From: Rhizobium jaguaris
GTDB taxonomy: Bacteria; Pseudomonadota; Alphaproteobacteria; Rhizobiales; Rhizobiaceae
Direction of reading: 5' to 3'
NCBI RefSeq assembly: GCF_003627755.1
Contig: NZ_CP032695.1
Location: 372,001-436,000 of the forward strand
DNA length: 64,000 nucleotides
Shown here: positions 1 to 64,000 of the stretch, one piece after another
How the letters are laid out: each line of letters starts with the position of its first letter
How positions within the stretch are numbered: the first letter of the stretch is position 1
Made by a program: the position numbers and the translations under genes
The notes under the pieces: generated by a model
Database searches by the model: none
The model's input: only the letters and a program-made list of their open reading frames with translations
What the model was told of the DNA's origin: nothing

Positions 1-808
1 GGCAATGGGAGTTCTTCTCATTGGTGATGTAGACGCGGCCGCCGGGTTTGCAGATGCGATAGAGCTCCCGCAGGATCAGTTCCGGCCGGTCGAAGACCTG
101 CAAGGAATGACGGCAGGTGACGAAATCGAATTGACCTTCGTCGAGCAGCATCTCGGATGCGTCGCCATAGATATATTCGATGCCCTGTATGCCGAAATCG
201 GCAGCGACCTTGCGGGCGTAGGCAAGGCTTGATTTCGAATGGTCGAGCGCGACAAGCCGAGCCGGCTGGAATTCCTTATGCAGCAACACCGCGAAATCAC
301 CGATGCCGCAGCAGATATCGGCGATCGTCAGCCCCTCGCGCATGCCATGCTGCGGCAGGATCGCCTTTTCGTGCTGCCAGGTCATTTTCGTCTGCGTCCG
401 CAGGACGGGAATGAACCCGCCCTCTTCCAGGAAGGTCTGTCCCGGATAGAACGCGCTGTCGTATTGCTCGATGACGATATTGGGACTGATTTCGCGGAGC
501 GCGCTGAACTTACGGGTGGACCAGCCCACGACGCTCGAGGTGATGACGGAAATTTTCAGATCCGGCCTTTCCGCGCAGGCCTTCACCAGAAGGTTCGCCA
601 GCACATGGAAGGCAAGATTGTTGAGGCGGACGAGGCGCTTGACGTTGACGTAGACTGTACCCTTGACCTTGGCGATCGAGGTTTCCATCAAGCGAATGCA
701 GGAATCGAGTTCCTCGACATATTGCGGACGCATCGAGCCGATGATCGAGAACTCCTGATTGTTCTCGTCGAAACGGACCTTGTATGTGCTGCTTGCTGCT
801 TCGGACAT
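1..808 (-). CDS. STAS-like (slr1659-type) domain fused to SAM-dependent methyltransferase, partial at left edge
   Basis: A continuous minus-strand frame from ATG at 808 runs off the window after 269 residues, so the C-terminus is missing. Residues 9-115 resemble the slr1659 family of STAS-like regulators, including the motif GWSTRKFSALREISPN. Residues 135-269 form a class I methyltransferase: motif I is IADICCGIGD, followed by ALDHSKSSLAYARK, an acidic loop YGDASEML and the post-motif CKPGGRVYI. The start overlaps the stop of the upstream gene (TGATG), so the two are probably translationally coupled. The target of methylation cannot be told; a small molecule or a protein are both possible. 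The domain fusion is read directly from the frame; the regulatory role is inference. Confidence 0.8.
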   Translation of the reverse strand, partial: MSEAASSTYKVRFDENNQEFSIIGSMRPQYVEELDSCIRLMETSIAKVKGTVYVNVKRLVRLNNLAFHVLANLLVKACAERPDLKISVITSSVVGWSTRKFSALREISPNIVIEQYDSAFYPGQTFLEEGGFIPVLRTQTKMTWQHEKAILPQHGMREGLTIADICCGIGDFAVLLHKEFQPARLVALDHSKSSLAYARKVAADFGIQGIEYIYGDASEMLLDEGQFDFVTCRHSLQVFDRPELILRELYRICKPGGRVYITNEKNSHC

Positions 809-1335
809 CAATTTACCGCATCTTCCAGCGCCAGCTCGGCGATCAATTTGATGGTGTCGCTGCCGTCGGTTTCGACGGAAATATCGGCCGAATAATCGAC
901 GGCGAGTTCGAACAGGCCGATGCGGGTATCGACCACATCCGATGAAAAGAGCATCTCTCTGTATTTCTCCGTCGCGTCCGGCCCCCTCGCGAGCTCGACG
1001 GTGTCGCGATAGAAGCCCGCCTGGCCGCGGCTGCAGGGAAGGATAAGTTCGACGCGATCGACCGCGCCATTTCGACGCACGGAGCAGCTGAATTTTCCCG
1101 ATCCCTCGTGTGTGCGAAAGATAGTCTCGAGAAGTTCGTTCAGAGCGGAGGAGAAAAGGTTGGAATAGAGCAGCGAGTCGGTGCGGTTGTGGCTGATCAT
1201 GCGCGCCACATAGGAGGAAAGACGATCGCAATGGCTCCAATTCGAACCGAATACGTCAATCTCCATATCGACTTCGATGAGCGATTGAAATTTGGCGGTG
1301 GAAGACGTGTCGTGCGGAAAGGCTGCTATATTCAT
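808..1335 (-). CDS. slr1658-like regulatory protein
   Basis: A 175-residue soluble protein without signal peptide or membrane segment. The segment around residues 50-75 (SNLFSSALNELLETIFR) resembles the helix that carries the N-box in degenerate GHKL ATPases and is typical of the slr1658 family, whose members sit beside slr1659-type STAS proteins. Here the next gene encodes just such a STAS domain, fused to a methyltransferase, which supports the assignment. By analogy with SiaB/RsbW it may bind or phosphorylate the STAS partner, but a complete ATP-binding site (N, G1, G2 boxes) is not evident. Family call is from memory of sequence patterns and should be taken as moderate. Confidence 0.6.
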   Translation of the reverse strand: MNIAAFPHDTSSTAKFQSLIEVDMEIDVFGSNWSHCDRLSSYVARMISHNRTDSLLYSNLFSSALNELLETIFRTHEGSGKFSCSVRRNGAVDRVELILPCSRGQAGFYRDTVELARGPDATEKYREMLFSSDVVDTRIGLFELAVDYSADISVETDGSDTIKLIAELALEDAVN

Positions 1336-1470
1336 TATCCAAAACCAGGATTGAAAAATATGCCAGAAAGTCCTGAAAAAGCGGGAGCAAGTATATTAGG
1401 AATCTAGTAATTGCCGTGTCGAAGACATACGGCAGATCTTTTCTCTGATGGCTAAACTATAGACGGCGGT

Positions 1471-1508
1471 TGACAGTATTATGTCACATGGCGTGTTTAT
1501 TATGACAC
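1471..1508. promoter_or_regulatory. Paired dyads in the divergent promoter region
   Basis: The gap between the divergent genes starting at 1335 (minus) and 1542 (plus) holds TGACA-N6-TGTCA (1471-1486) and GTGT-N8-ACAC (1493-1508). A TTGACA at 1470-1475 overlaps the first dyad and could be a -35 box for the phosphatase gene, though no good -10 is found at 16-18 bases. Possible operator; weak evidence. Confidence 0.3.
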
Positions 1509-1541
1509 CTCGAAACCACCTTTTGGCCCGTTCAATCCGCT

Positions 1542-2489
1542 ATGCAAGATAACCAGGCTTCTACCAGCACGATCGATGACGAACGCCCCCTCGCAACCGC
1601 CGGCAGCGGGGACGCCATGGCGCGGCTGCTTGCGGAAGTTGAGGCGCTTCGTGCCGAGAATAAGGACCTCAAGTTGCTCTACGAGGCGACGATCGAGCAC
1701 GGCGAAGCGGTGGAGGATCAGCTTGCCGAGAGCAACATGCTGCTTCAGCGCGTCCAGGCGCGCCTGGAAGAAGAATTGAACGATGCGCTGCGTTATGTCC
1801 TGTCGCTGTTGCCACAGCCGCGGCAAAGCGGCCCGCGCGCCGACTGGATGCTCGTTCCTTCGACGGAGCTTGGCGGCGATTCCTTTGGATATCACGATAT
1901 CGATGCGGATCATTTTGCCATTTATCTGCTCGATGTCTGCGGTCACGGTGTCGGCGCCGCGCTCTTGTCCGCATCCGTCATCAATGTCCTGAGAGCCTCG
2001 GCTCTTCCCAATGCCGATTTTCGCGATCCGTCGGCGGTGCTTGCCGGTTTGAACGCGGCCTTTCCGATGGAAAAGCAGAACAATATGTTCTTCACCATCT
2101 GGTACGGCGTGTATCAGCGATCGACCGGACAGCTTGTCTTTTCAAGCGGCGGGCATCCGCCTGCGATCCTGCTCCATGAAATGCCGGATGGTTCCGTCAG
2201 CACCGATCTCCTAATCGGCAGCGGCGGCATGGCGATCGGCGCGATCGCCGATCTGGACTATGATGCATCGACCGTCCTCGTGCAGCCGGGCGACCGTCTG
2301 CTGGTGCTGAGCGACGGGACTTATGAAATCGGGACCGACGGCAGTGAACCTCTAACCTTCCAGGATATTCTCGATTTTACGCGGAAGCCGGGTGGTGATG
2401 AGCCGGCGGCCGTTCTCGCCTGGGCGCGTGCGATCAACGGAAGCGAAACGCTTCCCGACGATTTTTCGTTTCTGCGCGTCGAGTTCTAG
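1542..2489 (+). CDS. SpoIIE/RsbU-type PP2C protein phosphatase
   Basis: A 315-residue protein with an N-terminal coiled coil (about residues 28-85) and a PPM/SpoIIE phosphatase domain (about 95-315). Metal-binding aspartates are visible in GGDSFGYHD (Asp113) and LLDVCGHG (Asp131), with SSGGHPPAIL and LSDGTYE later in the fold and a closing DDFSFLRVEF. Such enzymes dephosphorylate STAS anti-sigma antagonists and so free them to bind their kinase. A STAS protein and an RsbW-like ATPase are encoded just downstream on the other strand, which fits a partner-switching circuit. There is no sensor or membrane domain, only the coiled coil, so the input is probably a protein contact. No clear Shine-Dalgarno precedes the ATG at 1542. 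Confidence 0.85.
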   Translation: MQDNQASTSTIDDERPLATAGSGDAMARLLAEVEALRAENKDLKLLYEATIEHGEAVEDQLAESNMLLQRVQARLEEELNDALRYVLSLLPQPRQSGPRADWMLVPSTELGGDSFGYHDIDADHFAIYLLDVCGHGVGAALLSASVINVLRASALPNADFRDPSAVLAGLNAAFPMEKQNNMFFTIWYGVYQRSTGQLVFSSGGHPPAILLHEMPDGSVSTDLLIGSGGMAIGAIADLDYDASTVLVQPGDRLLVLSDGTYEIGTDGSEPLTFQDILDFTRKPGGDEPAAVLAWARAINGSETLPDDFSFLRVEF

Positions 2490-2561
2490 GGGAATTCCCG
2501 GAGAAGCGGCCAGCGATCTTCCCGTCCGAAATTGCAGAAAAATAAAGAAATTGAGCCTTAC

Positions 2562-2990
2562 CTACAAGGGCAGCACCAGTTCGGTGATGTTGGCGGAGCC
2601 TTCCCTTCGGCTCTCTACGGACCGTGCGAATTCATGGACGAGGAACAGTCCAAGGCCGCCGATCTCCATGCTTTCAATATCCGCGTCGGAAGACGGTGCT
2701 TTCGGCGGCTGCGTTAGGTCGAAGGCTGCCGCGTGGTCTCGTATCGTCAGCCGGACGTCCGCCCCTAGTCGCTCCGCCGTTATGACGATGAGGTCGCCGA
2801 CGCCGTCCTGGTAGCCGTAACGGACGAGATTGGTGAACAATTCTTCCGTGACCAGGAACAGGCGATTCTTTATATCGTCTGATAGACCGTTGCTGTCGAC
2901 GAAGGATTCGAGACCACGGTAGATCTCCGTCAGCTGCTCCAACCTATTGTCGACGGATATTTCGCAGATCATGCGTGTCATCGATGTCAC
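2562..2990 (-). CDS. RsbW/SpoIIAB-like serine kinase (HATPase_c)
   Basis: A 142-residue single-domain GHKL ATPase. The N-box is VTEELFTNLVRYGY (Glu and Asn present) and the G2 glycine motif is GGLGLFLV near the C-terminus. The G1 box reads IRDHAAAFD, where kinases usually have D-D/H-G-x-P-F, so the glycine is replaced; other RsbW-like proteins tolerate this. It follows the STAS gene in the same direction with 25 bases between them, so the two probably form one operon. It is expected to bind and phosphorylate that STAS protein. Whether it also binds a sigma factor is unknown, since no sigma gene is in the window. Start 2990 was chosen over in-frame ATGs at 2981 and 2972 only by length. Confidence 0.8.
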   Translation of the reverse strand: MTSMTRMICEISVDNRLEQLTEIYRGLESFVDSNGLSDDIKNRLFLVTEELFTNLVRYGYQDGVGDLIVITAERLGADVRLTIRDHAAAFDLTQPPKAPSSDADIESMEIGGLGLFLVHEFARSVESRREGSANITELVLPL

Positions 2991-3015
2991 GTGTTCCGAC
3001 GTACCTCTTGCCCGC

Positions 3016-3384
3016 CTAGTTCGGTTGCTCGTCGCTCACGGCGGCTTCGGAGATGTCCGCAAGGGCTGTAGCTTTGCTGTCCGCAACGGAGATGATCCGC
3101 AGGAAGCCGGAGACGCGGAGAACCTCGAGCACCGACGTATTGGGTGAAAACAATATGAATTTTCTGCCATAGGGCGCCATCTGTTTGGCGATAATGAGCA
3201 GTGAACGCAGGCCGAAACTGCTGACATAGTCTATTGCCTGCATGTCGACGAGAAGCGGGCCGCTGCCCGTCTCGACATGCGCCCTCAGATGCGTCTCGAA
3301 GGATTTGGCCGTCAATGTGTCGAGCTTTCCCGACGCATGGACGATCGTCGCGCCGTTCTCGAAAGAATCCGCCAGCTCAAGCAT
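3016..3384 (-). CDS. STAS-domain anti-sigma factor antagonist (RsbV/SpoIIAA-like)
   Basis: A 122-residue STAS protein. The phosphoacceptor region reads MQAIDYVSSFGLRSLL, with serines where SpoIIAA and RsbV are phosphorylated. GGGAAGG lies 8-13 bases before the ATG at 3384. It is the first gene of a two-gene minus-strand operon with the RsbW-like ATPase, and it lies head to head with tssA (3586), so its promoter region is shared with the T6SS cluster. Expected role: unphosphorylated form binds the RsbW-like kinase; the SpoIIE-type phosphatase at 1542 restores that form. Confidence 0.85.
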   Translation of the reverse strand: MLELADSFENGATIVHASGKLDTLTAKSFETHLRAHVETGSGPLLVDMQAIDYVSSFGLRSLLIIAKQMAPYGRKFILFSPNTSVLEVLRVSGFLRIISVADSKATALADISEAAVSDEQPN

Positions 3385-3585
3385 TCACCAGTGCCTTCCC
3401 GTTGATCTACGCCCGTCGTGATACTCCGCGCGTACGCCGTCGCAGGCGGATGAAGCGCTTCGAATGCCACTTCATAGAAGTTACAATTTACACGACTATG
3501 ACGTTGTTTCGTTTTGCTTCATTGCCGCAATCTTCCTTTTCATCAGCGCCTGTCGCCGTTTCCCGGTTGGCAGCCGGAGATATTT

Positions 3586-5280
3586 ATGACGGACATCGAT
3601 CTTGCTCTTCTTCTCGATGATTCTCGCGCCGACATCGGCGCTCTTCCGATCGAGCCGACGCCCTCCGGCGAGGATCTGCGCGGCGAACCGGAATTCGAAA
3701 TTCTGGAAACGGAATTCCGCAAGATCGAAACGGGCGGTCCGACTGCGGTCGACTGGAAGCTTTTGAACGGAAAGACGCTGGAAATTCTGCAGGGCCGTTC
3801 GAAGGATCTCGTCCTGGCCTCCCGGCTCGTCTACGGACTGTATCGCGAGGAAGGCTATCGCGGCATGGCGGTCGGGATCAGCATCTTGCGCGGTATGGTG
3901 GCGGATCATTGGGAGGGCATGTTTCCTCCGCTCAGCCGCGAACGCGGAAGGGCAGGGACGCTCGATTGGATGGCGGAAAAGCTGGCGACCACCGTCGAAA
4001 GTGAGCCGCCCGCCGAAGACAGGAAGGTTTTTGCTCTGGTTGCATATGACCGCCTTGTCGAGCTCGACACGCTTCTTTCAGAAAAACTGAAGAAATATCC
4101 AGTGGCGATGGGACCGCTCGTGCGCGCCCTGCGTCCGCATAGCCGGGAGGCGCGGCAGTCCATCGAAGCCCAGGCTGCGCGCGAAGCCGAGGCGGAAAGG
4201 GCTGCGGCTGAGCCGCCTTCCGTCGCTGCACCCGTTGATGCGCCGCAACCCTCCACCCCAGCCGAAACGCCGCCTCCGGCGCCGGCGGTGGCTGTTGCGC
4301 CCCCACCACCGTCCCGGCCGTCGCCCGCTTCTTCCGCCGCCGTGGTCGCCATGCCGGCCGTGCCAGAGATAGGTGTCGGCGAAGGCGCGGAAAAAGCATT
4401 GCAAACGCTCTTCAGCACCGCTGCGCGCATCGCGACCGCGGTTCGGCAGGAGGCGCCGGCCGATGCCCGCGTCTATCTCAGCGCTCGCCTTGCCATCTGG
4501 GGTGAGATCGACCGACTCCCGCCCGAGAGAGCCGGAAAGACGGCGTTGCCGCCGCCGCAGCCGAACCGGCTTGCCGAAATCAAGGCCTTGCAAGCTGCCG
4601 GAAACCACCAGGATTTGCTGATGTCGGCCGAGAGCGCATTCTTTTCGTCGCCCTTCTGGCTCGATGCGCAATATATGATCGCGCAATCGATGCAGGCGCT
4701 TGGCGCCCAATATGATCAGGCGCGCGTCGCGGTCATCGGCGAACTTGCGCTGTTCTTGAAGAGAGTGCCGGGTCTCCCGCAGCTCTCGTTCAGCGACGGC
4801 ACGCCATTTGCCAGCGCCGAAACCATCGCCTGGATTGCCGGGGAGGTCGAGGCCGGCGACGGTGCGAGTGCATCGGGTTCCGACATTGATATCGCGAAGG
4901 CAGAGGCCACCAAGCTCGCACAGCAGGGCCAGATCCTTCTGGGCCTGAAGCTTCTGGCAGATTTTGCGCAAGGGCGGCATGGCGAGCGCGACCGCTTCCT
5001 TGCCCGGCTCGAAGTCGGCGAATATTGCCTGCGTTTCGATCTGCTGCAGCCTCTTCTAGCGCTTGTGGTTAAGCTTGAAACCGTCGCCGAAAAGAGCGGC
5101 CTTGCGCATTGGGAACCGCAATTGGCGGCAGCACTCGCCAATTTGTCCTGGCGAGCGCTCGACCACAAGAATGCGAAACGCTTCTTCGATGAGGGCGAGT
5201 TGCTGGAAAGGAAGAGCGCGATCGTCTCGACACTCGCAGGCCTCGATATGGTCATGGCGGCACGTTTTTCATTGCCGTGA
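3586..5280 (+). CDS. tssA: Type VI secretion protein TssA (ImpA)
   Basis: 564 residues. The N-terminal ImpA domain (about 1-160) has the family features PSGEDLR and DHWEGMFPP. A proline/alanine-rich linker follows (about 190-270), then a C-terminal helical domain. TssA proteins cap or prime the growing sheath and contact the baseplate. ATG 3586 is preferred over an upstream TTG at 3514 because GGAG lies 9 bases before it and the homologous protein begins with MTDIDLALLL. It is the first gene of the T6SS cluster; 160 bases separate it from tssB, so tssB may have its own promoter. Confidence 0.92.
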   Translation: MTDIDLALLLDDSRADIGALPIEPTPSGEDLRGEPEFEILETEFRKIETGGPTAVDWKLLNGKTLEILQGRSKDLVLASRLVYGLYREEGYRGMAVGISILRGMVADHWEGMFPPLSRERGRAGTLDWMAEKLATTVESEPPAEDRKVFALVAYDRLVELDTLLSEKLKKYPVAMGPLVRALRPHSREARQSIEAQAAREAEAERAAAEPPSVAAPVDAPQPSTPAETPPPAPAVAVAPPPPSRPSPASSAAVVAMPAVPEIGVGEGAEKALQTLFSTAARIATAVRQEAPADARVYLSARLAIWGEIDRLPPERAGKTALPPPQPNRLAEIKALQAAGNHQDLLMSAESAFFSSPFWLDAQYMIAQSMQALGAQYDQARVAVIGELALFLKRVPGLPQLSFSDGTPFASAETIAWIAGEVEAGDGASASGSDIDIAKAEATKLAQQGQILLGLKLLADFAQGRHGERDRFLARLEVGEYCLRFDLLQPLLALVVKLETVAEKSGLAHWEPQLAAALANLSWRALDHKNAKRFFDEGELLERKSAIVSTLAGLDMVMAARFSLP

Positions 5281-5410
5281 CAAAAGCGTTGTAAAACTGA
5301 CATTTCAATCAGTCATTATCCCCAAGGCCTCATTTCGGGCTACGCAATACGCACTATACTGACCGGCAAGCTTCGGCGCCCCGGCATCTATACTTAATGT
5401 TTGTTTTCAT

Positions 5411-5428
5411 ATGCCTCGAGACAGGCAT
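5411..5428. promoter_or_regulatory. Short dyad in tssB leader
   Basis: ATGCCT-N6-AGGCAT lies 16 bases before the tssB start, in the 160-base gap after tssA. A TATACT box occurs near 5354. The dyad may be an operator or an RNA hairpin in the tssB leader. Weak evidence. Confidence 0.25.
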
Positions 5429-5444
5429 GGATTGGGATTAGGTG

Positions 5445-5957
5445 ATGGCGAACGAATCGTCTGTTGCGCCGAAAGAGCGCGTCAATATCCGCTACAAACC
5501 AGCCACCGGCGATGCGAAGGAAGAAGTCGAACTTCCGCTGAAGATGGTATTCCTCGCAGACTATACGATGCGCGCCGATGACACGCCGGTCGAAGATCGT
5601 TCCTTGATCAATGTGAACAAGGAAAACTTCAACGAGGTCATGAAGAGCCACAATCTGTCGCTCGATATGTCCGTCGACAACAAGCTCGTGGACGAGAGCA
5701 GCGAAGAAGGCCAGATGACCGTCTCGCTGAAATTCGACAACCTTAACGATTTCACGCCGGAAGCGATCGCCCGCCAAACGCCGGAACTCAAGAAGCTTCT
5801 TGAGCTGCGTGAAGCACTGGTTGCGCTGAAGGGTCCGCTCGGCAACGTCCCAGCCTTCCGCAAGGCGATCCAGGGCGTGCTCGGAGACGACGACGCCCGC
5901 GAAAAGCTTCTCGCGGAACTGATTGCCCATACTGAATCCTCCAAAAAAGATCAGTGA
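5445..5957 (+). CDS. tssB: T6SS contractile sheath small subunit TssB (ImpB)
   Basis: 170 residues, the usual length. The N-terminus contains KERVNIRYKP and the C-terminal helix region contains TPELKKLLELREAL, both typical of TssB/VipA. TssB pairs with TssC to build the contractile sheath in the cytoplasm. A GTG at 5442 is directly before the ATG at 5445; the ATG is preferred, with GGGA 7 bases upstream. The gene is followed by tssC after 86 bases. Confidence 0.95.
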   Translation: MANESSVAPKERVNIRYKPATGDAKEEVELPLKMVFLADYTMRADDTPVEDRSLINVNKENFNEVMKSHNLSLDMSVDNKLVDESSEEGQMTVSLKFDNLNDFTPEAIARQTPELKKLLELREALVALKGPLGNVPAFRKAIQGVLGDDDAREKLLAELIAHTESSKKDQ

Positions 5958-6043
5958 ACGGATCTCCGCTGTGCCGGGCCCGGCCTGTGGAGTTCGAGGA
6001 CTGAACTCACGTTTTTGATGACGACCGAATAAAGGCTCACACG

Positions 6044-7528
6044 ATGTCTGAGAGAGAGACGGCGCAGCAAGTCGAGACCACCTACCAGGAAGCGGAGGGA
6101 TCCCTCCTCGACCAGATCCTGCAGGAAACCAAGCTTTCCCCGAGCGACGATGGCTATGATATCGCCAAGAAGGGTGTCAGCGCCTTCATCGCCGAACTGC
6201 TGAAGCCGACGCGTGCCGACAGCACCGTCAACAGCGCCGCGATCGACCAGATGATCGCCGAAATCGACATGAAACTGTCGGCCCAGGTCGACGAAGTCCT
6301 CCACAATAAGGACTTCATGACGCTGGAATCGACCTGGCGCAGCCTCCGCTTCGCTGTCGACCGCACCGATTTCCGCCAGAACATCAAGATCGAGATCATG
6401 AACGTCTCGAAGGCCGATCTGCTGACCGACTTCGAGGACAGCCCGGAAGTGGCGAAGTCCGGCCTCTACAAGCATATCTACACTGCGGAATACGGCCAAT
6501 TCGGTGGCCAGCCGGTCGGTGCCGTCGTCTGCGACTATGCCTTCGGCCCCGGCGCCCAGGATGTGAAGCTCGCTCAATATTGCGCCAGTGTCGGTGCCAT
6601 GTCGCACGCGCCCTTCATCGCCGGCGCCGCACCGTCGATGTTCGGCGTCGACAGCTTCGAAGAGATCCCGAACCTCAAGGATATGGAATCGATTTTCGAA
6701 GGCCCAAAATACGCCAAATGGAATGGCTTCCGCGAATCCGAAGACGCCCGCTACTTCGGCCTGGCAATGCCGCGTTTCCTTCTGCGCACGCCCTACGGTT
6801 CGGAAACGGTTCCGGTCAAGGCCTTCAATTATGAAGAGCGTGCCGAGGGCCGCACCGAGAATTACCTCTGGGGCAATGCCGCGATCGCCCTTGTCACCCG
6901 CATGACCGATAGCTTTGCCAACTATCGCTGGTGCCCGAATATCATCGGCCCGCAGTCCGGTGGTGCCGTCGAGGACCTGCCGGTCCACACCTTTGAGGCA
7001 ATGGGCCAGCTTCAGAGCAAGATTCCGACGGAAGTGTTGATTTCCGACCGCAAGGAATATGAACTGGCCGAGCAGGGCTTCATCTCGCTCACCATGCGCA
7101 AGGGCAGCGACAATGCCGCCTTCTTCTCGGCAAATTCGGTGCAGAAGCCGAAATTCTTCGGCAACTCCGCCGAGGGCAAGAATGCCGAACTGAACTACCG
7201 GCTCGGCACGCAGCTTCCCTACATGATGATCGTCAATCGCCTGGCGCATTACATCAAGGTGCTCCAGCGCGAAAATATCGGTAGCTGGAAGAACCGCGGC
7301 GAACTCGAAAACGAGCTCAACAACTGGATCCGCCAGTATGTGTCGGACCAGGACAATCCGTCGGCCGACGTCCGTTCGCGCCGTCCGCTTCGTAAGGCGC
7401 AGATTACCGTTTCGGATGTCGATGGCGAACCGGGCTGGTACAGCGTCGGCATGTCCGTTCAGCCGCATTTCAAATATATGGGCGCGGATTTCACCCTCTC
7501 CCTGAAGGGTAAGCTGGACAAGGCCTGA
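6044..7528 (+). CDS. tssC: T6SS contractile sheath large subunit TssC (ImpC)
   Basis: 494 residues, typical for TssC/VipB. Family signatures are WRSLRFAVDRTDFR in the N-terminal third, the central GAAPSMFG, and the highly conserved NIIGPQSGGAVEDLPVH. It assembles with TssB into the sheath. The next gene is tssE with a 79-base gap; no hcp gene or second tssC-like gene lies between them, unlike many imp clusters. A 597-codon antisense frame covers this gene but is a codon-bias shadow. Confidence 0.96.
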   Translation: MSERETAQQVETTYQEAEGSLLDQILQETKLSPSDDGYDIAKKGVSAFIAELLKPTRADSTVNSAAIDQMIAEIDMKLSAQVDEVLHNKDFMTLESTWRSLRFAVDRTDFRQNIKIEIMNVSKADLLTDFEDSPEVAKSGLYKHIYTAEYGQFGGQPVGAVVCDYAFGPGAQDVKLAQYCASVGAMSHAPFIAGAAPSMFGVDSFEEIPNLKDMESIFEGPKYAKWNGFRESEDARYFGLAMPRFLLRTPYGSETVPVKAFNYEERAEGRTENYLWGNAAIALVTRMTDSFANYRWCPNIIGPQSGGAVEDLPVHTFEAMGQLQSKIPTEVLISDRKEYELAEQGFISLTMRKGSDNAAFFSANSVQKPKFFGNSAEGKNAELNYRLGTQLPYMMIVNRLAHYIKVLQRENIGSWKNRGELENELNNWIRQYVSDQDNPSADVRSRRPLRKAQITVSDVDGEPGWYSVGMSVQPHFKYMGADFTLSLKGKLDKA

Positions 7529-7607
7529 AGCGCGCTTTGAGTGCCGCCGCCGGCCCTGAAACGAGGCAATCTTGCCCGCTGGAGCCGGCGTCGGAAGGGA
7601 GTTGGGA

Positions 7608-8021
7608 ATGGTATCGGTTAGTTTGTTGCAACGTCTTGAGCGTGATGATGTCGTTGGCGGATCAGGTTCTACCGTCAACGACGACACTGCAATCATGAAC
7701 AGCGTGCTCAGCAACCTGCGGTCTCTCCTAAACAGTCGCCGCAATTGCTGTGAGACCCGTCCCGATTACGGCTTGCAGGATTTCAACGCGACAGAGGACT
7801 ACCGCAGTTCGATCCCGCTGATTGCCAGGGATGTCGAACGACAGATCAGGCTGTTCGAGCCGCGTATCCGCAACGTCATCGTCCGGGCGGTCGAGGACAA
7901 GACCCAGCTGTCCCAGCTGATCTTCCACATCAACGGCGAACTCGCTCACGGCGACCGCACCGTGCGAATTTCCTTCGATTCCGTCCTCGGCAGCGACGGC
8001 TATATGCGTCTCAACGGATAG
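7608..8021 (+). CDS. tssE: T6SS baseplate protein TssE (gp25-like, ImpF)
   Basis: 137 residues with a gp25-like fold: a variable N-terminus, then TRPDYGLQDFN and the conserved region SIPLIARDVERQIRLFEPRI. TssE is the baseplate wedge protein homologous to phage T4 gp25. The ATG at 7608 is chosen because GGGAGTTGGGA stands directly before it; an in-frame TTG at 7572 would add 12 residues with no homology. Thirteen bases separate it from tssF. Confidence 0.92.
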   Translation: MVSVSLLQRLERDDVVGGSGSTVNDDTAIMNSVLSNLRSLLNSRRNCCETRPDYGLQDFNATEDYRSSIPLIARDVERQIRLFEPRIRNVIVRAVEDKTQLSQLIFHINGELAHGDRTVRISFDSVLGSDGYMRLNG

Positions 8022-8034
8022 AAGGTCGAACCGA

Positions 8035-9783
8035 GTGTCCGTCAACAGCTATTACCGAGACGAGCTTTCCTACTTGCGGGAAATGGGCAGCCTGTTTGCC
8101 AAGGCCAATCCGCGCCTATCAGCCTATCTCGCCAAGGAGGCATCCGATCCGGACGTCGAGCGGCTTCTGGAAGGCTTCTCCTTCCTGGTCGGGCGGCTCC
8201 GTCAGAGGCTCGATGCGGAAATGCCGGAGCTGGCGCTGACGCTGCTGCAGCTCGTCTGGCCGCACTATCTGCGCCCGGTGCCGCCGATCACCACCGTCCA
8301 GTTCCGTTTTGCCGAAGGGGCAAGTGGCGCCTCGATGAAAGTGCCGCGCGGCACGCAGGTTCAAACGAACCCCCTGGGTGGCGAAGCGGTGGTTTTCAGC
8401 ACAAGCTACGATCTTTCGGTGCTGCCGCTCGACATTACGGGGGTCGATCTCGACAACCGCAAGAACACCGCAAGGTTGACCCTCAATTTCGAGCGCATCG
8501 CAGGCAATGGCCTGCAGGCGCTTGCCGAGGCGCCGTTGACGATCTTCTTCAACAGCCATCGCGACGCCGCGGTTGCCCGCCAGCTCTACCTCTTTTTCAT
8601 AGAAAAGGTGCAGCGCGTGTATTTCACGCCGAAGGGCGGCGAGGCGGTTGTCGTGCCCGTCAGGATAGAGCCGCTCGGCTTTTCCGCCGATGAAGCGACG
8701 CTTCCCTATCCGCAGGGCTCGTTCGACGGCTTCCGCATCATGCAGGAATATTTCTCCTGTCCGGAAAAGTTCATGTATGCCCGCCTGCACGGCCTCGAAA
8801 GGTTTGCCGGCCAGCAGACCGACGGCTTCAGCCTTTCCTTCGACATGGCGCAGCGCTTTCCGGAGGCATCGCGGCTGACTGCGGATCAGTTCGCTCTCAA
8901 CACGTCGCCTGCCGTCAATCTTTTTTCGGTCGAGGGGCAGGCGCTCATGATCTCGCACGACCGTTCGGAATATCCGGTCCGGGCGACGGGTGGTTTCGAA
9001 AAGCGCAGCGTCCATGCGGTGGAATCCGTGGTCGGCTGGGTGCAGGGGAGCGGCAAGCGGATCGATTACGAAGCCTTTGAAAGCTTTCGGCATGATCCCG
9101 CCAATGAGGGGACGGCCAAGCTCTATTACCGAACGCAGGTACGTCCGGCCATTCTCGGAAACGGCGTCGACCACTACCTTTCCTTCGTCACCCGTCTCGA
9201 CGAGATCGGCCGGCCGGAGACGGAGACGGTGTCGATGAAGCTTCTATGCTCCAACGGTCCGCTGGCCCTCCAGCACGGCATCGGCTCGGTCAATCAGCCG
9301 ACCTCGTCGACGCCGCCGAAGCTCGATTTCTCGAACATCACGCCGATCCTTGGTGAAGTGCCGCCGCCGCTCGAAGACAATATCCTCTGGACGCTGATTG
9401 CCAATCTGGCCCGCAATTTCGCATCGCTGATCGATGTCGAGGCGTTGCGCACGGTGGTCGGCGCCTATGATTTTCGCGCCAATGCCGACAAGCAGGCCGC
9501 GCAGCAGCGCGATCTCCTTCTGCAGAGTTTTCGCCGTTTCGAGCGGCGTGGCATCGATATCATGCGCGGTGGCCGGCCGAGCCGGGCTTATGAGCTGGCG
9601 CTGACGGTCTCCGAGAGCCAAATGGGCGGCGAAGGGGAAATGTATCTCTTCGGCACGATCCTGGATCAATTCCTGAAATCCTACGCCAGCATCAACAGCT
9701 TGCACCGTTTCTCGGTGCGAGGGCTGGATACGAACACGACATATAAGTGGACTCCCAAATGGGGAGAGGCAGCGACGCTATGA
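8035..9783 (+). CDS. tssF: T6SS baseplate protein TssF (ImpG)
   Basis: 582 residues, normal length. The N-terminal signature YYRDELSYLREMGSLFAK and the motif DPDVERLLEGFSFLVGRL are diagnostic of TssF/VasA. TssF forms the baseplate wedge with TssG, TssE and TssK. The start codon is GTG. The stop overlaps the tssG start (ATGA), so translation is coupled. Confidence 0.95.
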   Translation: MSVNSYYRDELSYLREMGSLFAKANPRLSAYLAKEASDPDVERLLEGFSFLVGRLRQRLDAEMPELALTLLQLVWPHYLRPVPPITTVQFRFAEGASGASMKVPRGTQVQTNPLGGEAVVFSTSYDLSVLPLDITGVDLDNRKNTARLTLNFERIAGNGLQALAEAPLTIFFNSHRDAAVARQLYLFFIEKVQRVYFTPKGGEAVVVPVRIEPLGFSADEATLPYPQGSFDGFRIMQEYFSCPEKFMYARLHGLERFAGQQTDGFSLSFDMAQRFPEASRLTADQFALNTSPAVNLFSVEGQALMISHDRSEYPVRATGGFEKRSVHAVESVVGWVQGSGKRIDYEAFESFRHDPANEGTAKLYYRTQVRPAILGNGVDHYLSFVTRLDEIGRPETETVSMKLLCSNGPLALQHGIGSVNQPTSSTPPKLDFSNITPILGEVPPPLEDNILWTLIANLARNFASLIDVEALRTVVGAYDFRANADKQAAQQRDLLLQSFRRFERRGIDIMRGGRPSRAYELALTVSESQMGGEGEMYLFGTILDQFLKSYASINSLHRFSVRGLDTNTTYKWTPKWGEAATL

Positions 9784-10925
9784 CCCCGGATGGTGGCACG
9801 GTTATCGCCGCGGCATCGGCGGAAGAACGGATCGATGCACGCAAGGCCCGCGCCGATCGGCTGGCTGGCTTGCGTCATTTCCGCTTCCACCAACTTATCA
9901 CGCTGATCGAGATGCAGCGGCAGGGCGCCCGCCCGATCGGCGCGCTCGGCGATCCCGCTGAGGAGTATATCCGCTTCCGCGCGACGCGATCCCTGAGCTT
10001 CGGCCCCGGCGATCTTTCCGCTGTCGACTATGGTGACGACGGCGAGCGTCTCGATATCCGGGTCAATTTCTTCGGCCTTTACGGTCCTGCGTCGCCACTG
10101 CCGCCATCTTTCACGGAACGGATCATCGAGGAAGATCGGGCCCAGGCCTCCGTCGAGGATCTGCTCGATCTTTTCAATCATCGCCTTATTTCGCTGCTTC
10201 ACGTCATCTGGCGGAAGTACCGCTATTATCTTCGCTACGAAACCGGCGGATCGGACGCTTTATCCAAGCGGTTCCTGGCGCTTTGCGGTTTTCCGATCGA
10301 GGATAGGGATCGTATCGGCCAGATCTCACGTTCGGCGCTGCTGCCGCATGTCGGTCTTCTGTCGCTCTATTCCAATTCCGCGGATGTCGTATCCGCAACG
10401 CTCTCCAATTTCTTCAGGATACCCTGCCGCATCGAGGAATTCATCGACCGGCATGTCGTCATGGATACGGATTCGCAGTTCCAGCTTGGCGTGGCGAACA
10501 ATCTGCTCGGCGAGGATACGATCATCGGCGGCGAGATCGACGATGATCTCGGGAAATTCCGGGTCTGTTTGGGCCGGTCGCCGTTTTCGGCTATTGCGCC
10601 CTTTCTTCCGGGAGGAAACCGCCATCGGCAGCTCTCGGAACTGCTGTCCATGGTCAACCGTGAGCCGCTCGATTGGGACATGCAGTTCGAGTTCGAGCCT
10701 GAGACCGTCCCGATAGGATGCTTGGGAGAGATGAAGCTCGGCTGGTCCGGGTGGCTCTATGCCCATGATGCGGATCATCTGGAGAGTACCGTGCGGCTCG
10801 CTGTCCTTGAGGCGGATAGCGATGCAGACCCGGACGACGAGGACTTTGGTGACGATGCGGGGTACCACCCCATGCCTGCCGCCGGGGACTCGCAGCGTTT
10901 CAGGGAGGCGAGAGCGGGGCAATGA
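9780..10925 (+). CDS. tssG: T6SS baseplate protein TssG (ImpH)
   Basis: 381 residues. Family features include FRFHQLITLIEMQ near the N-terminus, FFGLYGPASPLP (about residues 98-109) and LFNHRLISLLH. The C-terminal 30 residues are acidic and variable. It partners with TssF in the baseplate wedge. The start at 9780 overlaps the tssF stop by four bases and the stop overlaps the fha start at 10922 by four bases. Confidence 0.94.
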   Translation: MTPDGGTVIAAASAEERIDARKARADRLAGLRHFRFHQLITLIEMQRQGARPIGALGDPAEEYIRFRATRSLSFGPGDLSAVDYGDDGERLDIRVNFFGLYGPASPLPPSFTERIIEEDRAQASVEDLLDLFNHRLISLLHVIWRKYRYYLRYETGGSDALSKRFLALCGFPIEDRDRIGQISRSALLPHVGLLSLYSNSADVVSATLSNFFRIPCRIEEFIDRHVVMDTDSQFQLGVANNLLGEDTIIGGEIDDDLGKFRVCLGRSPFSAIAPFLPGGNRHRQLSELLSMVNREPLDWDMQFEFEPETVPIGCLGEMKLGWSGWLYAHDADHLESTVRLAVLEADSDADPDDEDFGDDAGYHPMPAAGDSQRFREARAGQ

Positions 10926-12976
10926 AGGTTCGCTTGTCTCTCGTCGATGCGTCGGAGCAGACCGAGCACACATTCGGGCCGGATGGCGGCATCTTTGGCC
11001 GATCTGCCAAATGCGATTGGGTGCTGCCGGATCCGGAGCATATTCTTTCTTCCGTTCATGGCCGGATACAGTTTTCGAACGGCCGCTACCTGCTGATCGA
11101 TGAGAGCACCAACGGTATCGTGCTCGACGGCCGGCAGGACCCGCTCGGCCGTGGCAATTCCATTGTCCTGCAGGACAAGTTGCGATTCCGCGCCGCAAAA
11201 TACCTGATCGAAGCGCAGATGGTTCGCGAGGCCGATCAAGGTCTGCCCGTCCTTCAGGCATCCGGCTTGCAGCAGTCCGCGCCGTCCCCTTGGCCCGATG
11301 CGCCGGTACCGCTGGCCGGGAAACGGCGTGTCGAGCCGGTCTTGCGCAATGACGGTCTGTTCGACGGAGCCGCGGGACGCAACTCGCAGGATCCGCTTGC
11401 TTACCTCGACACGCCGGCTCCGATGGATATTGCCGGCCCTCGTGTCGCCTCCCATCCCGCACCGGGATTTCCCGCTCAGAATGCGCGACAGGGTGGCTAT
11501 CACGCCGGTTTCGGCGGCACGCCGGCGGTTGCGTCGCCGGTCTTACCCGCTGCCGACGGAAGCCTCGACGATCTCTTTGCCGCTGCGCCCGGTCCGCGTG
11601 GCATCGGTCCAAGCGTCGAGCTGCCGATATCGGCAGCTCAGGTCCAGGCATTTGCCGTACCGCCGCTCGCGCCCACTCTGGCGCAGCCGGTAGCACTGCC
11701 GCCCGCCGCAATCCCTCAGCCGGCACCCGAACCGCCGCCGGTCGCTACCCGGTCTATCCCCGAGGATTTTCTTGCGTCCTTCGGCGCAAGTAGGCAAAGC
11801 GGCTTGTCGACCGTTCCCGCGCTGTCACCGGCCAATCCTGATTCGTCCGCTCGTCCTTCTTCCGCCGCGCCTCCGGCTCAACCGGCGACAAAGCTTATTC
11901 CGGATGATTTCGATCCGCTGACCGCCTTCGGCCCGCCGCGCACATTCGTCCCGCAGGCGGTTCCTGCAGAAGTGCCCGTGCGTATCTCCGTACCGTCGGC
12001 GCCTTTGCCGCCGGTTGCCGCCGCCCGCCCACCCGAGCCGCTGAGCCCGGCTCTGCTTGCGGATTTCGTGAAAGTCGAGACTCCTGCCGCAGCGACACGC
12101 GCCGGAAATGGGAATGTAGCTGGAGAGCCTTTCGATCCGCTTGAGGCGATGAAGAGCCGCCGCGAGGAGCGCAAGGCGGCATTGCTCGAAAAGGCGAAGG
12201 GGAACGGCAATGCCGGTCCGCCTATTCCGCCTCCGCCGTCTGCCGCGGCTGTGCCCGCCGTGTCTGCGACCGCCCTACCGGATCTGCCCAAATCGCCGCC
12301 CATGCCCGCTGGTTCGGAGCTGCCGCCCGAGAGTATTCCCGTTATCGCGAATCCCGGCGCAGCAGCAGCAGACTTGACGATCATCGCAGCGCTTTTCACA
12401 GGCATGGGCTTCCCGGCCGAGCGCGTGACGGCGGAGCGGGGGAGCACGATTGCCAAGGAAGCCGGTGAAGTGGTGCGCGAAACGGCCGAGGGCCTGATTG
12501 CGCTTCTTGCGGCGCGGCGTCTGCTGAAGACTGAATTCCGGATGGACGAGACCCAGGTGCAGCCGGAGGAAAACAATGCGCTCAAGCATTTCAAGATCGC
12601 CGAACTGGCGCTCGACGAACTGTTTCTGACCAAGGGTGGCGGGTTCCAGCCACCGGCCGAATCTGTCGCCTCCGCTTTCGCCGATCTGCAGCAGCATGCC
12701 GTACTGACGATGTCGGCCATGCAGCGCGCCATCAATCTTCTCTTCCGCCGGCTTTCGCCCGACGTCATCGCCCGTGATGCGGAGGATGAGGGCGGTCTGC
12801 GCATCCGCGGTCTCGGCGCCCGCAAGGGAAAATGGGAAACCTATGTCGAAAGCCATGCCCGAATGAGCGGCAATATCGACGGGGTCGCCCGTCAGATCAT
12901 CGCCGAGGCGTTTGCACAGGTTCAGGAAGAGCAGGCACGAAAGGCGGCATCCGCCTATTGGGAGAAAAAGCAGTGA
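10922..12976 (+). CDS. tagH: T6SS forkhead-associated protein Fha (TagH/ImpI)
   Basis: 684 residues in three parts. Residues 1-95 are an FHA phosphothreonine-binding domain with GRSAKCDW, SSVHGRI and DESTNGIVLDG. Residues about 110-480 are a long proline/alanine-rich disordered linker. Residues about 490-684 are the TagH C-terminal domain (LFRRLSPDVI, GKWETYVESHARM). In threonine-phosphorylation controlled T6SSs, PpkA phosphorylation is read by Fha to trigger assembly and PppA reverses it; both enzymes are encoded at the end of this cluster. The stop overlaps the tssJ start. Confidence 0.93.
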   Translation: MKVRLSLVDASEQTEHTFGPDGGIFGRSAKCDWVLPDPEHILSSVHGRIQFSNGRYLLIDESTNGIVLDGRQDPLGRGNSIVLQDKLRFRAAKYLIEAQMVREADQGLPVLQASGLQQSAPSPWPDAPVPLAGKRRVEPVLRNDGLFDGAAGRNSQDPLAYLDTPAPMDIAGPRVASHPAPGFPAQNARQGGYHAGFGGTPAVASPVLPAADGSLDDLFAAAPGPRGIGPSVELPISAAQVQAFAVPPLAPTLAQPVALPPAAIPQPAPEPPPVATRSIPEDFLASFGASRQSGLSTVPALSPANPDSSARPSSAAPPAQPATKLIPDDFDPLTAFGPPRTFVPQAVPAEVPVRISVPSAPLPPVAAARPPEPLSPALLADFVKVETPAAATRAGNGNVAGEPFDPLEAMKSRREERKAALLEKAKGNGNAGPPIPPPPSAAAVPAVSATALPDLPKSPPMPAGSELPPESIPVIANPGAAAADLTIIAALFTGMGFPAERVTAERGSTIAKEAGEVVRETAEGLIALLAARRLLKTEFRMDETQVQPEENNALKHFKIAELALDELFLTKGGGFQPPAESVASAFADLQQHAVLTMSAMQRAINLLFRRLSPDVIARDAEDEGGLRIRGLGARKGKWETYVESHARMSGNIDGVARQIIAEAFAQVQEEQARKAASAYWEKKQ

Positions 12977-13452
12977 CAGTGACGAGACGTGCCGTTTTCG
13001 AGGGATTGGGTGCGAGCGCCATTCTGGCGCTCACCGGGTGCGGCCATACGCCCGATCCGACGCCCACATCCATCGTCCTGAATGCCGATCCCGGCATCAA
13101 CCCGGGCGAGACCGGCGCGGCATCTCCCGTCGTCGTCAGGATTTATGAGCTGAAGGGCATCAAGGCGTTCAACAACGCCAATTTCTTCGATTTCGACAAG
13201 GATACGCAGATCCTCGGCGCCGATCTCATCGCCAGTCGCGAATACGAGATGACCCCGGGTAGCCAGCAGAAATACCAGAAGGAGATTTCGAGCGAAGCGG
13301 CCTATATCGGCGTTGTCGCCTCCTTCCGCAACATCCAGTCGGCGACCTGGCGCGATTCGATCGAGCTGCACAAGGGTTCGAAGAATAGGCTGGTCGTCTA
13401 TCTCACCAGCGCTGCGGTCCGGATCCAGAAGGCAAGCGGCTGGTTCGGCTGA
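12973..13452 (+). CDS. tssJ: T6SS outer-membrane lipoprotein TssJ with Tat-like signal
   Basis: 159 residues with a GTG start overlapping the fha stop; a second GTG at 12979 is also possible. The lipobox is LTGC (cysteine at about residue 22). Before it lies TRRAVFEGLGASAILAL: two arginines followed by a hydrophobic stretch, which looks like a twin-arginine signal rather than a plain Sec signal. The mature part has the TssJ transthyretin-like pattern, with VVRIYELKGIKAFNNANFFD. TssJ anchors the TssL-TssM complex to the outer membrane. The call rests on position (between fha and tssK), lipobox and pattern. Confidence 0.88.
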   Translation: MTVTRRAVFEGLGASAILALTGCGHTPDPTPTSIVLNADPGINPGETGAASPVVVRIYELKGIKAFNNANFFDFDKDTQILGADLIASREYEMTPGSQQKYQKEISSEAAYIGVVASFRNIQSATWRDSIELHKGSKNRLVVYLTSAAVRIQKASGWFG

Positions 13453-13497
13453 TGGGCAGAGAGTTTATGAGGAGTAGGTCCTCGGAGGGAACGATTG

Positions 13498-14835
13498 GTG
13501 TCGACGGGTAAGCCATTGTGGCTGGAGGGCATGTTTCTTCGCCCACAGCATCTGCAGCAATATGACCGCTGGATCGAAGACAGCCTCGAACAGCGCGTGG
13601 CGGCGTTGCTGCCGCATTCCTGGGGTCTGCGCAGCCTCCAGCTCGATCCCAATGCGCTTAAGAATGGCCAGGTAAGGGTCATCTCGGTCGAGATGATCTT
13701 TCCAGATGGGACGGTCTATGCCGCGCCCGCAGCGCAGCCTTTGCCGCCCGCGCGGCATCTGACCACCGATTTTCAGGGCAAGCGGTTGTTCATGGCCGCG
13801 CCGTTGCGGGCACCCGGCGGCATTGATGTCGCCGACAACGACAATCCTACACACCGCTTCCGACGGGTCGCAACCGAGCTTCGCGATAGCGCCAAGGCGG
13901 ATCGTCCGCCAGCTGATATCTATCTCGCCGCCTTAAACGCGCGCCTGGTTATCGAAGGCGAGTCCCTGGACGAGCTTGTCTATATTCCGATCGCCGAAAT
14001 AGACGCCGTCGATGCGCAGGGCCAGGTGACGTTGTCGGAAACCTTCATTCCGCCCGCGCTCGTCGCCAGCGCCAGTGTGCGGCTCGTCTCGTTGATGGAG
14101 CAGATCCGCGGCCTCCTGAAAAGCCGTTCCGATGCCCTGGCCTCGGGCGCTGCAGGCGAAGACGGTGGCACACGGTCTGGCACGATCGACCTCATTACGC
14201 TTGGCATCGTCAACCGCTATCAGGCAGTCTTCGATCACATGATCGCATCGGCCGCGCACACGCCGGAGATCGTCTACCGCGAATGTATCGCCCTTGCCGG
14301 CGAGCTTTCGGCCTTTGCCGCGACCGGACGCAAGCTGCCGGATCTCGGCCGCTATAATCATCGCGACCTGAGGGCAAGCTTTGAAAACCTGATGCCGATC
14401 CTGCGCAACCTGCTCAGCGTCATCGTCGAGCGCAATGCCGTCAGCATCCCGCTGACCGAGAGGGATTACGGCATCTGGCTCGGCGAGATCAAGGACCGTG
14501 TGACCTTTGCTGGCCGACGCTTCGTGCTGATCGCACGGGCAAACATTGCGCTCGAGACTATCCGCGTGCAGATGCCGATCCAGGTCAAGATCGGTCCGGT
14601 CGAGCAAATCCACGATCTCGTCAATCTGCAATTGCCCGGCATCGGCGTGCAGCCGCTGTCGGTCGCGCCGCGCGAGATTCCCTTCATTCAGAACGCCGTC
14701 TATTTCGAGCTCGACGACGGCAATCCGCTCTGGAGCCGCTTTCGGGATTCGGCCGCCTTCGCGCTGCATGTCAGCGGCGAATATCCGGGGCTCAAGCTTG
14801 AACTCTGGGCGATCCAGAAGGGAACGGCCCAATGA
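13498..14835 (+). CDS. tssK: T6SS baseplate adaptor TssK (ImpJ)
   Basis: 445 residues. The N-terminal signature PLWLEGMFLRPQHLQQYDRW is diagnostic. TssK links the baseplate to the TssL-TssM membrane complex. The GTG at 13498 is preferred over TTG at 13495 because GGAGGG ends 8 bases before it. The stop overlaps the tssL ATG (ATGA). Confidence 0.95.
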   Translation: MSTGKPLWLEGMFLRPQHLQQYDRWIEDSLEQRVAALLPHSWGLRSLQLDPNALKNGQVRVISVEMIFPDGTVYAAPAAQPLPPARHLTTDFQGKRLFMAAPLRAPGGIDVADNDNPTHRFRRVATELRDSAKADRPPADIYLAALNARLVIEGESLDELVYIPIAEIDAVDAQGQVTLSETFIPPALVASASVRLVSLMEQIRGLLKSRSDALASGAAGEDGGTRSGTIDLITLGIVNRYQAVFDHMIASAAHTPEIVYRECIALAGELSAFAATGRKLPDLGRYNHRDLRASFENLMPILRNLLSVIVERNAVSIPLTERDYGIWLGEIKDRVTFAGRRFVLIARANIALETIRVQMPIQVKIGPVEQIHDLVNLQLPGIGVQPLSVAPREIPFIQNAVYFELDDGNPLWSRFRDSAAFALHVSGEYPGLKLELWAIQKGTAQ

Positions 14836-15716
14836 GCAGCCTAGGCGAGGAGTCTGATCACCCGACGGTCGCCCGGCGCCTGAGCCCGCGGGCTCGCACC
14901 GCGCTCGCCGCCCAAGGCGAAGAGGACGCGCCGACCGTCGTTATCCATCGCCACACCAACCCGCCCGCCGAAACGCCCGCGACCGGGACCTCGTCGCTGC
15001 AAAGCGCTGCGGTCATCGTCCAGCAACTTGAGGCGACGCCTGAGAGAAAGCTCGTGCGCGCCGCCGCTCCGCTGCTTCTGATCGGCGCGCAATTGCGCAA
15101 CTCCGTCGATCGCGCCGATGTCGCAGCGTTGCGCCGCCAGGTCGCCGAGGAAATGGACCGGTTTCAGCAGACGGCGCAGAAGAGCGGCTGCGAGGCCGGC
15201 GACATCATCGCCGCCCGCTATGTCCTCTGCTCCATGCTCGATGAGACCGTGCTGATGACACCTTGGGGCAGTCGCAGCGAATGGAGCGCCAATAGCCTGC
15301 TGAACCAATATCACAACGAAACCTGGGGCGGCGAAAAGGTCTTTACCATCCTCGATCGCGTCAAGACCAATGGCGAGAAGAAGCTGCCATTACTGCTTCT
15401 GATCCACGCCTGCCTGATGCTCGGCTTCGAAGGACGCTACAGGGTTCTGGAGCGTGGCCGCGATCTCCTGGAGGAGTTGCGAAACGACCTCTCGCGGACG
15501 ATCCGCCGCTATTCCGAGGCTAAACCTGAAGAGCCGCTCTCCGCTGAGGGGAAGGCTGCCAAGGGCGGGCGGCGGATTCGCACTGCCATACCGCTCTGGA
15601 TGGTGGTCGTTGCGGCCTTCTGCGTGCTCATCATCGTGCATGTCTACGCGCAGTTCACGCTCTCCAACGCACTTGCGCCGGTGCTCGTTAAAATTCATGC
15701 GCTGACGGTGGGATAG
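14832..15716 (+). CDS. tssL: T6SS inner-membrane protein TssL (ImpK/DotU-like), short form
   Basis: 294 residues. A disordered N-terminus of about 60 residues is followed by the cytoplasmic DotU-like helical domain (RYVLCSMLDETVLMTPWG, LLNQYHNETWGGEKVF) and one transmembrane helix at about residues 255-275. The protein ends soon after the helix and has no C-terminal OmpA-like peptidoglycan-binding domain, so wall anchoring, if any, must come from another protein. It forms the membrane complex with TssM and TssJ. The tssM gene follows after 11 bases. Confidence 0.94.
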   Translation: MSSLGEESDHPTVARRLSPRARTALAAQGEEDAPTVVIHRHTNPPAETPATGTSSLQSAAVIVQQLEATPERKLVRAAAPLLLIGAQLRNSVDRADVAALRRQVAEEMDRFQQTAQKSGCEAGDIIAARYVLCSMLDETVLMTPWGSRSEWSANSLLNQYHNETWGGEKVFTILDRVKTNGEKKLPLLLLIHACLMLGFEGRYRVLERGRDLLEELRNDLSRTIRRYSEAKPEEPLSAEGKAAKGGRRIRTAIPLWMVVVAAFCVLIIVHVYAQFTLSNALAPVLVKIHALTVG

Positions 15717-15727
15717 GGTTTCGCGCG

Positions 15728-18700
15728 ATGTTGAGAACGTATCTCGTCACTCTCCTCAGACCGACCAGCCTGATCATCCTGCTCGTTCTTGCAGCACTTT
15801 CGGTTGTTTTCTGGCTCTTCGGCGGGACGCTTGCCATCAAGGGCGTCAAGCCGTTCGCGGATGCGTCGCTGCGCGTCTATATCATCATTGGCGTCTTCGT
15901 CTTCTACCTGCTGGTGACGTTTCTGCGCCATCTGCTCGCCCGCCGCGCCAATGCCCGGCTGATCAACTCGATGCTTGCCAATGACGAGCTCGTTTCGATG
16001 GGCAGCGACTTCTCCTCGGGCGAGATCGAGATCATCCGCGAGCGTTTCGAAAAGACGCTGAAGACGCTGCGGGACAACCCGGTCGGCGGCCGCCGCAAGC
16101 GCGATTTCATCTATGATATGCCCTGGTATATCATCATCGGGCCGCCCGGCACCGGCAAGACGACGATCCTGCGCAATTCCGGCCTGAACTTTCCTCTGGC
16201 GGTGGATGGCGACCCGGCACTTCAGGGAATCGGCGGCACGCGCAATTGCGATTGGTGGATTTCCGACGAGGCCGTGCTGATCGATACGGCCGGCCGCTAC
16301 ACGACGCAAGACATCAACGCCGGCATCGATGCCGCCGCGTGGAACGGTTTCCTCGGTCTTCTAAAGCAGCATCGCCGCCGCCGGCCGATCAACGGCGTGC
16401 TGCTTGCCGTCAGCATCGCCGATGTCGTGCTCGCCAGCGATGCCGAGCGCCAGAAGCAGGCCGAGACCCTGCGCCAGAGGCTGCGCGAACTTCACCGCAC
16501 CTTCGGCATGCGGCTGCCGGTTTATCTGCTCTTCACCAAATGCGACCTGATTGCCGGTTTCGAGGAATTCTTCGATGAGACGCAGGAAGAGGAGCGCGAG
16601 CAGATCTGGGGCATGACCTTTGATCGCGACCACGAGCAGATGACATTCGGACGGCAATTCGAGTCCGGCTTCACCGATCTCGTTGCCCGCCTTGAGCGTC
16701 GCCTCCCGCTCAAGCTCGCAGCCGAGCGCAGCAACAGCCGCCGCTGCCGCATCTATCTGTTTCCGCATGAATTCGGCTCCATGGCGAGCACGTTGCGTGG
16801 CTTTGTCACCGATGTCTTCCGCATCAATCGTTCTGAGGCTCAGCCGCTTCTGCGGGGCGTCTATTTCACCTCTGGCACTCAGGAAGGCACGCCGTTCGAC
16901 CGGCTGCTCGGTGCCATGGGCCGCAGCTTCTCGCTGGCGCCCAGCCAACAACTGCCGATGAGCGGGCAAGGCAAAGCTTTCTTCATCCGCAAGCTTCTGA
17001 CCGATATCATCTTCGCCGAACAGAATCTGGTCGGCAGAAACACCAAGCTTGAACGACGGCTGGCGACGGCCCGCTACAGCGCCTATGCGGCGCTGGTTGT
17101 CTTTACTGTCGCGCTTTCCGGCTTCTGGCTGTACGGCCTTAGCGCGTCGCTCGCGCAGATCAAGCAGACCAACGACACTGCTGATACGCTGCGCGACCGG
17201 CTTGGAGCGGCCAATCTGAATCGCAGCCTGAACACCATTCTGCCGGCGCTGGATACCGCAAGCGCGCTGCGCGACAACGTTTCCGGTTCCTTCGGCTGGT
17301 TCGGGCAGATCGTCGGCATCGACGCTCGTCCGCAACTGGCCTCTGCGGCGGGTGCGACCTACGACAATGTGCTCGGTCAATTCCTGCTGCCGACGGTGAC
17401 GAGGCGGCTGCAGACACAGGTCCAACTGCTTTCCTCTTCAGGCGACAACAACAATCTTCTGCTGCGCGATCAGCTCGAAACCTATCTGATGCTGACCACC
17501 GGCCAGAACTTTGCCAAGCCGAAGGTCGAGCAGGAATTCGCCAAGCAGAACGATGCGGCTTTCGCCCTCAACCCCGCCGACCATTCCCGGATGGACGCGC
17601 ACATGGAGCATCTTATCACTCTCCTGCCGGAGCGGACGCAGCCTGACAGCGGCACGGTGGGGGATGCGCGCGAGCGTCTGAGCCGGGTTCCGCCGGCACT
17701 GGATATCTACCGGCGCATGGTGACGGATGCCGACCGCCGCTATCAGCTGACGCCGATCAGCATCGTCAATGTTCTTGGCACCAGCGTATTGCGAGCCGAT
17801 ACCGCCGCGCTCGGCGGCAACAGCGTCATTCCGGGCTTTTACACCAAGAACGGCTTTTATAATTTCTTCCTGCCGCGCCTGCCGGAATATATCCGCAACT
17901 CAACAGGCACCGATTGGGTTCTCGGCAACAACGCCATCAGCAATGATGCCTACAACAAGGTGGCTCAGCAGATCGTCGCCGCCTATGTGAAAGATTATAT
18001 CGCGTCATGGCGCAGTGCCATCGGCCAGGTTCGGGTTATCGATTTCGATTCGCTGAGCCGTGCCCAGATGGTCTTGCAGGAACTTTCCAATCCGCAGTCG
18101 CCGCTGACCGCCTTGCTCAATGAAGTCCGGGAGAATACTGAGCTGCCGCTGCCGGCCGTCAAGGAAGGCGGTGCTGCCGACGAGGCCGCTTCTCAGGCCG
18201 CGGCAAAGGTCGGTGGGCCGGCCGGTCTGATCACGGCGGTTGCCGGCGAAGCGACCGACGCCATGGCGAAGACAGCGATTTCGACGGCCTTCGGCAATGC
18301 GCCATGGCCCGGCACGCCGATCGGCGATGCGTTCAGGCCGCTGAATTCCCTTGTCGACCCGCAGAATCCGTTGGGTTCGCTCAGTCAAGTGCAGCAGCTG
18401 TTCGGCGACATGCTGGGCACTGTCGCCAGCGTCACCTCGGCGCCGGATCCATCCGCCGCTGCCTACGATTTCATCGCCCAGCGGGCCAAGAGCCCGATCA
18501 ATGACAGCTTTTCGAAGCTTGGGGCGCAAGCGGCGACGAAGCCGGAGCCGGTGCGGTCCATGGTCAGCTTTGTCTCGAAGCGGACTCTGGACCAGCTGAT
18601 GCGGCAGAGCTACGCCTATATCAACGGCCGTTGGCAGCAGGAAGTCGTTCCTGCCTGCAACAACATCCTGGCGGACCGCTATCCCTTCGCCCTCGACTCG

Positions 18701-19315
18701 CAGCAGGAAGTTTCGCTGCAGGATTTCTCCGACCTTTTCAAACCGAGCGGCATCATCGACAAGTTCTTCACCGATTATCTCACTCCGTTCGTCAGCGTCC
18801 GGGGCAGGCAGCTGACCGAACTGGCCGGGCAGGGCGGGGGCCTCGGTCTTTCAAAGGATTCCCTGGCGCAGTTTGCGAGGGCACAAACGATCCGCGATGC
18901 CTTTTTCGGCGCCGGCGGCACGACGCCGCAGGCGAAATTCACGGTCGAGCCCTTCTTCCTCGATCCGAAGGCGCTCAAATCCTCCTTCATCCTCGACGAT
19001 GCCGAGCTGGATTATCGCCACGGTCCGGTTCGAGGCCAGGATTTTACTTGGCCAAGCAAGCTGGATTCCAGCACCGCGACATTGCGCATCAACCTTTTGG
19101 ACGGCACGTCGCAGACGCTGGAGCGCACCGGCAATTGGGCAGTCTTCCGCATGCTGAGCAATTCGGGGCTAGCCAATGTCAAGGGCCAGGATCAGTTCGT
19201 CTTCTCGATCGCGAAGGACAAGGTGCAGGCGAGCTTCAGACTTAAGGCCGGCAGCGTGACGAACCCGTTCAATCTCGATCTCTATTCCTCTTTCCGCTGC
19301 CCTGCGGCACTATAG
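15728..19315 (+). CDS. tssM: T6SS inner-membrane protein TssM (ImpL/IcmF)
   Basis: 1195 residues, normal length. Two transmembrane helices near the N-terminus (about 14-34 and 48-70) precede a cytoplasmic NTPase-like domain with an intact Walker A, GPPGTGKTT (138-146), and IDTAGRY as the B-site region. A third membrane helix (about 448-468) leads into the large periplasmic domain that spans the envelope and meets TssJ. In T6SSs of this kind an intact Walker A suggests ATP binding may power assembly; that is inference from the family. Confidence 0.96.
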   Translation: MLRTYLVTLLRPTSLIILLVLAALSVVFWLFGGTLAIKGVKPFADASLRVYIIIGVFVFYLLVTFLRHLLARRANARLINSMLANDELVSMGSDFSSGEIEIIRERFEKTLKTLRDNPVGGRRKRDFIYDMPWYIIIGPPGTGKTTILRNSGLNFPLAVDGDPALQGIGGTRNCDWWISDEAVLIDTAGRYTTQDINAGIDAAAWNGFLGLLKQHRRRRPINGVLLAVSIADVVLASDAERQKQAETLRQRLRELHRTFGMRLPVYLLFTKCDLIAGFEEFFDETQEEEREQIWGMTFDRDHEQMTFGRQFESGFTDLVARLERRLPLKLAAERSNSRRCRIYLFPHEFGSMASTLRGFVTDVFRINRSEAQPLLRGVYFTSGTQEGTPFDRLLGAMGRSFSLAPSQQLPMSGQGKAFFIRKLLTDIIFAEQNLVGRNTKLERRLATARYSAYAALVVFTVALSGFWLYGLSASLAQIKQTNDTADTLRDRLGAANLNRSLNTILPALDTASALRDNVSGSFGWFGQIVGIDARPQLASAAGATYDNVLGQFLLPTVTRRLQTQVQLLSSSGDNNNLLLRDQLETYLMLTTGQNFAKPKVEQEFAKQNDAAFALNPADHSRMDAHMEHLITLLPERTQPDSGTVGDARERLSRVPPALDIYRRMVTDADRRYQLTPISIVNVLGTSVLRADTAALGGNSVIPGFYTKNGFYNFFLPRLPEYIRNSTGTDWVLGNNAISNDAYNKVAQQIVAAYVKDYIASWRSAIGQVRVIDFDSLSRAQMVLQELSNPQSPLTALLNEVRENTELPLPAVKEGGAADEAASQAAAKVGGPAGLITAVAGEATDAMAKTAISTAFGNAPWPGTPIGDAFRPLNSLVDPQNPLGSLSQVQQLFGDMLGTVASVTSAPDPSAAAYDFIAQRAKSPINDSFSKLGAQAATKPEPVRSMVSFVSKRTLDQLMRQSYAYINGRWQQEVVPACNNILADRYPFALDSQQEVSLQDFSDLFKPSGIIDKFFTDYLTPFVSVRGRQLTELAGQGGGLGLSKDSLAQFARAQTIRDAFFGAGGTTPQAKFTVEPFFLDPKALKSSFILDDAELDYRHGPVRGQDFTWPSKLDSSTATLRINLLDGTSQTLERTGNWAVFRMLSNSGLANVKGQDQFVFSIAKDKVQASFRLKAGSVTNPFNLDLYSSFRCPAAL

Positions 19316-19328
19316 GCGCGGCGCGGCG

Positions 19329-20075
19329 ATGGAGGCGCAGGGCTATTTCGGCAAAGTTCCGTCGGTCGGCGATTTCGTTTTCCGAGCCCTGCCGGTTCGC
19401 ATGACGGAAATCTGGGCGAGCCAGATGCAGCGCTGGCTGGCCGCAGCACGGCCGGTTGGCGGCGCCTCTTTCCAGAAGTCCTTCCTGACATCGCCCGTCT
19501 GGCGGTTCGCTCTTGCGCGCGACGTCGTGAGCCCGGAAGGTTGGGTCGGACTTTTTGCGGGGTCGATCGATCGCGTCGGCCGCGAATTTCCCTTTACTGT
19601 CATGATATCGGTCGATCTCGATCCCGCCGCTCGGCAGCCGACTGCGACGATCGATGCGTTTTTCGATGGTCTGGAGGCCCGGATGCTCGCCTTCATGGAG
19701 GGGCAGGCCAGCCGGGAGGAGCTGGTTGCCGGGATTGATGTCTGCGCCGAAGCGCTGCGTGCAGCCCTCGAGCAGTTTCCTGCCCAAGGCGACCGGGAAC
19801 TGCTGTTGCCGCGTGACGGAGAGGATATGCTTTGCCTGTCCGGTCCAGCTGAGCACAGTTCATCGCGGACAGCCTATTGCTGGGCGGGCGCCGGCGGCGA
19901 GGCCTCCCGTCTTTGCCTCTGGTGGCATGACGACACCCGGATGCAGCCCGCCGCCCTCTGCGTCAGCCGCGGTCTTCCCGTCGCACAGGCCGCCATTCCC
20001 TTCCTCCTCGGCGAATGGCTGAAGCATGGCTGGACCCTGTCGGCTCTGCCAATCCGGGGCGAGGCAGAGGCGTGA
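19329..20075 (+). CDS. tagF: T6SS regulator TagF (ImpM)
   Basis: 248 residues. The N-terminal signature GYFGKVPSVGDFVFRALP and the segment SPVWRFAL are diagnostic of TagF. TagF is known to repress the T6SS after translation, often by interacting with Fha. The stop overlaps the pppA start by one base (TGATG). Its place beside pppA and ppkA puts the three control proteins together at the distal end of the cluster. Confidence 0.93.
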   Translation: MEAQGYFGKVPSVGDFVFRALPVRMTEIWASQMQRWLAAARPVGGASFQKSFLTSPVWRFALARDVVSPEGWVGLFAGSIDRVGREFPFTVMISVDLDPAARQPTATIDAFFDGLEARMLAFMEGQASREELVAGIDVCAEALRAALEQFPAQGDRELLLPRDGEDMLCLSGPAEHSSSRTAYCWAGAGGEASRLCLWWHDDTRMQPAALCVSRGLPVAQAAIPFLLGEWLKHGWTLSALPIRGEAEA

Positions 20076-20770
20076 TGACGGAACACCCGACAGCCAGATC
20101 GCCGTTCCTGGAGGCGGAGGCCGCGACCAGCCGCGGCCGCAAGCATGCAGTGAACGAGGACGCCTATACCGTCAATCTCAATGCCGGATTCTTCGCGGTC
20201 GCCGACGGCATGGGCGGGCATCGCGACGGCCATGTCGCCAGCGGCGCAATCATTTCACTGTTGGAGCGCACGCTCGATGGCGACGCGTCCTTCGAGCAGA
20301 GGATCGAGATGGCGACGCAGTCAATCCAGACCGTCAACAAGGTGCTCTACGACCAGACACTAGCCACGCCGGGAGCCGATATTTCCGGTTCGACGGTCGT
20401 CGCAGTCATCATCGATGAGAATTATGCATGTTGTCTCTGGGCTGGCGATTCTCGCCTTTATCTTTTCCGCAATAACTGTCTTTATCTGATTTCCGAGGAT
20501 CACGTAGGGGAAGGTGGCGTTCTGACGCGGGCGGTCGGCTCGTCTCCTTATATCGAGGTTGATCGGCGGATCATCGAAGTCAGGGATCGCGACGTCTTTC
20601 TGCTCTGCAGCGACGGGCTTCTCAAGGGTATGAGCGAGACGGCGGTCGCCGATCTTCTTGGGTCGGATGGCCATGCGCCCGTCGATCGGCTGCTGGCAAA
20701 ATCGATCGCCGGCGGGTCGGCGGACGATGTGACGGCCATTTTGGTTTGGGTGGGTTACCATGAGCGCTGA
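20075..20770 (+). CDS. pppA: T6SS PP2C serine/threonine phosphatase PppA
   Basis: 231 residues, one PP2C domain with all core motifs: NEDAY, VADGMGGH, GSTVVAV, WAGDSRLYLF, LLCSDGL and the closing DDVTAIL. It should reverse PpkA-driven phosphorylation of Fha and switch secretion off. The ATG at 20075 overlaps the tagF stop. The C-terminus overlaps ppkA by 11 bases. Confidence 0.93.
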   Translation: MTEHPTARSPFLEAEAATSRGRKHAVNEDAYTVNLNAGFFAVADGMGGHRDGHVASGAIISLLERTLDGDASFEQRIEMATQSIQTVNKVLYDQTLATPGADISGSTVVAVIIDENYACCLWAGDSRLYLFRNNCLYLISEDHVGEGGVLTRAVGSSPYIEVDRRIIEVRDRDVFLLCSDGLLKGMSETAVADLLGSDGHAPVDRLLAKSIAGGSADDVTAILVWVGYHER

Positions 20771-21707
20771 GGCGCAACGCGAGGATGTTGTCGATCTGCC
20801 GCTGCGGTCGCGGTGGCCGACGGTCGAGCCAGGTGCGATTCTTCGCGGCCGCTTCGAGCTGATTGCCGAAATCGGTCGCGGCGGCCTTTCGGTGGTCTAC
20901 AAAGCGAGGGATCTGGTCGCCGCCAGGGCGGGCTTCGCCAACGCCTTCGTCGCCTTGAAGATCATCGTCGAGGATGCCGAAACCGATCAGGACATTCTTG
21001 CGCTCATGTACCGTGAGGCGCGCCGGCTGCGCGACCTCCAGCATCCGAACATCGTGCGCGTCTATGACATGGACCGCGACGGCAACGTCCATTTCATGGT
21101 CATGGAACATCTGGAAGGGCAAACGCTGGCGAAAATCCTGCGGGAGGCGGGAGAACATCGCTTGGAGCTTGCTCAGATCGAAAGAATCGTCGCCGACATT
21201 TCTGCCGCCCTTCGGTATGCCCACGCCAATAACATCATTCACGCCGACCTCAAGCCGGGGAATGTTTTCATCGAGCGCAGCGGCCGGGTGAAGCTCATCG
21301 ATTTCAATATTGCCTATCCGGTCGCGCGGGTCTCGCGCCTCGGCGAGGAGGATACGGTGCGGATCCTCGGCCGCCTCGGTGCCGTCACGCCGATCTACGC
21401 CTCGCCGCAGCGCCTGATGGGCGCAGAGCCCAGCGAGGGCGACGACATCTATTCCCTCGGCGTCATAACCTATCTGATGCTGACAGGAGAAAGGCCCTTC
21501 GGTGCCGCCAACGCCTTGGAGGCACAGGCGAATGGCATTTCCTCAGCACTCCCGGGCGGCCTTTCGAAACGCCAGCGCGCGGCACTTCATAATGCCCTGT
21601 CGCTGGACGACCGCCATCGAACAGCGTCGGCGGAGCATTTCTCCACCCAATTCACCAAGCCATTGATCATTGCGCTGATGGACACCATCCGGAAACTGCC
21701 CGGCTGA
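20760..21707 (+). CDS. ppkA: T6SS serine/threonine kinase PpkA, short soluble form
   Basis: 315 residues, essentially only a Hanks-type kinase domain: glycine loop IGRGGLSVVYKARD, VALKIIV lysine, catalytic loop HADLKPGN, metal loop IDFN and TPIYASPQRL in the activation segment. The catalytic Asp, Asn and metal Asp are kept, but HRD is HAD and DFG is DFN, so this is a non-RD kinase. There is no transmembrane helix or periplasmic sensor domain, unlike the long PpkA of Pseudomonas, so it is likely cytoplasmic with another input. It is the last gene before a strong terminator. Confidence 0.92.
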   Translation: MSAEAQREDVVDLPLRSRWPTVEPGAILRGRFELIAEIGRGGLSVVYKARDLVAARAGFANAFVALKIIVEDAETDQDILALMYREARRLRDLQHPNIVRVYDMDRDGNVHFMVMEHLEGQTLAKILREAGEHRLELAQIERIVADISAALRYAHANNIIHADLKPGNVFIERSGRVKLIDFNIAYPVARVSRLGEEDTVRILGRLGAVTPIYASPQRLMGAEPSEGDDIYSLGVITYLMLTGERPFGAANALEAQANGISSALPGGLSKRQRAALHNALSLDDRHRTASAEHFSTQFTKPLIIALMDTIRKLPG

Positions 21708-21756
21708 AGCTTGGCGGGACAGGCCACACGCGTTGGCGAGAAACCCATCCGCAGTT

Positions 21757-21790
21757 CCAATCCCAGCAATACCTGGGATTGGTTTGGCTT
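21757..21790 (+). terminator. Rho-independent terminator of the T6SS cluster
   Basis: A perfect 10-base-pair stem, CCAATCCCAG (21757-21766) and CTGGGATTGG (21773-21782), with a six-base loop, followed by TTTGGCTTGTT. It lies 50 bases after ppkA and between convergent genes. Confidence 0.75.
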
Positions 21791-21844
21791 GTTCAAATAA
21801 TCAAGCATCACACTGCCGGTTTGCTGCAGTTATTTCGAGCCCGT

Positions 21845-23002
21845 TCAGTGCTCGAGGAAGACGTAGTTCATCCAGCTGCTCATACGCAGGAGGACCTTGC
21901 GAAGGATCGCGACATGGTGCCAGTGGTCGGTATAGACCGCGACCGATGCGACGGCGCCCCCTGGCAGCTGATACTGGTCGGTCGGCTCTAGCAGTTCGAT
22001 GCCCGCCAGCGTCTGTCCTGGGGCGACGCGTTCGGGCGACTGCGGGTCTATCAGCGCTCCGCTCGGCTGAAGCTGACCCTGGGCCATCACATCGATGACT
22101 TGTGCGACGCGGGCCTTGAAGATCTTGCCGGGAACCGCCCTGAACGCGACCTCGGCTTCATCACCGGCGCGCACACGCTGCAACGAATTCTGAATGAACG
22201 CAGCGGCAAGGATTCGGTCCGCACTATCGATGAACACCATAACCGGACGCAGCGGCAATGGGTTCGCCATCATCCCCGGACGGAGAAAGACTTGCGTCAC
22301 GTAACCGTCGCTAGGTGCGCGCACCGTCGTCTGATCCAGCTCGTATTCCGCATTGCCCAGTTCCGCCTTCAGTCTGGCCACGGTAGGATTCGTGCCATTG
22401 ATGTCGGATTCATAAGCGAGTCTCGCCTGCGCCGCCTGCGCGCGTGCCGTGTCGGCGGTCGCTTCGGCCGTCAGATAAAGCCCGCGGCGGTTTTCGACTT
22501 CGAGTTCGGAATAGACAGCGCCCCGGCCACTGGATTTCGCGTTCTCGTTTGAGTCCTGGAATTTCTGGAACGCCTGCAACGCACGATCTCGCGAGGCTTC
22601 TGCTCCGACCACCCCGGCATTGGCGGCATCGAGCGCAGCCTTCAATTGAAGGACATTCTGCTCCGCCTCGGCCAGCGCTGCCCTCTTTTGATCGACGACG
22701 AACTGGTATGGTCGCGGATCGATGCGGAAGAGGACATCGCCCTTCTTCAGCGGCACATTTGGCGTGACGGGCACTTCCACGACCTGCCCGCCGACAGTGG
22801 GGATGACGGGTGCAGAGGTGAAATAGATGCGCCCATCGCTGGAATAGGGATGGTTGTAGCTCATGATAAGCAGCAGGGCGGAGATCAGAAAGATCCCGCC
22901 AAGGACGGCCGTTGCAAGCGTCCATTGGTTTACCGGAATCCGGAACACCTTAAAGATCGTCCAGCAGATCGCGGCATAGGTAAGAATAAGGAGCAGATCC
23001 AT
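21845..23002 (-). CDS. HlyD/EmrA-family periplasmic adaptor (YiaV-like)
   Basis: 385 residues. An N-terminal helix pair (about 1-20 and 28-52) anchors the protein in the inner membrane. The lipoyl-like halves (TVGGQVVEVPVTPNVPLKKGDVLF and TTVRAPSDGYVTQVFLRPG) flank a long coiled-coil hairpin (about 100-215). These adaptors join inner-membrane pumps to outer-membrane channels, or act in envelope upkeep. The upstream gene encodes the DUF3302 protein, the same pair as yiaV-yiaW of enteric bacteria, and the genes overlap by one base. No pump or TolC-like gene is next to it. Confidence 0.88.
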   Translation of the reverse strand: MDLLLILTYAAICWTIFKVFRIPVNQWTLATAVLGGIFLISALLLIMSYNHPYSSDGRIYFTSAPVIPTVGGQVVEVPVTPNVPLKKGDVLFRIDPRPYQFVVDQKRAALAEAEQNVLQLKAALDAANAGVVGAEASRDRALQAFQKFQDSNENAKSSGRGAVYSELEVENRRGLYLTAEATADTARAQAAQARLAYESDINGTNPTVARLKAELGNAEYELDQTTVRAPSDGYVTQVFLRPGMMANPLPLRPVMVFIDSADRILAAAFIQNSLQRVRAGDEAEVAFRAVPGKIFKARVAQVIDVMAQGQLQPSGALIDPQSPERVAPGQTLAGIELLEPTDQYQLPGGAVASVAVYTDHWHHVAILRKVLLRMSSWMNYVFLEH

Positions 23003-23343
23003 CAGACTTTTTCCTTCTCCGACGGGCGGGCCTCAAGCTCGGCGATGCGAGCGTGAAGGCGTGCGATTTCGGCGTTCGCTTCGGCCTCGTGCGTGAACTT
23101 GCCATCGGGCCGCATTCCCCAACCGCGGTCCTCCCGATAGAGGGTCGCCCAAATGAACAGAAACGGCCAGATGACGTGCAACGTGAACAGGCTCACCCAT
23201 CCAGCGATATGGATCGCGTCCTGGTGCGGATGATTGCGAGCCTTGGCGATCAGATGCGGGATGTCGTGAATTGCGATCACTGCGTAGAACAGGGTGATCA
23301 CCACGAAAAACAGCACCCCAAGTGCAAAATAGTCAAGAAACAC
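23002..23343 (-). CDS. DUF3302 inner-membrane protein (YiaW-like)
   Basis: 113 residues with two membrane helices (about 5-25 and 48-68), the short motif WGMRPDGKFTHEAE after the second helix, and a C-terminal coiled coil. DUF3302 proteins are regularly found before a YiaV-like adaptor, as here. Function is not established; a structural partner of the adaptor is likely. GGAGGGAC precedes the start closely. Confidence 0.82.
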   Translation of the reverse strand: MFLDYFALGVLFFVVITLFYAVIAIHDIPHLIAKARNHPHQDAIHIAGWVSLFTLHVIWPFLFIWATLYREDRGWGMRPDGKFTHEAEANAEIARLHARIAELEARPSEKEKV

Positions 23344-23485
23344 AGTCCCTCCTTTCCGGCTGGCGCAGCCGAGCCAACCGGCCTTGGTCTAGGAGGAGAT
23401 AGTAGCGCTGCGACGCCCCGAACGCCCGTAACATCACGTATCGTCTATCGGCAGGGGCGCGGACGTGTCGCAAAATTCGTGTTTG

Positions 23486-25264
23486 TCAGGGGGAGATTGC
23501 AATCCCGGCCGATCTTAGTCCTTCAAGAAAGCGGTCCTGGTCCGACGGGCGCTGCAGGCGTTTAGCGACTTCCTTGCGAATATTGGCCAACAAAGCTGGT
23601 GCGTTCGCCTTCAGCCAGGCTTCTTCTTGGTGGGCATCCTCGAGCTTGCCCTGAGCCCCGAATACCGCGAGCAGGACGAGATGGTGCATGGGGTTGTATT
23701 TGAGATCGGCCATGCGCCCCCAAAGTTCGGCCGCCTGGTAGTCGCCACGCATGTAGGCACAGAGCGCCAACCCCACCTCGTAGTATCCTATCGGGCCTGG
23801 ATTTCTGTTGATCGCGCTCGACATCAGTTCACAACCCGTGTCCCATTTTCCGGAGAAAGCGAGCCGAAAACCATATTCGCCAGCGACTTCGGTGTCGTTG
23901 GGATTGATGGCGTAGGCGGCTGCTCCCGCCCTTAATGCTGCGTCGACATCGCCTTGGAAAAAATTCGCGAGCATTAGTGCCTGCAAAGCCCGTGCATTTT
24001 GCGGGTCTAGGTCCACGGCGCGCTTGGCTGTATCAACGGCAAGCGTCAACGGCTCGGCCAATCGCCGCATATCGAGCTGGTATTGGAACCTGACCTCGTC
24101 CAGATAGGTCAGGGAAAGCAATGCCCATGCGGTCGAATAGTTCGGCAGACGCTCGGTCGTGCGTTTGAGACAGTCGAGGACCGCATCATGGTTTTGCGGA
24201 TTAAGATCAACCCGGTAGCTGTAATAGGACAAGGTGCAGGCGTAGGCATCCCAGTCGTCGGGTGGAGACTGGGCCACGCGTGCAGCATCGGCCTGGAAGA
24301 TGACGCCATAAGGTTGGGCAAGAGCTGTTGCGACACGCTGCGCGACATCGGCTTCGACCTCCAAGACATCCTGAACGCGAAGGTCCCTGTCGTAGTTGCT
24401 CGCCCAAATCACCGATCCGTCGGCTCGGTGGACCAGCCTGGCAGTCAGCCGAAGTTTGTCTCCGCCGACGCGCACGCCTCCCTGCAGTGCGTAGCGCGGT
24501 TCCTCTTGCTGGATACCCGGTCCGGAAGATGGCTCTCTCGTAATAACGGCGATTTCCTTGAATTTTGCCAGTTCGCCAATGACCTCGTCGGTAAGTCCGC
24601 GGGCGATGTCGGAAGGCTCTCCCTGCTTGGAAATTTCTTCGAACGGTTCGACGAGCACCTCGGGTGTGACCAGGCTCATGGAGGCCGAGGTGGTCTTGCG
24701 TGCCCAGGGCAACGGGAAGAAGAAGGCGGTGATCGCAATCAACAGTGCGAGGGCGACGGCCGCCGGCAGCGCGTACCATGCCCATGAGAAACGAGGTGAC
24801 CGATCTTTATGCTCCGCGGCCGGTACCGGTTTCGGCATTTCGGAGGCGCTCGCAAAGCCGTCCTCCGCCGTCGGTTGATCGTGAGGCCTTTCAGCGGCGG
24901 CGTAGCGAAAACAGGGGACATAGGCACCCTTCGGAATCGTAATTTCAACCTGGTCCGTCTGCCCTGCGACCAGATAGTAGCGTTCGAGTCCCCGGCGTAT
25001 GCGGCCCGCCTCTATTCTGACGACCGGGTCATTCTGTGCGTCGAAGGAAGGGTCCCGTGTGAAGACCTCCTGTGCAATCGTATAGGCCTTGAGATAGTCC
25101 GCACGCCCCGCGAGCGTCTCTTCTACAATGTATTCCAGGAATCTGCGGCCCCGCTCGGGTGCGAGAAACTCGTCACTTGCAAGGATCCGCTCAAGTTGCT
25201 CTCTGATTTCGCTGATTTCTGGGGAGGACGCACTTTCCCCGCCGCTTGCTCGCGCACTTTGCAT
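23486..25264 (-). CDS. Membrane-anchored TolB-like/TPR regulator (often labelled adenylate cyclase, but no cyclase domain)
   Basis: 592 residues. The N-terminal 110 residues form a soluble domain common in rhizobial proteins of this type (FLAPERGRRFLEYIVEE, NDPVVRIEAGRIRRGLERYY). A single transmembrane helix lies at about 158-187. Then comes a TolB N-terminal-like domain that senses or scaffolds (RGLTDEVIGELAKFK, LQGGVRVGGDKLRLTARL) and at least four tetratricopeptide-like repeats to the end. Homologues are often annotated as adenylate cyclases because related genes carry such a domain, but none is present here. It is a lone gene, divergent from the small gene at 25375. Confidence 0.75.
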   Translation of the reverse strand: MQSARASGGESASSPEISEIREQLERILASDEFLAPERGRRFLEYIVEETLAGRADYLKAYTIAQEVFTRDPSFDAQNDPVVRIEAGRIRRGLERYYLVAGQTDQVEITIPKGAYVPCFRYAAAERPHDQPTAEDGFASASEMPKPVPAAEHKDRSPRFSWAWYALPAAVALALLIAITAFFFPLPWARKTTSASMSLVTPEVLVEPFEEISKQGEPSDIARGLTDEVIGELAKFKEIAVITREPSSGPGIQQEEPRYALQGGVRVGGDKLRLTARLVHRADGSVIWASNYDRDLRVQDVLEVEADVAQRVATALAQPYGVIFQADAARVAQSPPDDWDAYACTLSYYSYRVDLNPQNHDAVLDCLKRTTERLPNYSTAWALLSLTYLDEVRFQYQLDMRRLAEPLTLAVDTAKRAVDLDPQNARALQALMLANFFQGDVDAALRAGAAAYAINPNDTEVAGEYGFRLAFSGKWDTGCELMSSAINRNPGPIGYYEVGLALCAYMRGDYQAAELWGRMADLKYNPMHHLVLLAVFGAQGKLEDAHQEEAWLKANAPALLANIRKEVAKRLQRPSDQDRFLEGLRSAGIAISP

Positions 25265-25374
25265 GATGTCCCCTCGCGCCTTGTCGACGTCTGTACCCTC
25301 GTATGTTCCTGTATATTACACCTCTAATCTAGGTGGTGCCAATATAATGTCTCAATCTAAATGGCGTACCCCAG

Positions 25375-25698
25375 ATGAGTGAGGCGAGGATAATGTCGGA
25401 AGAAAACAATTCAGCGCACTTGTCCGCCCTCGCAATTTTGGAGGTACGCTTCCCTGACGAGGTCATGCGAGTACAACAGCTCATCAAGATTGACGAAACC
25501 TTTCGCAGCATGTGTGAAGATTTGGCTGCAGCCGTCGAAACACTCACCCATGTCGACCGCTTGCCGGAAAGCGTACGTGAGACGCGACGACAGGAATACG
25601 CCGATCTCGTCGACGCTCTTGTAAACGAAATACACGATGCGATCCGGCGCTCGAACGTCGTGGTGTTGAGACGGCCGGCCGACCGGCCCAAGTCATAA
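25375..25698 (+). CDS. Small hypothetical protein
   Basis: 107 residues, acidic and mostly helical, with a likely coiled coil in the centre (about 25-85) and no signal or membrane segment. A second in-frame ATG lies at 25393, but an AGGA only two bases before it makes that start poor. It is divergent from the TolB/TPR gene with 110 bases between. I do not recognise the family. Coding potential is supported by the frame using high-GC third positions and by the lack of a better frame on either strand. Confidence 0.5.
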   Translation: MSEARIMSEENNSAHLSALAILEVRFPDEVMRVQQLIKIDETFRSMCEDLAAAVETLTHVDRLPESVRETRRQEYADLVDALVNEIHDAIRRSNVVVLRRPADRPKS

Positions 25699-25788
25699 TG
25701 CCGTCGCGAAAGCGATCATGCCAAGATGATCGTATCCGGCAAGAGCCGAGGGCAGTGTGATTAGACGTCGTCTTGATCACAATAGGCC

Positions 25789-26913
25789 TCAAACGGATGC
25801 CGCAGCGGGCTTATCGTCGGGACGTGGTGCCGGGCTCGCCCAGGCAGCGAGCAGATCGTAGAAGACGCCGAGAACGACCGGGCCGAGAAATAAACCAACC
25901 AGGCCATGCGACAAAGCCCCTCCGATGACACCCAACAAGATGACCGACATGGGGGTGGACAAGCCGCGCGAGATCAAGATTGGCTTTAGGAAATTATCAA
26001 GAACGGTGACCGGCACCGAAAGGAGTGTAAACAGCAACGCTTCCGAGAAGGACCATGTGAACCAACCCCAAATGACCAGGGGCAATAGCACAAGGCCCGG
26101 CCCAATCTGTGCGATGCACAATATGAAGACGATGAAGGTCAGTGCTCCACGCGCAGGGACGTCGAACACTACGAATAACAGCCCGCAGAGCAGCGTCTGC
26201 AATAATGCTATACCAATGACGCCCCGGGAAACATTGCGCACCGTCATGCCTGCGAGTTGAACGAAGTCGGTGCCTCTTTTTCCCCCGACGCGCATGGCAA
26301 CAATGTTGACTGCCGTGATGAGCCGGCTCCTTGCAACGAGGAAGAAGCCGCACAGCAATACTGATGCGATAAAGCTTAGAACGTTGCCTCCGAAGGCCGC
26401 TGTTCTCTCGAGGATGACTCCGGCCAATTCCCGTATAGGTCCCTGAAATTGCTTCAACATCGCCGCGAAGTTGGCTACGGCGTAGTTCCATGCTTGGTAA
26501 AGGCGCTCGCCGAACGGAGCCCAATCTCTTAGGCTTTGAGGAGCCGTCGGCAACACGATCGTCCCTTCTTTCATGCCGGTCAAGAACCCCTGTGTAGCGT
26601 CGGCAAAGCTGAACACTATGGCCGCCACCGGCGCGATAATGACGACCAGGCACGCGACGACGATCAAAGTCGCAGCAATTACGCCGCGGCCGCCCAGAAG
26701 CGTCGAGAGCAGATGAAAGAGCGGAAAAAGAGCGATCGCCAATATCGCGGCCCAGGCAATGATCGATATGAAAGGCGCGATGACTGTGAAGGACCAATAA
26801 GCGAAGAGGCCAATGATGCCAAATCGGATGAAATCGCTTATGCGCGCGTCAGTCGAGGCGTGGCTCCGCTGAACTTCGTCAGCGGCCGTGCTTTTGTAGT
26901 AGTCGTCATGCAT
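25789..26913 (-). CDS. AI-2E family (UPF0118) membrane transporter
   Basis: 374 residues with about eight membrane helices and the family pattern: two N-terminal helices, a pair at about 65-110, a central soluble region, and the conserved C-terminal GVIGGALSHGLVGLFLGPV. Members include the autoinducer-2 exporter TqsA and Na+/H+ antiporters, so the substrate cannot be told. The family call is firm; the role is open. The gene is alone on the minus strand, 89 bases downstream of ppk2, and could be cotranscribed with it. Confidence 0.88.
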   Translation of the reverse strand: MHDDYYKSTAADEVQRSHASTDARISDFIRFGIIGLFAYWSFTVIAPFISIIAWAAILAIALFPLFHLLSTLLGGRGVIAATLIVVACLVVIIAPVAAIVFSFADATQGFLTGMKEGTIVLPTAPQSLRDWAPFGERLYQAWNYAVANFAAMLKQFQGPIRELAGVILERTAAFGGNVLSFIASVLLCGFFLVARSRLITAVNIVAMRVGGKRGTDFVQLAGMTVRNVSRGVIGIALLQTLLCGLLFVVFDVPARGALTFIVFILCIAQIGPGLVLLPLVIWGWFTWSFSEALLFTLLSVPVTVLDNFLKPILISRGLSTPMSVILLGVIGGALSHGLVGLFLGPVVLGVFYDLLAAWASPAPRPDDKPAAASV

Positions 26914-27002
26914 TGGTGCTATCCCGCTACTTCCCCGTTAGGAGGCCGCTGAACTGGTTTCGTGCTGATGGACTTTGGCATTCGCCGCGCTGATCCCGCT
27001 GC

Positions 27003-27836
27003 CTACCAAGCAAGATCGGGTACGACATGGCGAAGGCTCGCGTCTTCGATGTAGTTCGCCGGCCGCTTCTGCCGCTTGCCCAAGTCCGGCTTGTCGAATT
27101 TTACCCGCTCGTAGGGGATCGACTTCAGAATATGCGAGATGCAATTGATGCGAGCCCGCTTCTTGTCATCCGATGGGACGATCCACCATGGAGCGTGCTC
27201 ACTGTCAGTCATTCGGATCATGTCGTCATAGGCACGCGAGTAATCCCACCAGCGGCGATAGGACTCCACATCCATGGGGCTGAGCTTCCACTGCCGCAGC
27301 GGGTCGTCGATTCTTCGGCGGAAACGACGTTCCTGTTCTTCTTCGCTGACGGTGAGAAAATACTTGAGCAGCATGATGCCGCCCTCCACCATGGCGGCCT
27401 CGAAACGGGGGGTGAGCTCGAGGAAACGGCGGGCCGTCTTTTCGGGAGTGTAGCCCATCACACGCTCGACGCCGGGACGATTGTACCAACTGCGGTCGAA
27501 GATCACGATCTCTCCCGCTGCCGGAAGATGGGCGATGTAGCGTTGCATGTAGATCTGCGACTTTTCCCGGTCATTAGGGGCAGGTAACGCGACCACCCGA
27601 AACACGCGCGGGCTGACGCGTTCCGTGATGCGCTTGATCATGCCGCCCTTGCCGGCGGCGTCGCGGCCCTCGAATATGATCACGATGCGGGCGCCGGAGC
27701 TTTTGACCCAAGCTTGCAGGTGGGCGAGCTCGACCTGCAGTTTGCCGATCTCCTTTTCATAGTTCTTGTTTTTCTTCTTCTTGCTGTCGCGGCTGCCTGC
27801 TGCTTCTTCTTGATCTACATCAGACGTCTTGTTCAT
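27003..27836 (-). CDS. ppk2: Polyphosphate kinase 2 (PPK2), copy 1
   Basis: 277 residues, single PPK2 domain. Walker A is FEGRDAAGKGG, the lid motif is DRSWYNRPGVERVMG, and the Walker B region is EIVIFDRSW. PPK2 enzymes transfer phosphate between polyphosphate and nucleoside diphosphates or monophosphates. A lysine-rich tract lies at residues 18-29. The ATG at 27836 follows GGGAGGG by 5-6 bases; a longer in-frame reading starts at 27989 but overlaps the SulP coding region. It overlaps the SulP gene by 17 bases. A second PPK2 is at 46808. Confidence 0.92.
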   Translation of the reverse strand: MNKTSDVDQEEAAGSRDSKKKKNKNYEKEIGKLQVELAHLQAWVKSSGARIVIIFEGRDAAGKGGMIKRITERVSPRVFRVVALPAPNDREKSQIYMQRYIAHLPAAGEIVIFDRSWYNRPGVERVMGYTPEKTARRFLELTPRFEAAMVEGGIMLLKYFLTVSEEEQERRFRRRIDDPLRQWKLSPMDVESYRRWWDYSRAYDDMIRMTDSEHAPWWIVPSDDKKRARINCISHILKSIPYERVKFDKPDLGKRQKRPANYIEDASLRHVVPDLAW

Positions 27837-29583
27837 GATTTCCCTCCCTGGGTGACGATGTCTGTTCCCCTCCGCCGCGAGCAGGCATCCCGTCGCGTTC
27901 CTTCTGGAGATGGAATCTCGTGACGACGGATTCCTTGTCGTTAAAGAAATTTTCCGCACCGATATTTTTGGCAACGCCCGCGCGCTCAAGCAGCGCCTTC
28001 GCCTCGGCGTTCAGCTCCGCGACCCCGAAGACGATACCCCGCTCCTGCAGGGCCAAGCGCACGGCATCAAGCGCCGACGCTCCAGTGCTGTCGAGATACA
28101 CGACCGCGCTGCCATCGAGAATAAAGCGGCTGATATTTGGAGGGAGATCGTTCGCAATGTCGCGTAGTCGCGTTCGCACATAGTCGGCATTGTAGAAAAG
28201 GACGCTGCCCTGAATGAAGCATATCGCTACCCCTTCAATCCCGGCAGCATTCGGATACCGACCCATATCGTAAAAGCCGTCACGGCCTGGAATACGACCC
28301 AGAAGCCCATCACGAGGATACATCGTCTTGCGCAGGAGATAGACCATTGTCGCGACTATGGCGACGATCACGCCATTCAAGACACCGAAGCTGATGGCGC
28401 CCCACATGGCGATCAGTGCGAAGACGAACTCCATCCGGCTGATGCGCCATATCTTCCGAAGTTCGTGAACATCGATCAGGCCGATCGCAGCGGTCGCCAA
28501 TATAGCGGCAAGAGCGGGAATAGGCAGGATGCGCAGGGCGCTGTGCAGGAAGACCAGTGCCGCAACCAAAGTCGCCGCGGACACCAGACCGGCTGCTTGC
28601 GAGCGGCCGCCGACCGATAAACTGATCGCTGTTCTCGAGTCCGATACGCTGATCGGAAAAGACCCAAACAGGCCCGGAGCAATGTTGGCGGCGCCCAGCC
28701 CGATCAGCTCCTGGTTGGCGTCGACTTCTTCGCCTGCACGCGTTCCGAAGCTGCGAGCAGCGACGAGGCCCGCGCCGAAACTGACGAGGAAGACTGCGGC
28801 CGATCCCAGCGCAATCTTGTCCAGCGGCATCTGCGAGATCGCGGGCAAAGAAATCGACGGGAGTCCACGAGGAATGTCGCCAATCACAGCAATCCCTCGC
28901 CCCTGAAAATCAAAAAGGGCAGAGAGCAGACAGGATACGACAACCACCAGCACCGGCCCTGGTATCCGGGAGTGCATGGCCTTTGCGATCCAAAGCAGGC
29001 AGAACATCGCAAGACCGAATAGCAACGACGGCCAGTGGATCGATGCGCTCTTGCGAAGTATTTCGATCACCGGCGCCAGCAGGCCGTCCGATTCAATGCG
29101 CACGCCGGTGAAACGGCTGATCTGACCCACGATGATGGAAAGCGACACGCCGGCGAAGAAGCCGACAAGGATTGGCCGGGAAAGAAAATTCGCCACAACG
29201 CCGAGGCGCAACAGCCGGGCGGCAAAGCAGAAACATCCAACTCCCAGCGCAAGAGCCGCCGCGATTGACACGCGATCGACCGGAGCCCCGGCTGGCAAAC
29301 TCGCGACGATCGCACTCATTGCGGCCGCGAGTACTGTCATCGTCGCAGCGTCCGGCCCGACCACCAATACCCGCGAGGGGCCGAAAAGAGCATAGGCGAT
29401 GGGAGCGACAATGCACGCATAAATTCCCGTTTCCGGCGGCAGTCCCGCGATGGCGGGATAGGCTATGGCGCTGGGCAGTCCGACCGCCGCGATCGACAGT
29501 CCAGCGGGGATGTCGCTGCGCAGCCAGTCCGGGCGAAATCCGACCAGGCCTCGCAACATGGGCAGACGAAAACTGACGGCCAT
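27820..29583 (-). CDS. SulP (SLC26) family anion transporter with STAS domain
   Basis: 587 residues. About 12 to 14 membrane helices (residues 20-420) with the SulP signature region LPSAIAYPAIAGLPPETGIYA, then a cytoplasmic STAS domain (about 440-550, FILDGSAVVYLDSTGASAL). Substrates in the family include sulfate, bicarbonate and dicarboxylates; the sequence does not decide. GGGAG precedes the ATG at 29583. The last 17 bases overlap ppk2, so transporter and polyphosphate kinase are probably made together. Confidence 0.92.
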   Translation of the reverse strand: MAVSFRLPMLRGLVGFRPDWLRSDIPAGLSIAAVGLPSAIAYPAIAGLPPETGIYACIVAPIAYALFGPSRVLVVGPDAATMTVLAAAMSAIVASLPAGAPVDRVSIAAALALGVGCFCFAARLLRLGVVANFLSRPILVGFFAGVSLSIIVGQISRFTGVRIESDGLLAPVIEILRKSASIHWPSLLFGLAMFCLLWIAKAMHSRIPGPVLVVVVSCLLSALFDFQGRGIAVIGDIPRGLPSISLPAISQMPLDKIALGSAAVFLVSFGAGLVAARSFGTRAGEEVDANQELIGLGAANIAPGLFGSFPISVSDSRTAISLSVGGRSQAAGLVSAATLVAALVFLHSALRILPIPALAAILATAAIGLIDVHELRKIWRISRMEFVFALIAMWGAISFGVLNGVIVAIVATMVYLLRKTMYPRDGLLGRIPGRDGFYDMGRYPNAAGIEGVAICFIQGSVLFYNADYVRTRLRDIANDLPPNISRFILDGSAVVYLDSTGASALDAVRLALQERGIVFGVAELNAEAKALLERAGVAKNIGAENFFNDKESVVTRFHLQKERDGMPARGGGEQTSSPREGNHEQDV

Positions 29584-29654
29584 TCAGAACTCCCTTCTGC
29601 GAGGGGCGTCGGTCAAAAGGACCGGCTCCGCCGCCACGGCTGCGATCAGCCTCT

Positions 29655-29760
29655 GCAATGTTCGAGAAAGTCGTAGTTCATCCAACTGCTTATCCTCGTC
29701 GTGGTCGGCAAGTGGGATTTTAATGCGATGACCGTCGCAGCGTGTGTAGCATCGCGTAAC
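29655..29760 (-). pseudogene. Remnant of a second HlyD-type adaptor (C-terminal end only)
   Basis: The minus strand here encodes SSWMNYDFLEH, nearly identical to the last residues of the adaptor at 21845 (SSWMNYVFLEH). At DNA level 29658-29692 matches 21847-21881 at about five of six positions, including the run GTAGTTCATCCA. Similarity fades upstream and seems to need a frame change (YTRCDGHRI versus YTDHWHHVAI). No adaptor body is present. It therefore looks like the decayed end of a duplicated yiaV-like gene. Confidence 0.5.
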
Positions 29761-30560
29761 ATCCCCCGTGCCGCCGTCCGGCGGCTGGGCGCCGCTTGCT
29801 GGCAGCCGACTTGGGCACTGGCCGGTGCTCCTTCGCCGATGGGGTGCGCGCTTGCAATCTGCAGACCATCGCAGGACGTTCTTGTTCCCACCGGCATTGA
29901 GGTCGCAGCGCCGCGAGGGCGATCCTTCGTTTCCGCCAAAGCAAAATGCTTGCGTTGGTCAAGGCAAGCAGGAAGGTAAGCCATTGCTACCGGTTGGTAG
30001 CTTGAAAGCCCGCAACATGCATAGGAACCGCTATCCGGCTAATCTTTGCTAAAGAGGCTTGTGGCTCTTGTCATGGGGAGCAGCCGATTGACCGTTTGCG
30101 AATACCGTCCCCGGGCTCCTTCCAGGGACCAGACACATTATTCGCCTAGCCTCATGCGATAGTACCAGTTCTGCTCCCCACGAAATGGAACCATTCAAGC
30201 GGGTGACGACTGCCTGCCGCAAGCCGATTGTGTTGCGTGTCCGGGGCGAGAGCCGCGTACCCGCCTGCAGAACGCACCGCCGTAACTTCGTGTATGATAC
30301 ATTCAACATGCAACCGGATGTAATATGCTCCTGGCCATCGGTAGGGCTGAACCGATGTCATTGGCGGGAACTGCGATGTGATCGCACGCAAACCAGTTGG
30401 ACATGGCAAGTAGCTCTTATTGCGGTTTGAGGCCTGTTTCTCGGCAAGCAACCGATGCAAATCTGAAAGTGATGCGGGATCCGAAAGGAGCTCCATCAAG
30501 CCGTTCTTGCTGCGGGCGTAATCGGCGTTTGGAATCAATCGCTATGGGGGAGGCATTATC
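29761..30560. other. Gene-poor stretch, about 800 bases
   Basis: No frame here looks coding on either strand. Between the adaptor remnant and the DUF3300 gene there is only a widely spaced 10-base inverted repeat (30074-30083 and 30171-30180), which may be chance. The last part should contain the promoter of the DUF3300 gene, but no clear boxes are seen. Confidence 0.5.
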
Positions 30561-31982
30561 ATGGGGATAAAAGTGCAAAAGCTTGTTATCGGCCTATCGG
30601 TCGTGTCATTCCTTGTAATGCAGGAGCAGCGTCCAGCCTATTCGCAAACAGCACCCGCAACCAATCCGCCAGCGGCGCAAACGGCTCAAGAAGCGCCTGC
30701 GGTACTTTCGGACGACGAGCTGGAAGTCCTCGTCGCCCGTATCGCGCTCTATCCGGATGATCTGGTGGCGGCCATCTCCGCGGCGTCGCTTTTCCCGCTT
30801 CAAATAGTCGAGGCTTCCCGTTTCCTGGAAGCGAAGAAGAAGAATGCGGATCTCAAACCAAAGAGTGATTGGGACGGCAGTGTCATCTCGCTGCTGAACT
30901 ATCCGGAAGTCGTCAAGATGATGAGCGACGACTTGGAATGGACGCAAGATTTTGGCAATGCCCTGACGAACCAGCAGAAAGATGTGCTGGTCGCTATCCA
31001 GCAGTTGCGCGACGAGGCTGTCGCCAAAGGCATCATCAAGACCGATGAAAAGATCACTGTGGTGACGCAAAACGACAACGTCATCATTCAGCCGACCAAT
31101 CCCGAAAAGATCTACGTCCCGCAGTATCCGCCGGAAATGCTTTATCAGACTGGCTATGCGCCGCAGCCCGTTTCCTACTATTCGGAGCCTTACCCAAACT
31201 ATTACTATCCCGGAGCGGCCTTCTTCGCCGCGGCGGTGACCGGCGCCGTATGGGCTGCAGCCGTCAACTGGGATAACTGGGGAGTATGGGGCGGCAACTG
31301 GCGCGGAGACGTCGATGTTGACTGCAACAACTGTTTCAACAACAGGAATTTCAACGGCAAGGTCAAATGGAACGATATCGACTGGAAGAATGTGGATCGC
31401 AGCAAGCTGAACATCGACAGGCAACAGCTCGCGAATATGGACAGGTCCACGATCAGAAACAATCTTCAGTCCGATAGCCGCAACGATTTGCGCAACCGCG
31501 CTCAGACTGTAAATCGGGAGCGTACCGGTGTCGCAGGCGATCGCGTTAACCGCGCTGCTGATGTCCGCAGAGACACGATGCAAGGCTTGCAACAAAGGCC
31601 GACGGCTCGACCGACGAACGCAGCCAATCGGCCGGCGGCGGCTCGTGGCGACGGCCAGGGACCGAGGGCGGCGTCAGGCGCAAACCGTGGCAATGCAAAC
31701 GCAGCTCGTCAAAACAATCAGAAGCTGGCCTCCAGGCCTGACAACAGAGGCCGCCAGGCTTCGGCGCTCGGCAACCCGTCGTCAGGCCGCCGGGAGGCCA
31801 TGGCGTCCCAGCGTGGCCGCCAGAGCATGGGGGGCACTTCTCGACCGGCCCCCAGAGCATCAGCGAGTCGCGGTGGCGGCCCGAGGCCGACGGCCCATCG
31901 CGGTGGCGGCGGACATCGTCCCATGCCGAGTAGGGGTGGTGGCGGCGGCCGAGGCGGCGGCGGTAGAGGCGGCAGAAGATAG
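30561..31982 (+). CDS. DUF3300 exported protein with RG-rich tail
   Basis: 473 residues. A signal peptide (1-28, ending near PAYSQ) precedes the DUF3300 domain (about 45-290; LSDDELEVLVARIALYPD, YVPQYPPEMLY). The C-terminal 170 residues are low-complexity, rich in Arg, Gly, Asn, Pro and Ala, ending in RGGGGRGGRR. GGGGGAGG lies before the ATG. It is followed after 30 bases by a DUF2950 gene, a pairing common in proteobacteria. Function is unknown; the basic tail may bind polyanions such as nucleic acid, lipopolysaccharide or polyphosphate (inference). Confidence 0.85.
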   Translation: MGIKVQKLVIGLSVVSFLVMQEQRPAYSQTAPATNPPAAQTAQEAPAVLSDDELEVLVARIALYPDDLVAAISAASLFPLQIVEASRFLEAKKKNADLKPKSDWDGSVISLLNYPEVVKMMSDDLEWTQDFGNALTNQQKDVLVAIQQLRDEAVAKGIIKTDEKITVVTQNDNVIIQPTNPEKIYVPQYPPEMLYQTGYAPQPVSYYSEPYPNYYYPGAAFFAAAVTGAVWAAAVNWDNWGVWGGNWRGDVDVDCNNCFNNRNFNGKVKWNDIDWKNVDRSKLNIDRQQLANMDRSTIRNNLQSDSRNDLRNRAQTVNRERTGVAGDRVNRAADVRRDTMQGLQQRPTARPTNAANRPAAARGDGQGPRAASGANRGNANAARQNNQKLASRPDNRGRQASALGNPSSGRREAMASQRGRQSMGGTSRPAPRASASRGGGPRPTAHRGGGGHRPMPSRGGGGGRGGGGRGGRR

Positions 31983-32012
31983 GCAGGCGATATTTTCCGG
32001 GGAGACAGTGCA

Positions 32013-32960
32013 ATGAGAACGACGCGCGGAATGCAGCTGGCCGCATTGATCATCGGGGCTTCGGTGCTGGCCCTGTCGAGCGGGCACACCGGAATGGCAC
32101 AGAACCGGCAAAGACTCGAGAGCTTCGCTTCAGGCAGCAAGTCGCCTGAGTTCGATCAGCCGTCGCAGGCCATCGATCGCTTCAAGGCAGTAATGGCTTC
32201 CGATGATGTCGAGGGCCTGGCGCAGCTACTGGGGCTTGACGCCGCGAAATTGAAGGCGAGCGAGGAAGCCGTTGTTGCATTTGGTCTCATCAAGGAGGGT
32301 GCGGCAAGGCAGGTTGCCGTACAAGATATCTGGGACCGCAAGATCGTTGCTGTCGGAGACAAATTATGGCCGCTGCCGTTTCCCCTGGTCAAACGGGAGG
32401 ATGGGAAATGGGCCTTCGACACGCAAGCCGGTCTCGAAGAGATTCTCAATCGGCGTATTGGCGAAAACGAGCTGCAAACCATTCAGACGATGCACGACTA
32501 TGTCCTGGCCCAGCATGTCTACGCCAGCGAGCCCAGAAATGGCGACGGCATACATGAATATGCCCAGGTGTTGATAAGCGACAAAGGCAAAAGAAACGGG
32601 CTCTATTGGCCGGCTGAGAGCGAAGACGACGCAAGTCCCGCCAGCGACTTGATCGAAAGTGCAGCATTCGGAAAAGCGCTCAAGGGCGAAGGCTATTTCG
32701 GCTACCGATACCGCATTCTCAAAGGCCAAGGCCCGAATGTTTTCGGAGGGCGACACAGCTACGTGGTCAACGGCCACATGACTGATGGCTTTGCGCTTAT
32801 TGCCTGGCCGGTCAAATATCGTGAAACAGGCGTACAGACGTTCATCATCAGCGACCAGAGCGTGATTTACGAGCGAGACTTGGGTGAGGATACCACCAAG
32901 ATCGCCGAATCCATCAAGGAATTCAATCCGGACCACAATTGGTCGATCGTTGGCGAGTGA
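32013..32960 (+). CDS. DUF2950 exported protein
   Basis: 315 residues with a signal peptide (about 1-29). The DUF2950 pattern is clear: PLPFPLVKREDGKWAFD, GYFGYRYRILKGQGPN, DGFALIAWPVKY. GGGGAG precedes the ATG. It forms a two-gene operon with the DUF3300 gene. Biochemical role unknown; secretion to the periplasm is expected from the signal peptide. Confidence 0.87.
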   Translation: MRTTRGMQLAALIIGASVLALSSGHTGMAQNRQRLESFASGSKSPEFDQPSQAIDRFKAVMASDDVEGLAQLLGLDAAKLKASEEAVVAFGLIKEGAARQVAVQDIWDRKIVAVGDKLWPLPFPLVKREDGKWAFDTQAGLEEILNRRIGENELQTIQTMHDYVLAQHVYASEPRNGDGIHEYAQVLISDKGKRNGLYWPAESEDDASPASDLIESAAFGKALKGEGYFGYRYRILKGQGPNVFGGRHSYVVNGHMTDGFALIAWPVKYRETGVQTFIISDQSVIYERDLGEDTTKIAESIKEFNPDHNWSIVGE

Positions 32961-33478
32961 GGTCGAGCACCTCATCGACAGCCATGGCCCTGTTGTCCTT
33001 AGATAGGCGGGGCTGGATCAGTGGCTTCTCTGTGGTTGTCGCAAGAGTCCGGTTGGAATAGCGCCTATCCCCGGTCATCTCCGGTCCTAGCCAGCGTGGC
33101 GATACGGGCCTGTCCCTCTCGCGGAACATTTCGATCTCGGCGATGGTCAACCCGGAATGCGCTCCGTGGAAGACGTCGACTTCCCAGACGAATCTGGGCA
33201 CCTTGTATCGGGACTTCTCGATGACCGTTCCGACGACCCGTTCAAGCAATTCCTCCGCCTCGTCAAGCGGAATGCGGTATTCGAACTCGTCGCGAACGAT
33301 CCCTTGTCGCTCGAATAACCGTCAGGAAAGCGAAGCGCCGATCGATCAATCGGATACGGACCGATTTGTCGGCGTCGGACAGGAGATATCCTTGCCGCAA
33401 TTCACTGGCCGGCAGCGCTTTGCAGCGCCACGTGTCATTCCGGACAAGAAATTTCCGCTCGATCTCTCTTGTCCTCAT
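32923..33478 (-). pseudogene. CYTH-domain (triphosphate tunnel) protein, frameshifted
   Basis: The first part, from ATG 33478, reads MRTREIERKFLV, the start signature of CYTH/TTM phosphatases, and continues to LTVIRATRD. The frame then runs into a stop at 33263. The rest (DEFEYRIPLDEAEELLERV, VIEKSRYKVP, EVDVFHG, LTIAEIE, WLGPEMTGDRRYSN) continues in another frame down to 32923. The switch lies near 33280-33300 and can be mended by removing one G from a GGG run or by adding two bases. Its end overlaps the convergent DUF2950 gene by 38 bases. Intact relatives hydrolyse inorganic triphosphate. Decay or sequence error. Confidence 0.75.
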
Positions 33479-33609
33479 GAGTTGTCCCAATCTCCAATGC
33501 CATCGGTGTTTAAGAGCGGAGCGGCAGCATTTGCGGCGGACTTCGCTCTTTCAAACCAACCGAACAAGCCGGCAGCCTCAGGCGCCGGCTCTAACCCTGC
33601 GTCAAAACT

Positions 33610-34089
33610 TCAGCAGATATCAGACGACGGGGCTTCCCAATTCAGGAAAAAGCCAATGTCGCCCGGCACCCCGCCGGGGAAATTGATGACCGCGGCTGTC
33701 AGCCCGTAGCCTTTGGGACGGGCCACTTCATCGAAAAGATCGTACAATTCCTTCGCTTTTCCTTGGAGGGTCGAAGGCCAGTCGGAGCGCTGGCTATTGA
33801 TGGCGCGGCCGCTATCGGTGCAAAAATCGGATGGAAAGCTGTAGACCAGTGCCTCGACTTTCCCGTCTGCCACAGCCTTCATGACCACCCGGCGGATCAT
33901 GTCCCGCTCTTTGTCGCTGATATGTTTTCGAAAGAAGTCTTGGATAAATTCCGCATGTTTTTCGGCTTCACGTGCTCTGATCTTTTCGTCACGTTGCATC
34001 TCCACGAGCTGCAACTCAAGCGCTCGTTTGCGCAATTCTTCCGCGCTGATCATCGAAGGACCAGGACCCGATTTCTCTTCTTCAGCCAT
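33610..34089 (-). CDS. Hypothetical protein with N-terminal coiled coil
   Basis: 159 residues. The N-terminal half is a charged helix (about 15-65, many Glu, Lys and Arg). The C-terminal half is globular, with SFPSDFCTDSGRAIN and YGLTAAVINFPGGVPGDIGFFLNW. No signal or membrane segment. The ATG at 34089 is chosen because GGAGGG lies 8 bases upstream; an ORF extension to 34140 has no ribosome site. I do not recognise a named family; cytoplasmic. Confidence 0.7.
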   Translation of the reverse strand: MAEEEKSGPGPSMISAEELRKRALELQLVEMQRDEKIRAREAEKHAEFIQDFFRKHISDKERDMIRRVVMKAVADGKVEALVYSFPSDFCTDSGRAINSQRSDWPSTLQGKAKELYDLFDEVARPKGYGLTAAVINFPGGVPGDIGFFLNWEAPSSDIC

Positions 34090-34454
34090 GACATTACCCT
34101 CCGCTTGTTTAGAGAATAATAGAACAGGCAAACCGAGCATCCTAGTAAAATACGGTGGATAGGTGGTAGGTTACCGTAGGATACCAGCGATGGCGGGTTA
34201 CAGCTATTTGGGCCACGCTATTGTGGCGGGGGTCGCCATCGCGTCCGCTCAGGTCGCCCGAAATGCCAAGCTTGGACGCCCTTCGAGCCGTCGCGTTCAT
34301 CGCGCGCGGACCGACCCTTCAATATGTGTTCGCCCGGATCGGATCGCTTATGAAAGAAAGGCCGGCATACTTGGGCGAGACGCTTCAAACGTCTCTTGCT
34401 CAAGTTGCCGGCCGATAGAAATTATTGAATGTGAACTGCTGGCGTCATTTTCAA
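34090..34454. other. Intergenic, no gene seen
   Basis: About 365 bases between the hypothetical gene and the EF-hand gene. Frames here lack homology-like patterns and ribosome sites. The promoter of the gene starting at 34089 should lie here. Confidence 0.4.
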
Positions 34455-35276
34455 TCAGACAGTAAGCAGGTCGCTCGTGGTGGTGTCTTGGTAAGTCGAG
34501 GCGAACAGAGAGCCGAAATCCGGAAGCTGCGGTGGCTGCTGCGCCTTCATCGCTGTCTCGAACTGGCTCTGCGTCAGGGATCCCGAGCTTGTCGTGTCCA
34601 AACTGTCGAACAGATTTGTGGCTTGTTCTTCGCTCACGTCGGATGGACGCGCAGCGACGAATTCCGCTTGGCTGACATTGCCGTCGCCATTCGTATCCAT
34701 TGCGGAGAACATGCTGGAGAGCTGGTCGTCGCTCGGCGTTTGTCCGGCAGGCGGCGCCGGCGGCTGTCCACCGGACTGCATCGCGCTTGCCACCTGGTCT
34801 TCCGTCAACGATCCGCTATTGCTGGTGTCGAAACTCTCAAACAGCGTAGTAGCCTGATCCTGGCTCACGTCGGACGGACGCGCGGCGACGAATTCCGCTT
34901 CGCTGATGCTGCCGTCACCGTTCGTATCCATCGCAGCAATCTTGTTGCTCTGGCTGCCGCCTTGACCGTTGCAACCGCCAGACTGTTGAGCAGCCGATGT
35001 GCTGCTGGAGCTGTCAGCCGAATCCGAGGTGGATCCGTCGCCCGAAGCGTTTGACTGCAGATTGAGCATGATGTTCATGAGCTGCGAAACGAGCTGCTCG
35101 GCCGTCGATATCAAGGATTGATCATCTGTCGAAGAAGACGAAGAGGACGATGAGCTCTTGCTGGACGAACTGCTGCCCAGAATGGACGACACGGATTCAG
35201 CTGATGAAGACGATGTCGAGCCGGATTTTTGATATTGATAATAACTATTTGATAAGACTGATGTAATGCTCGTCAA
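34455..35276 (-). CDS. EF-hand calcium-binding protein with internal duplication (TTG start)
   Basis: 273 residues. The first 110 are rich in serine, with a poly-Ser tract and a single Cys-containing GGCNG segment. Four EF-hand loops follow: canonical DTNGDGSISEAE (117-128), degenerate DTSNSGSLTEDQ (150), canonical DTNGDGNVSQAE (194-205) and degenerate DTTSSGSLTQSQ (227). The pairs are a duplication of period 77 residues (231 bases; compare 34641 and 34872). The TTG at 35276 is chosen because a perfect GGAGGT lies 4-5 bases before it. There is no Sec signal. It resembles the EF-hand proteins of rhizobia (calsymin) and the Xanthomonas effector XopAW in layout only. Confidence 0.85.
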   Translation of the reverse strand: MTSITSVLSNSYYQYQKSGSTSSSSAESVSSILGSSSSSKSSSSSSSSSTDDQSLISTAEQLVSQLMNIMLNLQSNASGDGSTSDSADSSSSTSAAQQSGGCNGQGGSQSNKIAAMDTNGDGSISEAEFVAARPSDVSQDQATTLFESFDTSNSGSLTEDQVASAMQSGGQPPAPPAGQTPSDDQLSSMFSAMDTNGDGNVSQAEFVAARPSDVSEEQATNLFDSLDTTSSGSLTQSQFETAMKAQQPPQLPDFGSLFASTYQDTTTSDLLTV

Positions 35277-35769
35277 GGGGACCTCCAGATGCGAGCGTTG
35301 GCACGGACTCTGGTTTTTACGCTTACATGACTCTACGCTTGCCATGCCGCGATGAACGCGGCAGTGCATCTTTCGAGATCAATGCAGACGAATAAAAGTT
35401 ACCGAATACTGGAGGCCAAGCTTCTTCCTGGTCCTCGCTTGCGCGAATGCGCGACCGGAAGACGGATGAAAAAATAGGCCATGACAGTTGCCGCCATCAT
35501 GGCGTTATCGGCAGTCCACAATCTCGATCTGGTATTCCCCAACAGCTTGAGCTTGCACAGGAAAGCTTGTGCGAACCTTGTAAAGCCCCGCCGATGTGCT
35601 CGTTTCCAGCTCCATCTCCAGGGCCTGTCGGCGCCCCTGAAGGCACCGCTCATATCAAGTTGTCACGCCTAGTCGCCAGAAACAAAATTCAATAATTCGG
35701 CACACACAGAAACATCGAATCTCCCTAGATTCTGCCGAGCGCGCCTAGCGGAAAAGGGATATCTGGCGA
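35277..35769. other. Intergenic, no gene seen
   Basis: About 490 bases between the divergent EF-hand and glycosyltransferase-like genes. It must hold both promoters. Short frames on both strands have no ribosome site or recognisable pattern. Confidence 0.4.
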
Positions 35770-36537
35770 ATGACCGAAAACCGGCTTGTCTTCATAGCCA
35801 CCCCTTGTTTCGGCGGTATGGTCGCCAAGGATTATATGCAATCCATCATTTCCCTGATGCAGGTCGGTGCGCAGTCCGGCGTGCAGTTGACGCTGGCGTT
35901 GCTCGGCAATGATGCGCTGATTACCCGCAGCCGTAACACGCTCGTCTCGCACTTTCTTAATGATACCGCGGCAACCCATATGCTGTTTGTCGATGCGGAC
36001 ATCAGCTTCGAGCCCGAGCAGGTTATGCGGCTGCTGAACGTCGATAAGGATGTGGTTGCCGCCATGTACCCCATCAAGGACTATGACTGGAGCAGTGCCG
36101 CGAAGGCACCCTTGAGGGATGCTGAAACTCTGGCGGAAGCCGCACTGCACTATGTAGGCACGCCACTGACTGGTCCGAATGCTGAATGGGACGGCGATTT
36201 CGTCACCGCGATCTATGCGGGCACCGGGATGCTTCTGATCAAGCGCGCTGTCATCGAAAAGATGATCGCTGCCTATCCTGACCTGCGCTACGGTGCGATC
36301 CACGCCTATCCCGGCGCCAAACGCACACCAGCTACGCAATATGCGCTCTTTGAGAGCCTTATCGAGGAAGAGACCGGCATCTATCTCAGCGAGGACTTTG
36401 CCTTCTGTCATCGCTGGCGAGCTCTCGGCGGAGAGATTTGGCTCGATACCGGCAGCAGGCTCAGTCACACCGGTGCTCATCGCTTCGCTGGCAATCCCCG
36501 GCCGCGATACGAGGCTCCGGCGGCGTCACGGACGTGA
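35770..36537 (+). CDS. Glycosyltransferase-like protein
   Basis: 255 residues. The start IATPCFGGMVAKDYMQSI and the motif HMLFVDADISFEP (DxD at about residues 76-78) are typical of small GT-A fold glycosyltransferase-like proteins. The later GTGMLLIKRAVIEKM and SEDFAFCHRWRALGGEIW fit the acceptor side. No membrane helix. It stands alone, so donor and acceptor cannot be inferred. GGGAT lies 9-13 bases before the ATG. Confidence 0.75.
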   Translation: MTENRLVFIATPCFGGMVAKDYMQSIISLMQVGAQSGVQLTLALLGNDALITRSRNTLVSHFLNDTAATHMLFVDADISFEPEQVMRLLNVDKDVVAAMYPIKDYDWSSAAKAPLRDAETLAEAALHYVGTPLTGPNAEWDGDFVTAIYAGTGMLLIKRAVIEKMIAAYPDLRYGAIHAYPGAKRTPATQYALFESLIEEETGIYLSEDFAFCHRWRALGGEIWLDTGSRLSHTGAHRFAGNPRPRYEAPAASRT

Positions 36538-36891
36538 GGTAGAGCCGGACAGGTTGGCCGCTCGACTGCCGTTTCGTCGGTTGCAGGGTGAAACCGAAAA
36601 ACCCTTGCATTCGCCATCTCTGTCATGTCCGGTCAACGCGGCGGACATCGCCAAGTTGCCGCGAGAGCGCCGTTCTCACCCAGCCATTCAATGGATTTGT
36701 ATCGGTCTCATAAACGACCTCGTTGCCTAGTTCCCGCGATAATTGCAAGCTTGCGGCTCATTGTCTCCGCTCGATGCAGGTTCGTTGTGCGCGACTTGGT
36801 AGCTGAGCAAGAACCGCTGAGCAGTCTGCATAGACTTGGTCAACGTCCGTAGTGATTGACATGCAACGACCGTTACATTACGGCGTAAACC
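36538..36891. other. Intergenic, no gene seen
   Basis: About 350 bases. Near the end, CCGT-N6-ACGG (36870-36883) and a TTGACA (36856) precede the chrB-like gene by 10-35 bases and may belong to its promoter or operator. Otherwise nothing is seen. Confidence 0.35.
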
Positions 36892-37467
36892 ATGACCGAG
36901 GTTTCATGGTTGCTGCTGACGTATAAAGTTCCATCTGATCCCGCGACCAAGCGGGTGGCGCTTTGGCGCAAGATCAAGGGGCTAGGTGCTGTTTACCTAC
37001 AAAACGGCGTTTGCATGCTGCCCAAGACGGATGAACACGTCCGCCGCTTCAAGATGCTCGAGAACGATATTGTGGAAATGGGTGGAGAGGCCGTCATTCT
37101 GGAGACCGTCGCGATCGATCCCGGCCAGCAGGAAAAGGTGATCGTCCGCTTCAAGGCTGATCGGGACGAGCATTATCACGAGTTTCTTGAACGCTGCAGC
37201 GACTTCGAAAAAGAGATCGCCAAGGAAACGGCGGTGGGCAAGTTTTCCTATGCGGAGCTTGAGGAGAACGACGCCGACCTGAAGAAGCTTCAGGATTGGC
37301 TCGAGAAGATCGGAAAGCTCGACTTCTATGGCGCTCCATTGGCAGCCGAAGCACAAGAACGGCTCAAAGCCTGCGAGACCCTGCTCGACACCTTCGCCAA
37401 GCAGGTGTTCGAGGCGCATGAGGAAACACGCAGCAGCGCCTCGAAGCCAGTGGAGGAGACAGACTGA
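36892..37467 (+). CDS. chrB: ChrB N-terminal-domain protein
   Basis: 191 residues. The N-terminal SWLLLTYKVPSDPATKRVALWRKIKGLGAVYLQ-type region (residues 5-40) is characteristic of the ChrB N-terminal domain, with WLEKIGKLDFYG near the C-terminus. Full ChrB proteins (about 310 residues) add a C-terminal sensing domain and regulate the chromate exporter ChrA; this one has only the first domain, as in two-gene chr clusters. Here the partner is not chrA but a cation-transporter-like gene two bases downstream. Confidence 0.82.
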   Translation: MTEVSWLLLTYKVPSDPATKRVALWRKIKGLGAVYLQNGVCMLPKTDEHVRRFKMLENDIVEMGGEAVILETVAIDPGQQEKVIVRFKADRDEHYHEFLERCSDFEKEIAKETAVGKFSYAELEENDADLKKLQDWLEKIGKLDFYGAPLAAEAQERLKACETLLDTFAKQVFEAHEETRSSASKPVEETD

Positions 37468-37469
37468 CG

Positions 37470-38066
37470 ATGGCGGTGTTCATGGGCGAGGGCCTGAAGC
37501 GGGTGGTGACGCAGGTCGCGCTTCTCAATCTCGGCTATTTCGGGATCGAGTTCGTGGTGGCTCTGTCGATCGGTTCGGTATCCCTATTTGCCGACAGCAT
37601 CGACTTCCTTGAAGACGCCTCCATCAATCTGCTGATCGCCATCGCCATCGGCTGGAGCGCGCGCAACCGTGCCCGCGTCGGCATGGTGCTCGCTGTTATC
37701 CTGCTCGTGCCAGGCATCGCGACCATCTGGACCGCATGGCAGAAGTTCATGGCCCCTGTGGCGCCAGATCCCCTGCCTCTTACGCTGACCGGCCTGGGTG
37801 CGCTCGTCGTCAATCTTTCCTGCGCCTTGATGCTCACTCGCTACCGCCACCACAGCGGTAGCTTGACGCGCGCCGCCTTCCTTTCCGCCCGCAACGACGC
37901 GATTGCAAACATCGCCATCATCGCTACAGGTGTGTTGACCGCTTTCGTCTGGCACTCGGCCTGGCCTGACATCATTGTCGGGCTAGCCATCGCCGCTATG
38001 AATGCCGATGCCGCACGGGAGGTTTGGGAAGCCGCCCGTAACGAGCATCGCACCGCCCAACCTTAG
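37470..38066 (+). CDS. Short cation-diffusion-facilitator-like transporter
   Basis: 198 residues with about six membrane helices. The first two resemble CDF transporters: NLGYFGIEFVVALSIGSVSLFADSIDFLEDA, where the CDF metal site (here D-x3-D) is kept. The later helix has SARNDAIANI, where CDF proteins usually have H-x-x-x-D, so Asp is kept but His is Asn. The cytoplasmic C-terminal domain is missing (usual CDF length about 300). It follows the ChrB-like gene by two bases with GGAGACAG as ribosome site, so the two are an operon. Confidence 0.75.
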   Translation: MAVFMGEGLKRVVTQVALLNLGYFGIEFVVALSIGSVSLFADSIDFLEDASINLLIAIAIGWSARNRARVGMVLAVILLVPGIATIWTAWQKFMAPVAPDPLPLTLTGLGALVVNLSCALMLTRYRHHSGSLTRAAFLSARNDAIANIAIIATGVLTAFVWHSAWPDIIVGLAIAAMNADAAREVWEAARNEHRTAQP

Positions 38067-38115
38067 GCAGAAGCCCCTTCTGCCCCTGCCCACACTCCGT
38101 CCAACAGGTAAACCG

Positions 38116-38406
38116 ATGGATTCAGAACTGCAAAAGTATGATCCCATCCTCTTCAGGGAGGTTCGCATGTTGCGAACGATCGTAGCGTTCATCAAGAAGC
38201 GCTGGCCGTTCCTGCTGGCTGCACTGCTTACCGTTTTCGCGATCATCGCCTACAACATGGGCGAGCTGCTCGAGCGGCACCATCGCAAGCTGATGGAGAA
38301 CGTTCACTACGCGGCCGCAGCCGTCGTCCTTTTTGTCTCATTCTATCTCATTGCGTTGCTCGTCCGTACGGTCTGGAGGTCCAGTCCAGACGATGATGAT
38401 CAATGA
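38116..38406 (+). CDS. Small membrane protein
   Basis: 96 residues with two membrane helices (about 30-48 and 65-85) joined by a charged loop (ERHHRKLMENVH) and an acidic tail DDDDQ. The ATG at 38116 follows AGGT; an in-frame ATG at 38002 would start inside the transporter gene. It lies 49 bases after the transporter and is probably the third gene of the ChrB operon. No family recognised. Confidence 0.6.
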   Translation: MDSELQKYDPILFREVRMLRTIVAFIKKRWPFLLAALLTVFAIIAYNMGELLERHHRKLMENVHYAAAAVVLFVSFYLIALLVRTVWRSSPDDDDQ

Positions 38407-38550
38407 TCGAAGTCAACGAGCAAGGTCAAGGGGAGACGCCAGCCTGTAGAGGCGGGCGACATCGAGCACGTGCGTCGCCGGCCAGCGGTTGACTCCTTGG
38501 CGCGGAGGCGGTCCGCCTTTCCATGTCCCGGTGCTGATATTTGGCAAATC

Positions 38551-39306
38551 TCAATAGCAGACCTGGAAGGGAGTATCGATGCAGGTAGTGTCATTGTCGT
38601 AATACGGGCGGGGGTCCTCAGCTCCTATTGCGGCTTCCGAGGCGATACTAGGCAGCGTGCTGGCATACCAGGCGCCGTGATAGACCGGTGCATGCCAGTA
38701 GCTCCCGTGATGCCCGACATCGGTATTTCTTGTTTGGGCGTATCCCGCACGATCACCCTCTTCATCGCCGCGCGTTTCACCAGTGCCGATGCTTCCGCTG
38801 CTGAAATCATCAATAAACACCGCGGCCGGACCGCTCGATCCGTTGAGACTGTCTTCAAGTATTGAAACTTCGAACGTCAGATTGTTGCCTTCGATCTTGG
38901 GCGATTTCAGCGTTACGACGGCGTCGCTGACTTCCGAGCCATCCCCACCGAGCACAGATACCGTAGCGTTTGGAGGATCCTTCGCGAAATTATTCTTTCC
39001 CTCGTCCCATTGCATGATGAACTGTTCGGTGGCCACGTGACCTGCGGCTCGGACCGGGCGGTCAGCAAACAGGATCGAGTTCGGCGAAACGCCGGTTAAC
39101 GTCAACTTGTTGTTTTCCAATGTTGCGCCTGTGGCATTGATGACGGCCAACGAAGGTACGGGTCCTGTCGGCGTCACCGTTCCGATCGTTTTCTGCAGCG
39201 GAACATGATGCGGCTTGGTGTGTTCATCCTGAGCAAGCGCTGCACCTGCTGCGAAACAGAAGCCGCCGGCCAACAGGGCAACAAAGGCTAAATTTCCACT
39301 CAACAT
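38551..39306 (-). CDS. Exported protein of unknown function
   Basis: 251 residues with a clear signal peptide (1-25, cut near AALAQ). The mature part starts with a His-rich segment and has a beta-rich core (about 45-165) with VINATGATLENNKLTLTGV and TEQFIMQWDEG. The C-terminal 60 residues are rich in Gly, His, Tyr and Asp, with two cysteines near the end (TTCIDTPFQVCY) that may form a disulphide. Likely periplasmic or secreted. I do not recognise the family with confidence. Divergent from the Rrf2 gene. Confidence 0.7.
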   Translation of the reverse strand: MLSGNLAFVALLAGGFCFAAGAALAQDEHTKPHHVPLQKTIGTVTPTGPVPSLAVINATGATLENNKLTLTGVSPNSILFADRPVRAAGHVATEQFIMQWDEGKNNFAKDPPNATVSVLGGDGSEVSDAVVTLKSPKIEGNNLTFEVSILEDSLNGSSGPAAVFIDDFSSGSIGTGETRGDEEGDRAGYAQTRNTDVGHHGSYWHAPVYHGAWYASTLPSIASEAAIGAEDPRPYYDNDTTCIDTPFQVCY

Positions 39307-39470
39307 GGCTGGATATCCCTCTTTATCCGGTTCATTTTTTCAAAATTCCGGGTGCAGCTTGCGGCAGATGGGCTACTCGATGCGGCGCCGGTGCCTCCGC
39401 CCTCCGTCGATGGTTTGTGAGCCGAAATTCGGCCCTTGCCTATTGTCCTTTGGGGCAGCGATGTGAACAC

Positions 39471-39493
39471 GGATAAAGATTATCTGAGTTTTA
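39471..39493. promoter_or_regulatory. Degenerate dyad upstream of the Rrf2 gene
   Basis: ACACGGATAA-AGA-TTATCTGAGT matches its own reverse complement at 8 of 10 positions per arm. Its left half, ACACGGAT, repeats in the perfect dyad at 39500. Probably a second binding site for the Rrf2 protein. Confidence 0.5.
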
Positions 39494-39499
39494 GCTTGC

Positions 39500-39538
39500 G
39501 CGCCATAACACGGATTGATATAGTCCGTGTTATGGCGC
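39500..39538. promoter_or_regulatory. Perfect 15-bp inverted repeat over the Rrf2 start codon
   Basis: GCGCCATAACACGGA (39500-39514) and TCCGTGTTATGGCGC (39524-39538) are exact inverted copies with a 9-base spacer. The right arm contains the ATG of the Rrf2 gene. The core ACACGGAT-N7-GTCCGTGT has the size and symmetry of Rrf2-family operators, which suggests autoregulation; blocking of translation by the hairpin is also possible. Confidence 0.7.
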
Positions 39539-40086
39539 ATGTGACCGTAAGCGTGGAATATGGTTTGCACAGTCTGCTCTGGTTGGCTGGTTCGGCTATG
39601 CCAGTGAGCAGCCGTGATTTGGCTGAGTTTCAGGGCATCTCTCCGAGCTTCGTGGCGAAGATTTTCCCGAAGCTCGAGAAGGCCGGGATCGTACGGGCGT
39701 CGGAGGGGGTACATGGCGGATATCTACTCGCCAGAAAGCCCGGGGATATCACTATTTTGGATGTCGTCGATGCGATCGAGGGCGAGAAGCCGCTATTCGA
39801 TTGCCAGGAGATTCGCGGTCGTTGCGCCCTATTCGGTGACCGGCCGCCTGGCTGGGCGACAGCCGGAACATGCGCGATCCACGCGGTGATGCTGCGTGCG
39901 GAGAAGGCCATGCGTGACTCGTTGGCCAGTCAGACGCTGGCAGACGTGGCAGGCATCGTAGACCGCAAGGCGCCGGCTGATTTTTCGAACGACGTTCGAG
40001 ATTGGCTTGGCGGCCGGATCAAGTCTCGTGCCCGAAAACCGGTAGGGCGCGACCCGTCTTCTCAACCGAAGATCGACAAACCCTGA
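39532..40086 (+). CDS. Rrf2-family transcriptional regulator
   Basis: 184 residues. A winged helix-turn-helix (about 1-70) has the Rrf2 pattern SSRDLAEFQGISPSFVAKIFPKLEKAG-like and the wing HGGYLLARKP. Three cysteines at 91, 98 and 114 lie where other Rrf2 proteins bind an iron-sulphur cluster or sense by thiol chemistry. The C-terminus (about 160-184) is basic and likely disordered. ATG 39532 fits the family start; the longer frame from 39436 has no support. The gene lies within its own putative operator and is followed by a flavoprotein remnant. Confidence 0.9.
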   Translation: MAHVTVSVEYGLHSLLWLAGSAMPVSSRDLAEFQGISPSFVAKIFPKLEKAGIVRASEGVHGGYLLARKPGDITILDVVDAIEGEKPLFDCQEIRGRCALFGDRPPGWATAGTCAIHAVMLRAEKAMRDSLASQTLADVAGIVDRKAPADFSNDVRDWLGGRIKSRARKPVGRDPSSQPKIDKP

Positions 40087-40154
40087 GAGACCAAGTCTTT
40101 TCCGGCCGCAGCCGGACGGCTGAGGCGCGTCGCGTCCGGCGAACAGAAAGGGGT

Positions 40155-40304
40155 ATGGCTATGGAACGAGAAATCATCATCGTCGGCGCGGGATTTTCCG
40201 ACTTGAAGGCGCGGACAGGGGGCAATGGAAGCTGTCGCGATGGAAGGGACATGGTCGGGCCATTCGTGTTTCCCGACTTCCTAGCCGACGAGGTGAGCTC
40301 ATGA
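40155..40304 (+). pseudogene. Truncated FAD/NAD-binding protein remnant
   Basis: 49 codons. The start MEREIIIVGAGFS is the dinucleotide-binding beta-alpha start of flavoprotein oxidoreductases, preceded by AAAGGGG. After about 15 residues similarity stops and the frame ends at 40304, overlapping the ATG of the FixJ-like gene by four bases. It looks like an internal deletion that joined the start and end of a flavoprotein gene while keeping the overlap with the next gene. It could still be made as a short peptide. Confidence 0.5.
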
Positions 40305-40951
40305 CCACGCTTGCCACCGACGCGGATCGCCCGCTCGTTCTTATCGTCGATGATGACGACGACGTGCGGGATTCGCTTCAGGAACTCATGTTGTCCGTTG
40401 GACTCGATGTCCGCTGTTTCTCCTCGCCGCGCGAGCTGCTGGATTCGGAGCTTCCCGAGCGGCCCGGCTGCTTGGTGCTCGACGTCCGCATGCCCGGATC
40501 GAGCGGCCTCGACCTTCAGTATCAGCTCGCTTCAAGAGGCAACGCAAAGCCTATCATCTTTCTCACCGGCCATGGAGACATTCCCATGACGGTGCAGGCA
40601 ATGAAGGCCGGCGCCATCGATTTCCTCACAAAGCCCTTCCGGGATCAGACTCTGCTTGACGCGGTGATCGCGGGTATCGAACGGGATGCCGCGCAGCGGG
40701 CACAAGCCCAGACCGTCAAGCAGCATGTAGGGCGGTTCACATCGTTGACGCCACGCGAACGGCAGGTCCTGCATCAAGTCGCGCATGGCCGCCTCAACAA
40801 ACAGATCGCCTTCGAGCTCGGTATTAGCGAGATCACCGTCAAGCTTCATCGAAGCAATATGATGCGCAAGATGCGGACCATTTCCGTTGGGGAGCTCATC
40901 CGAGCCTGGGAAATATTGCCCGCCGACATTCGCGAGAAGCATCAACCCTAG
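40301..40951 (+). CDS. FixJ-family response regulator (receiver plus LuxR HTH)
   Basis: 216 residues. Receiver domain 12-125 with acidic pocket VDDDDD (17-21), phosphoacceptor Asp61 in LDVRMPG, FLTGHGD and LTKPF. A LuxR-type helix-turn-helix follows (about 145-205; LTPRERQVLHQVAHGRLNKQIA, VKLHRSNMMRKM). GAGGTGAG precedes the ATG. The PAS histidine kinase at 41449 is the likely partner. Oxygen sensing cannot be claimed: the kinase shows no obvious haem-PAS signature. Confidence 0.92.
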   Translation: MTTLATDADRPLVLIVDDDDDVRDSLQELMLSVGLDVRCFSSPRELLDSELPERPGCLVLDVRMPGSSGLDLQYQLASRGNAKPIIFLTGHGDIPMTVQAMKAGAIDFLTKPFRDQTLLDAVIAGIERDAAQRAQAQTVKQHVGRFTSLTPRERQVLHQVAHGRLNKQIAFELGISEITVKLHRSNMMRKMRTISVGELIRAWEILPADIREKHQP

Positions 40952-41039
40952 ACCTTGGTATGGTTACAATGTGGGGCGGATTCAGAAAAACTTTGGGAGG
41001 GCGGCCTGAGACGCCGCGGCAGCAACAAAGGCCATTTAC

Positions 41040-41456
41040 TTGTTCGAGTCGCCTGTCATTGCGATCGTTGAAGACGACGAAGCGTTGCGAGAAGCCCTCT
41101 CCGATCTCCTTCAGGTTCTCGGCCTGCCATGCCGTACCTTCGATCGGGCTGAAGCTTTCCTGGTGGCTCTTGAACATTCGCCTTTCGGTTGTCTCATCAG
41201 CGATGTGCGGCTGCCCGGTATCAGTGGGCTCGATCTCCTACAACGCCTTAAACAGCGGGGTTCGACCTTGCCCGTGATCATCGTCACGTCTTATGCGGAT
41301 TCAAGTATCCGATCCCGTGCCTTGGAAGGCGGTGCATATGCCTATTTGACCAAGCCATTCGCCGACGAAGCTCTTCTTCGGCATCTGAATTCGGCGCTGC
41401 GTTCGAATGGTCGGCTTGGTGATGCAAACGAACAGGAGGATGGACCCGATGGCTGA
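41040..41456 (+). CDS. Receiver-only response regulator
   Basis: 138 residues, one receiver domain: EDDE (11-14), Asp55 in ISDVRLPG, VTSYAD and LTKPF. No output domain. The start is TTG at 41040 with AAAGG about 9 bases upstream. The end overlaps the histidine kinase start (ATG 41449) by eight bases, so the pair is coupled. It may act as a phosphate sink or intermediate between the kinase and the FixJ-like protein. Confidence 0.85.
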   Translation: MFESPVIAIVEDDEALREALSDLLQVLGLPCRTFDRAEAFLVALEHSPFGCLISDVRLPGISGLDLLQRLKQRGSTLPVIIVTSYADSSIRSRALEGGAYAYLTKPFADEALLRHLNSALRSNGRLGDANEQEDGPDG

Positions 41457-43545
41457 AATGGCGGCGAGACGTGTTCCGGCTGATCAGAGCGATGCTTCCT
41501 GGAACGTAGGCTCAGAGACAGAACTCGCCGATCTTGCGTCGGAGAGCGTGATGGTCTTCGACCTTGCCGGTAATATCCGATACTGGAATCCAGCTTCCGA
41601 ACGGCTCTACGGCTGGCCGGCCATTGGCTCGGTCGGACGCAGTATCACGGAGATGTCCTCCAATGCGGAGCTATGCGTCAAGCAGTGGCACACGCTTCTG
41701 CAGGAGGGGACCTGGGCGGGCCTGGTCAAACGACGTGCGTCGTGCGGTGGACAAGTCACTGCGGTCGTCAGGCAGACCGTGAGGTGCGACGCAGAGGGCC
41801 GACCCCGCGACATAGTCGAGTACGGACAACGTGCCGGCAAGGAACGCTATCCGTCTTCTTTCCCAGAGATCAACTTGCACCGCCAAGCGGCCGCAAGCTG
41901 GGAACTCGACACGTCACACGTCCGCCCGCTTCTCGAGGCGATCGGGGACCTGATGAGCCGAGGCCTGGGCGCCGATTTGGCGCAGCGGCCGGATTGGATA
42001 GATGAGCTTTTGACAGGCACCCGCATCGTCAATGTCAACGAACGGGCTGCGCATCTCGTAGGCGCCCATGCCGGACGTGCCGGGATGATCGGCGAGTCTG
42101 TCGGCGCCTTCTGGCCACGGGTCGGCCGTGCCGTACTCGCCGAACTTATCGCGGCCGTGGCAACCGACCGCTCCGCCACCAGCATGCGCAAGGTCGCCCC
42201 TGATGGAATACTGCGCGATGCGGTCGTAACCGTCTGGCGATCCGAGGCGCTTGAGCGCAGCGATACGGTGTTCGTGGCCGTCAATGGTGTGATCGACGAC
42301 GATCGCTCGTTCTGGTATCTGCGCGCCAGCGAAGAACGCTATCGCAAAATGATCCACCAGCTGCCGACCGCCTTGCTGCAGGTCGATTTAAGTCGCATGG
42401 GACAGACATTCGGAGAGCTGAAAACCGAGGGCGTCAGCGACCTGGACGCCTATCTCGACGATCACCCGGAACTGCTAGACTTCGCCAACGGCGTCGTTCG
42501 TGTAATTGACGCCAATCAGAAGGCGGTGGCGCTCTTCAACGGAACCGCGCCCGCCGATTTCATCAGGCCCGTCGGCTTCCTGTTTGCAGCATCTCCCGAA
42601 ACGGCTCGCAGGGTAATCGTCGCACGCTTCGAAGGCAGACGTAGTTATTCAGAGGTCATGAAGGTCCGGACTTTTGATGGCCAGATCCTCGACGTGCGGG
42701 TATCGGTAACCTATCCGGGGCCGCAACGGCTTGATGTCGCACTCATTGGGCTGGAGGATATCACCGAACGGCTCCGAACGGAGCGACGGCTTCGTCAGCT
42801 CGAAACCGACTTCACGCATGCCGCGCGAATCTCCATCCTCGGCGAACTCGCGACATCCATCGCGCATGAAGTCAACCAGCCTCTCTCCGCCATCGTGACC
42901 AATGGCGAGACCAGCCTCAGATGGTTGTCGCGCGACGATCCGAATTTGGTCAAGGTCGGCGAGCTCACGACGCGCGTAGTATCAAGCGCGCGCCGTGCGA
43001 GTGATATCGTCAAGCGCATTCGGGGGATGGCGGCGAAACAAGAACCGGAGCGGCTTCCGCTCAACCTGAACGATGTGGTCGACGAAGCCCTGCTGTTCGT
43101 CCGCCACGATATCGAAGCTCGGTCGATCTCTCTATCGGTGAAGCTTGCCGCCGATCTTCCTGCGGTTCTGGGAGACCGGATCCAGCTGCAGCAGGTCATC
43201 GTCAATCTGCTCGTCAACAGCATCCAGGCCATTGACCAAGGGAACGGTTCGTTGCAGCGCATCGATCTCAGCACCGGCGTCGAGGATGGCGATAAAGTCG
43301 TGTTCTCCGTCCATGACAGTGGCCTTGGTATTGCAGTCGGCGACCTTGATCGTATCTTCGATTGCTTCTTCACGACAAAGGACGATGGCGTCGGTATCGG
43401 ACTAGCTGTGTGCCAGTCGATCATCATCGCACATGGCGGAAGCATAAGCGTCTCGAATTGTCCGGACGGCGGTGCCGAGTTCCGGTTTTGGCTGCCAACC
43501 CAATTCGCCCGTATCTCCGAACCCACTGGCGGAACATATGCCTGA
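41449..43545 (+). CDS. PAS-domain sensor histidine kinase
   Basis: 698 residues, no membrane segment. The first PAS domain is at about 25-130 (ESVMVFDLAGNIRYWNPASERLYGW), a second region spans about 135-290 with repeated VNERAAHLVG-type pattern, and a third PAS-like region at about 300-450. HisKA follows with His473 in SIAHEVNQPLSA, then a HATPase domain (NLLVNSIQAI, DSGLGI, GVGIGLAVC). The ATG at 41449 is preferred over 41407 and 41440 because GGAGG lies 9 bases before it. It belongs with the two response regulators upstream. Confidence 0.88.
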   Translation: MAEMAARRVPADQSDASWNVGSETELADLASESVMVFDLAGNIRYWNPASERLYGWPAIGSVGRSITEMSSNAELCVKQWHTLLQEGTWAGLVKRRASCGGQVTAVVRQTVRCDAEGRPRDIVEYGQRAGKERYPSSFPEINLHRQAAASWELDTSHVRPLLEAIGDLMSRGLGADLAQRPDWIDELLTGTRIVNVNERAAHLVGAHAGRAGMIGESVGAFWPRVGRAVLAELIAAVATDRSATSMRKVAPDGILRDAVVTVWRSEALERSDTVFVAVNGVIDDDRSFWYLRASEERYRKMIHQLPTALLQVDLSRMGQTFGELKTEGVSDLDAYLDDHPELLDFANGVVRVIDANQKAVALFNGTAPADFIRPVGFLFAASPETARRVIVARFEGRRSYSEVMKVRTFDGQILDVRVSVTYPGPQRLDVALIGLEDITERLRTERRLRQLETDFTHAARISILGELATSIAHEVNQPLSAIVTNGETSLRWLSRDDPNLVKVGELTTRVVSSARRASDIVKRIRGMAAKQEPERLPLNLNDVVDEALLFVRHDIEARSISLSVKLAADLPAVLGDRIQLQQVIVNLLVNSIQAIDQGNGSLQRIDLSTGVEDGDKVVFSVHDSGLGIAVGDLDRIFDCFFTTKDDGVGIGLAVCQSIIIAHGGSISVSNCPDGGAEFRFWLPTQFARISEPTGGTYA

Positions 43546-43855
43546 ATGCGGCGACGGCCGCTCTTCTAAAAGGAGCATCGGGCAGGAAGGGTTGTCGTTG
43601 CACGCCATGCTGCCTCAGCCGCGTCGATCGATCGGCTGACTGCAGGCTCTTACTGTTCCCATCCCGCGAACGCGACAGTGTACATCTGGGAACCTACTCT
43701 GGCCTTGGGTAGGTGACCGGGCGATTTCCGTTGAATCCATCCCGATGAGCACGCTTGAATGGTTGCGTTTCGACGCACCACGCCTTGTAATAAAACCCAT
43801 CATAATGCGTTGTAGTAAACCCATCGCAATAAAAGCAGTTTCAGGGCAGGCACCC
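43546..43855. other. Intergenic with a tandem imperfect repeat
   Basis: About 310 bases before the antiporter gene. 43785-43806 (TTGTAATAAAACCCATC and following) and 43810-43830 (TTGTAGTAAACCCATCGC and following) are imperfect direct copies with a period of 25 bases, ending 25 bases before the start codon. They could be a regulatory site. Nothing else is seen. Confidence 0.4.
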
Positions 43856-45439
43856 ATGGACCCAATACACTTGTTCGAGCTGGTGATCGTAATGTTCATG
43901 GCGATCATCGCGCTGCATTACGCCGCCCACAGGCTCGGATTGCCGCCTTCGGTGGCGCTGCTGGCCGGGGGCGCGCTGCTGGCCTTCCTACCGGGCCTGC
44001 CGGCGATCACAGTCGATCCCGCCTTGGTGCTCGTCATCTTCCTGCCGCCGCTCCTCATGGACGGTGCCTGGTCAATAGCCCTTGGCCGGTTGCGCCGCCA
44101 TGTGATCGGTATTGCATCGCTTGCGATCGGTGCGGTGATTTTCACCTGCGCCGTAGTGGCCATGGCGGCGCATCTCATGTTTCCATCGCTGCCCTGGGCG
44201 GCCTGCGCTGCATTGGGAGCGATCGTTTCGCCACCCGATGCGGTGTCTGCCCGCGCCGTGCTGCAGCGCGTGAAACTCCCGCGGCGGCTGCAGATCCTGC
44301 TCGAAGGGGAAAGCCTGTTCAACGACGCGAGCGGCCTGGTGCTCTTCCGTTTCGCCGTTGCCGCTGCTGTAACGGGTCTCTTCAGCACGACCGATGCGGT
44401 GACGAGCTTCTTTCTGCTGGCGTTCGGCGGCGCTCTCGTCGGCATTGCCGTCGGTACGGTCTGGGTCCTCTTCGTACGCCGCCTGGGCGACGAATATCTG
44501 ATCATCGCCTCCACCACGCTTTTGGGCTGGCTGTCTTATCTACTCGGCGAAATGGTCCATGTTTCGGGCGTCATTGCCGCTGTTACAACAGGCCTGATCG
44601 CGGGCTGGTATCAACACACTCTCCTCTCGGCCGCAACACGCATGCGCGGCACGTCATTCTGGACGGTGATAATCTTTCTGATGGAAGCCACGGTCTTCAT
44701 ATTGATCGGGCTGTCCCTGCGCGGCGTCGTCGAACGTGGCGGTGGCTTTGGAGTGGTGCTTGCAACCATGGGAGGGCCGATCCTCGCGATCTTGATCGCA
44801 CTAGCGCTTGCGCGCTTTGCCTGGGTGTTCGGATCAGACCTGTTGATCAGGCTTTGCAACGCTTTGGGGCTTAAGCGGTACACGCCGCTAGGCGCTCCCG
44901 GCGCGACTGTCCTCAGTTGGGCAGGTGTTCGTGGCGTGGTGACGCTGGCGCTCGCGCTGAGCTTGCCCGAAGGTTTTCCCGGCCGCGATTTCATCCTCGT
45001 GACGTCCTTTGCCGTCATTCTCGGCACGGTGTTGGTCCAGGGTACGACGCTGGGGCGGGTGATCGACTGGGCGAGGCTGACCGAGCCCGAGTCGGAAAAG
45101 GCGCGCCTCACCATGAGCCAGGCCGAGGCCGCCATGGCCAAGGCGCAATTGGCGACTGTCCAACGCCGGGCCTATGATGGCCAGGGCAATCTCATCCATC
45201 CTCAATTGCTGGAGCGGTATCAGCGCCGGGCCGTGATGATTGTCGACTATGCAGAGCGCACGGAACATTATGTACCTGTGCTCCATGCCCATTTCGATGT
45301 TGTTCTGGAAGCGGTCGCTACCGGGCGCCGCGAACTCATACGGCTTCACCGCGCCGGCGATATCGATGACGAGACGCTGGATGAGCTTGAACGAGACCTC
45401 GATCTCGAAGAGCTGAGTGCGATTTCCGCTAAGTCGTAG
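43856..45439 (+). CDS. CPA1-family Na+/H+ antiporter
   Basis: 527 residues with about 12 membrane helices (to residue about 410) and a cytoplasmic tail. Key motifs are VSPPDAVSARAVL and EGESLFNDASGLV, with the ND pair expected for electroneutral CPA1 exchangers. The tail (about 420-527) is helical and acidic. ATG 43856 fits the family start (DPIHLFELVI) and follows AGGGCAGG; an ORF extension to 43745 is not supported. Cation (Na+, K+ or Li+) cannot be fixed from sequence. Confidence 0.9.
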   Translation: MDPIHLFELVIVMFMAIIALHYAAHRLGLPPSVALLAGGALLAFLPGLPAITVDPALVLVIFLPPLLMDGAWSIALGRLRRHVIGIASLAIGAVIFTCAVVAMAAHLMFPSLPWAACAALGAIVSPPDAVSARAVLQRVKLPRRLQILLEGESLFNDASGLVLFRFAVAAAVTGLFSTTDAVTSFFLLAFGGALVGIAVGTVWVLFVRRLGDEYLIIASTTLLGWLSYLLGEMVHVSGVIAAVTTGLIAGWYQHTLLSAATRMRGTSFWTVIIFLMEATVFILIGLSLRGVVERGGGFGVVLATMGGPILAILIALALARFAWVFGSDLLIRLCNALGLKRYTPLGAPGATVLSWAGVRGVVTLALALSLPEGFPGRDFILVTSFAVILGTVLVQGTTLGRVIDWARLTEPESEKARLTMSQAEAAMAKAQLATVQRRAYDGQGNLIHPQLLERYQRRAVMIVDYAERTEHYVPVLHAHFDVVLEAVATGRRELIRLHRAGDIDDETLDELERDLDLEELSAISAKS

Positions 45440-45879
45440 GTGCGGTCGCGCTGCGTGTCTTGCGGCATTTTTGATAAAATGCAAAGCTCACACCCAAGTG
45501 ATCCTTCGCCACTGTGAGCAGCCAGCTCGATCGAATATGTAGCTTCGAGCTTCTTGGGGTCGGGGAACGTTATGTCTTCCTTGGATAGATTACCATCGGT
45601 TAGGTGCGTGTCTGCTTACGCAGATGCTCCGATCGTCATGAACCGATACCTGGCACCGATCAGCCATCTGCGCGCACCGCGAACCCAGCCAATGCCGAGA
45701 GCCGCGAACCCGTTTCGGCCGGGATTGCCGATCGCCTGATATAGCCAACCTACACTTTGGCATCATGTGGCCAATGCTTCCGTTCGATAGGCTCGCGCGC
45801 CGGGCTGGCGCATTCTCCGCAGCATTGGTCACGACCACGCAGAGCACGCAATTTCAAACCGTAAATTGGGAGATTCGAC
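45440..45879. other. Intergenic, no gene seen
   Basis: About 440 bases. Short frames on both strands lack ribosome sites and family patterns. The promoter of the NmrA-like gene should lie in the last 100 bases. Confidence 0.4.
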
Positions 45880-46641
45880 ATGAAAATCGTTATTATTGGC
45901 GGCACGGGCCTGATCGGTTCAAAGACGGCAGAGAGGCTGCGCAAGAAGGGTCACGAAGTAATCGCCGCTTCCCCGAACACTGGGGTCAACACCATCACCG
46001 GCGAAGGTTTGGCCCAGGCTGTTGCCGGAGCGCAGGTCGTACTTGATCTCGCGAATTCGCCATCCTTCGAGGACAAGGCCGTTCTGGAATTTTTCGAAAC
46101 GTCCGGCCGAAACTTGCTTGCCGCGGAAGCCGCCGCTGGCGTGAAGCACCACATCGCGCTCTCGGTCGTCGGAACTGAGCGTCTGCCGAAAAGCGGCTAT
46201 TTGCGAGCTAAGATGGCCCAGGAGAATCTGATCAGGGCTTCCCGGATCCCCTATACCATCGTTCACTCGACGCAGTTCTTCGAGTTCTTGGCCGGCATCG
46301 CTCAGTCGGCAACGGTCGGCGAGACCGTGCACCTGCCGGCCGTCAATTTTCAGCCTATCGCGTCGGATGACGTCGCGGATGTCATGGCAGACGTGGCGCT
46401 AGCGCCGCCGACGAACGGCATAATTTATATCGCCGGGCCAGAACGGGCGCCCTTCACCGACATCATCGCGCGGTTCCTGAAGGCGTCCAACGATCCGCGC
46501 AAGGTCGCTGCGGATCCGCACGCGCTCTATTTCGGCACGGAGTTGGATAACGGCTCGCTCGTCCCGAGGGAAGAGGACAACGCCCGCATAGGCGCCATCG
46601 GCTTCGACAAGTGGTTTAGCCAATCTGCTCGCAAGAACTGA
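45880..46641 (+). CDS. NmrA-like / atypical SDR NAD(P)-binding protein
   Basis: 253 residues. The N-terminal Rossmann motif is VIIGGTGLIGSK (glycines of GxxGxxG). The middle YLRAKMAQENLIRAS resembles the YxxxK-like region of atypical SDRs, and IPYTIVHSTQFFEF is typical of NmrA and ycf39-like proteins. Some relatives act as redox sensors binding NADP, others reduce small molecules; the sequence does not decide. It stands alone with a terminator at 46656. Confidence 0.85.
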   Translation: MKIVIIGGTGLIGSKTAERLRKKGHEVIAASPNTGVNTITGEGLAQAVAGAQVVLDLANSPSFEDKAVLEFFETSGRNLLAAEAAAGVKHHIALSVVGTERLPKSGYLRAKMAQENLIRASRIPYTIVHSTQFFEFLAGIAQSATVGETVHLPAVNFQPIASDDVADVMADVALAPPTNGIIYIAGPERAPFTDIIARFLKASNDPRKVAADPHALYFGTELDNGSLVPREEDNARIGAIGFDKWFSQSARKN

Positions 46642-46655
46642 CAACCGGAATTGCC

Positions 46656-46690
46656 GAGGCCTGGTTAACCACCAGGCCTCATCCGTTTAC
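46656..46690 (+). terminator. Hairpin terminator after the NmrA-like gene
   Basis: Perfect 10-base stem GAGGCCTGGT (46656-46665) and ACCAGGCCTC (46671-46680), loop TAACC, followed by ATCCGTTT. It lies 15 bases after the stop codon. The T tract is short. Confidence 0.7.
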
Positions 46691-46807
46691 CGACGCTTGG
46701 ACATTGTTTCAAATTTATTTCATGCGGATATGGAATAAGTGACAACATGCCAGCCTGACAACCGCGGGCTGAGGGCACAGCGGATGCAAAGCGCGTAGGA
46801 GCGGAAG

Positions 46808-47725
46808 ATGACGTCGAAAGATAAGGCCGAGCAGCCCGACTGGCTGGAAGCGGAACTGGCCGATACCATAGATGAAGACTACGAGCTCGAGCTTTCGGAG
46901 CCGGCGCTTTCCGAGGAAATTCGCAGGATCTATCAAAAGGCGCATCCCCCCTCGATTCCCCGCATCGACTATTTTCGAGCCTTGCTTACGCTTCAAGCCG
47001 AGCTGATCAAGTTGCAGGACTGGGTCGCCTATCACAAAGAAAAGGTTGTGGTGATCTTCGAAGGCCGCGACTCGGCAGGTAAAGGCGGCGTCATCAAGCG
47101 CATCACCCAGCGCCTGAATCCACGTGTGGCCCGGGTAGTCGCACTACCTGCTCCTTCGGATCGCGAAAAGACGCAATGGTACTTTCAGCGTTACGTGCCG
47201 CACCTTCCGGCCGGCGGTGAAATCGTCCTCTTCGACCGGTCCTGGTACAATCGATCTGGTGTCGAGCGAGTGATGGGGTTTGCGACCGAAGATCAGGTCG
47301 AACAATTTTTCAGCGACGTGCCTGCATTCGAGCGCATGTTGGTGGGCTCCGGAATCCGATTGGTGAAATACTGGTTCTCGATCACCGACGAGGAGCAGCA
47401 GATGCGCTTCCTGGTGCGCATCCACGATCCTTTGAAGCAGTGGAAGCTGTCACCCATGGATCTGCAGTCGCGCGTTCGCTGGGAGGCTTATACCAAGGCC
47501 AAGGAAGAAACCTTCGCCCGCACCAACATTCCGGAAGCGCCATGGTACATCGTCGAGGGGAATGACAAGAAGCGCGCGCGTCTCAATTGCATTGACCATC
47601 TGCTCCATCAGATCCCCTACGAAGACGTGCCGCATGAGGAAGTCGCGCTGCCGCAGCGGGTGTTCAATCCTAGCTACGAGCGCAAAGTTCTGCCGCCGGA
47701 ACTCTATGTTCCGCCGAAATACTGA
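46808..47725 (+). CDS. ppk2: Polyphosphate kinase 2 (PPK2), copy 2
   Basis: 305 residues. Walker A FEGRDSAGKGG, lid motif DRSWYNRSGVERVMG, and DPLKQWKLSPMDLQS match copy 1 at 27003 closely. It has an acidic N-terminal extension (about 1-40) instead of the lysine-rich one of copy 1. GGAGCGGAAG precedes the ATG. It is convergent with phhA; a shared hairpin lies at 47741. Direction of phosphate transfer (ATP/GTP synthesis or polyphosphate making) cannot be read from sequence. Confidence 0.92.
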   Translation: MTSKDKAEQPDWLEAELADTIDEDYELELSEPALSEEIRRIYQKAHPPSIPRIDYFRALLTLQAELIKLQDWVAYHKEKVVVIFEGRDSAGKGGVIKRITQRLNPRVARVVALPAPSDREKTQWYFQRYVPHLPAGGEIVLFDRSWYNRSGVERVMGFATEDQVEQFFSDVPAFERMLVGSGIRLVKYWFSITDEEQQMRFLVRIHDPLKQWKLSPMDLQSRVRWEAYTKAKEETFARTNIPEAPWYIVEGNDKKRARLNCIDHLLHQIPYEDVPHEEVALPQRVFNPSYERKVLPPELYVPPKY

Positions 47726-48583
47726 TCCGCAGTTTGATAAGGGCAATCGGCTGCATCTATTTGCTGCAGCCGATTGCCCGATAATCAGCCGTTCACGAGG
47801 CCTTGGCTTCGAAAGTGGGGCGAAATCACCCAGAGACTTGGCGGTCACGATCAGGCTCCCGATATCCTGCTCGACGATCGCTTCAAGGTCGGCGAAGCTG
47901 TCGATGACATAGTATATCGGCTGGACGATATCGATCCGATAGGGTGTCCTGAGGACGCTTAGCAGGTCGAACGGCCGGAATTCGCAGGTTTTGCCCTCCA
48001 TAGCCGCCTTCGTTTCGCTTGGCGACGAGACGATGCCCGCGCCGAAGCAGCGGCGGCCTTGCGGCGTGTTGATCAGCCCGAATTCGACGGTGAACCAGAA
48101 GATGCGGAACAGGTGCCAGGAATAGCCCTTGCCGAGGTGGACGGCGGTTTCGCCGAAATGCCGCACGAAATTCGCATAGCTCTGGTTCGTCAACAGCGGG
48201 CAGTGGCCGAAAACCTCATGGAATAGATCCGGCTCCTCGATATAGTCGATATGCTCGCGACGGCGCAGGAAGGTTGCGAGCGGGAATTTGCCTTCCGACA
48301 GAAGCTCATAGAAGCGCGAGGGCGGAATGAGCGCTGGCACGCCTTCCACGCCGAAGCCGGTGGTCTCGTTCAGGCGCCGGTTGACATCGCGAAGCTGAGG
48401 CACCTTGTCGGGCTTGAGCCCCAGGGTTTTGACGCCGTCCAGATATTCGCGGCAGGCCATATTGGCCAGCAGCCTCATCTGGCGCTCGTATAGTTCGCCC
48501 CATATTGCGTCTTCTTCGGAGGTGTAAGCGTATAAGCCGTCTGGGCCGGGGAGTTTGGCGGTGTAGCTGCTTTCCTTGGTCAT
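47450..48583 (-). CDS. phhA: Phenylalanine-4-hydroxylase with frameshifted C-terminus
   Basis: The PhhA part covers residues 1-256, with iron ligands in LFHEVFGHCPLL and FTVEFGLI. It makes tyrosine from phenylalanine with tetrahydropterin. After GDFAPL the frame reads through for about 115 extra codons, antisense to ppk2, ending at 47450. One added T in a TTT run near 47813 would give LFEAKAS and a stop at 47793-47795, just before the hairpin, for a normal length of 263. So one base is missing by mutation or error. ATG 48583 follows GGAGG at 8 bases. Divergent from an Lrp-type regulator. Confidence 0.88.
   Translation of the reverse strand: MTKESSYTAKLPGPDGLYAYTSEEDAIWGELYERQMRLLANMACREYLDGVKTLGLKPDKVPQLRDVNRRLNETTGFGVEGVPALIPPSRFYELLSEGKFPLATFLRRREHIDYIEEPDLFHEVFGHCPLLTNQSYANFVRHFGETAVHLGKGYSWHLFRIFWFTVEFGLINTPQGRRCFGAGIVSSPSETKAAMEGKTCEFRPFDLLSVLRTPYRIDIVQPIYYVIDSFADLEAIVEQDIGSLIVTAKSLGDFAPLSKPRPRERLIIGQSAAANRCSRLPLSNCGSVFRRNIEFRRQNFALVARIEHPLRQRDFLMRHVFVGDLMEQMVNAIETRALLVIPLDDVPWRFRNVGAGEGFFLGLGISLPANARLQIHG
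47741..47779. terminator. Bidirectional terminator between ppk2 and phhA
   Basis: GGGCAATCGGCTGCA (47741-47755) and TGCAGCCGATTGCCC (47765-47779) are exact inverted copies with a 9-base loop. It lies 15 bases after the ppk2 stop and 13 bases after the inferred original phhA stop. The stem has no long T tract on either side but is 15 base pairs. Confidence 0.75.
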
Positions 48584-48706
48584 ATGCCGATCCTCCAGGC
48601 ACTTGCGTCGGTCTTGCAACTATACTCCGAAATCGACGGTTTTTCTTTTCTTTTGCGCTGGTATTCGCCATGATAATGGAAAATACTCTCGAATATGGCG
48701 CTATAA

Positions 48707-49168
48707 ATGAAAGATAATGGGAACTTTCATCGCAAGCTTTTGCAACTCGTCCAAGCCGATGGCAGCCTGTCGCTGGCAGAGCTGGCGGAACGGGCCGGCA
48801 TGTCGCAGAGTTCGGCCTGGCGGAAGATCCAGGAGCTGGAATCGGACGGCGTCATCCGCAAGCGTGTGACACTGCTCGACCCCGGAAAACTCGATCTCAA
48901 GCTCTGCGTGATCGCGCATGTGACGCTGGAGGATCATCACGAAGAAGCTGTGGCGTCTTTCGCCTCGGTGGTGTTGGAACGGCCGGAGATCATGGAGTGT
49001 TACGCGTTGTCCGGCGCCTTCGACTACATGCTGAAGATCCGGGCGAGGGACGTGGAAAGCTACGAGGCCTTCATGACCCGATACCTCATGCGCAACCCGC
49101 ATGTGCGCACGGTGGTGTCGAGCTTCGTGCTGCGCGAGCTGAAATTCTCGACCGAACTGCCGATCTAG
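48707..49168 (+). CDS. Lrp/AsnC-family regulator, divergent from phhA
   Basis: 153 residues. N-terminal helix-turn-helix (about 18-45, SLAELAERAGMSQSSAWRKIQELE) and a C-terminal RAM ligand domain (about 70-150, ECYALSGAFDYMLKI). It lies 123 bases from phhA in divergent orientation and probably controls it, with an aromatic amino acid as ligand (inference from position). CCAT-N4-ATGG (48668-48679) in the gap may be part of its site. Confidence 0.88.
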   Translation: MKDNGNFHRKLLQLVQADGSLSLAELAERAGMSQSSAWRKIQELESDGVIRKRVTLLDPGKLDLKLCVIAHVTLEDHHEEAVASFASVVLERPEIMECYALSGAFDYMLKIRARDVESYEAFMTRYLMRNPHVRTVVSSFVLRELKFSTELPI

Positions 49169-49189
49169 CGCGTTTCGCGCGTTACCGAC

Positions 49190-49684
49190 TCAGCTATCGC
49201 CATGCCAGCTGCTTGGCATGAACACCGGGAGTCCTTCAAACGTCTTGAGCGTATCGAGGACGATCGAAGTCTTCACATGCTGCACCGACTCGTGCGGCAA
49301 CAGGACATCGTTGACGAATCTTGAAAGGTCGGTGAGTCCGCGGGTCGCCACCTTCAGGTGATAATCCATTTCACCCGTCAGCGCATAGGCTTCGAGAACT
49401 TCCGGGAGTCCGCTGATTAGCTGGGAAAATCTTTGAGCATTGTCCCTGTTGTGGGTTGCGAGCGTCACGGAAATGACCACCAGCATTTCCAAACCTAATT
49501 TCTGCCTATCCAGGTTGGCCTGGTAACCCCGAATATATCCCTCAGCCTCCAGTCTCGTCCGCCGGCGCGAACACTGCGAGGGCGAAAGCGCGATCCGTTC
49601 GCCCAACTCGTTGTTGGTCAACCGGCCGTCCTTTTGAAGCTCCTGGAGCAGACGCAAATCGAATTTGTCGAGCTGTTCATTCAT
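49190..49684 (-). CDS. Lrp/AsnC-family regulator, divergent from hpd (HpdR-like)
   Basis: 164 residues: helix-turn-helix at about 18-45 (TNNELGERIALSPSQCSRRRTRLE) and RAM domain (AYALTGEMDYHLKV). ATG 49684 is chosen over 49705 because the family starts close to the helix-turn-helix. The gap to hpd holds two TGCA-type dyads (49744, 49777), the likely binding sites. Lrp-type regulators divergent from hpd are known to activate it; that role is inferred here. It is convergent with the first Lrp gene. Confidence 0.88.
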   Translation of the reverse strand: MNEQLDKFDLRLLQELQKDGRLTNNELGERIALSPSQCSRRRTRLEAEGYIRGYQANLDRQKLGLEMLVVISVTLATHNRDNAQRFSQLISGLPEVLEAYALTGEMDYHLKVATRGLTDLSRFVNDVLLPHESVQHVKTSIVLDTLKTFEGLPVFMPSSWHGDS

Positions 49685-49743
49685 TGCGCGAAACCTCAGA
49701 AACACTCACAGATCGTGCATAACTTCCTCCTTTTCCATAAAGA

Positions 49744-49797
49744 ATGCAAGAACATTGCATGCGTTTTGGATCACACTTTGCATAATCAAAATGCAAA
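49744..49797. promoter_or_regulatory. Two TGCA dyads between the Lrp gene and hpd
   Basis: ATGCAA-N5-TTGCAT (49744-49760) and TTTGCAT-N7-ATGCAAA (49777-49797) are exact dyads whose centres are about 35 bases apart, a little over three helical turns. They fill the 130-base divergent gap, with the second ending 18 bases before the hpd ATG. This is the expected layout for an Lrp-type octamer site. Confidence 0.65.
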
Positions 49798-49814
49798 TTT
49801 CCCAGGAGGAGAAA

Positions 49815-50924
49815 ATGGGTCCCTTCCCGCATGATGCGCCGCCGCCGGAAATCAGCGCCGACAATCCGGCCGGTACCGATGGCTTCGAATTTGTCGAATT
49901 CGCCCATCCCGAACCCGAGAAACTGCGCGAGCTCTTTACACGCATGGGCTACGCTGTGGTCGCCAAGCACAAGACGAAAGACATCACCGTCTGGCGGCAG
50001 GGCGACATCAACTATGTTCTAAATGCCGAACCCGGCAGTCATGCCACCCGTTTCGTCGCAGATCATGGTCCCTGTGCCCCGTCGATGGCCTGGCGCGTTG
50101 TCGATGCCAAGCACGCGTTCGACCACGCAGTGTCAAAAGGTGCCGTTCCCTATGAAGGAGACGACAAGACGCTCGATGTCCCGGCGATTGTTGGCATTGG
50201 CGGGTCGTTGCTCTATTTTGTCGAAACCTATGGTGAAAAGGGATCGGCTTACGACGCCGAGTTCGATTGGCTTGGCCTGCGTGACCCGCATCCCGAAGGT
50301 CTGGGTTTCTATTATCTCGACCATCTGACGCACAACGTCTTCCGCGGCAACATGGACAAATGGTGGGATTTTTACCGTGAAAAGTTCAATTTCAAGCAGA
50401 TCCACTTCTTCGATATCGATGGGCGTATCACGGGCCTCGTGAGCCGCGCCATCACGTCGCCCTGCGGCAAAATCCGCATTCCGCTGAATGAATCGAAGGA
50501 CGATACGAGCCAGATCGAGGAGTTTCTGAAGAGGTACAATGGCGAGGGCATCCAACACATCGCCGTTGGGACGGAAAATATCTACGAGGCCACCGACAGG
50601 CTTGCCGGCAACGGCCTCCGCTTCATGCCGGGTCCTCCGGAGACCTATTACGACATGTCTTATGAACGCGTGAATGGCCATGAGGAGCCCATCGAACGTA
50701 TGAAGAAACATGGTATCCTTATCGACGGCGAAGGTGTGGTGAATGGCGGCATGACGAAAATCCTGCTCCAGATTTTCTCAAAAACCGTCATTGGCCCGAT
50801 CTTCTTCGAATTCATCCAGCGCAAGGGTGACGAAGGCTTTGGCGAAGGCAATTTCCGTGCGCTCTTCGAGTCGATCGAGGCGGATCAGATCAAGCGTGGC
50901 GTCATCGGCACCGCAGCGGAATGA
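49815..50924 (+). CDS. hpd: 4-Hydroxyphenylpyruvate dioxygenase
   Basis: 369 residues, full length. The iron-binding triad is visible: His in DHLTHNVF, His in GIQHIAVGT and Glu in FEFIQRKGDEGFGEGNF. It converts 4-hydroxyphenylpyruvate to homogentisate. AGGAGGAGAAA directly precedes the ATG at 49815. First gene of the tyrosine degradation operon. Confidence 0.95.
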   Translation: MGPFPHDAPPPEISADNPAGTDGFEFVEFAHPEPEKLRELFTRMGYAVVAKHKTKDITVWRQGDINYVLNAEPGSHATRFVADHGPCAPSMAWRVVDAKHAFDHAVSKGAVPYEGDDKTLDVPAIVGIGGSLLYFVETYGEKGSAYDAEFDWLGLRDPHPEGLGFYYLDHLTHNVFRGNMDKWWDFYREKFNFKQIHFFDIDGRITGLVSRAITSPCGKIRIPLNESKDDTSQIEEFLKRYNGEGIQHIAVGTENIYEATDRLAGNGLRFMPGPPETYYDMSYERVNGHEEPIERMKKHGILIDGEGVVNGGMTKILLQIFSKTVIGPIFFEFIQRKGDEGFGEGNFRALFESIEADQIKRGVIGTAAE

Positions 50925-50982
50925 TCTTTCGGCGATCCCGTGAACGGGCGGGGTCGCTGTGGTTTTCGGGAGGAGTGGAGCG

Positions 50983-52344
50983 ATGGACCAGACGAGAACT
51001 CAGGGTTCCGACCGCCAGACCACGGCGGCGGAGACGCTGCAATATATGCCCGGCTTCGGTAATGACTTCGAGACGGAGTCGCTCCCGGGGGCTCTGCCAC
51101 AGGGCCAGAACAGCCCGCAGAAATGCAATTACGGTCTCTACGCCGAACAGCTTTCCGGCTCACCGTTCACCGCCCCCCGCGGGACGAACGAAAGGTCCTG
51201 GCTCTATCGTATTCGCCCGAGCGTGCGCCACACCCGTCGCTTTTCGAACACCTCCTATCCGCTCTGGAAATCCGCGCCCTGCCAGGACGAACATTCGCTT
51301 CCTCTGGGCCAGCTCCGTTGGGATCCAGTCCCAACACCAACAGAGAAACTGACCTTCCTCGAAGGGATTCGCACGATCACCACCGCCGGTGATGTCATGA
51401 CCCAGACGGGCATGGCGTCGCACGCCTATGTCTTCAACGAGGACATGGTGGACAATTATTCCTTCAATGCCGATGGCGAGCTACTGATCGTCCCCCAGAT
51501 CGGCGCCATCAGGGTGTTCACCGAAATGGGCGCCATGGACATCGAGCCCCTGGAAATATGCGTCATCCCGCGCGGCATGATGTTCAAGGTGACGCGCAAG
51601 GGCGATGAGAATGTCTGGCGCGGATATATTTGTGAGAATTACGGCGCGAAATTCACGTTGCCGGATCGCGGACCTATCGGCGCGAACTGCCTGGCAAATC
51701 CGCGCGACTTCAAGACCCCCGTTGCGGCCTTCGAAGACAAGGAAACGCCTTGCCGCGTGCATGTCAAATGGTGCGGGAAGTTCTATGTCACGGAAATCGG
51801 CCACTCGCCCCTCGATGTGGTCGCGTGGCATGGCAACTACATCCCCTACAAATACGACCTGCGGACATTTTCGCCGGTCGGCGCGATCCTGTTCGACCAC
51901 CCCGATCCGTCGATCTTCAGCGTATTGACCGCTCCAACCGAAAGTGCCGGCACGGCGAATGTCGATTTCGTGATCTTTCCGCCGCGCTGGCTGGTGGCGG
52001 AACACACCTTCCGCCCGCCCTGGTATCATCGCAACATCATGAGCGAGTTCATGGGCCTGATTCATGGCCAATATGATGCAAAGGAGCAGGGTTTCGTGCC
52101 GGGCGGCATGAGCCTGCACAATATGATGCTTCCTCACGGGCCGGACGCATCGGGTTTCGAAAAGGCATCCAGTTCCGAACTTAAGCCGGTGAAGCTGGAG
52201 AACACCATGGCGTTCATGTTCGAGACCAGGTTTCCACAGCAGGTGACAAAATACGCGGCCGAGCTTGAAACACGGCAGGACAACTACCTGGAGTGCTGGG
52301 ACGGCTTGGAACGCAGATTCGACGGAACGCCGGGCATCAAGTGA
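50983..52344 (+). CDS. hmgA: Homogentisate 1,2-dioxygenase
   Basis: 453 residues, full length. Signatures are [19 protein letters not shown] near the N-terminus, NPRDFKTP, the active-site region [24 protein letters not shown] (about 280-300), and [19 protein letters not shown]. It opens the homogentisate ring to maleylacetoacetate. ATG 50983 follows GGGAGGAG; an upstream GTG at 50959 is not supported. Next gene fahA after 42 bases. Confidence 0.96.
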
Positions 52345-52386
52345 AGCCCGGCCCGTGCATCCATCCTCCGACACTGGAATTGAGAC

Positions 52387-53412
52387 ATGAAGCTTGCGAC
52401 GTTGAAGGACTCCACAAGGGACGGTCGGCTCGTTGTCGTCTCCCGTGACCTTACCCGCTGCTCCGAGGTCGGTCATATTGCCCGCACGTTGCAGGCCGCT
52501 CTCGACGATTGGGAGCACGTGGCGCCCAGACTTGTGCGCGTCGCCCAAGGCATCGAGACGGGCGCGCAGCCGACGATCCGGTTTCACGAACATGACGCCG
52601 CGTCGCCTTTGCCGCGGGCCTATCAGTGGGCCGACGGCTCGGCCTACGTCAACCATGTCGAACTGGTGCGCAAGGCGCGCAACGCTGAGATGCCGGCCAG
52701 CTTTTGGGTCGATCCGTTGATGTACCAAGGGGGATCGGACGGTTTCCTTGGCCCCCGCGATCCGATCGCGATGGCTGACGAGGCTTATGGGATCGACATG
52801 GAAGGCGAGGTCGCCGTCGTCGTGGGCGATGTTGCCATGGGTTCCAGTCTAGAGGCTGCCCGCAGCGCCATACGCCTGGTGATGCTCGTCAACGACGTGT
52901 CGCTGCGCGCGCTCATACCGGAGGAACTGGCAAAGGGATTTGGTTTCTTCCAGTCCAAGCCCGCATCGGCATTTTCTCCAGTCGCGGTGACGCCGGACGA
53001 ACTTGGAGAGGCGTGGGACGGCGCCAAGGTGCATCTTCCACTGCTTGTGAGCTTGAACGGCAAGGCATTCGGCAAGGCGAACGCCGGCGTCGACATGACG
53101 TTTGATTTTGGCCAACTGATCGCCCACTCCGCCAAAACCCGCAATCTCGTGGCCGGCACGATCATCGGCTCAGGAACAGTCTCCAACAAGCTGGACGGGG
53201 GGCCAGGCAAGCCGGTGGAACATGGAGGAGACGGCTATTCCTGCATTGCCGAGATACGGATGATCGAGACCATCGAAACCGGATCGCCGAAGAGCCCATT
53301 CCTGCGGTTCGGGGATCAGGTCCGTATCGAAATGAAGGACCAGGCTGGGCATTCGATCTTCGGGGCGATCGAACAGACTGTCGAAAGATATGGAGAATTG
53401 AAGTCGCCATGA
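52387..53412 (+). CDS. fahA: Fumarylacetoacetate hydrolase family protein
   Basis: 341 residues. The FAH catalytic domain (about 75-335) has the metal site residues in EGEVAVVVGDV and the conserved GFGFFQSKP, TFDFGQLIAHSAKTRN and GTIIGSGTVSN. It cleaves fumarylacetoacetate to fumarate and acetoacetate. The stop overlaps the maiA start by four bases (ATGA). Confidence 0.93.
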   Translation: MKLATLKDSTRDGRLVVVSRDLTRCSEVGHIARTLQAALDDWEHVAPRLVRVAQGIETGAQPTIRFHEHDAASPLPRAYQWADGSAYVNHVELVRKARNAEMPASFWVDPLMYQGGSDGFLGPRDPIAMADEAYGIDMEGEVAVVVGDVAMGSSLEAARSAIRLVMLVNDVSLRALIPEELAKGFGFFQSKPASAFSPVAVTPDELGEAWDGAKVHLPLLVSLNGKAFGKANAGVDMTFDFGQLIAHSAKTRNLVAGTIIGSGTVSNKLDGGPGKPVEHGGDGYSCIAEIRMIETIETGSPKSPFLRFGDQVRIEMKDQAGHSIFGAIEQTVERYGELKSP

Positions 53413-54041
53413 GTGAGGTCATTCTCTACGATTACTGGAGATCATCGGCGAGCTATCGCGTCCGCATTGCGCTCAATATGCTTGAAATTGGCTACAAAGC
53501 CGTGCCGATCAACTTGCTGGAAGGCAAGCAGAGGAGCCCGGACTATCTAGCGCTCAATCCGCAGGGGTTCGTGCCGACATTGGTGATCGATGGAAGGGTG
53601 CTGACACAGTCGCTGGCAATCATCGAATATCTGGCCGAGCTTCGGCCGGAATGCGGATTGATGCCACCGAATATTGCAGACCGGCAACAGGTGCGTGCAC
53701 TGGCATACGCGATCGCTATGGACATCCATCCCATCTGCAACATGCATGTCACGGCGCATGTCATGACCATAGTGGGCAAAGCTGAGGTCCGCGAAGAATG
53801 GATGACGCACTTCATTGCGGACGGCCTTGGCAAACTGGAAGCAATGCTCTCCGAATCCGATGGAGAATTCAGCTTTGGAGATCAGCCGACGATTGCGGAC
53901 CTCTGTCTTGTGCCGCAGGTCTATAATGCCCGCCGCTGGGGCGTGGACGTGACGGGTTTCGAGCGCATCGTCGATATCGATGGCAGATGCGCCACACTGC
54001 CCGCCTTTCAGGCGGCGCATCCGGATCGCGCGAAACCGTAA
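53409..54041 (+). CDS. maiA: Maleylacetoacetate isomerase (zeta-class glutathione transferase)
   Basis: 210 residues. The N-terminal thioredoxin-like half has YWRSSASYRVRIALN; the usual SSCSxRVRIAL reads SSASYRVRIAL, so the cysteine is Ala while the catalytic serines are kept. LNPQGFVPTL and QSLAIIEYL bind glutathione. The C-terminal helical half has GDQPTIADLCLVPQVYNA. It converts maleyl- to fumarylacetoacetate with glutathione as cofactor. Last gene of the operon. Confidence 0.93.
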   Translation: MSEVILYDYWRSSASYRVRIALNMLEIGYKAVPINLLEGKQRSPDYLALNPQGFVPTLVIDGRVLTQSLAIIEYLAELRPECGLMPPNIADRQQVRALAYAIAMDIHPICNMHVTAHVMTIVGKAEVREEWMTHFIADGLGKLEAMLSESDGEFSFGDQPTIADLCLVPQVYNARRWGVDVTGFERIVDIDGRCATLPAFQAAHPDRAKP

Positions 54042-54172
54042 CGAAAGACCCGGCCATGAGGAAATCCGAGGCTGCCGCGGATCCCATCCGTGCGGAGCCT
54101 CTCCCTCGCCAGTGCGACCTGAACGCGGTATTCTGCGGTTGACGGGAGAAAACAGTAAAAGTCGGGGGCACT

Positions 54173-54622
54173 ATGCATAAACTTGTTCTGGTAGCCGCAT
54201 TCGCATCTTTCATCGCGGGTCCGGCGTGGGCCGTCGAATGTACTCCGATCACAAAGAAACAGGTGGAAGGGCTCTTCGACCGGTGGAATGCGTCGCTGGC
54301 AACGCTCGATCCCCAGAAGGTCGTCGAGAACTACGCCCCCGACGCGGTTCTCCTGCCGACGTTATCGAACAAGCCGCGCGTGACGCAGGAAGAGCGCAAG
54401 GCCTATTTCAAGGACTTCCTAAAGAAGAAGCCGCAAGGCAAGATCGACAGCCGGACCATCAGGATCGGTTGCAATAAGGTCACCGACACCGGCCTCTATA
54501 CGTTTACGATGGCCGATGGAACGAAAGTGCCGGCCCGCTACACTTTCACCTACGAAGTCGAACATGGAAAGTGGCTGATTGCGTCGCATCACTCCTCGGC
54601 GATGCCGGAACACAAGAACTGA
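54173..54622 (+). CDS. Exported SnoaL/DUF4440-like (SgcJ/EcaC) protein
   Basis: 149 residues with a signal peptide (1-20, cut after AWA). The mature part has the NTF2-like pattern LFDRWNASLATLDPQKVVENYAPDAVLL and a C-terminal WLIASHHSS. Two cysteines (residues 23 and about 100) could pair. These small proteins are common exported single-domain proteins of uncertain role. It follows maiA by 130 bases and is probably separate from the operon. Confidence 0.8.
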   Translation: MHKLVLVAAFASFIAGPAWAVECTPITKKQVEGLFDRWNASLATLDPQKVVENYAPDAVLLPTLSNKPRVTQEERKAYFKDFLKKKPQGKIDSRTIRIGCNKVTDTGLYTFTMADGTKVPARYTFTYEVEHGKWLIASHHSSAMPEHKN

Positions 54623-54725
54623 CGTGCTAACCGTGGAAGACCGCTGCTGATCGTGCTCGACCTTGCTCGCCGGCAAGCCTGCAACTGTTCATCTGGATTT
54701 TTCGCGGCCGTGATACTCCAAAAAG

Positions 54726-56138
54726 TTAACGGCCCTTGCGACGCTCGGTGACGGGCTTTGTCCTTGCCGCGGCGATGTTCGCGCGACCCCGCAAACCGGG
54801 AATAAGCGTAAAAACGGCGTCGGACTTGGCCGCTTCTTCGGGGTAGTGGGCGTGATAAGGCAAGACGATGCTGTTGGCGGTCTGAATCGCCACGAGCCCG
54901 AATTGCACGAGAAGGTCGGCGAATAGGGTCGCGTCACGGGCCCAGCTTTCATCCTTGAATGCCAGGATTTCCTTGCTTGATCCGATCATGGAATCGAGCC
55001 GGTTGCGAACATTGACCTTAGGAACACTCGCGGATGGGCCTTCGAAGAGGACAATCGCTGCGCGCGACAGGCCGCGATATTGTCGTTCGTATGCGCCATA
55101 CATTTGTTCGAAGCAGGCTTCGCTGTAGCTGTCGATTGTTTTCTCAAGCGTCTCAGGAGTGACGGGCTCGTCGAGATGAGCATCGAAATGCAATTCAAGC
55201 CGACGCAAGGCATCGCGCGGGCCAGAGCGACAGTCTTTAACAATGGCGTCGAGTGCCGGCTCCGGATCGGTCTTGAATGCCGTGGCCAAATCAATCTGCG
55301 CAGCTTTTGCCCGCAGTCGAATGACATCCTTCAGTTCCTCTTCCGTCCAGCTGAGCCGGACGCGGCCATTTGGGGGCAGGTTGACGAATTCGTCGACTCT
55401 TCGCAATGCCCGAAAGACGTTCGGCTTCATCAAGACGATGCATTTGAAATTCGTAAGCCGAGTTTGCAGCTCGTGGGCAGCAATGGCCAAGGCGGCGACG
55501 AGGTTTTCGTTGAGGCCTTCATCAGCCGCAAATACCGATTCAGGATCGTCAACGACGATCCGGAAATCAATGGATTTCGACAGGCGCTCAACAATCGAGA
55601 ACGCCTTGGTGTATTCATCCCTCGGCACAAGCCTCAAACCAGTGTCTTGCTGCTGGCGGTTTCGAAAGCTGATCCCAAAGCCGAGAATAGTGATGCCACC
55701 AAGGTTGCCGAAGGCGTCTTTCAATCGCTTCCAAAGCTTCGTGACCAGCACCTGAGCTTCCTGATGGAGATCATCGGGAACCTTTTTGGCGAGTTTCTTA
55801 TCTGTCTTCAGCTTCTCGACCAGGGTGTTCAACGCCTGCATCACCAGTTCTGAGCGGATGTCCTCCACAAACTGAAGCGTCGGTCGCGACCCTTCGATGT
55901 TCAGCGGTTCTTGTGTGCCGGCACTGATCGCTTGCACGAAATCGACGTCACGTCCGGCGCTCAGGCTCTTGAAGCAGGCGGTTTTGCCAACACCCTTCAA
56001 ACCAACAGCCAGGAAGGCGCGATCCGCAGTTGTTGCCAGCCGCTTCATGGCTTGGGTCTCGACACGATAGAGATCCAAGTTTGGGTCGGTGCGCGCATCC
56101 GATTCCTGCACATAGGATATGAATTGCTCCCGGCTCAT
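54726..56138 (-). CDS. P-loop ATPase of unknown function (two-gene module, second gene)
   Basis: 470 residues, cytoplasmic. Walker A is GLKGVGKTA (46-54), followed by CFKSLS; Walker B is FRIVVDDPESVF (Asp197, Asp198). The C-terminal third (about 330-470) has no pattern I recognise. It resembles the Sll1717-type P-loop ATPases, whose roles are mostly unknown. The ATG overlaps the stop of the 173-residue partner (ATGA), so the two are coupled. The pair is isolated between the tyrosine operon and a sugar ABC operon, and the DNA upstream is AT-richer, as in accessory islands. A defence or DNA-related role is possible but not shown. Confidence 0.75.
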   Translation of the reverse strand: MSREQFISYVQESDARTDPNLDLYRVETQAMKRLATTADRAFLAVGLKGVGKTACFKSLSAGRDVDFVQAISAGTQEPLNIEGSRPTLQFVEDIRSELVMQALNTLVEKLKTDKKLAKKVPDDLHQEAQVLVTKLWKRLKDAFGNLGGITILGFGISFRNRQQQDTGLRLVPRDEYTKAFSIVERLSKSIDFRIVVDDPESVFAADEGLNENLVAALAIAAHELQTRLTNFKCIVLMKPNVFRALRRVDEFVNLPPNGRVRLSWTEEELKDVIRLRAKAAQIDLATAFKTDPEPALDAIVKDCRSGPRDALRRLELHFDAHLDEPVTPETLEKTIDSYSEACFEQMYGAYERQYRGLSRAAIVLFEGPSASVPKVNVRNRLDSMIGSSKEILAFKDESWARDATLFADLLVQFGLVAIQTANSIVLPYHAHYPEEAAKSDAVFTLIPGLRGRANIAAARTKPVTERRKGR

Positions 56139-56656
56139 GGACGAACCTCCGTCGGAATCATCATGCGTCTGGTAACGAGCGAAAACCCAAAATGGCGGCG
56201 GACACCGCCGAGAGCGCAGAGCTGAAGAAAATGCAGTTCGCTAACGTCTGGCCCCATTGCCTGGTAAACGTCGCGCAGGGTCGGCAAGACAATGGCATCC
56301 TGGCGCAGCATGTCGTGAACCGCCCGCAAGTAGTTGGCGCGGTTAAAACCGGATTCTTCCAATTTAGCGATGGCCCGTTGATTGATCACCACCTCCGCAC
56401 CTTCGGGCGACGGTTCTGAATCCAATATGCTTTCGTAGAGCTCGTCGCCGTTGACCCGGAGTAGACCAATCAAATGGATCAGGGACACGTAGGGCACGAT
56501 CGAAGACACTTGCATGACGTGCTTTTCTTCGAGGCGATTATACGTGAATTCTGCGGGCGCGGCCTCATGCACCTTGGCCGCAAGGTCGCCATAGGTGGAA
56601 AATTGTCCATTTACGGACTCACGGGCGACAACGTATAGTCGGCCCTCAATCGACAT
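56135..56656 (-). CDS. Partner protein of the P-loop ATPase (unknown family)
   Basis: 173 residues, no signal or membrane segment. Helical pattern with a possible winged-helix in the first 60 residues (STYGDLAAKVHEAAP, MQVSSIVPYVSLIHLIGLL) and a second helical half (DVYQAMGPDVSELHFLQLCALGG). The C-terminus RRMMIPTEVRP overlaps the ATPase start. I do not recognise the family. It could be a DNA- or protein-binding adaptor for the ATPase (inference). No good ribosome site is seen before ATG 56656. Confidence 0.65.
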   Translation of the reverse strand: MSIEGRLYVVARESVNGQFSTYGDLAAKVHEAAPAEFTYNRLEEKHVMQVSSIVPYVSLIHLIGLLRVNGDELYESILDSEPSPEGAEVVINQRAIAKLEESGFNRANYLRAVHDMLRQDAIVLPTLRDVYQAMGPDVSELHFLQLCALGGVRRHFGFSLVTRRMMIPTEVRP

Positions 56657-56982
56657 GTTGGAACGCTTCGAACGGGATTGTCATGGGATAATCTCAATAA
56701 GAATAAGGATAGCGTACAACCATAGCAAGTATAATGGAAACTCGGTTTGAAACAATACGTTTTTTAAGAAATAATGCCGCTCATTGCACTGCAACGTTTT
56801 CGTCTGCGTGCTGTCGTAATTCAGGCGTCCAACGATGACGCACCGGACGAAACTATAAAGCGTCCCGCAGCGTTGGCGCAGCTCACCCGGCAGCCCGGAT
56901 AAGAGTGAGGTCCGGTCTACGGCAAGGCAAAACGGCCAGCCATTTGCACTAAGGTCAGGTGCCGGCAAAGCGGCTTCTTTTT
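56657..56982. other. AT-richer intergenic DNA
   Basis: About 325 bases upstream of the ATPase module and downstream of the dehydrogenase gene. It is visibly richer in A and T than its surroundings (for example 56750-56780). No frame looks coding. The promoter of the ATPase module should be here. Confidence 0.5.
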
Positions 56983-57750
56983 TCAGATGGCTGTAAAGCC
57001 GTTATCCACGAACAGATGCGCACCGTTGACGAAACGAGAGTCATCGCTTGCGAGGTAAAGCGCTGCCCGCGCCACATCTTCAGGTTCGCCGATGCGGCCC
57101 TGCTGGGCGGCAATCGCCGCATCCGACACGTCAACGCCGAGCGCTTGAAGCTCGTTCACCTCGCGTAATCCATGCGGCGTGCGAATGAAGCCGGGGCAGA
57201 CGGCGTTGCAGCGGATATTGCGGTCTCGAAATTCGACACCGATGGCGCGTGCAAACATATGAACCGCGCCCTTGGTAGTGTCGTAAAGCACTTCCATCGG
57301 CGTCGCCGCCACGGCTGATATCGATGACGTGCATATGATGGAGCCGCCGCCTGCCGCGATCATCCGCGGAAGCACCGCGCGGGTCATCAGGAACATTGAG
57401 CGGACATTGACCGCGTGCAGCCAGTCCCATTCCGCAAGCGTCGTCTCCAGGAACGGTTTGATGACGATCGTTCCTGCGTGATTGAAGAGCACGGTGACCG
57501 GCCCGAACTTGTCCTCGACCCCTTTCACCGCGGTGGCAACCGCGGTTTCGTCGGAAACATCTGCGACCCAATAGTCCGCAAAGCCACCGGCGTCGCGAAT
57601 TGCTTTTGTGGTTTCAGCGGCGGCGTCGCCGTTTCGGTCGATGATTGCGACCTGCGCGCCTTCGGCGGCAAAGAGCCGGGAGGACGCTCCTCCCATCCCC
57701 GTCGCGCCCCCGGAGATGATTGCGATCTTGCCCTTTAGCCGGTCAGCCAT
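56983..57750 (-). CDS. SDR-family oxidoreductase
   Basis: 255 residues, classical short-chain dehydrogenase. Cofactor motif SGGATGMGGASS (glycine-rich), acidic residue at the end of beta-2 (IDRNGD) favouring NAD, active site Ser in ICTSSIS, and YDTTKGA as YxxxK. NHAG replaces the usual NNAG. The C-terminus FVNGAHLFVDNGFTAI is typical. It is the last gene of the operon with the ribose-type importer, so it probably oxidises the imported sugar or polyol or a product of it. Confidence 0.9.
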   Translation of the reverse strand: MADRLKGKIAIISGGATGMGGASSRLFAAEGAQVAIIDRNGDAAAETTKAIRDAGGFADYWVADVSDETAVATAVKGVEDKFGPVTVLFNHAGTIVIKPFLETTLAEWDWLHAVNVRSMFLMTRAVLPRMIAAGGGSIICTSSISAVAATPMEVLYDTTKGAVHMFARAIGVEFRDRNIRCNAVCPGFIRTPHGLREVNELQALGVDVSDAAIAAQQGRIGEPEDVARAALYLASDDSRFVNGAHLFVDNGFTAI

Positions 57751-57779
57751 GTCGTTGCCTCGCCCCAGTTGAATTTCGC

Positions 57780-57807
57780 CGATGCTGCCGTCGATACGGC
57801 AGCATCG
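57780..57807. terminator. Palindromic hairpin between ABC ATPase and dehydrogenase genes
   Basis: CGATGCTGCCG (57780-57790) and CGGCAGCATCG (57797-57807) pair exactly, with loop TCGATA. It lies 30 bases before the dehydrogenase start, on the transcribed minus strand. No T tract, so it could be a processing or attenuating hairpin rather than a true terminator. Confidence 0.4.
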
Positions 57808-57891
57808 ATGTTATCGCTAATCCACGGCGGATTGGTAGCGTCGGCCGCGACTTTCTTTTTCCCGTGAGGTCCGTGACGCTGCGATGGCTGA

Positions 57892-58674
57892 TCAAATGTT
57901 TCTTGCGGCATCGGCCGTTAGCGCGGTCTCTGGCGTGCCGGAAACGATGATCTCCAAGACCTCGTGCTCATCGGTGTTCTTGACGTAGCGATCACCGACA
58001 TATTCGCCGCGCTTCAAGACCATGACGCGATCGCCGACGGCAAAAATATCGACCAGGCGGTGCGAGATGATGATCTGGGCGACGCCTTGTTTCTTGAGTT
58101 CCAGCATGGTTTCAAGCAGCCGTTCCGTCGCCATCACGGAAAGGTTGGCGGTCGGCTCATCGAGAATCACAACGCGCGGCTCAAACGAGATCGCCCGGGC
58201 AATCGCCACCGATTGCTGGCGCCCGCCCGACAGGCTCTCCACTTTTTGATAGACGGAGTTCACGTCGACTTTGAGCCGCTTCAGCACGCTGTCGGCATCC
58301 GCATACATCTTCCTGCGATTGACGAAGAGACCTTTGAGCGGCCAGCGGCCAAGGAATATGTTCTGGCCGACGTCCATGTTCCCGCAAAGCGCGAAGTCCT
58401 GGTAGATCATTTCGATGCCGACATCGCGGCTCTCATGCGGGCTCTTGAAGTGTACCGTTTGCCCGGCAACAAGGATTTCGCCGGCATCCCGTTGATAGGC
58501 GCCGGTCAGGATCTTCATCAGCGTCGACTTGCCGGCCGAATTGTCGCCGACGAGGCCGAGAATTTCTCCGGGATAGAGTACAAGGTCGACTTTGCGAAGC
58601 GCCTGCACGGCGCCGAAGGCTTTCTCAATGCCCCGCATTTCCACAATCGGCTGTAGTGGCGTCGCGTCAGCCAT
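57892..58674 (-). CDS. Sugar ABC transporter ATP-binding protein (single-domain, FrcA-like)
   Basis: 260 residues, one nucleotide-binding domain of the ribose/fructose importer (CUT2) kind. Walker A GDNSAGKST, signature LSGGRQQSVAIARA, Walker B VVILDEPTANL and switch His in IIISHRL are all present. Most CUT2 importers have a double-domain ATPase (about 500 residues); this single form is like FrcA. The start overlaps the permease stop by eight bases. Confidence 0.92.
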   Translation of the reverse strand: MADATPLQPIVEMRGIEKAFGAVQALRKVDLVLYPGEILGLVGDNSAGKSTLMKILTGAYQRDAGEILVAGQTVHFKSPHESRDVGIEMIYQDFALCGNMDVGQNIFLGRWPLKGLFVNRRKMYADADSVLKRLKVDVNSVYQKVESLSGGRQQSVAIARAISFEPRVVILDEPTANLSVMATERLLETMLELKKQGVAQIIISHRLVDIFAVGDRVMVLKRGEYVGDRYVKNTDEHEVLEIIVSGTPETALTADAARNI

Positions 58675-60922
58675 GGATGCCTTCTCCTGTTCTCGCGCCT
58701 CTCGCGATGCGCTCTCGCAGGCGTCCGAAGATATTTGCCTGGCGCACCCATATATCGATCAGCACCGCGACAATGAGGATGACGCCGATGAAGACATTGA
58801 TCCAGTGCTGCGGCATGGTGAACCCCTGAACGTTGAGTTGAAGGAGTGCCCGGACGAGTGTGATGACGGCCGCGCCGGCAAGCGAGCCGATCATCGTGCC
58901 ATAACCGCCAAAAATCGATCCGCCGCCGATGATCACCGAGGCTATGGCATCAAGCTCGCGGAACTGGCCTGCGACGGGGTTGAAGCTACGAAAATACGCG
59001 ACATTGATGATCCCGGCCATGGTTGCGCAGACCGCTGAAAGCATGAGTGAGATGAAGCGCACGCGGTTCGTGTTGATGCCGGCATAGGCAGCGGCACGGA
59101 GTTTGCCGCCGGCGGCGCAGACCTTGAGCCCGAATGGTGTGTAGGCAAGCACGATGCCGGCGATGATGGCGACGAAAAACATCCAGATCGTCTGGACGCT
59201 GACAACCTCAGCCACCGTGCGCATGACCCCCGGCGGCAACTCAAGGCCGAAATGGAGGAATACGTCATCCATCTTGCGGCCGAGAAGGTTGTAACCCTCG
59301 GACCAGCCCGTCAGTTGCTGTCCTGCGACGAACCAGGCGGCCAGACCGCGCGCGATGTAGAACATCCCGAGCGTGGCGATGAAGGCAGGCAGTTTGAAGC
59401 CGACCGTGACGGCCGCGTTGACCAATCCGGCGGCTGACCCAGCGAGCAGGCCCATCGCTATGGCAGTGAGCGGCTCGGCGCCCAGCACCTTCAGGAAATA
59501 GGCCGCGGTGCTGCCTGCAAGCGCAAGCACCGAACCTACGGAGAGATCGATATCGCCGGCGGCGATGACATAGGTCATCCCGACTGCGATGATTGCCAGT
59601 TCCGTGTAATTGAGCAGGATGGCGAAGGTGTTGGACAGGTTCCACCAGTAGTCGGGCCTGAGCGCAAGGCCCGTCAGCCACAACACGGCTGTCAGGATGA
59701 TGGCGAGTGCATCGCGCCGGGCAAGAAACTTGCCGAGCCCGGTGGCCGACAGCGCTGTGTCGGTCGCCATAGCGCCCTTGGTCTGGACGCCCTCCAGGGC
59801 CACGCCGCCCGTGTCAGGGGCCGGCGGCGGTGGCCGGCGGCGGAGCCACGCCCAGAATCGGGCAGCCGCCTGGCGCCGAATGAGGAAAGGTTCGATAAGC
59901 ACGGCAATGACAAGAAGTAGACCGAGGAAGACCAGCACGGCGCCTGCGGGCAGCGTGAACTTGGCGCCGACTGCAATTTTTTCGCCGTCGATAACGACGG
60001 TGCGCGTGATCGGCCAGCCTTCGCGCAATACCTTGTCGATCAGCACGACGACAGCAGTGCCAAGACACGATCCGATCACCCGTCCGCGCCCGCCGAGGAT
60101 CGATGCTCCGCCAATAATGACGGACGCAATAACGGTGAGCTCCCAGCCTACGCCGTAAAGAGGGGTCACGCCCTTGTCCTGCGCGGCCGACAGAAGAGCA
60201 GCAAGGGTCGCGCAAAGCGATGAGAGCAGATAGGCGCGAATGCGCACCCAACGCGTGTTGATGCCGGCATAGGCCGCCGCCTGCTCGTTTCCCCCGGTGG
60301 CGAAGGTTTCGTAACCCCAGCGAGTCTGTGCGAGCACATGGGCCCCGACGACGGCAATAAGGAAGAAGATCGCAATCTGGTTGTTGAAGCCGAGAGCATT
60401 CGTCTCACCGAGACGAAAGAACGGCGAATTTTCGTTTGCCTTGTCGGAGTAGTAGATTGCCTGACCCTGCGTGAATGCGAGCACGAAGCCGCGACCGATA
60501 AAAAGCATCGTCAGCGTCGCTATGAATGCAGGGACCTTCAGGATCGTGACAAGCACGCCGTTGAGCAGGCCGATCGCCGTGCCTAAAAGCATGCACAGGA
60601 TCACGGACGTGACGATATCGAAGTCCAGGAAGCTCGGCGCAAAAAGCCTGGCAAAGACCACAGCGACCAGGCCGTAAGTTGAACCAACGGAAAGATCGAG
60701 ATCTTTGTTGGCGATAACAAACGTCATTCCGACCGCGATGATCCCTACACGGGATGTATCGCGCAGAAGCGCATGGAGAGCCTCCGTCGATCCGAAAAAC
60801 GTCGGGTTGACGATGATGCCCCCAAGATAGAGCAACGCAAGGAAGATCAGGAGCCCGGCCTCCCAGCCGCCGACGAGCTGAGGTGGCGCACGGCCTAGCG
60901 ATGTCATCTTGGTGAGCCCCAT
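58667..60922 (-). CDS. Fused double permease of a ribose-type ABC importer
   Basis: 751 residues made of two complete RbsC/FrcC-type permeases. The first spans about 20-350 and the second about 400-735; each has its own copy of VGMT(F/Y)VIA-(N/A)-(K/G)D(L/I)DLSVGS and of ASVIIGG-(A/G)-SI-(L/F)-GG. A basic, proline-rich linker (about 350-384) joins them. An in-frame ATG at 59770 (residue 385), with AAGGG a few bases before, opens the second half, so it may also be made alone. Usually two separate or identical permeases form the channel. Confidence 0.93.
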   Translation of the reverse strand: MGLTKMTSLGRAPPQLVGGWEAGLLIFLALLYLGGIIVNPTFFGSTEALHALLRDTSRVGIIAVGMTFVIANKDLDLSVGSTYGLVAVVFARLFAPSFLDFDIVTSVILCMLLGTAIGLLNGVLVTILKVPAFIATLTMLFIGRGFVLAFTQGQAIYYSDKANENSPFFRLGETNALGFNNQIAIFFLIAVVGAHVLAQTRWGYETFATGGNEQAAAYAGINTRWVRIRAYLLSSLCATLAALLSAAQDKGVTPLYGVGWELTVIASVIIGGASILGGRGRVIGSCLGTAVVVLIDKVLREGWPITRTVVIDGEKIAVGAKFTLPAGAVLVFLGLLLVIAVLIEPFLIRRQAAARFWAWLRRRPPPPAPDTGGVALEGVQTKGAMATDTALSATGLGKFLARRDALAIILTAVLWLTGLALRPDYWWNLSNTFAILLNYTELAIIAVGMTYVIAAGDIDLSVGSVLALAGSTAAYFLKVLGAEPLTAIAMGLLAGSAAGLVNAAVTVGFKLPAFIATLGMFYIARGLAAWFVAGQQLTGWSEGYNLLGRKMDDVFLHFGLELPPGVMRTVAEVVSVQTIWMFFVAIIAGIVLAYTPFGLKVCAAGGKLRAAAYAGINTNRVRFISLMLSAVCATMAGIINVAYFRSFNPVAGQFRELDAIASVIIGGGSIFGGYGTMIGSLAGAAVITLVRALLQLNVQGFTMPQHWINVFIGVILIVAVLIDIWVRQANIFGRLRERIARGARTGEGIHG

Positions 60923-60958
60923 GGTTTCTACCGACCAATCCCTGCTGCCGCGATGCAG

Positions 60959-60976
60959 GAGGGTTTGTGCCCTCCC
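60959..60976 (-). terminator. Hairpin between binding-protein and permease genes
   Basis: GGAGGG (60959-60964) and CCCTCC (60971-60976) with a six-base loop lie in the 80-base gap after the binding-protein gene. Such hairpins often protect the upstream mRNA and let the binding protein be made in excess over the permease. Confidence 0.5.
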
Positions 60977-61001
60977 ACATCAATCCAGATAAAGCGCGCG
61001 C

Positions 61002-62084
61002 TTAGTTTTCGAAGCGCTTGCCAACCTTTGCGACAGTATCCTTCGTCACGAGCTGGGCGCGCGTGTCGAGATTGGCGGCGGAAATGCCGCGATCGATTTG
61101 CAGATAGAGCTGCATGACGGGCCAGAAGCCCTGCAGGAACGGCTGCTGCCCCAGCGAGCCCGTCAGATTTCCAGCGGCAATACCTTCCTGCTGCGCCGGG
61201 CCGAGATCGAAACCAAAAGCGCAGAACTTGTTGGTCAACCCCATCTGGGCCACTGCCTTGACGAGCGGGGGCGTGAAGACGTTGTTGGCGGTAAAGGCGC
61301 CGACCACGTCACCGCGGGACTCGAAAAGCGAAACAAGCGCGTTGACCGGATCGTTCGCATTGGTGTCGATGCCGACATTCTCCGGACCGGCGTCGACCTT
61401 GAAGGCGTCGAGCTTGCCGGCGTCCTTCAGCGTCTTGACGATTGCGTTGAAAGCGGCCGTCACGCGGTTGTTCACCTCAACATTACCCATCGCCGTCGAG
61501 GATGGCAGGACAATCGAGCCGCTGGTCTTACCACTTTTGAGCACGCAATTTGCGAGCGCCTCGCCGCCGATCGCCGCTGCTGACGCATCCTGACCTGTAT
61601 GGCTTATGCTGCTACGGTGCAGAAGGGTCGGATCGTACGAATTGGTCGTGGCTATCGGGATGCCAGCCGCCTCGGCGGCCTTGACGATATCATTGTAGGC
61701 GCCGACCTGCGGCGTCGTCATGATAATCCCGTCAATGGTTGGGTCCTGAACGATCTGGTTCAGGATCTCGATCTCGCGGGCCGGATCGTCCACAGGCGAT
61801 TCCGAACCGAGCAGCAATATTTTGGCACCGATCATGTTGGCGGCGACGGTTGCGCCGACATAGACAGGGTCAAAAAAGCCATTGCCTGCCGTGTGCGTCA
61901 CAATTGCGAAGGTCAAATGACCATCAGCCGAGTGGAAATTCTTCGTACCGGGGGCTTCCTTGGCGGCTTCGGCGAAATTGTAGCCGCCAACCGCTTTCTC
62001 CACACTGCCCGACTGCGCAAATGCATGCAAAATGCCGAGCGACAGTACCGCGGTCGATGCCGCGTACAGCAAAATCCGCTTCAT
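61002..62084 (-). CDS. Sugar ABC transporter substrate-binding protein (RbsB-like)
   Basis: 360 residues with a signal peptide (about 1-24). The mature part is a type I periplasmic binding protein with LTFAIVTHTAGNGFFDPVYVG at the first strand, GIIMTTPQVGAYNDIVKAAEAAGIP and NCVLKSGKTSGSIVLPSS. It delivers a sugar to the fused permease. ATG 62084 follows GGGAGGA; an ORF start at 62099 is less likely. First gene of the operon binding protein, double permease, ATPase, dehydrogenase. Confidence 0.92.
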   Translation of the reverse strand: MKRILLYAASTAVLSLGILHAFAQSGSVEKAVGGYNFAEAAKEAPGTKNFHSADGHLTFAIVTHTAGNGFFDPVYVGATVAANMIGAKILLLGSESPVDDPAREIEILNQIVQDPTIDGIIMTTPQVGAYNDIVKAAEAAGIPIATTNSYDPTLLHRSSISHTGQDASAAAIGGEALANCVLKSGKTSGSIVLPSSTAMGNVEVNNRVTAAFNAIVKTLKDAGKLDAFKVDAGPENVGIDTNANDPVNALVSLFESRGDVVGAFTANNVFTPPLVKAVAQMGLTNKFCAFGFDLGPAQQEGIAAGNLTGSLGQQPFLQGFWPVMQLYLQIDRGISAANLDTRAQLVTKDTVAKVGKRFEN

Positions 62085-62311
62085 GATTGGTCCTCCCATG
62101 AACCCAAGGGAGGAGAGCCGTTCGAGCGCAATTTATCGAGAGTGGGGCCGAAGGCTTCCTCCCTAACTTGCTAATATTCTGCGCAATTCTGATCCAAGTA
62201 AACGGTGAACTCATCGTATTGGCGAATTTGTTCGCCCTGGAAACACCCGATGATCGCTTTTTCGTGACAGTCGCTGGATGACGGCCACGACATCAGGTAA
62301 GCGGCGACAAT

Positions 62312-62338
62312 CCTACGAGAGCATTAGCCTACGAGAGA
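62312..62338. repeat. Direct repeat CCTACGAGAG, spacing 17
   Basis: CCTACGAGAG occurs at 62312-62321 and 62329-62338, in the 270-base gap between the two ABC operons. It could be a regulator site; evidence is weak. Confidence 0.25.
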
Positions 62339-62358
62339 ATTGGCGATGGCACGCCCGT

Positions 62359-63429
62359 CTACGGATTGAAAGCAAGCCGCTTGCCGCTTGCCTTGTCGAA
62401 CAGAAGCACGCTGCCCGCATCGATCGCGATACCGACCGTGTCGCCGAAGCGGATGTCGAGCCGCTCGCGGAAGAGGCAGGATATCTGCTCGCCGTCGCAA
62501 TCGAGCTTGGCGTAAATCTCCGAACCTGTGCCCTCGACAACCTCGACCCGTCCCGAAATGCTTCCCGCTTCCGCGCGAATATGTTCGGGGCGGATGCCGT
62601 AGACCAGCGGGCGTCCGCCATGCTGCGAGACAGGTAGTCCCTCCGGCAGCGGCAGGACGAGGCCTTTGTCGCTGCGAAATACGCCTTCTTCGATTCTGCC
62701 GTCGATGAAGTTCATCGCGGGAGAGCCGATGAAACCGGCGACGAAAAGATTGGCCGGGCGATCATAGAGATCGAGCGGCGCGCCGATCTGCTCGATCAGG
62801 CCGCCATGCAGAACGACGATCTTATCGGCCATCGTCATGGCTTCGACCTGGTCATGGGTCACGTAGATCGTCGTCGTACCGACGCGCTGATGCATGGATT
62901 TGATCTCGGCCCGCATCTGGACGCGAAGCTTCGCGTCGAGGTTGGACAGCGGTTCGTCGAACAGGAAGACTTGCGGATCGCGCACCAGTGCGCGGCCCAT
63001 GGCGACGCGTTGGCGTTGTCCGCCGGAGAGCTGGCGCGGCAGGCGGTCGAGCAGCGTTTCGAGACCGAGAATGGCCGCCGCCTTCTCCACTTTTGCCGAA
63101 ATTTCCGAGGGATTGGCTTTTTTCAGTTTCAGCGCAAAGCCCAGATTTTCGGCGACGGTCATATGCGGATAGAGGGCGTAATTCTGGAACACCATGGCGA
63201 TGTCGCGATCACGCGCTGGCAGGTTGCTGACCTCGCGAGCGCCGATGCGGATCTCGCCGTCGCTGACCTCCTCCAGGCCGGCAATCATGCGCAGCAATGT
63301 GGATTTGCCGCAGCCCGACGGGCCGACGAGGACCACGAACTCACCATCGGCGATGTCGACGCTGATATCATGGATAACCTTGACCTGGCCGAAGCGTTTC
63401 TCGATGTTCTGGATGTTCACGGGTGCCAT
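62359..63429 (-). CDS. Sugar ABC transporter ATP-binding protein (UgpC/MalK-like)
   Basis: 356 residues. The nucleotide-binding domain has Walker A GPSGCGKST, signature LSGGQRQRVAMGRA, Walker B VFLFDEPLSNLD and switch His in YVTHDQ. The C-terminal regulatory OB-fold domain (about 235-356) has YGIRPEHI and a closing RLAFNP. It energises a CUT1 sugar importer. The neighbouring permease at 63467 is its partner; the binding protein and second permease are outside the window. Confidence 0.92.
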   Translation of the reverse strand: MAPVNIQNIEKRFGQVKVIHDISVDIADGEFVVLVGPSGCGKSTLLRMIAGLEEVSDGEIRIGAREVSNLPARDRDIAMVFQNYALYPHMTVAENLGFALKLKKANPSEISAKVEKAAAILGLETLLDRLPRQLSGGQRQRVAMGRALVRDPQVFLFDEPLSNLDAKLRVQMRAEIKSMHQRVGTTTIYVTHDQVEAMTMADKIVVLHGGLIEQIGAPLDLYDRPANLFVAGFIGSPAMNFIDGRIEEGVFRSDKGLVLPLPEGLPVSQHGGRPLVYGIRPEHIRAEAGSISGRVEVVEGTGSEIYAKLDCDGEQISCLFRERLDIRFGDTVGIAIDAGSVLLFDKASGKRLAFNP

Positions 63430-63466
63430 GATTGGATCCTGTTCGAAAGAGGTTGAGGCTTTGCAA

Positions 63467-64000
63467 TCAGCCGCCCTTGACGGCGCCGGCGGTCAGGCCG
63501 GCCACGATCTGCTTCTGGGCAAATATCGTCAGAACCAGCACTGGCAGCGTCACGATCAATGCTGCCGCGGCAAGCGGCCCCCAGCTCACCTGCTCGAAGG
63601 ACAGCATATTGTAGACGGCGACCGGCAGGGTGCGCGTCTCGCGGCTGGCAAGCACGATGCCGAAGACGAAATTGTTCCATGAGAAGATGACCGAAAGAAT
63701 GAAGGCAACGACGATCCCCGGCCTGGCCATCGGCAGGGCCACCAGCCGGAAGACCTGCCACGGTGTTGCGCCGTCGATGCTGGCCGCCTCTTCCAGCTCC
63801 ATCGGTGTCGTCTCGAAGTAGCCGATCATGATCCACACGACGATCGGAACCGTCACGACGAGATGGATGATAATTTGCGGCCAGAGCGTTCCCAGGAGAT
63901 TCAGCCACTGGAAGAGCAGAAACAGCGGGATGAGGAAGGAAAGCCCTGGCGTCATGCGCGCGATCATGATGACGACCGCCGACTTCTCGGCCTTCAGCCG
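63467..64000 (-). CDS. Sugar ABC transporter permease (MalG-like), partial at right edge
   Basis: The frame is open to the window end; 177 residues are visible. It has membrane helices and the EAA loop MELEEAASIDGATPWQVFRLVALPMARPG, which contacts the ATPase. SIDGATPWQVF and the C-terminal LTAGAVKGG are typical of MalG-type CUT1 permeases. It lies 37 bases upstream of the ATPase gene, same operon. The N-terminus is missing. Confidence 0.92.
   Translation of the reverse strand, partial: RLKAEKSAVVIMIARMTPGLSFLIPLFLLFQWLNLLGTLWPQIIIHLVVTVPIVVWIMIGYFETTPMELEEAASIDGATPWQVFRLVALPMARPGIVVAFILSVIFSWNNFVFGIVLASRETRTLPVAVYNMLSFEQVSWGPLAAAALIVTLPVLVLTIFAQKQIVAGLTAGAVKGG

Follow-up and report, generated by a model that had tools for sequence, protein, structure and literature searches.

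A STAS-methyltransferase fusion and its putative pseudokinase in a partner-switch operon within a type VI secretion cluster of Rhizobium jaguaris

The window, that is, the whole stretch of 64,000 nucleotides of Rhizobium jaguaris DNA analysed here (contig NZ_CP032695.1, positions 372,001 to 436,000), begins inside a minus-strand gene encoding a STAS-methyltransferase fusion (MT). The N-terminal 269 codons of this gene lie at 1..808, and the frame, which specifies 391 aa in all, extends 367 bases beyond base 1, to C2:371633. The next gene on the same strand encodes a 175 aa slr1658-like putative pseudokinase (PK; 808..1335; NF047703, E 4.3e-8), and the PK stop codon and the MT ATG have one base in common in the motif TGATG. 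A divergent intergenic region (1336..1541), delimited by gene layout and presumed to hold promoters, separates PK from the plus-strand gene for SP2, a SpoIIE-type PP2C phosphatase of 315 aa (1542..2489; PF07228, E 1.5e-36). Genes for an RsbW-like GHKL kinase of 142 aa (2562..2990; PF13581 (HATPase_c_2), E 3.7e-21) and a free STAS protein of 122 aa (3016..3384; PF01740, E 6.5e-18) follow on the minus strand. The type VI secretion system (T6SS) cluster occupies 3586..21707 of the plus strand and comprises, by Pfam, tssA, B, C, E, F, G, FHA, J, K, L, M, tagF, a PP2C phosphatase and a Ser/Thr kinase. The Met of tssA (ImpA_N/VasJ) is at 3586, about 200 bases from the free STAS gene and on the opposite strand. 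The original prediction had named the fusion, the coupled slr1658-like gene, the phosphatase, the RsbW-like kinase, the second STAS protein and the nearby tssA, and all of them were found.

The operon is real, but the window border cuts through it. Beyond base 1, MT is followed by a phosphatase (SPO) with the domain order dCache-HAMP-SpoIIE, an slr1658 protein (K2) and an slr1659 protein (S2), which complete the core. After S2 come a coiled-coil gene and a ParA-like gene, and farther out, on the other strand, Pfam identified a kinase, a sigma54 activator, a ClpV-like protein and hcp; the whole operon sits inside the T6SS cluster. Sigma54 sites were considered as a link to the activator of the cluster, but 6 matches (with at most 2 mismatches, over 20 kb) against 8.46 expected gave no evidence for it. 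In the 8.03 Mb genome, the RsbW-like gene of the window was the single strong RsbW-type match, at 75.5 bits with the runner-up at 34, and all three strong SpoIIE matches belonged to the window locus or to another copy of the same module, a grouping beyond what chance would give. The second copy has a GGDEF-EAL gene, whereas the copy on the T6SS side is without one.

The fusion protein consists of a STAS-like part (about residues 1-120) and a class I SAM methyltransferase part (about 140-391). The profile search that had been proposed for it found similarity of the STAS part to slr1659 (NF047705, E 1e-10), at 41.9 bits and below the curated cut-off of 100. The methyltransferase part matched Methyltransf_25 (PF13649) with E 9.5e-19 and 68.3 bits, passing the cut-off of 27, and the SAM-site residues D164, G168, G170, D189 and D216 were invariant in 41/41 MT copies; by both measures MT is a class I SAM methyltransferase. 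The names shown for its relatives are 'UbiE' or 'class I SAM-dependent methyltransferase', of which the former overstates the case, since MT scored 63 bits against the TIGR01934 (UbiE/MenG) cut-off of 158.35. The fold search speaks for the methyltransferase half, because methyltransferases filled the match list; for the predicted STAS half, the order of strands and helices was seen. No substrate could be taken from the fold, as the top match, 3mgg, is listed without function. A search with the STAS part alone, which covered lengths from 0.55 to 1.75 times that of the query, reached 518 proteins; all 120 of them that were listed carried a methyltransferase domain, so among these 120 no different output domain accompanied the STAS.

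We then compared the residues of phosphorylation chemistry in the two kinase-antagonist pairs of the module. The N-box Asn and the SGLG/GGLG loop were taken to be the catalytic motifs of GHKL partner-switch kinases, and the acceptor position in STAS proteins was, on our assumption, that of SpoIIAA/RsbV. Among the listed copies, the ATP-site Asn was present in 80/80 K2 proteins and in 0/82 PKs, and the acceptor Ser in 80/80 S2 proteins. The acceptor position of the fused STAS held Asn in 79/82 copies, Ala in 1/82 and Ser in 2/82 (L039 and L052). The SGLG loop was likewise found in 0/82 PKs. By these counts PK does not class as a competent GHKL partner-switch kinase, nor the fused STAS as a phosphorylatable STAS antagonist. 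GLGL was present in three PKs (L043, L044 and L064), one Gly of the loop was kept in 27/82 and, four positions ahead of the missing Asn, a Glu in 82/82, so nucleotide binding by PK is possible.

Profile comparison showed that PK is homologous to K2 (probability 95) and the fused STAS to S2 (probability 91), so that, at the level of sequence, PK and the STAS domain of MT are relatives of K2 and S2 that have lost the residues of phospho-chemistry. K2 and S2 exceeded the cut-offs of 100 of NF047703 (173.8 bits) and NF047705 (144.9 bits), respectively. PK reached 32.8 bits with the former model and no Pfam family matched it; by that cut-off it is a divergent relative of slr1658 and not a member. 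The ten best rows for its predicted fold were all partner-switch kinases, mostly in complexes (SiaB, SpoIIAB, UsfX, RsbW), and a SiaB/SpoIIAB-like fold is predicted for PK.

The core PK-MT-SPO-K2-S2 was syntenic in 78/78 named loci with contigs long enough; the survey covered the best 80 of 272 confirmed loci, 17 of them shortened by contig ends (<21 kb). In a sample of 249 genomes from the order, the same 9 carried both the fusion (E <= 1e-40) and slr1658 (E <= 1e-20); each was present in 10 copies, and every pair lay within about 4 kb. In the genus of the window, the fusion was found in 117/148 genomes. A STAS-methyltransferase in a partner switch was not found in the open-access library searched.

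T6SS genes were sought by tblastn with the proteins of the window itself, within 10 kb at most. In the best 80 of 272 loci they were detected in 14, all in one clade (14/27 vs 0/53). The Fisher p of 1.3e-8 for this split ignores the relatedness of the loci; mapped on the tree, the principal T6SS label requires 4 changes, of which 3 are forced. A GGDEF-EAL gene lies upstream in 53/80 of these loci and directly upstream in 0/27 named loci of the T6SS-linked clade. Further genes marked the T6SS-linked clade among these 80 loci: SP2 was within 10 kb in 23/27 loci vs 0/53 in the sister clade (a match at L070 was left out of the count, as it came from weak cross-similarity to SPO), and RsbW with STAS in 16/27 vs 0/53. 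These accessory proteins keep their own residues, namely the Asp of four PP2C motifs in 22/22 aligned SP2 copies (21 loci and the window's own), the N-box Asn and GGLG loop in 15/15 RsbW-like kinases (14 loci and the window's own) and Ser/Thr at the acceptor position in 15/15 free STAS proteins. Within the genus, 3 of the 148 genomes compared had the fusion and a TssC gene close together on one contig; positions were judged by eye, and because the two genes fall on separate contigs in most draft genomes, contig breaks could conceal a few adjacent pairs. A non-random T6SS link is supported in one clade; the original prediction had suggested a link to the T6SS from the position of the genes. The survey weakens the case for T6SS as a general target, which we rejected: T6SS genes went undetected within 10 kb of 66/80 loci, and adjacency was seen in those 3 genomes of the genus.

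On pSymB of S. meliloti 1021, homologues of a GGDEF-EAL-type gene, PK, MT, SPO, K2 and S2 form six genes in this order, and SMb20447 is presumably bgrR. By gene order we infer that PK corresponds to BgrS and MT to BgrT. In the passages of PMC8457831 and PMC7647112 that cite Baena et al. 2019 on BgrRSTUWV, R is a diguanylate cyclase, U/W are phosphatase/kinase and V is a STAS protein, and the named output of the switch is the cyclase BgrR. The sister clade with the GGDEF-EAL gene fits this system. The operon of the window shares the inferred S-T-U-W-V order; however, the GGDEF gene ahead of the operon is absent beside the T6SS copy, which does not class as Bgr by our membership test, and the T6SS-linked clade differs by its SP2, RsbW and STAS genes and its T6SS neighbours. 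The models of the SiaABCD switch of Pseudomonas aeruginosa, as outlined in part of PMC7647112, fell short of their cut-offs (SiaA, NF038263: SPO 125.3 bits, cut-off 700; SiaB, NF038262: K2 19.0, cut-off 85; SiaC, PF09345: S2 13.1, cut-off 24.5), and the module of the window differs from it in having a methyltransferase on an acceptor-less STAS and a second, apparently dead kinase. A GHKL kinase, a STAS antagonist and a SpoIIE phosphatase are shared with SpoIIAB/SpoIIAA and RsbW/RsbV, as are the fold matches of PK, but the set of the window has no recognisable sigma factor gene, and an enzyme stands in the place of one. BtrUVW of Bordetella likewise couples partner switching to secretion, in that case by a type III system; section 6 of PMC8256260 mentions neither a methyltransferase nor a dead pair.

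We tentatively read the locus, at somewhat less than even probability, as a Bgr-type (slr1658/slr1659) partner switch in a form associated with the T6SS, in which the methyltransferase is a constant part and is switched by competition. MT appears to be held by dead copies of the kinase and target of the module. A ligand at the dCache domain would set SPO against K2, and their balance would fix the phosphorylation state of S2; AI-2, described in passages of PMC7584622 as a dCache ligand, is a candidate. Unphosphorylated S2 would compete with the non-phosphorylatable fused STAS for PK, a step we infer from homology and the lost residues, so that dephosphorylation of S2 would free or re-target MT. 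In the T6SS-linked clade, where the GGDEF-EAL gene is absent, SP2 and the RsbW/STAS pair may join the module to the T6SS. A fuller version, in which two kinase/antagonist pairs are superposed with live S2 titrating PK off MT, MT rather than the cyclase is the common Bgr output and, in one clade, MT has come to control T6SS assembly through methylation, is quite improbable at present.

The original prediction had a more direct circuit, in which PK phosphorylates the fused STAS, a SpoIIE protein dephosphorylates it and the methyltransferase is switched directly. The coupling of PK and MT, their slr1658/slr1659 resemblance, the two fusions with an acceptor Ser and a Thr one residue past the acceptor position in 21/76 aligned fusions, all of GGDEF-EAL type, are in its favour. 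However, 80/82 fusions have Asn or Ala at the acceptor and all 82 PKs lack both kinase motifs; the residue counts led us to reject direct phosphorylation of the fused STAS, and this circuit is highly improbable. What stands of the prediction is a partner switch with a constant methyltransferase; phosphorylation of the fusion itself is probably not what switches it, and we favour competition for the dead kinase. Rather than the output, MT could be an internal adaptation enzyme that methylates a component of the switch, such as the sensor phosphatase, with each clade having an output of its own (the diguanylate cyclase, or RsbW/STAS and the T6SS). MT stays with SPO, K2 and S2 although the two clades have entirely different neighbours, PrmC-type protein methyltransferase models match it, far below cut-off (39.6 bits vs 199), and the peptide methyltransferase LahSB (6uak) is among its fold and sequence matches. 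This we hold distinctly unlikely, as its solved matches are mostly small-molecule or unassigned methyltransferases and no CheR model occurs among the 12 Pfam rows.

The place of the T6SS admits two further explanations. The module may have landed in or beside the T6SS as a hitch-hiker and act on other processes, surface polysaccharide or c-di-GMP responses among them. The frequency of loci with a GGDEF-EAL gene and of loci with no T6SS gene detected is consistent with this, as is one GGDEF-EAL-type locus that adjoins curli-like and HD-GYP genes; besides the window's genome and two near-identical kin, 15 genomes have its TssC subtype, and in 13 of them no module adjoins it. However, the T6SS-linked copies, all in one clade, adjoin two different T6SS subtypes on different sides of the module, and the order tssA / STAS / RsbW / SP2 / PK is common to Rhizobium and Roseibium, whose fusions are not one clade; we hold hitch-hiking somewhat unlikely. 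Alternatively, the RsbW/STAS pair, with SP2, may alone serve the T6SS, and the core may have a job of its own. RsbW and STAS adjoin the T6SS subtype of the window without the core at L157, L160 and L165, but RsbW, STAS and SP2 accompany the core without T6SS matches within 10 kb at L013, L016, L063, L077 and L079, and we consider such a division of roles unlikely.

Should MT be the output, a dead kinase/antagonist pair would be a means by which partner switches control a methyltransferase, and a c-di-GMP regulator would have a second arm. The fusion is widespread in the genus and, in the 249-genome sample, always beside the kinase and vice versa. How partner switching might act on a secretion machine can be addressed directly in the T6SS-linked clade.

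In the 8.03-Mb genome that holds the window (G000:C2:372001-436000), the core module was found on the minus strand as a run of five genes. The slr1658-like pseudokinase PK (175 aa, window 808-1335) was followed by the STAS-methyltransferase fusion MT (391 aa, window 808 down to -367), the dCache-HAMP-SpoIIE phosphatase SPO (792 aa, window -364 to -2742), the genuine slr1658 kinase K2 (182 aa) and the genuine slr1659 STAS protein S2 (112 aa). PK and MT shared one base in a TGATG, and MT and SPO overlapped by 4 bases. After S2, on the same strand, came genes for a coiled-coil protein and then a ParA/MinD-like ATPase, outside the window at L004 7071-8281 (L004 is the window locus extended past base 1; L004 position minus 12000 gives window position). 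Past these, on the opposite strand, lay genes for a Ser/Thr kinase and a sigma54 activator, along with those for a ClpV-like AAA protein and Hcp. A sigma54-like site with a single mismatch was present directly upstream of hcp (L004 203-218), the count of such sites over the region being at chance level. On the other flank, SP2 (a separate SpoIIE-type phosphatase) was accompanied by an RsbW-like kinase and a STAS protein, and the genes tssA to tssM lay together with tagF and those for a PP2C phosphatase and a kinase. T6SS-type genes were thus found on both flanks, so the block lies within a T6SS cluster and carries two partner-switch sets. The gene set of the original prediction, which had started in mid-operon short of the end of MT, was borne out and enlarged.

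The window fusion shared 99% identity with its counterpart in Rhizobium mayense CCGE526 and 98% with that of Rhizobium sp. BK313. The fusion was detected in 117 of 148 genomes of the genus and in 6 of 398 sampled across the phylum, all six from the window's family. Among 249 genomes sampled across the order, ten slr1658 family members and ten fusions occurred in the same nine genomes, each pair no more than about 4 kb apart; within this sample the methyltransferase is no optional extra. In named genomes, 272 relatives were confirmed. Among the best 80 of them, PK, MT and SPO were present at every locus, and K2 and S2 at 78, both misses being at contig ends. One of the loci, L067, comes from a record titled Mycobacterium sp. 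KBS0706, in which this operon, elsewhere alphaproteobacterial, stands at 69% identity; the genome label is doubtful.

The neighbours of the module were then compared at these best 80 loci. A GGDEF-EAL gene lay directly upstream at 53. SP2 and STAS/RsbW accompanied the window's T6SS subtype at 11, and SP2 accompanied a different subtype at three (L009 by TssG and L038 by TssF, both Pfam; L074 by tblastn only). SP2 occurred alone at six loci, SP2 with STAS/RsbW without T6SS at one, STAS/RsbW with a more distant SP2 at two, and none of the scored neighbours at four. In the MT tree, the GGDEF-EAL copies formed one side of a branch (100/98), with every T6SS-linked copy opposite; the main T6SS label needed four changes, at least three of them forced by supported branches. 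The 27 named loci outside the GGDEF-EAL group included 14 with T6SS, 23 with SP2, 16 with RsbW and STAS and none with GGDEF-EAL upstream, whereas the 53 in that group included 0, 0, 0 and 53, respectively. The module-T6SS association, as originally proposed, is therefore real in one MT clade and unseen in the other, the GGDEF-EAL clade. Overall, the interpretation originally proposed is supported in part.

Several single loci had features of their own. At L038 14475-16798, next to the second T6SS subtype, the module is separated from tssG/tssF by a Ser/Thr kinase and by a further methyltransferase that contains a MethyTransf_Reg domain (PF10119, E 1.9e-24); a similar gene was seen by eye at L009 15488-17029. 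Two modules without a T6SS match lay near YcaO and TfuA genes (L043, 17073-19024) and near a GG-leader-peptide-like gene and an ABC transporter gene (L077, 6852-7478 and 17947-20805). The fused STAS domains of L039 and L052 (Mesorhizobium) had Ser at the acceptor position; since these fusions are sisters within an Asn-bearing clade of the MT tree, this Ser is probably a secondary change.

The association was also examined from the T6SS side. TssC with at least 84% identity to that of the window was found in 4 of 148 genus genomes, the next match being 41%. The module lay within about 7 kb of TssC in the window's genome and in two with 99% identical TssC, and exactly these three genomes of the genus had a second fusion gene. 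Genome G409 had the T6SS without the module, and its one module copy, elsewhere, was of the GGDEF-EAL type. A wider TssC search (E <= 1e-180; order sample n=397, class sample n=385) gave 14 further genomes. The module adjoined TssC in two, and no fusion was found anywhere in the other 12 at E <= 1e-40; including G409, the module was missing at the T6SS in 13 of 15 genomes. The gene order of L157, one of these 13, matched that of the window (tssA, STAS, RsbW, coiled-coil, ParA, kinase, activator, ClpV) without SP2-PK-MT-SPO-K2-S2 between RsbW and the coiled-coil gene. These six genes behave like a single cassette gained or deleted at this position. The coiled-coil and ParA/MinD-like genes seem to be T6SS components rather than the module's, because homologues were present within the module-free T6SS clusters of L157 and L165.

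Counts over the window's genome point to more than a chance grouping. SpoIIE profiles matched four proteins: SP2, the SPO of each of the two module copies and, at 26 bits, the T6SS PP2C phosphatase. The sole strong RsbW-type match was the window copy (75.5 bits; next 34). Two slr1658 proteins exceeded the cut-off, one in each module copy; the window PK was a weak match. At about 2.187-2.192 Mb on C2, the other module copy adjoined GGDEF-EAL and EAL genes by Pfam and MinC- and MinD-like genes read by eye, and no T6SS genes were seen in this stretch.

In S. meliloti 1021 (pSymB 458865-465606), homologues of the GGDEF-EAL-type gene, PK, MT, SPO, K2 and S2 were found in that order. A partner switch of this species, Bgr(S,T)UWV, is cited in two papers as working on the cyclase BgrR (PMC7647112, PMC8457831). 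Because letters, order, count and roles agree, we infer that the GGDEF-EAL clade is the Bgr family, with PK as BgrS and MT as BgrT. On a plasmid of Rhizobium sp. CCGE531 the operon was close to curli-like and HD-GYP genes, and PK (L156 8498-9004) was annotated 'ubiquinone biosynthesis methyltransferase UbiE'. Pfam and NCBIfam profiles gave no methyltransferase match in the window's PK; the label was probably transferred from the neighbouring gene.

SpoIIE and RsbU are known to remove phosphate from STAS partners, which thereupon bind the kinases (PMC11418112). Here, SPO would dephosphorylate S2, which would then displace the fused STAS domain of MT from PK. Additional clients may be the cyclase in the GGDEF-EAL clade, and SP2, RsbW/STAS and sometimes the T6SS in the other. 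The observations themselves are synteny, homology between the dead pair and the live pair, residue loss, conservation of the SAM site and clade-specific neighbours. That MT alters the switch's own components is a serious alternative. The module is most readily taken as a T6SS-linked form of a Bgr-type partner switch.
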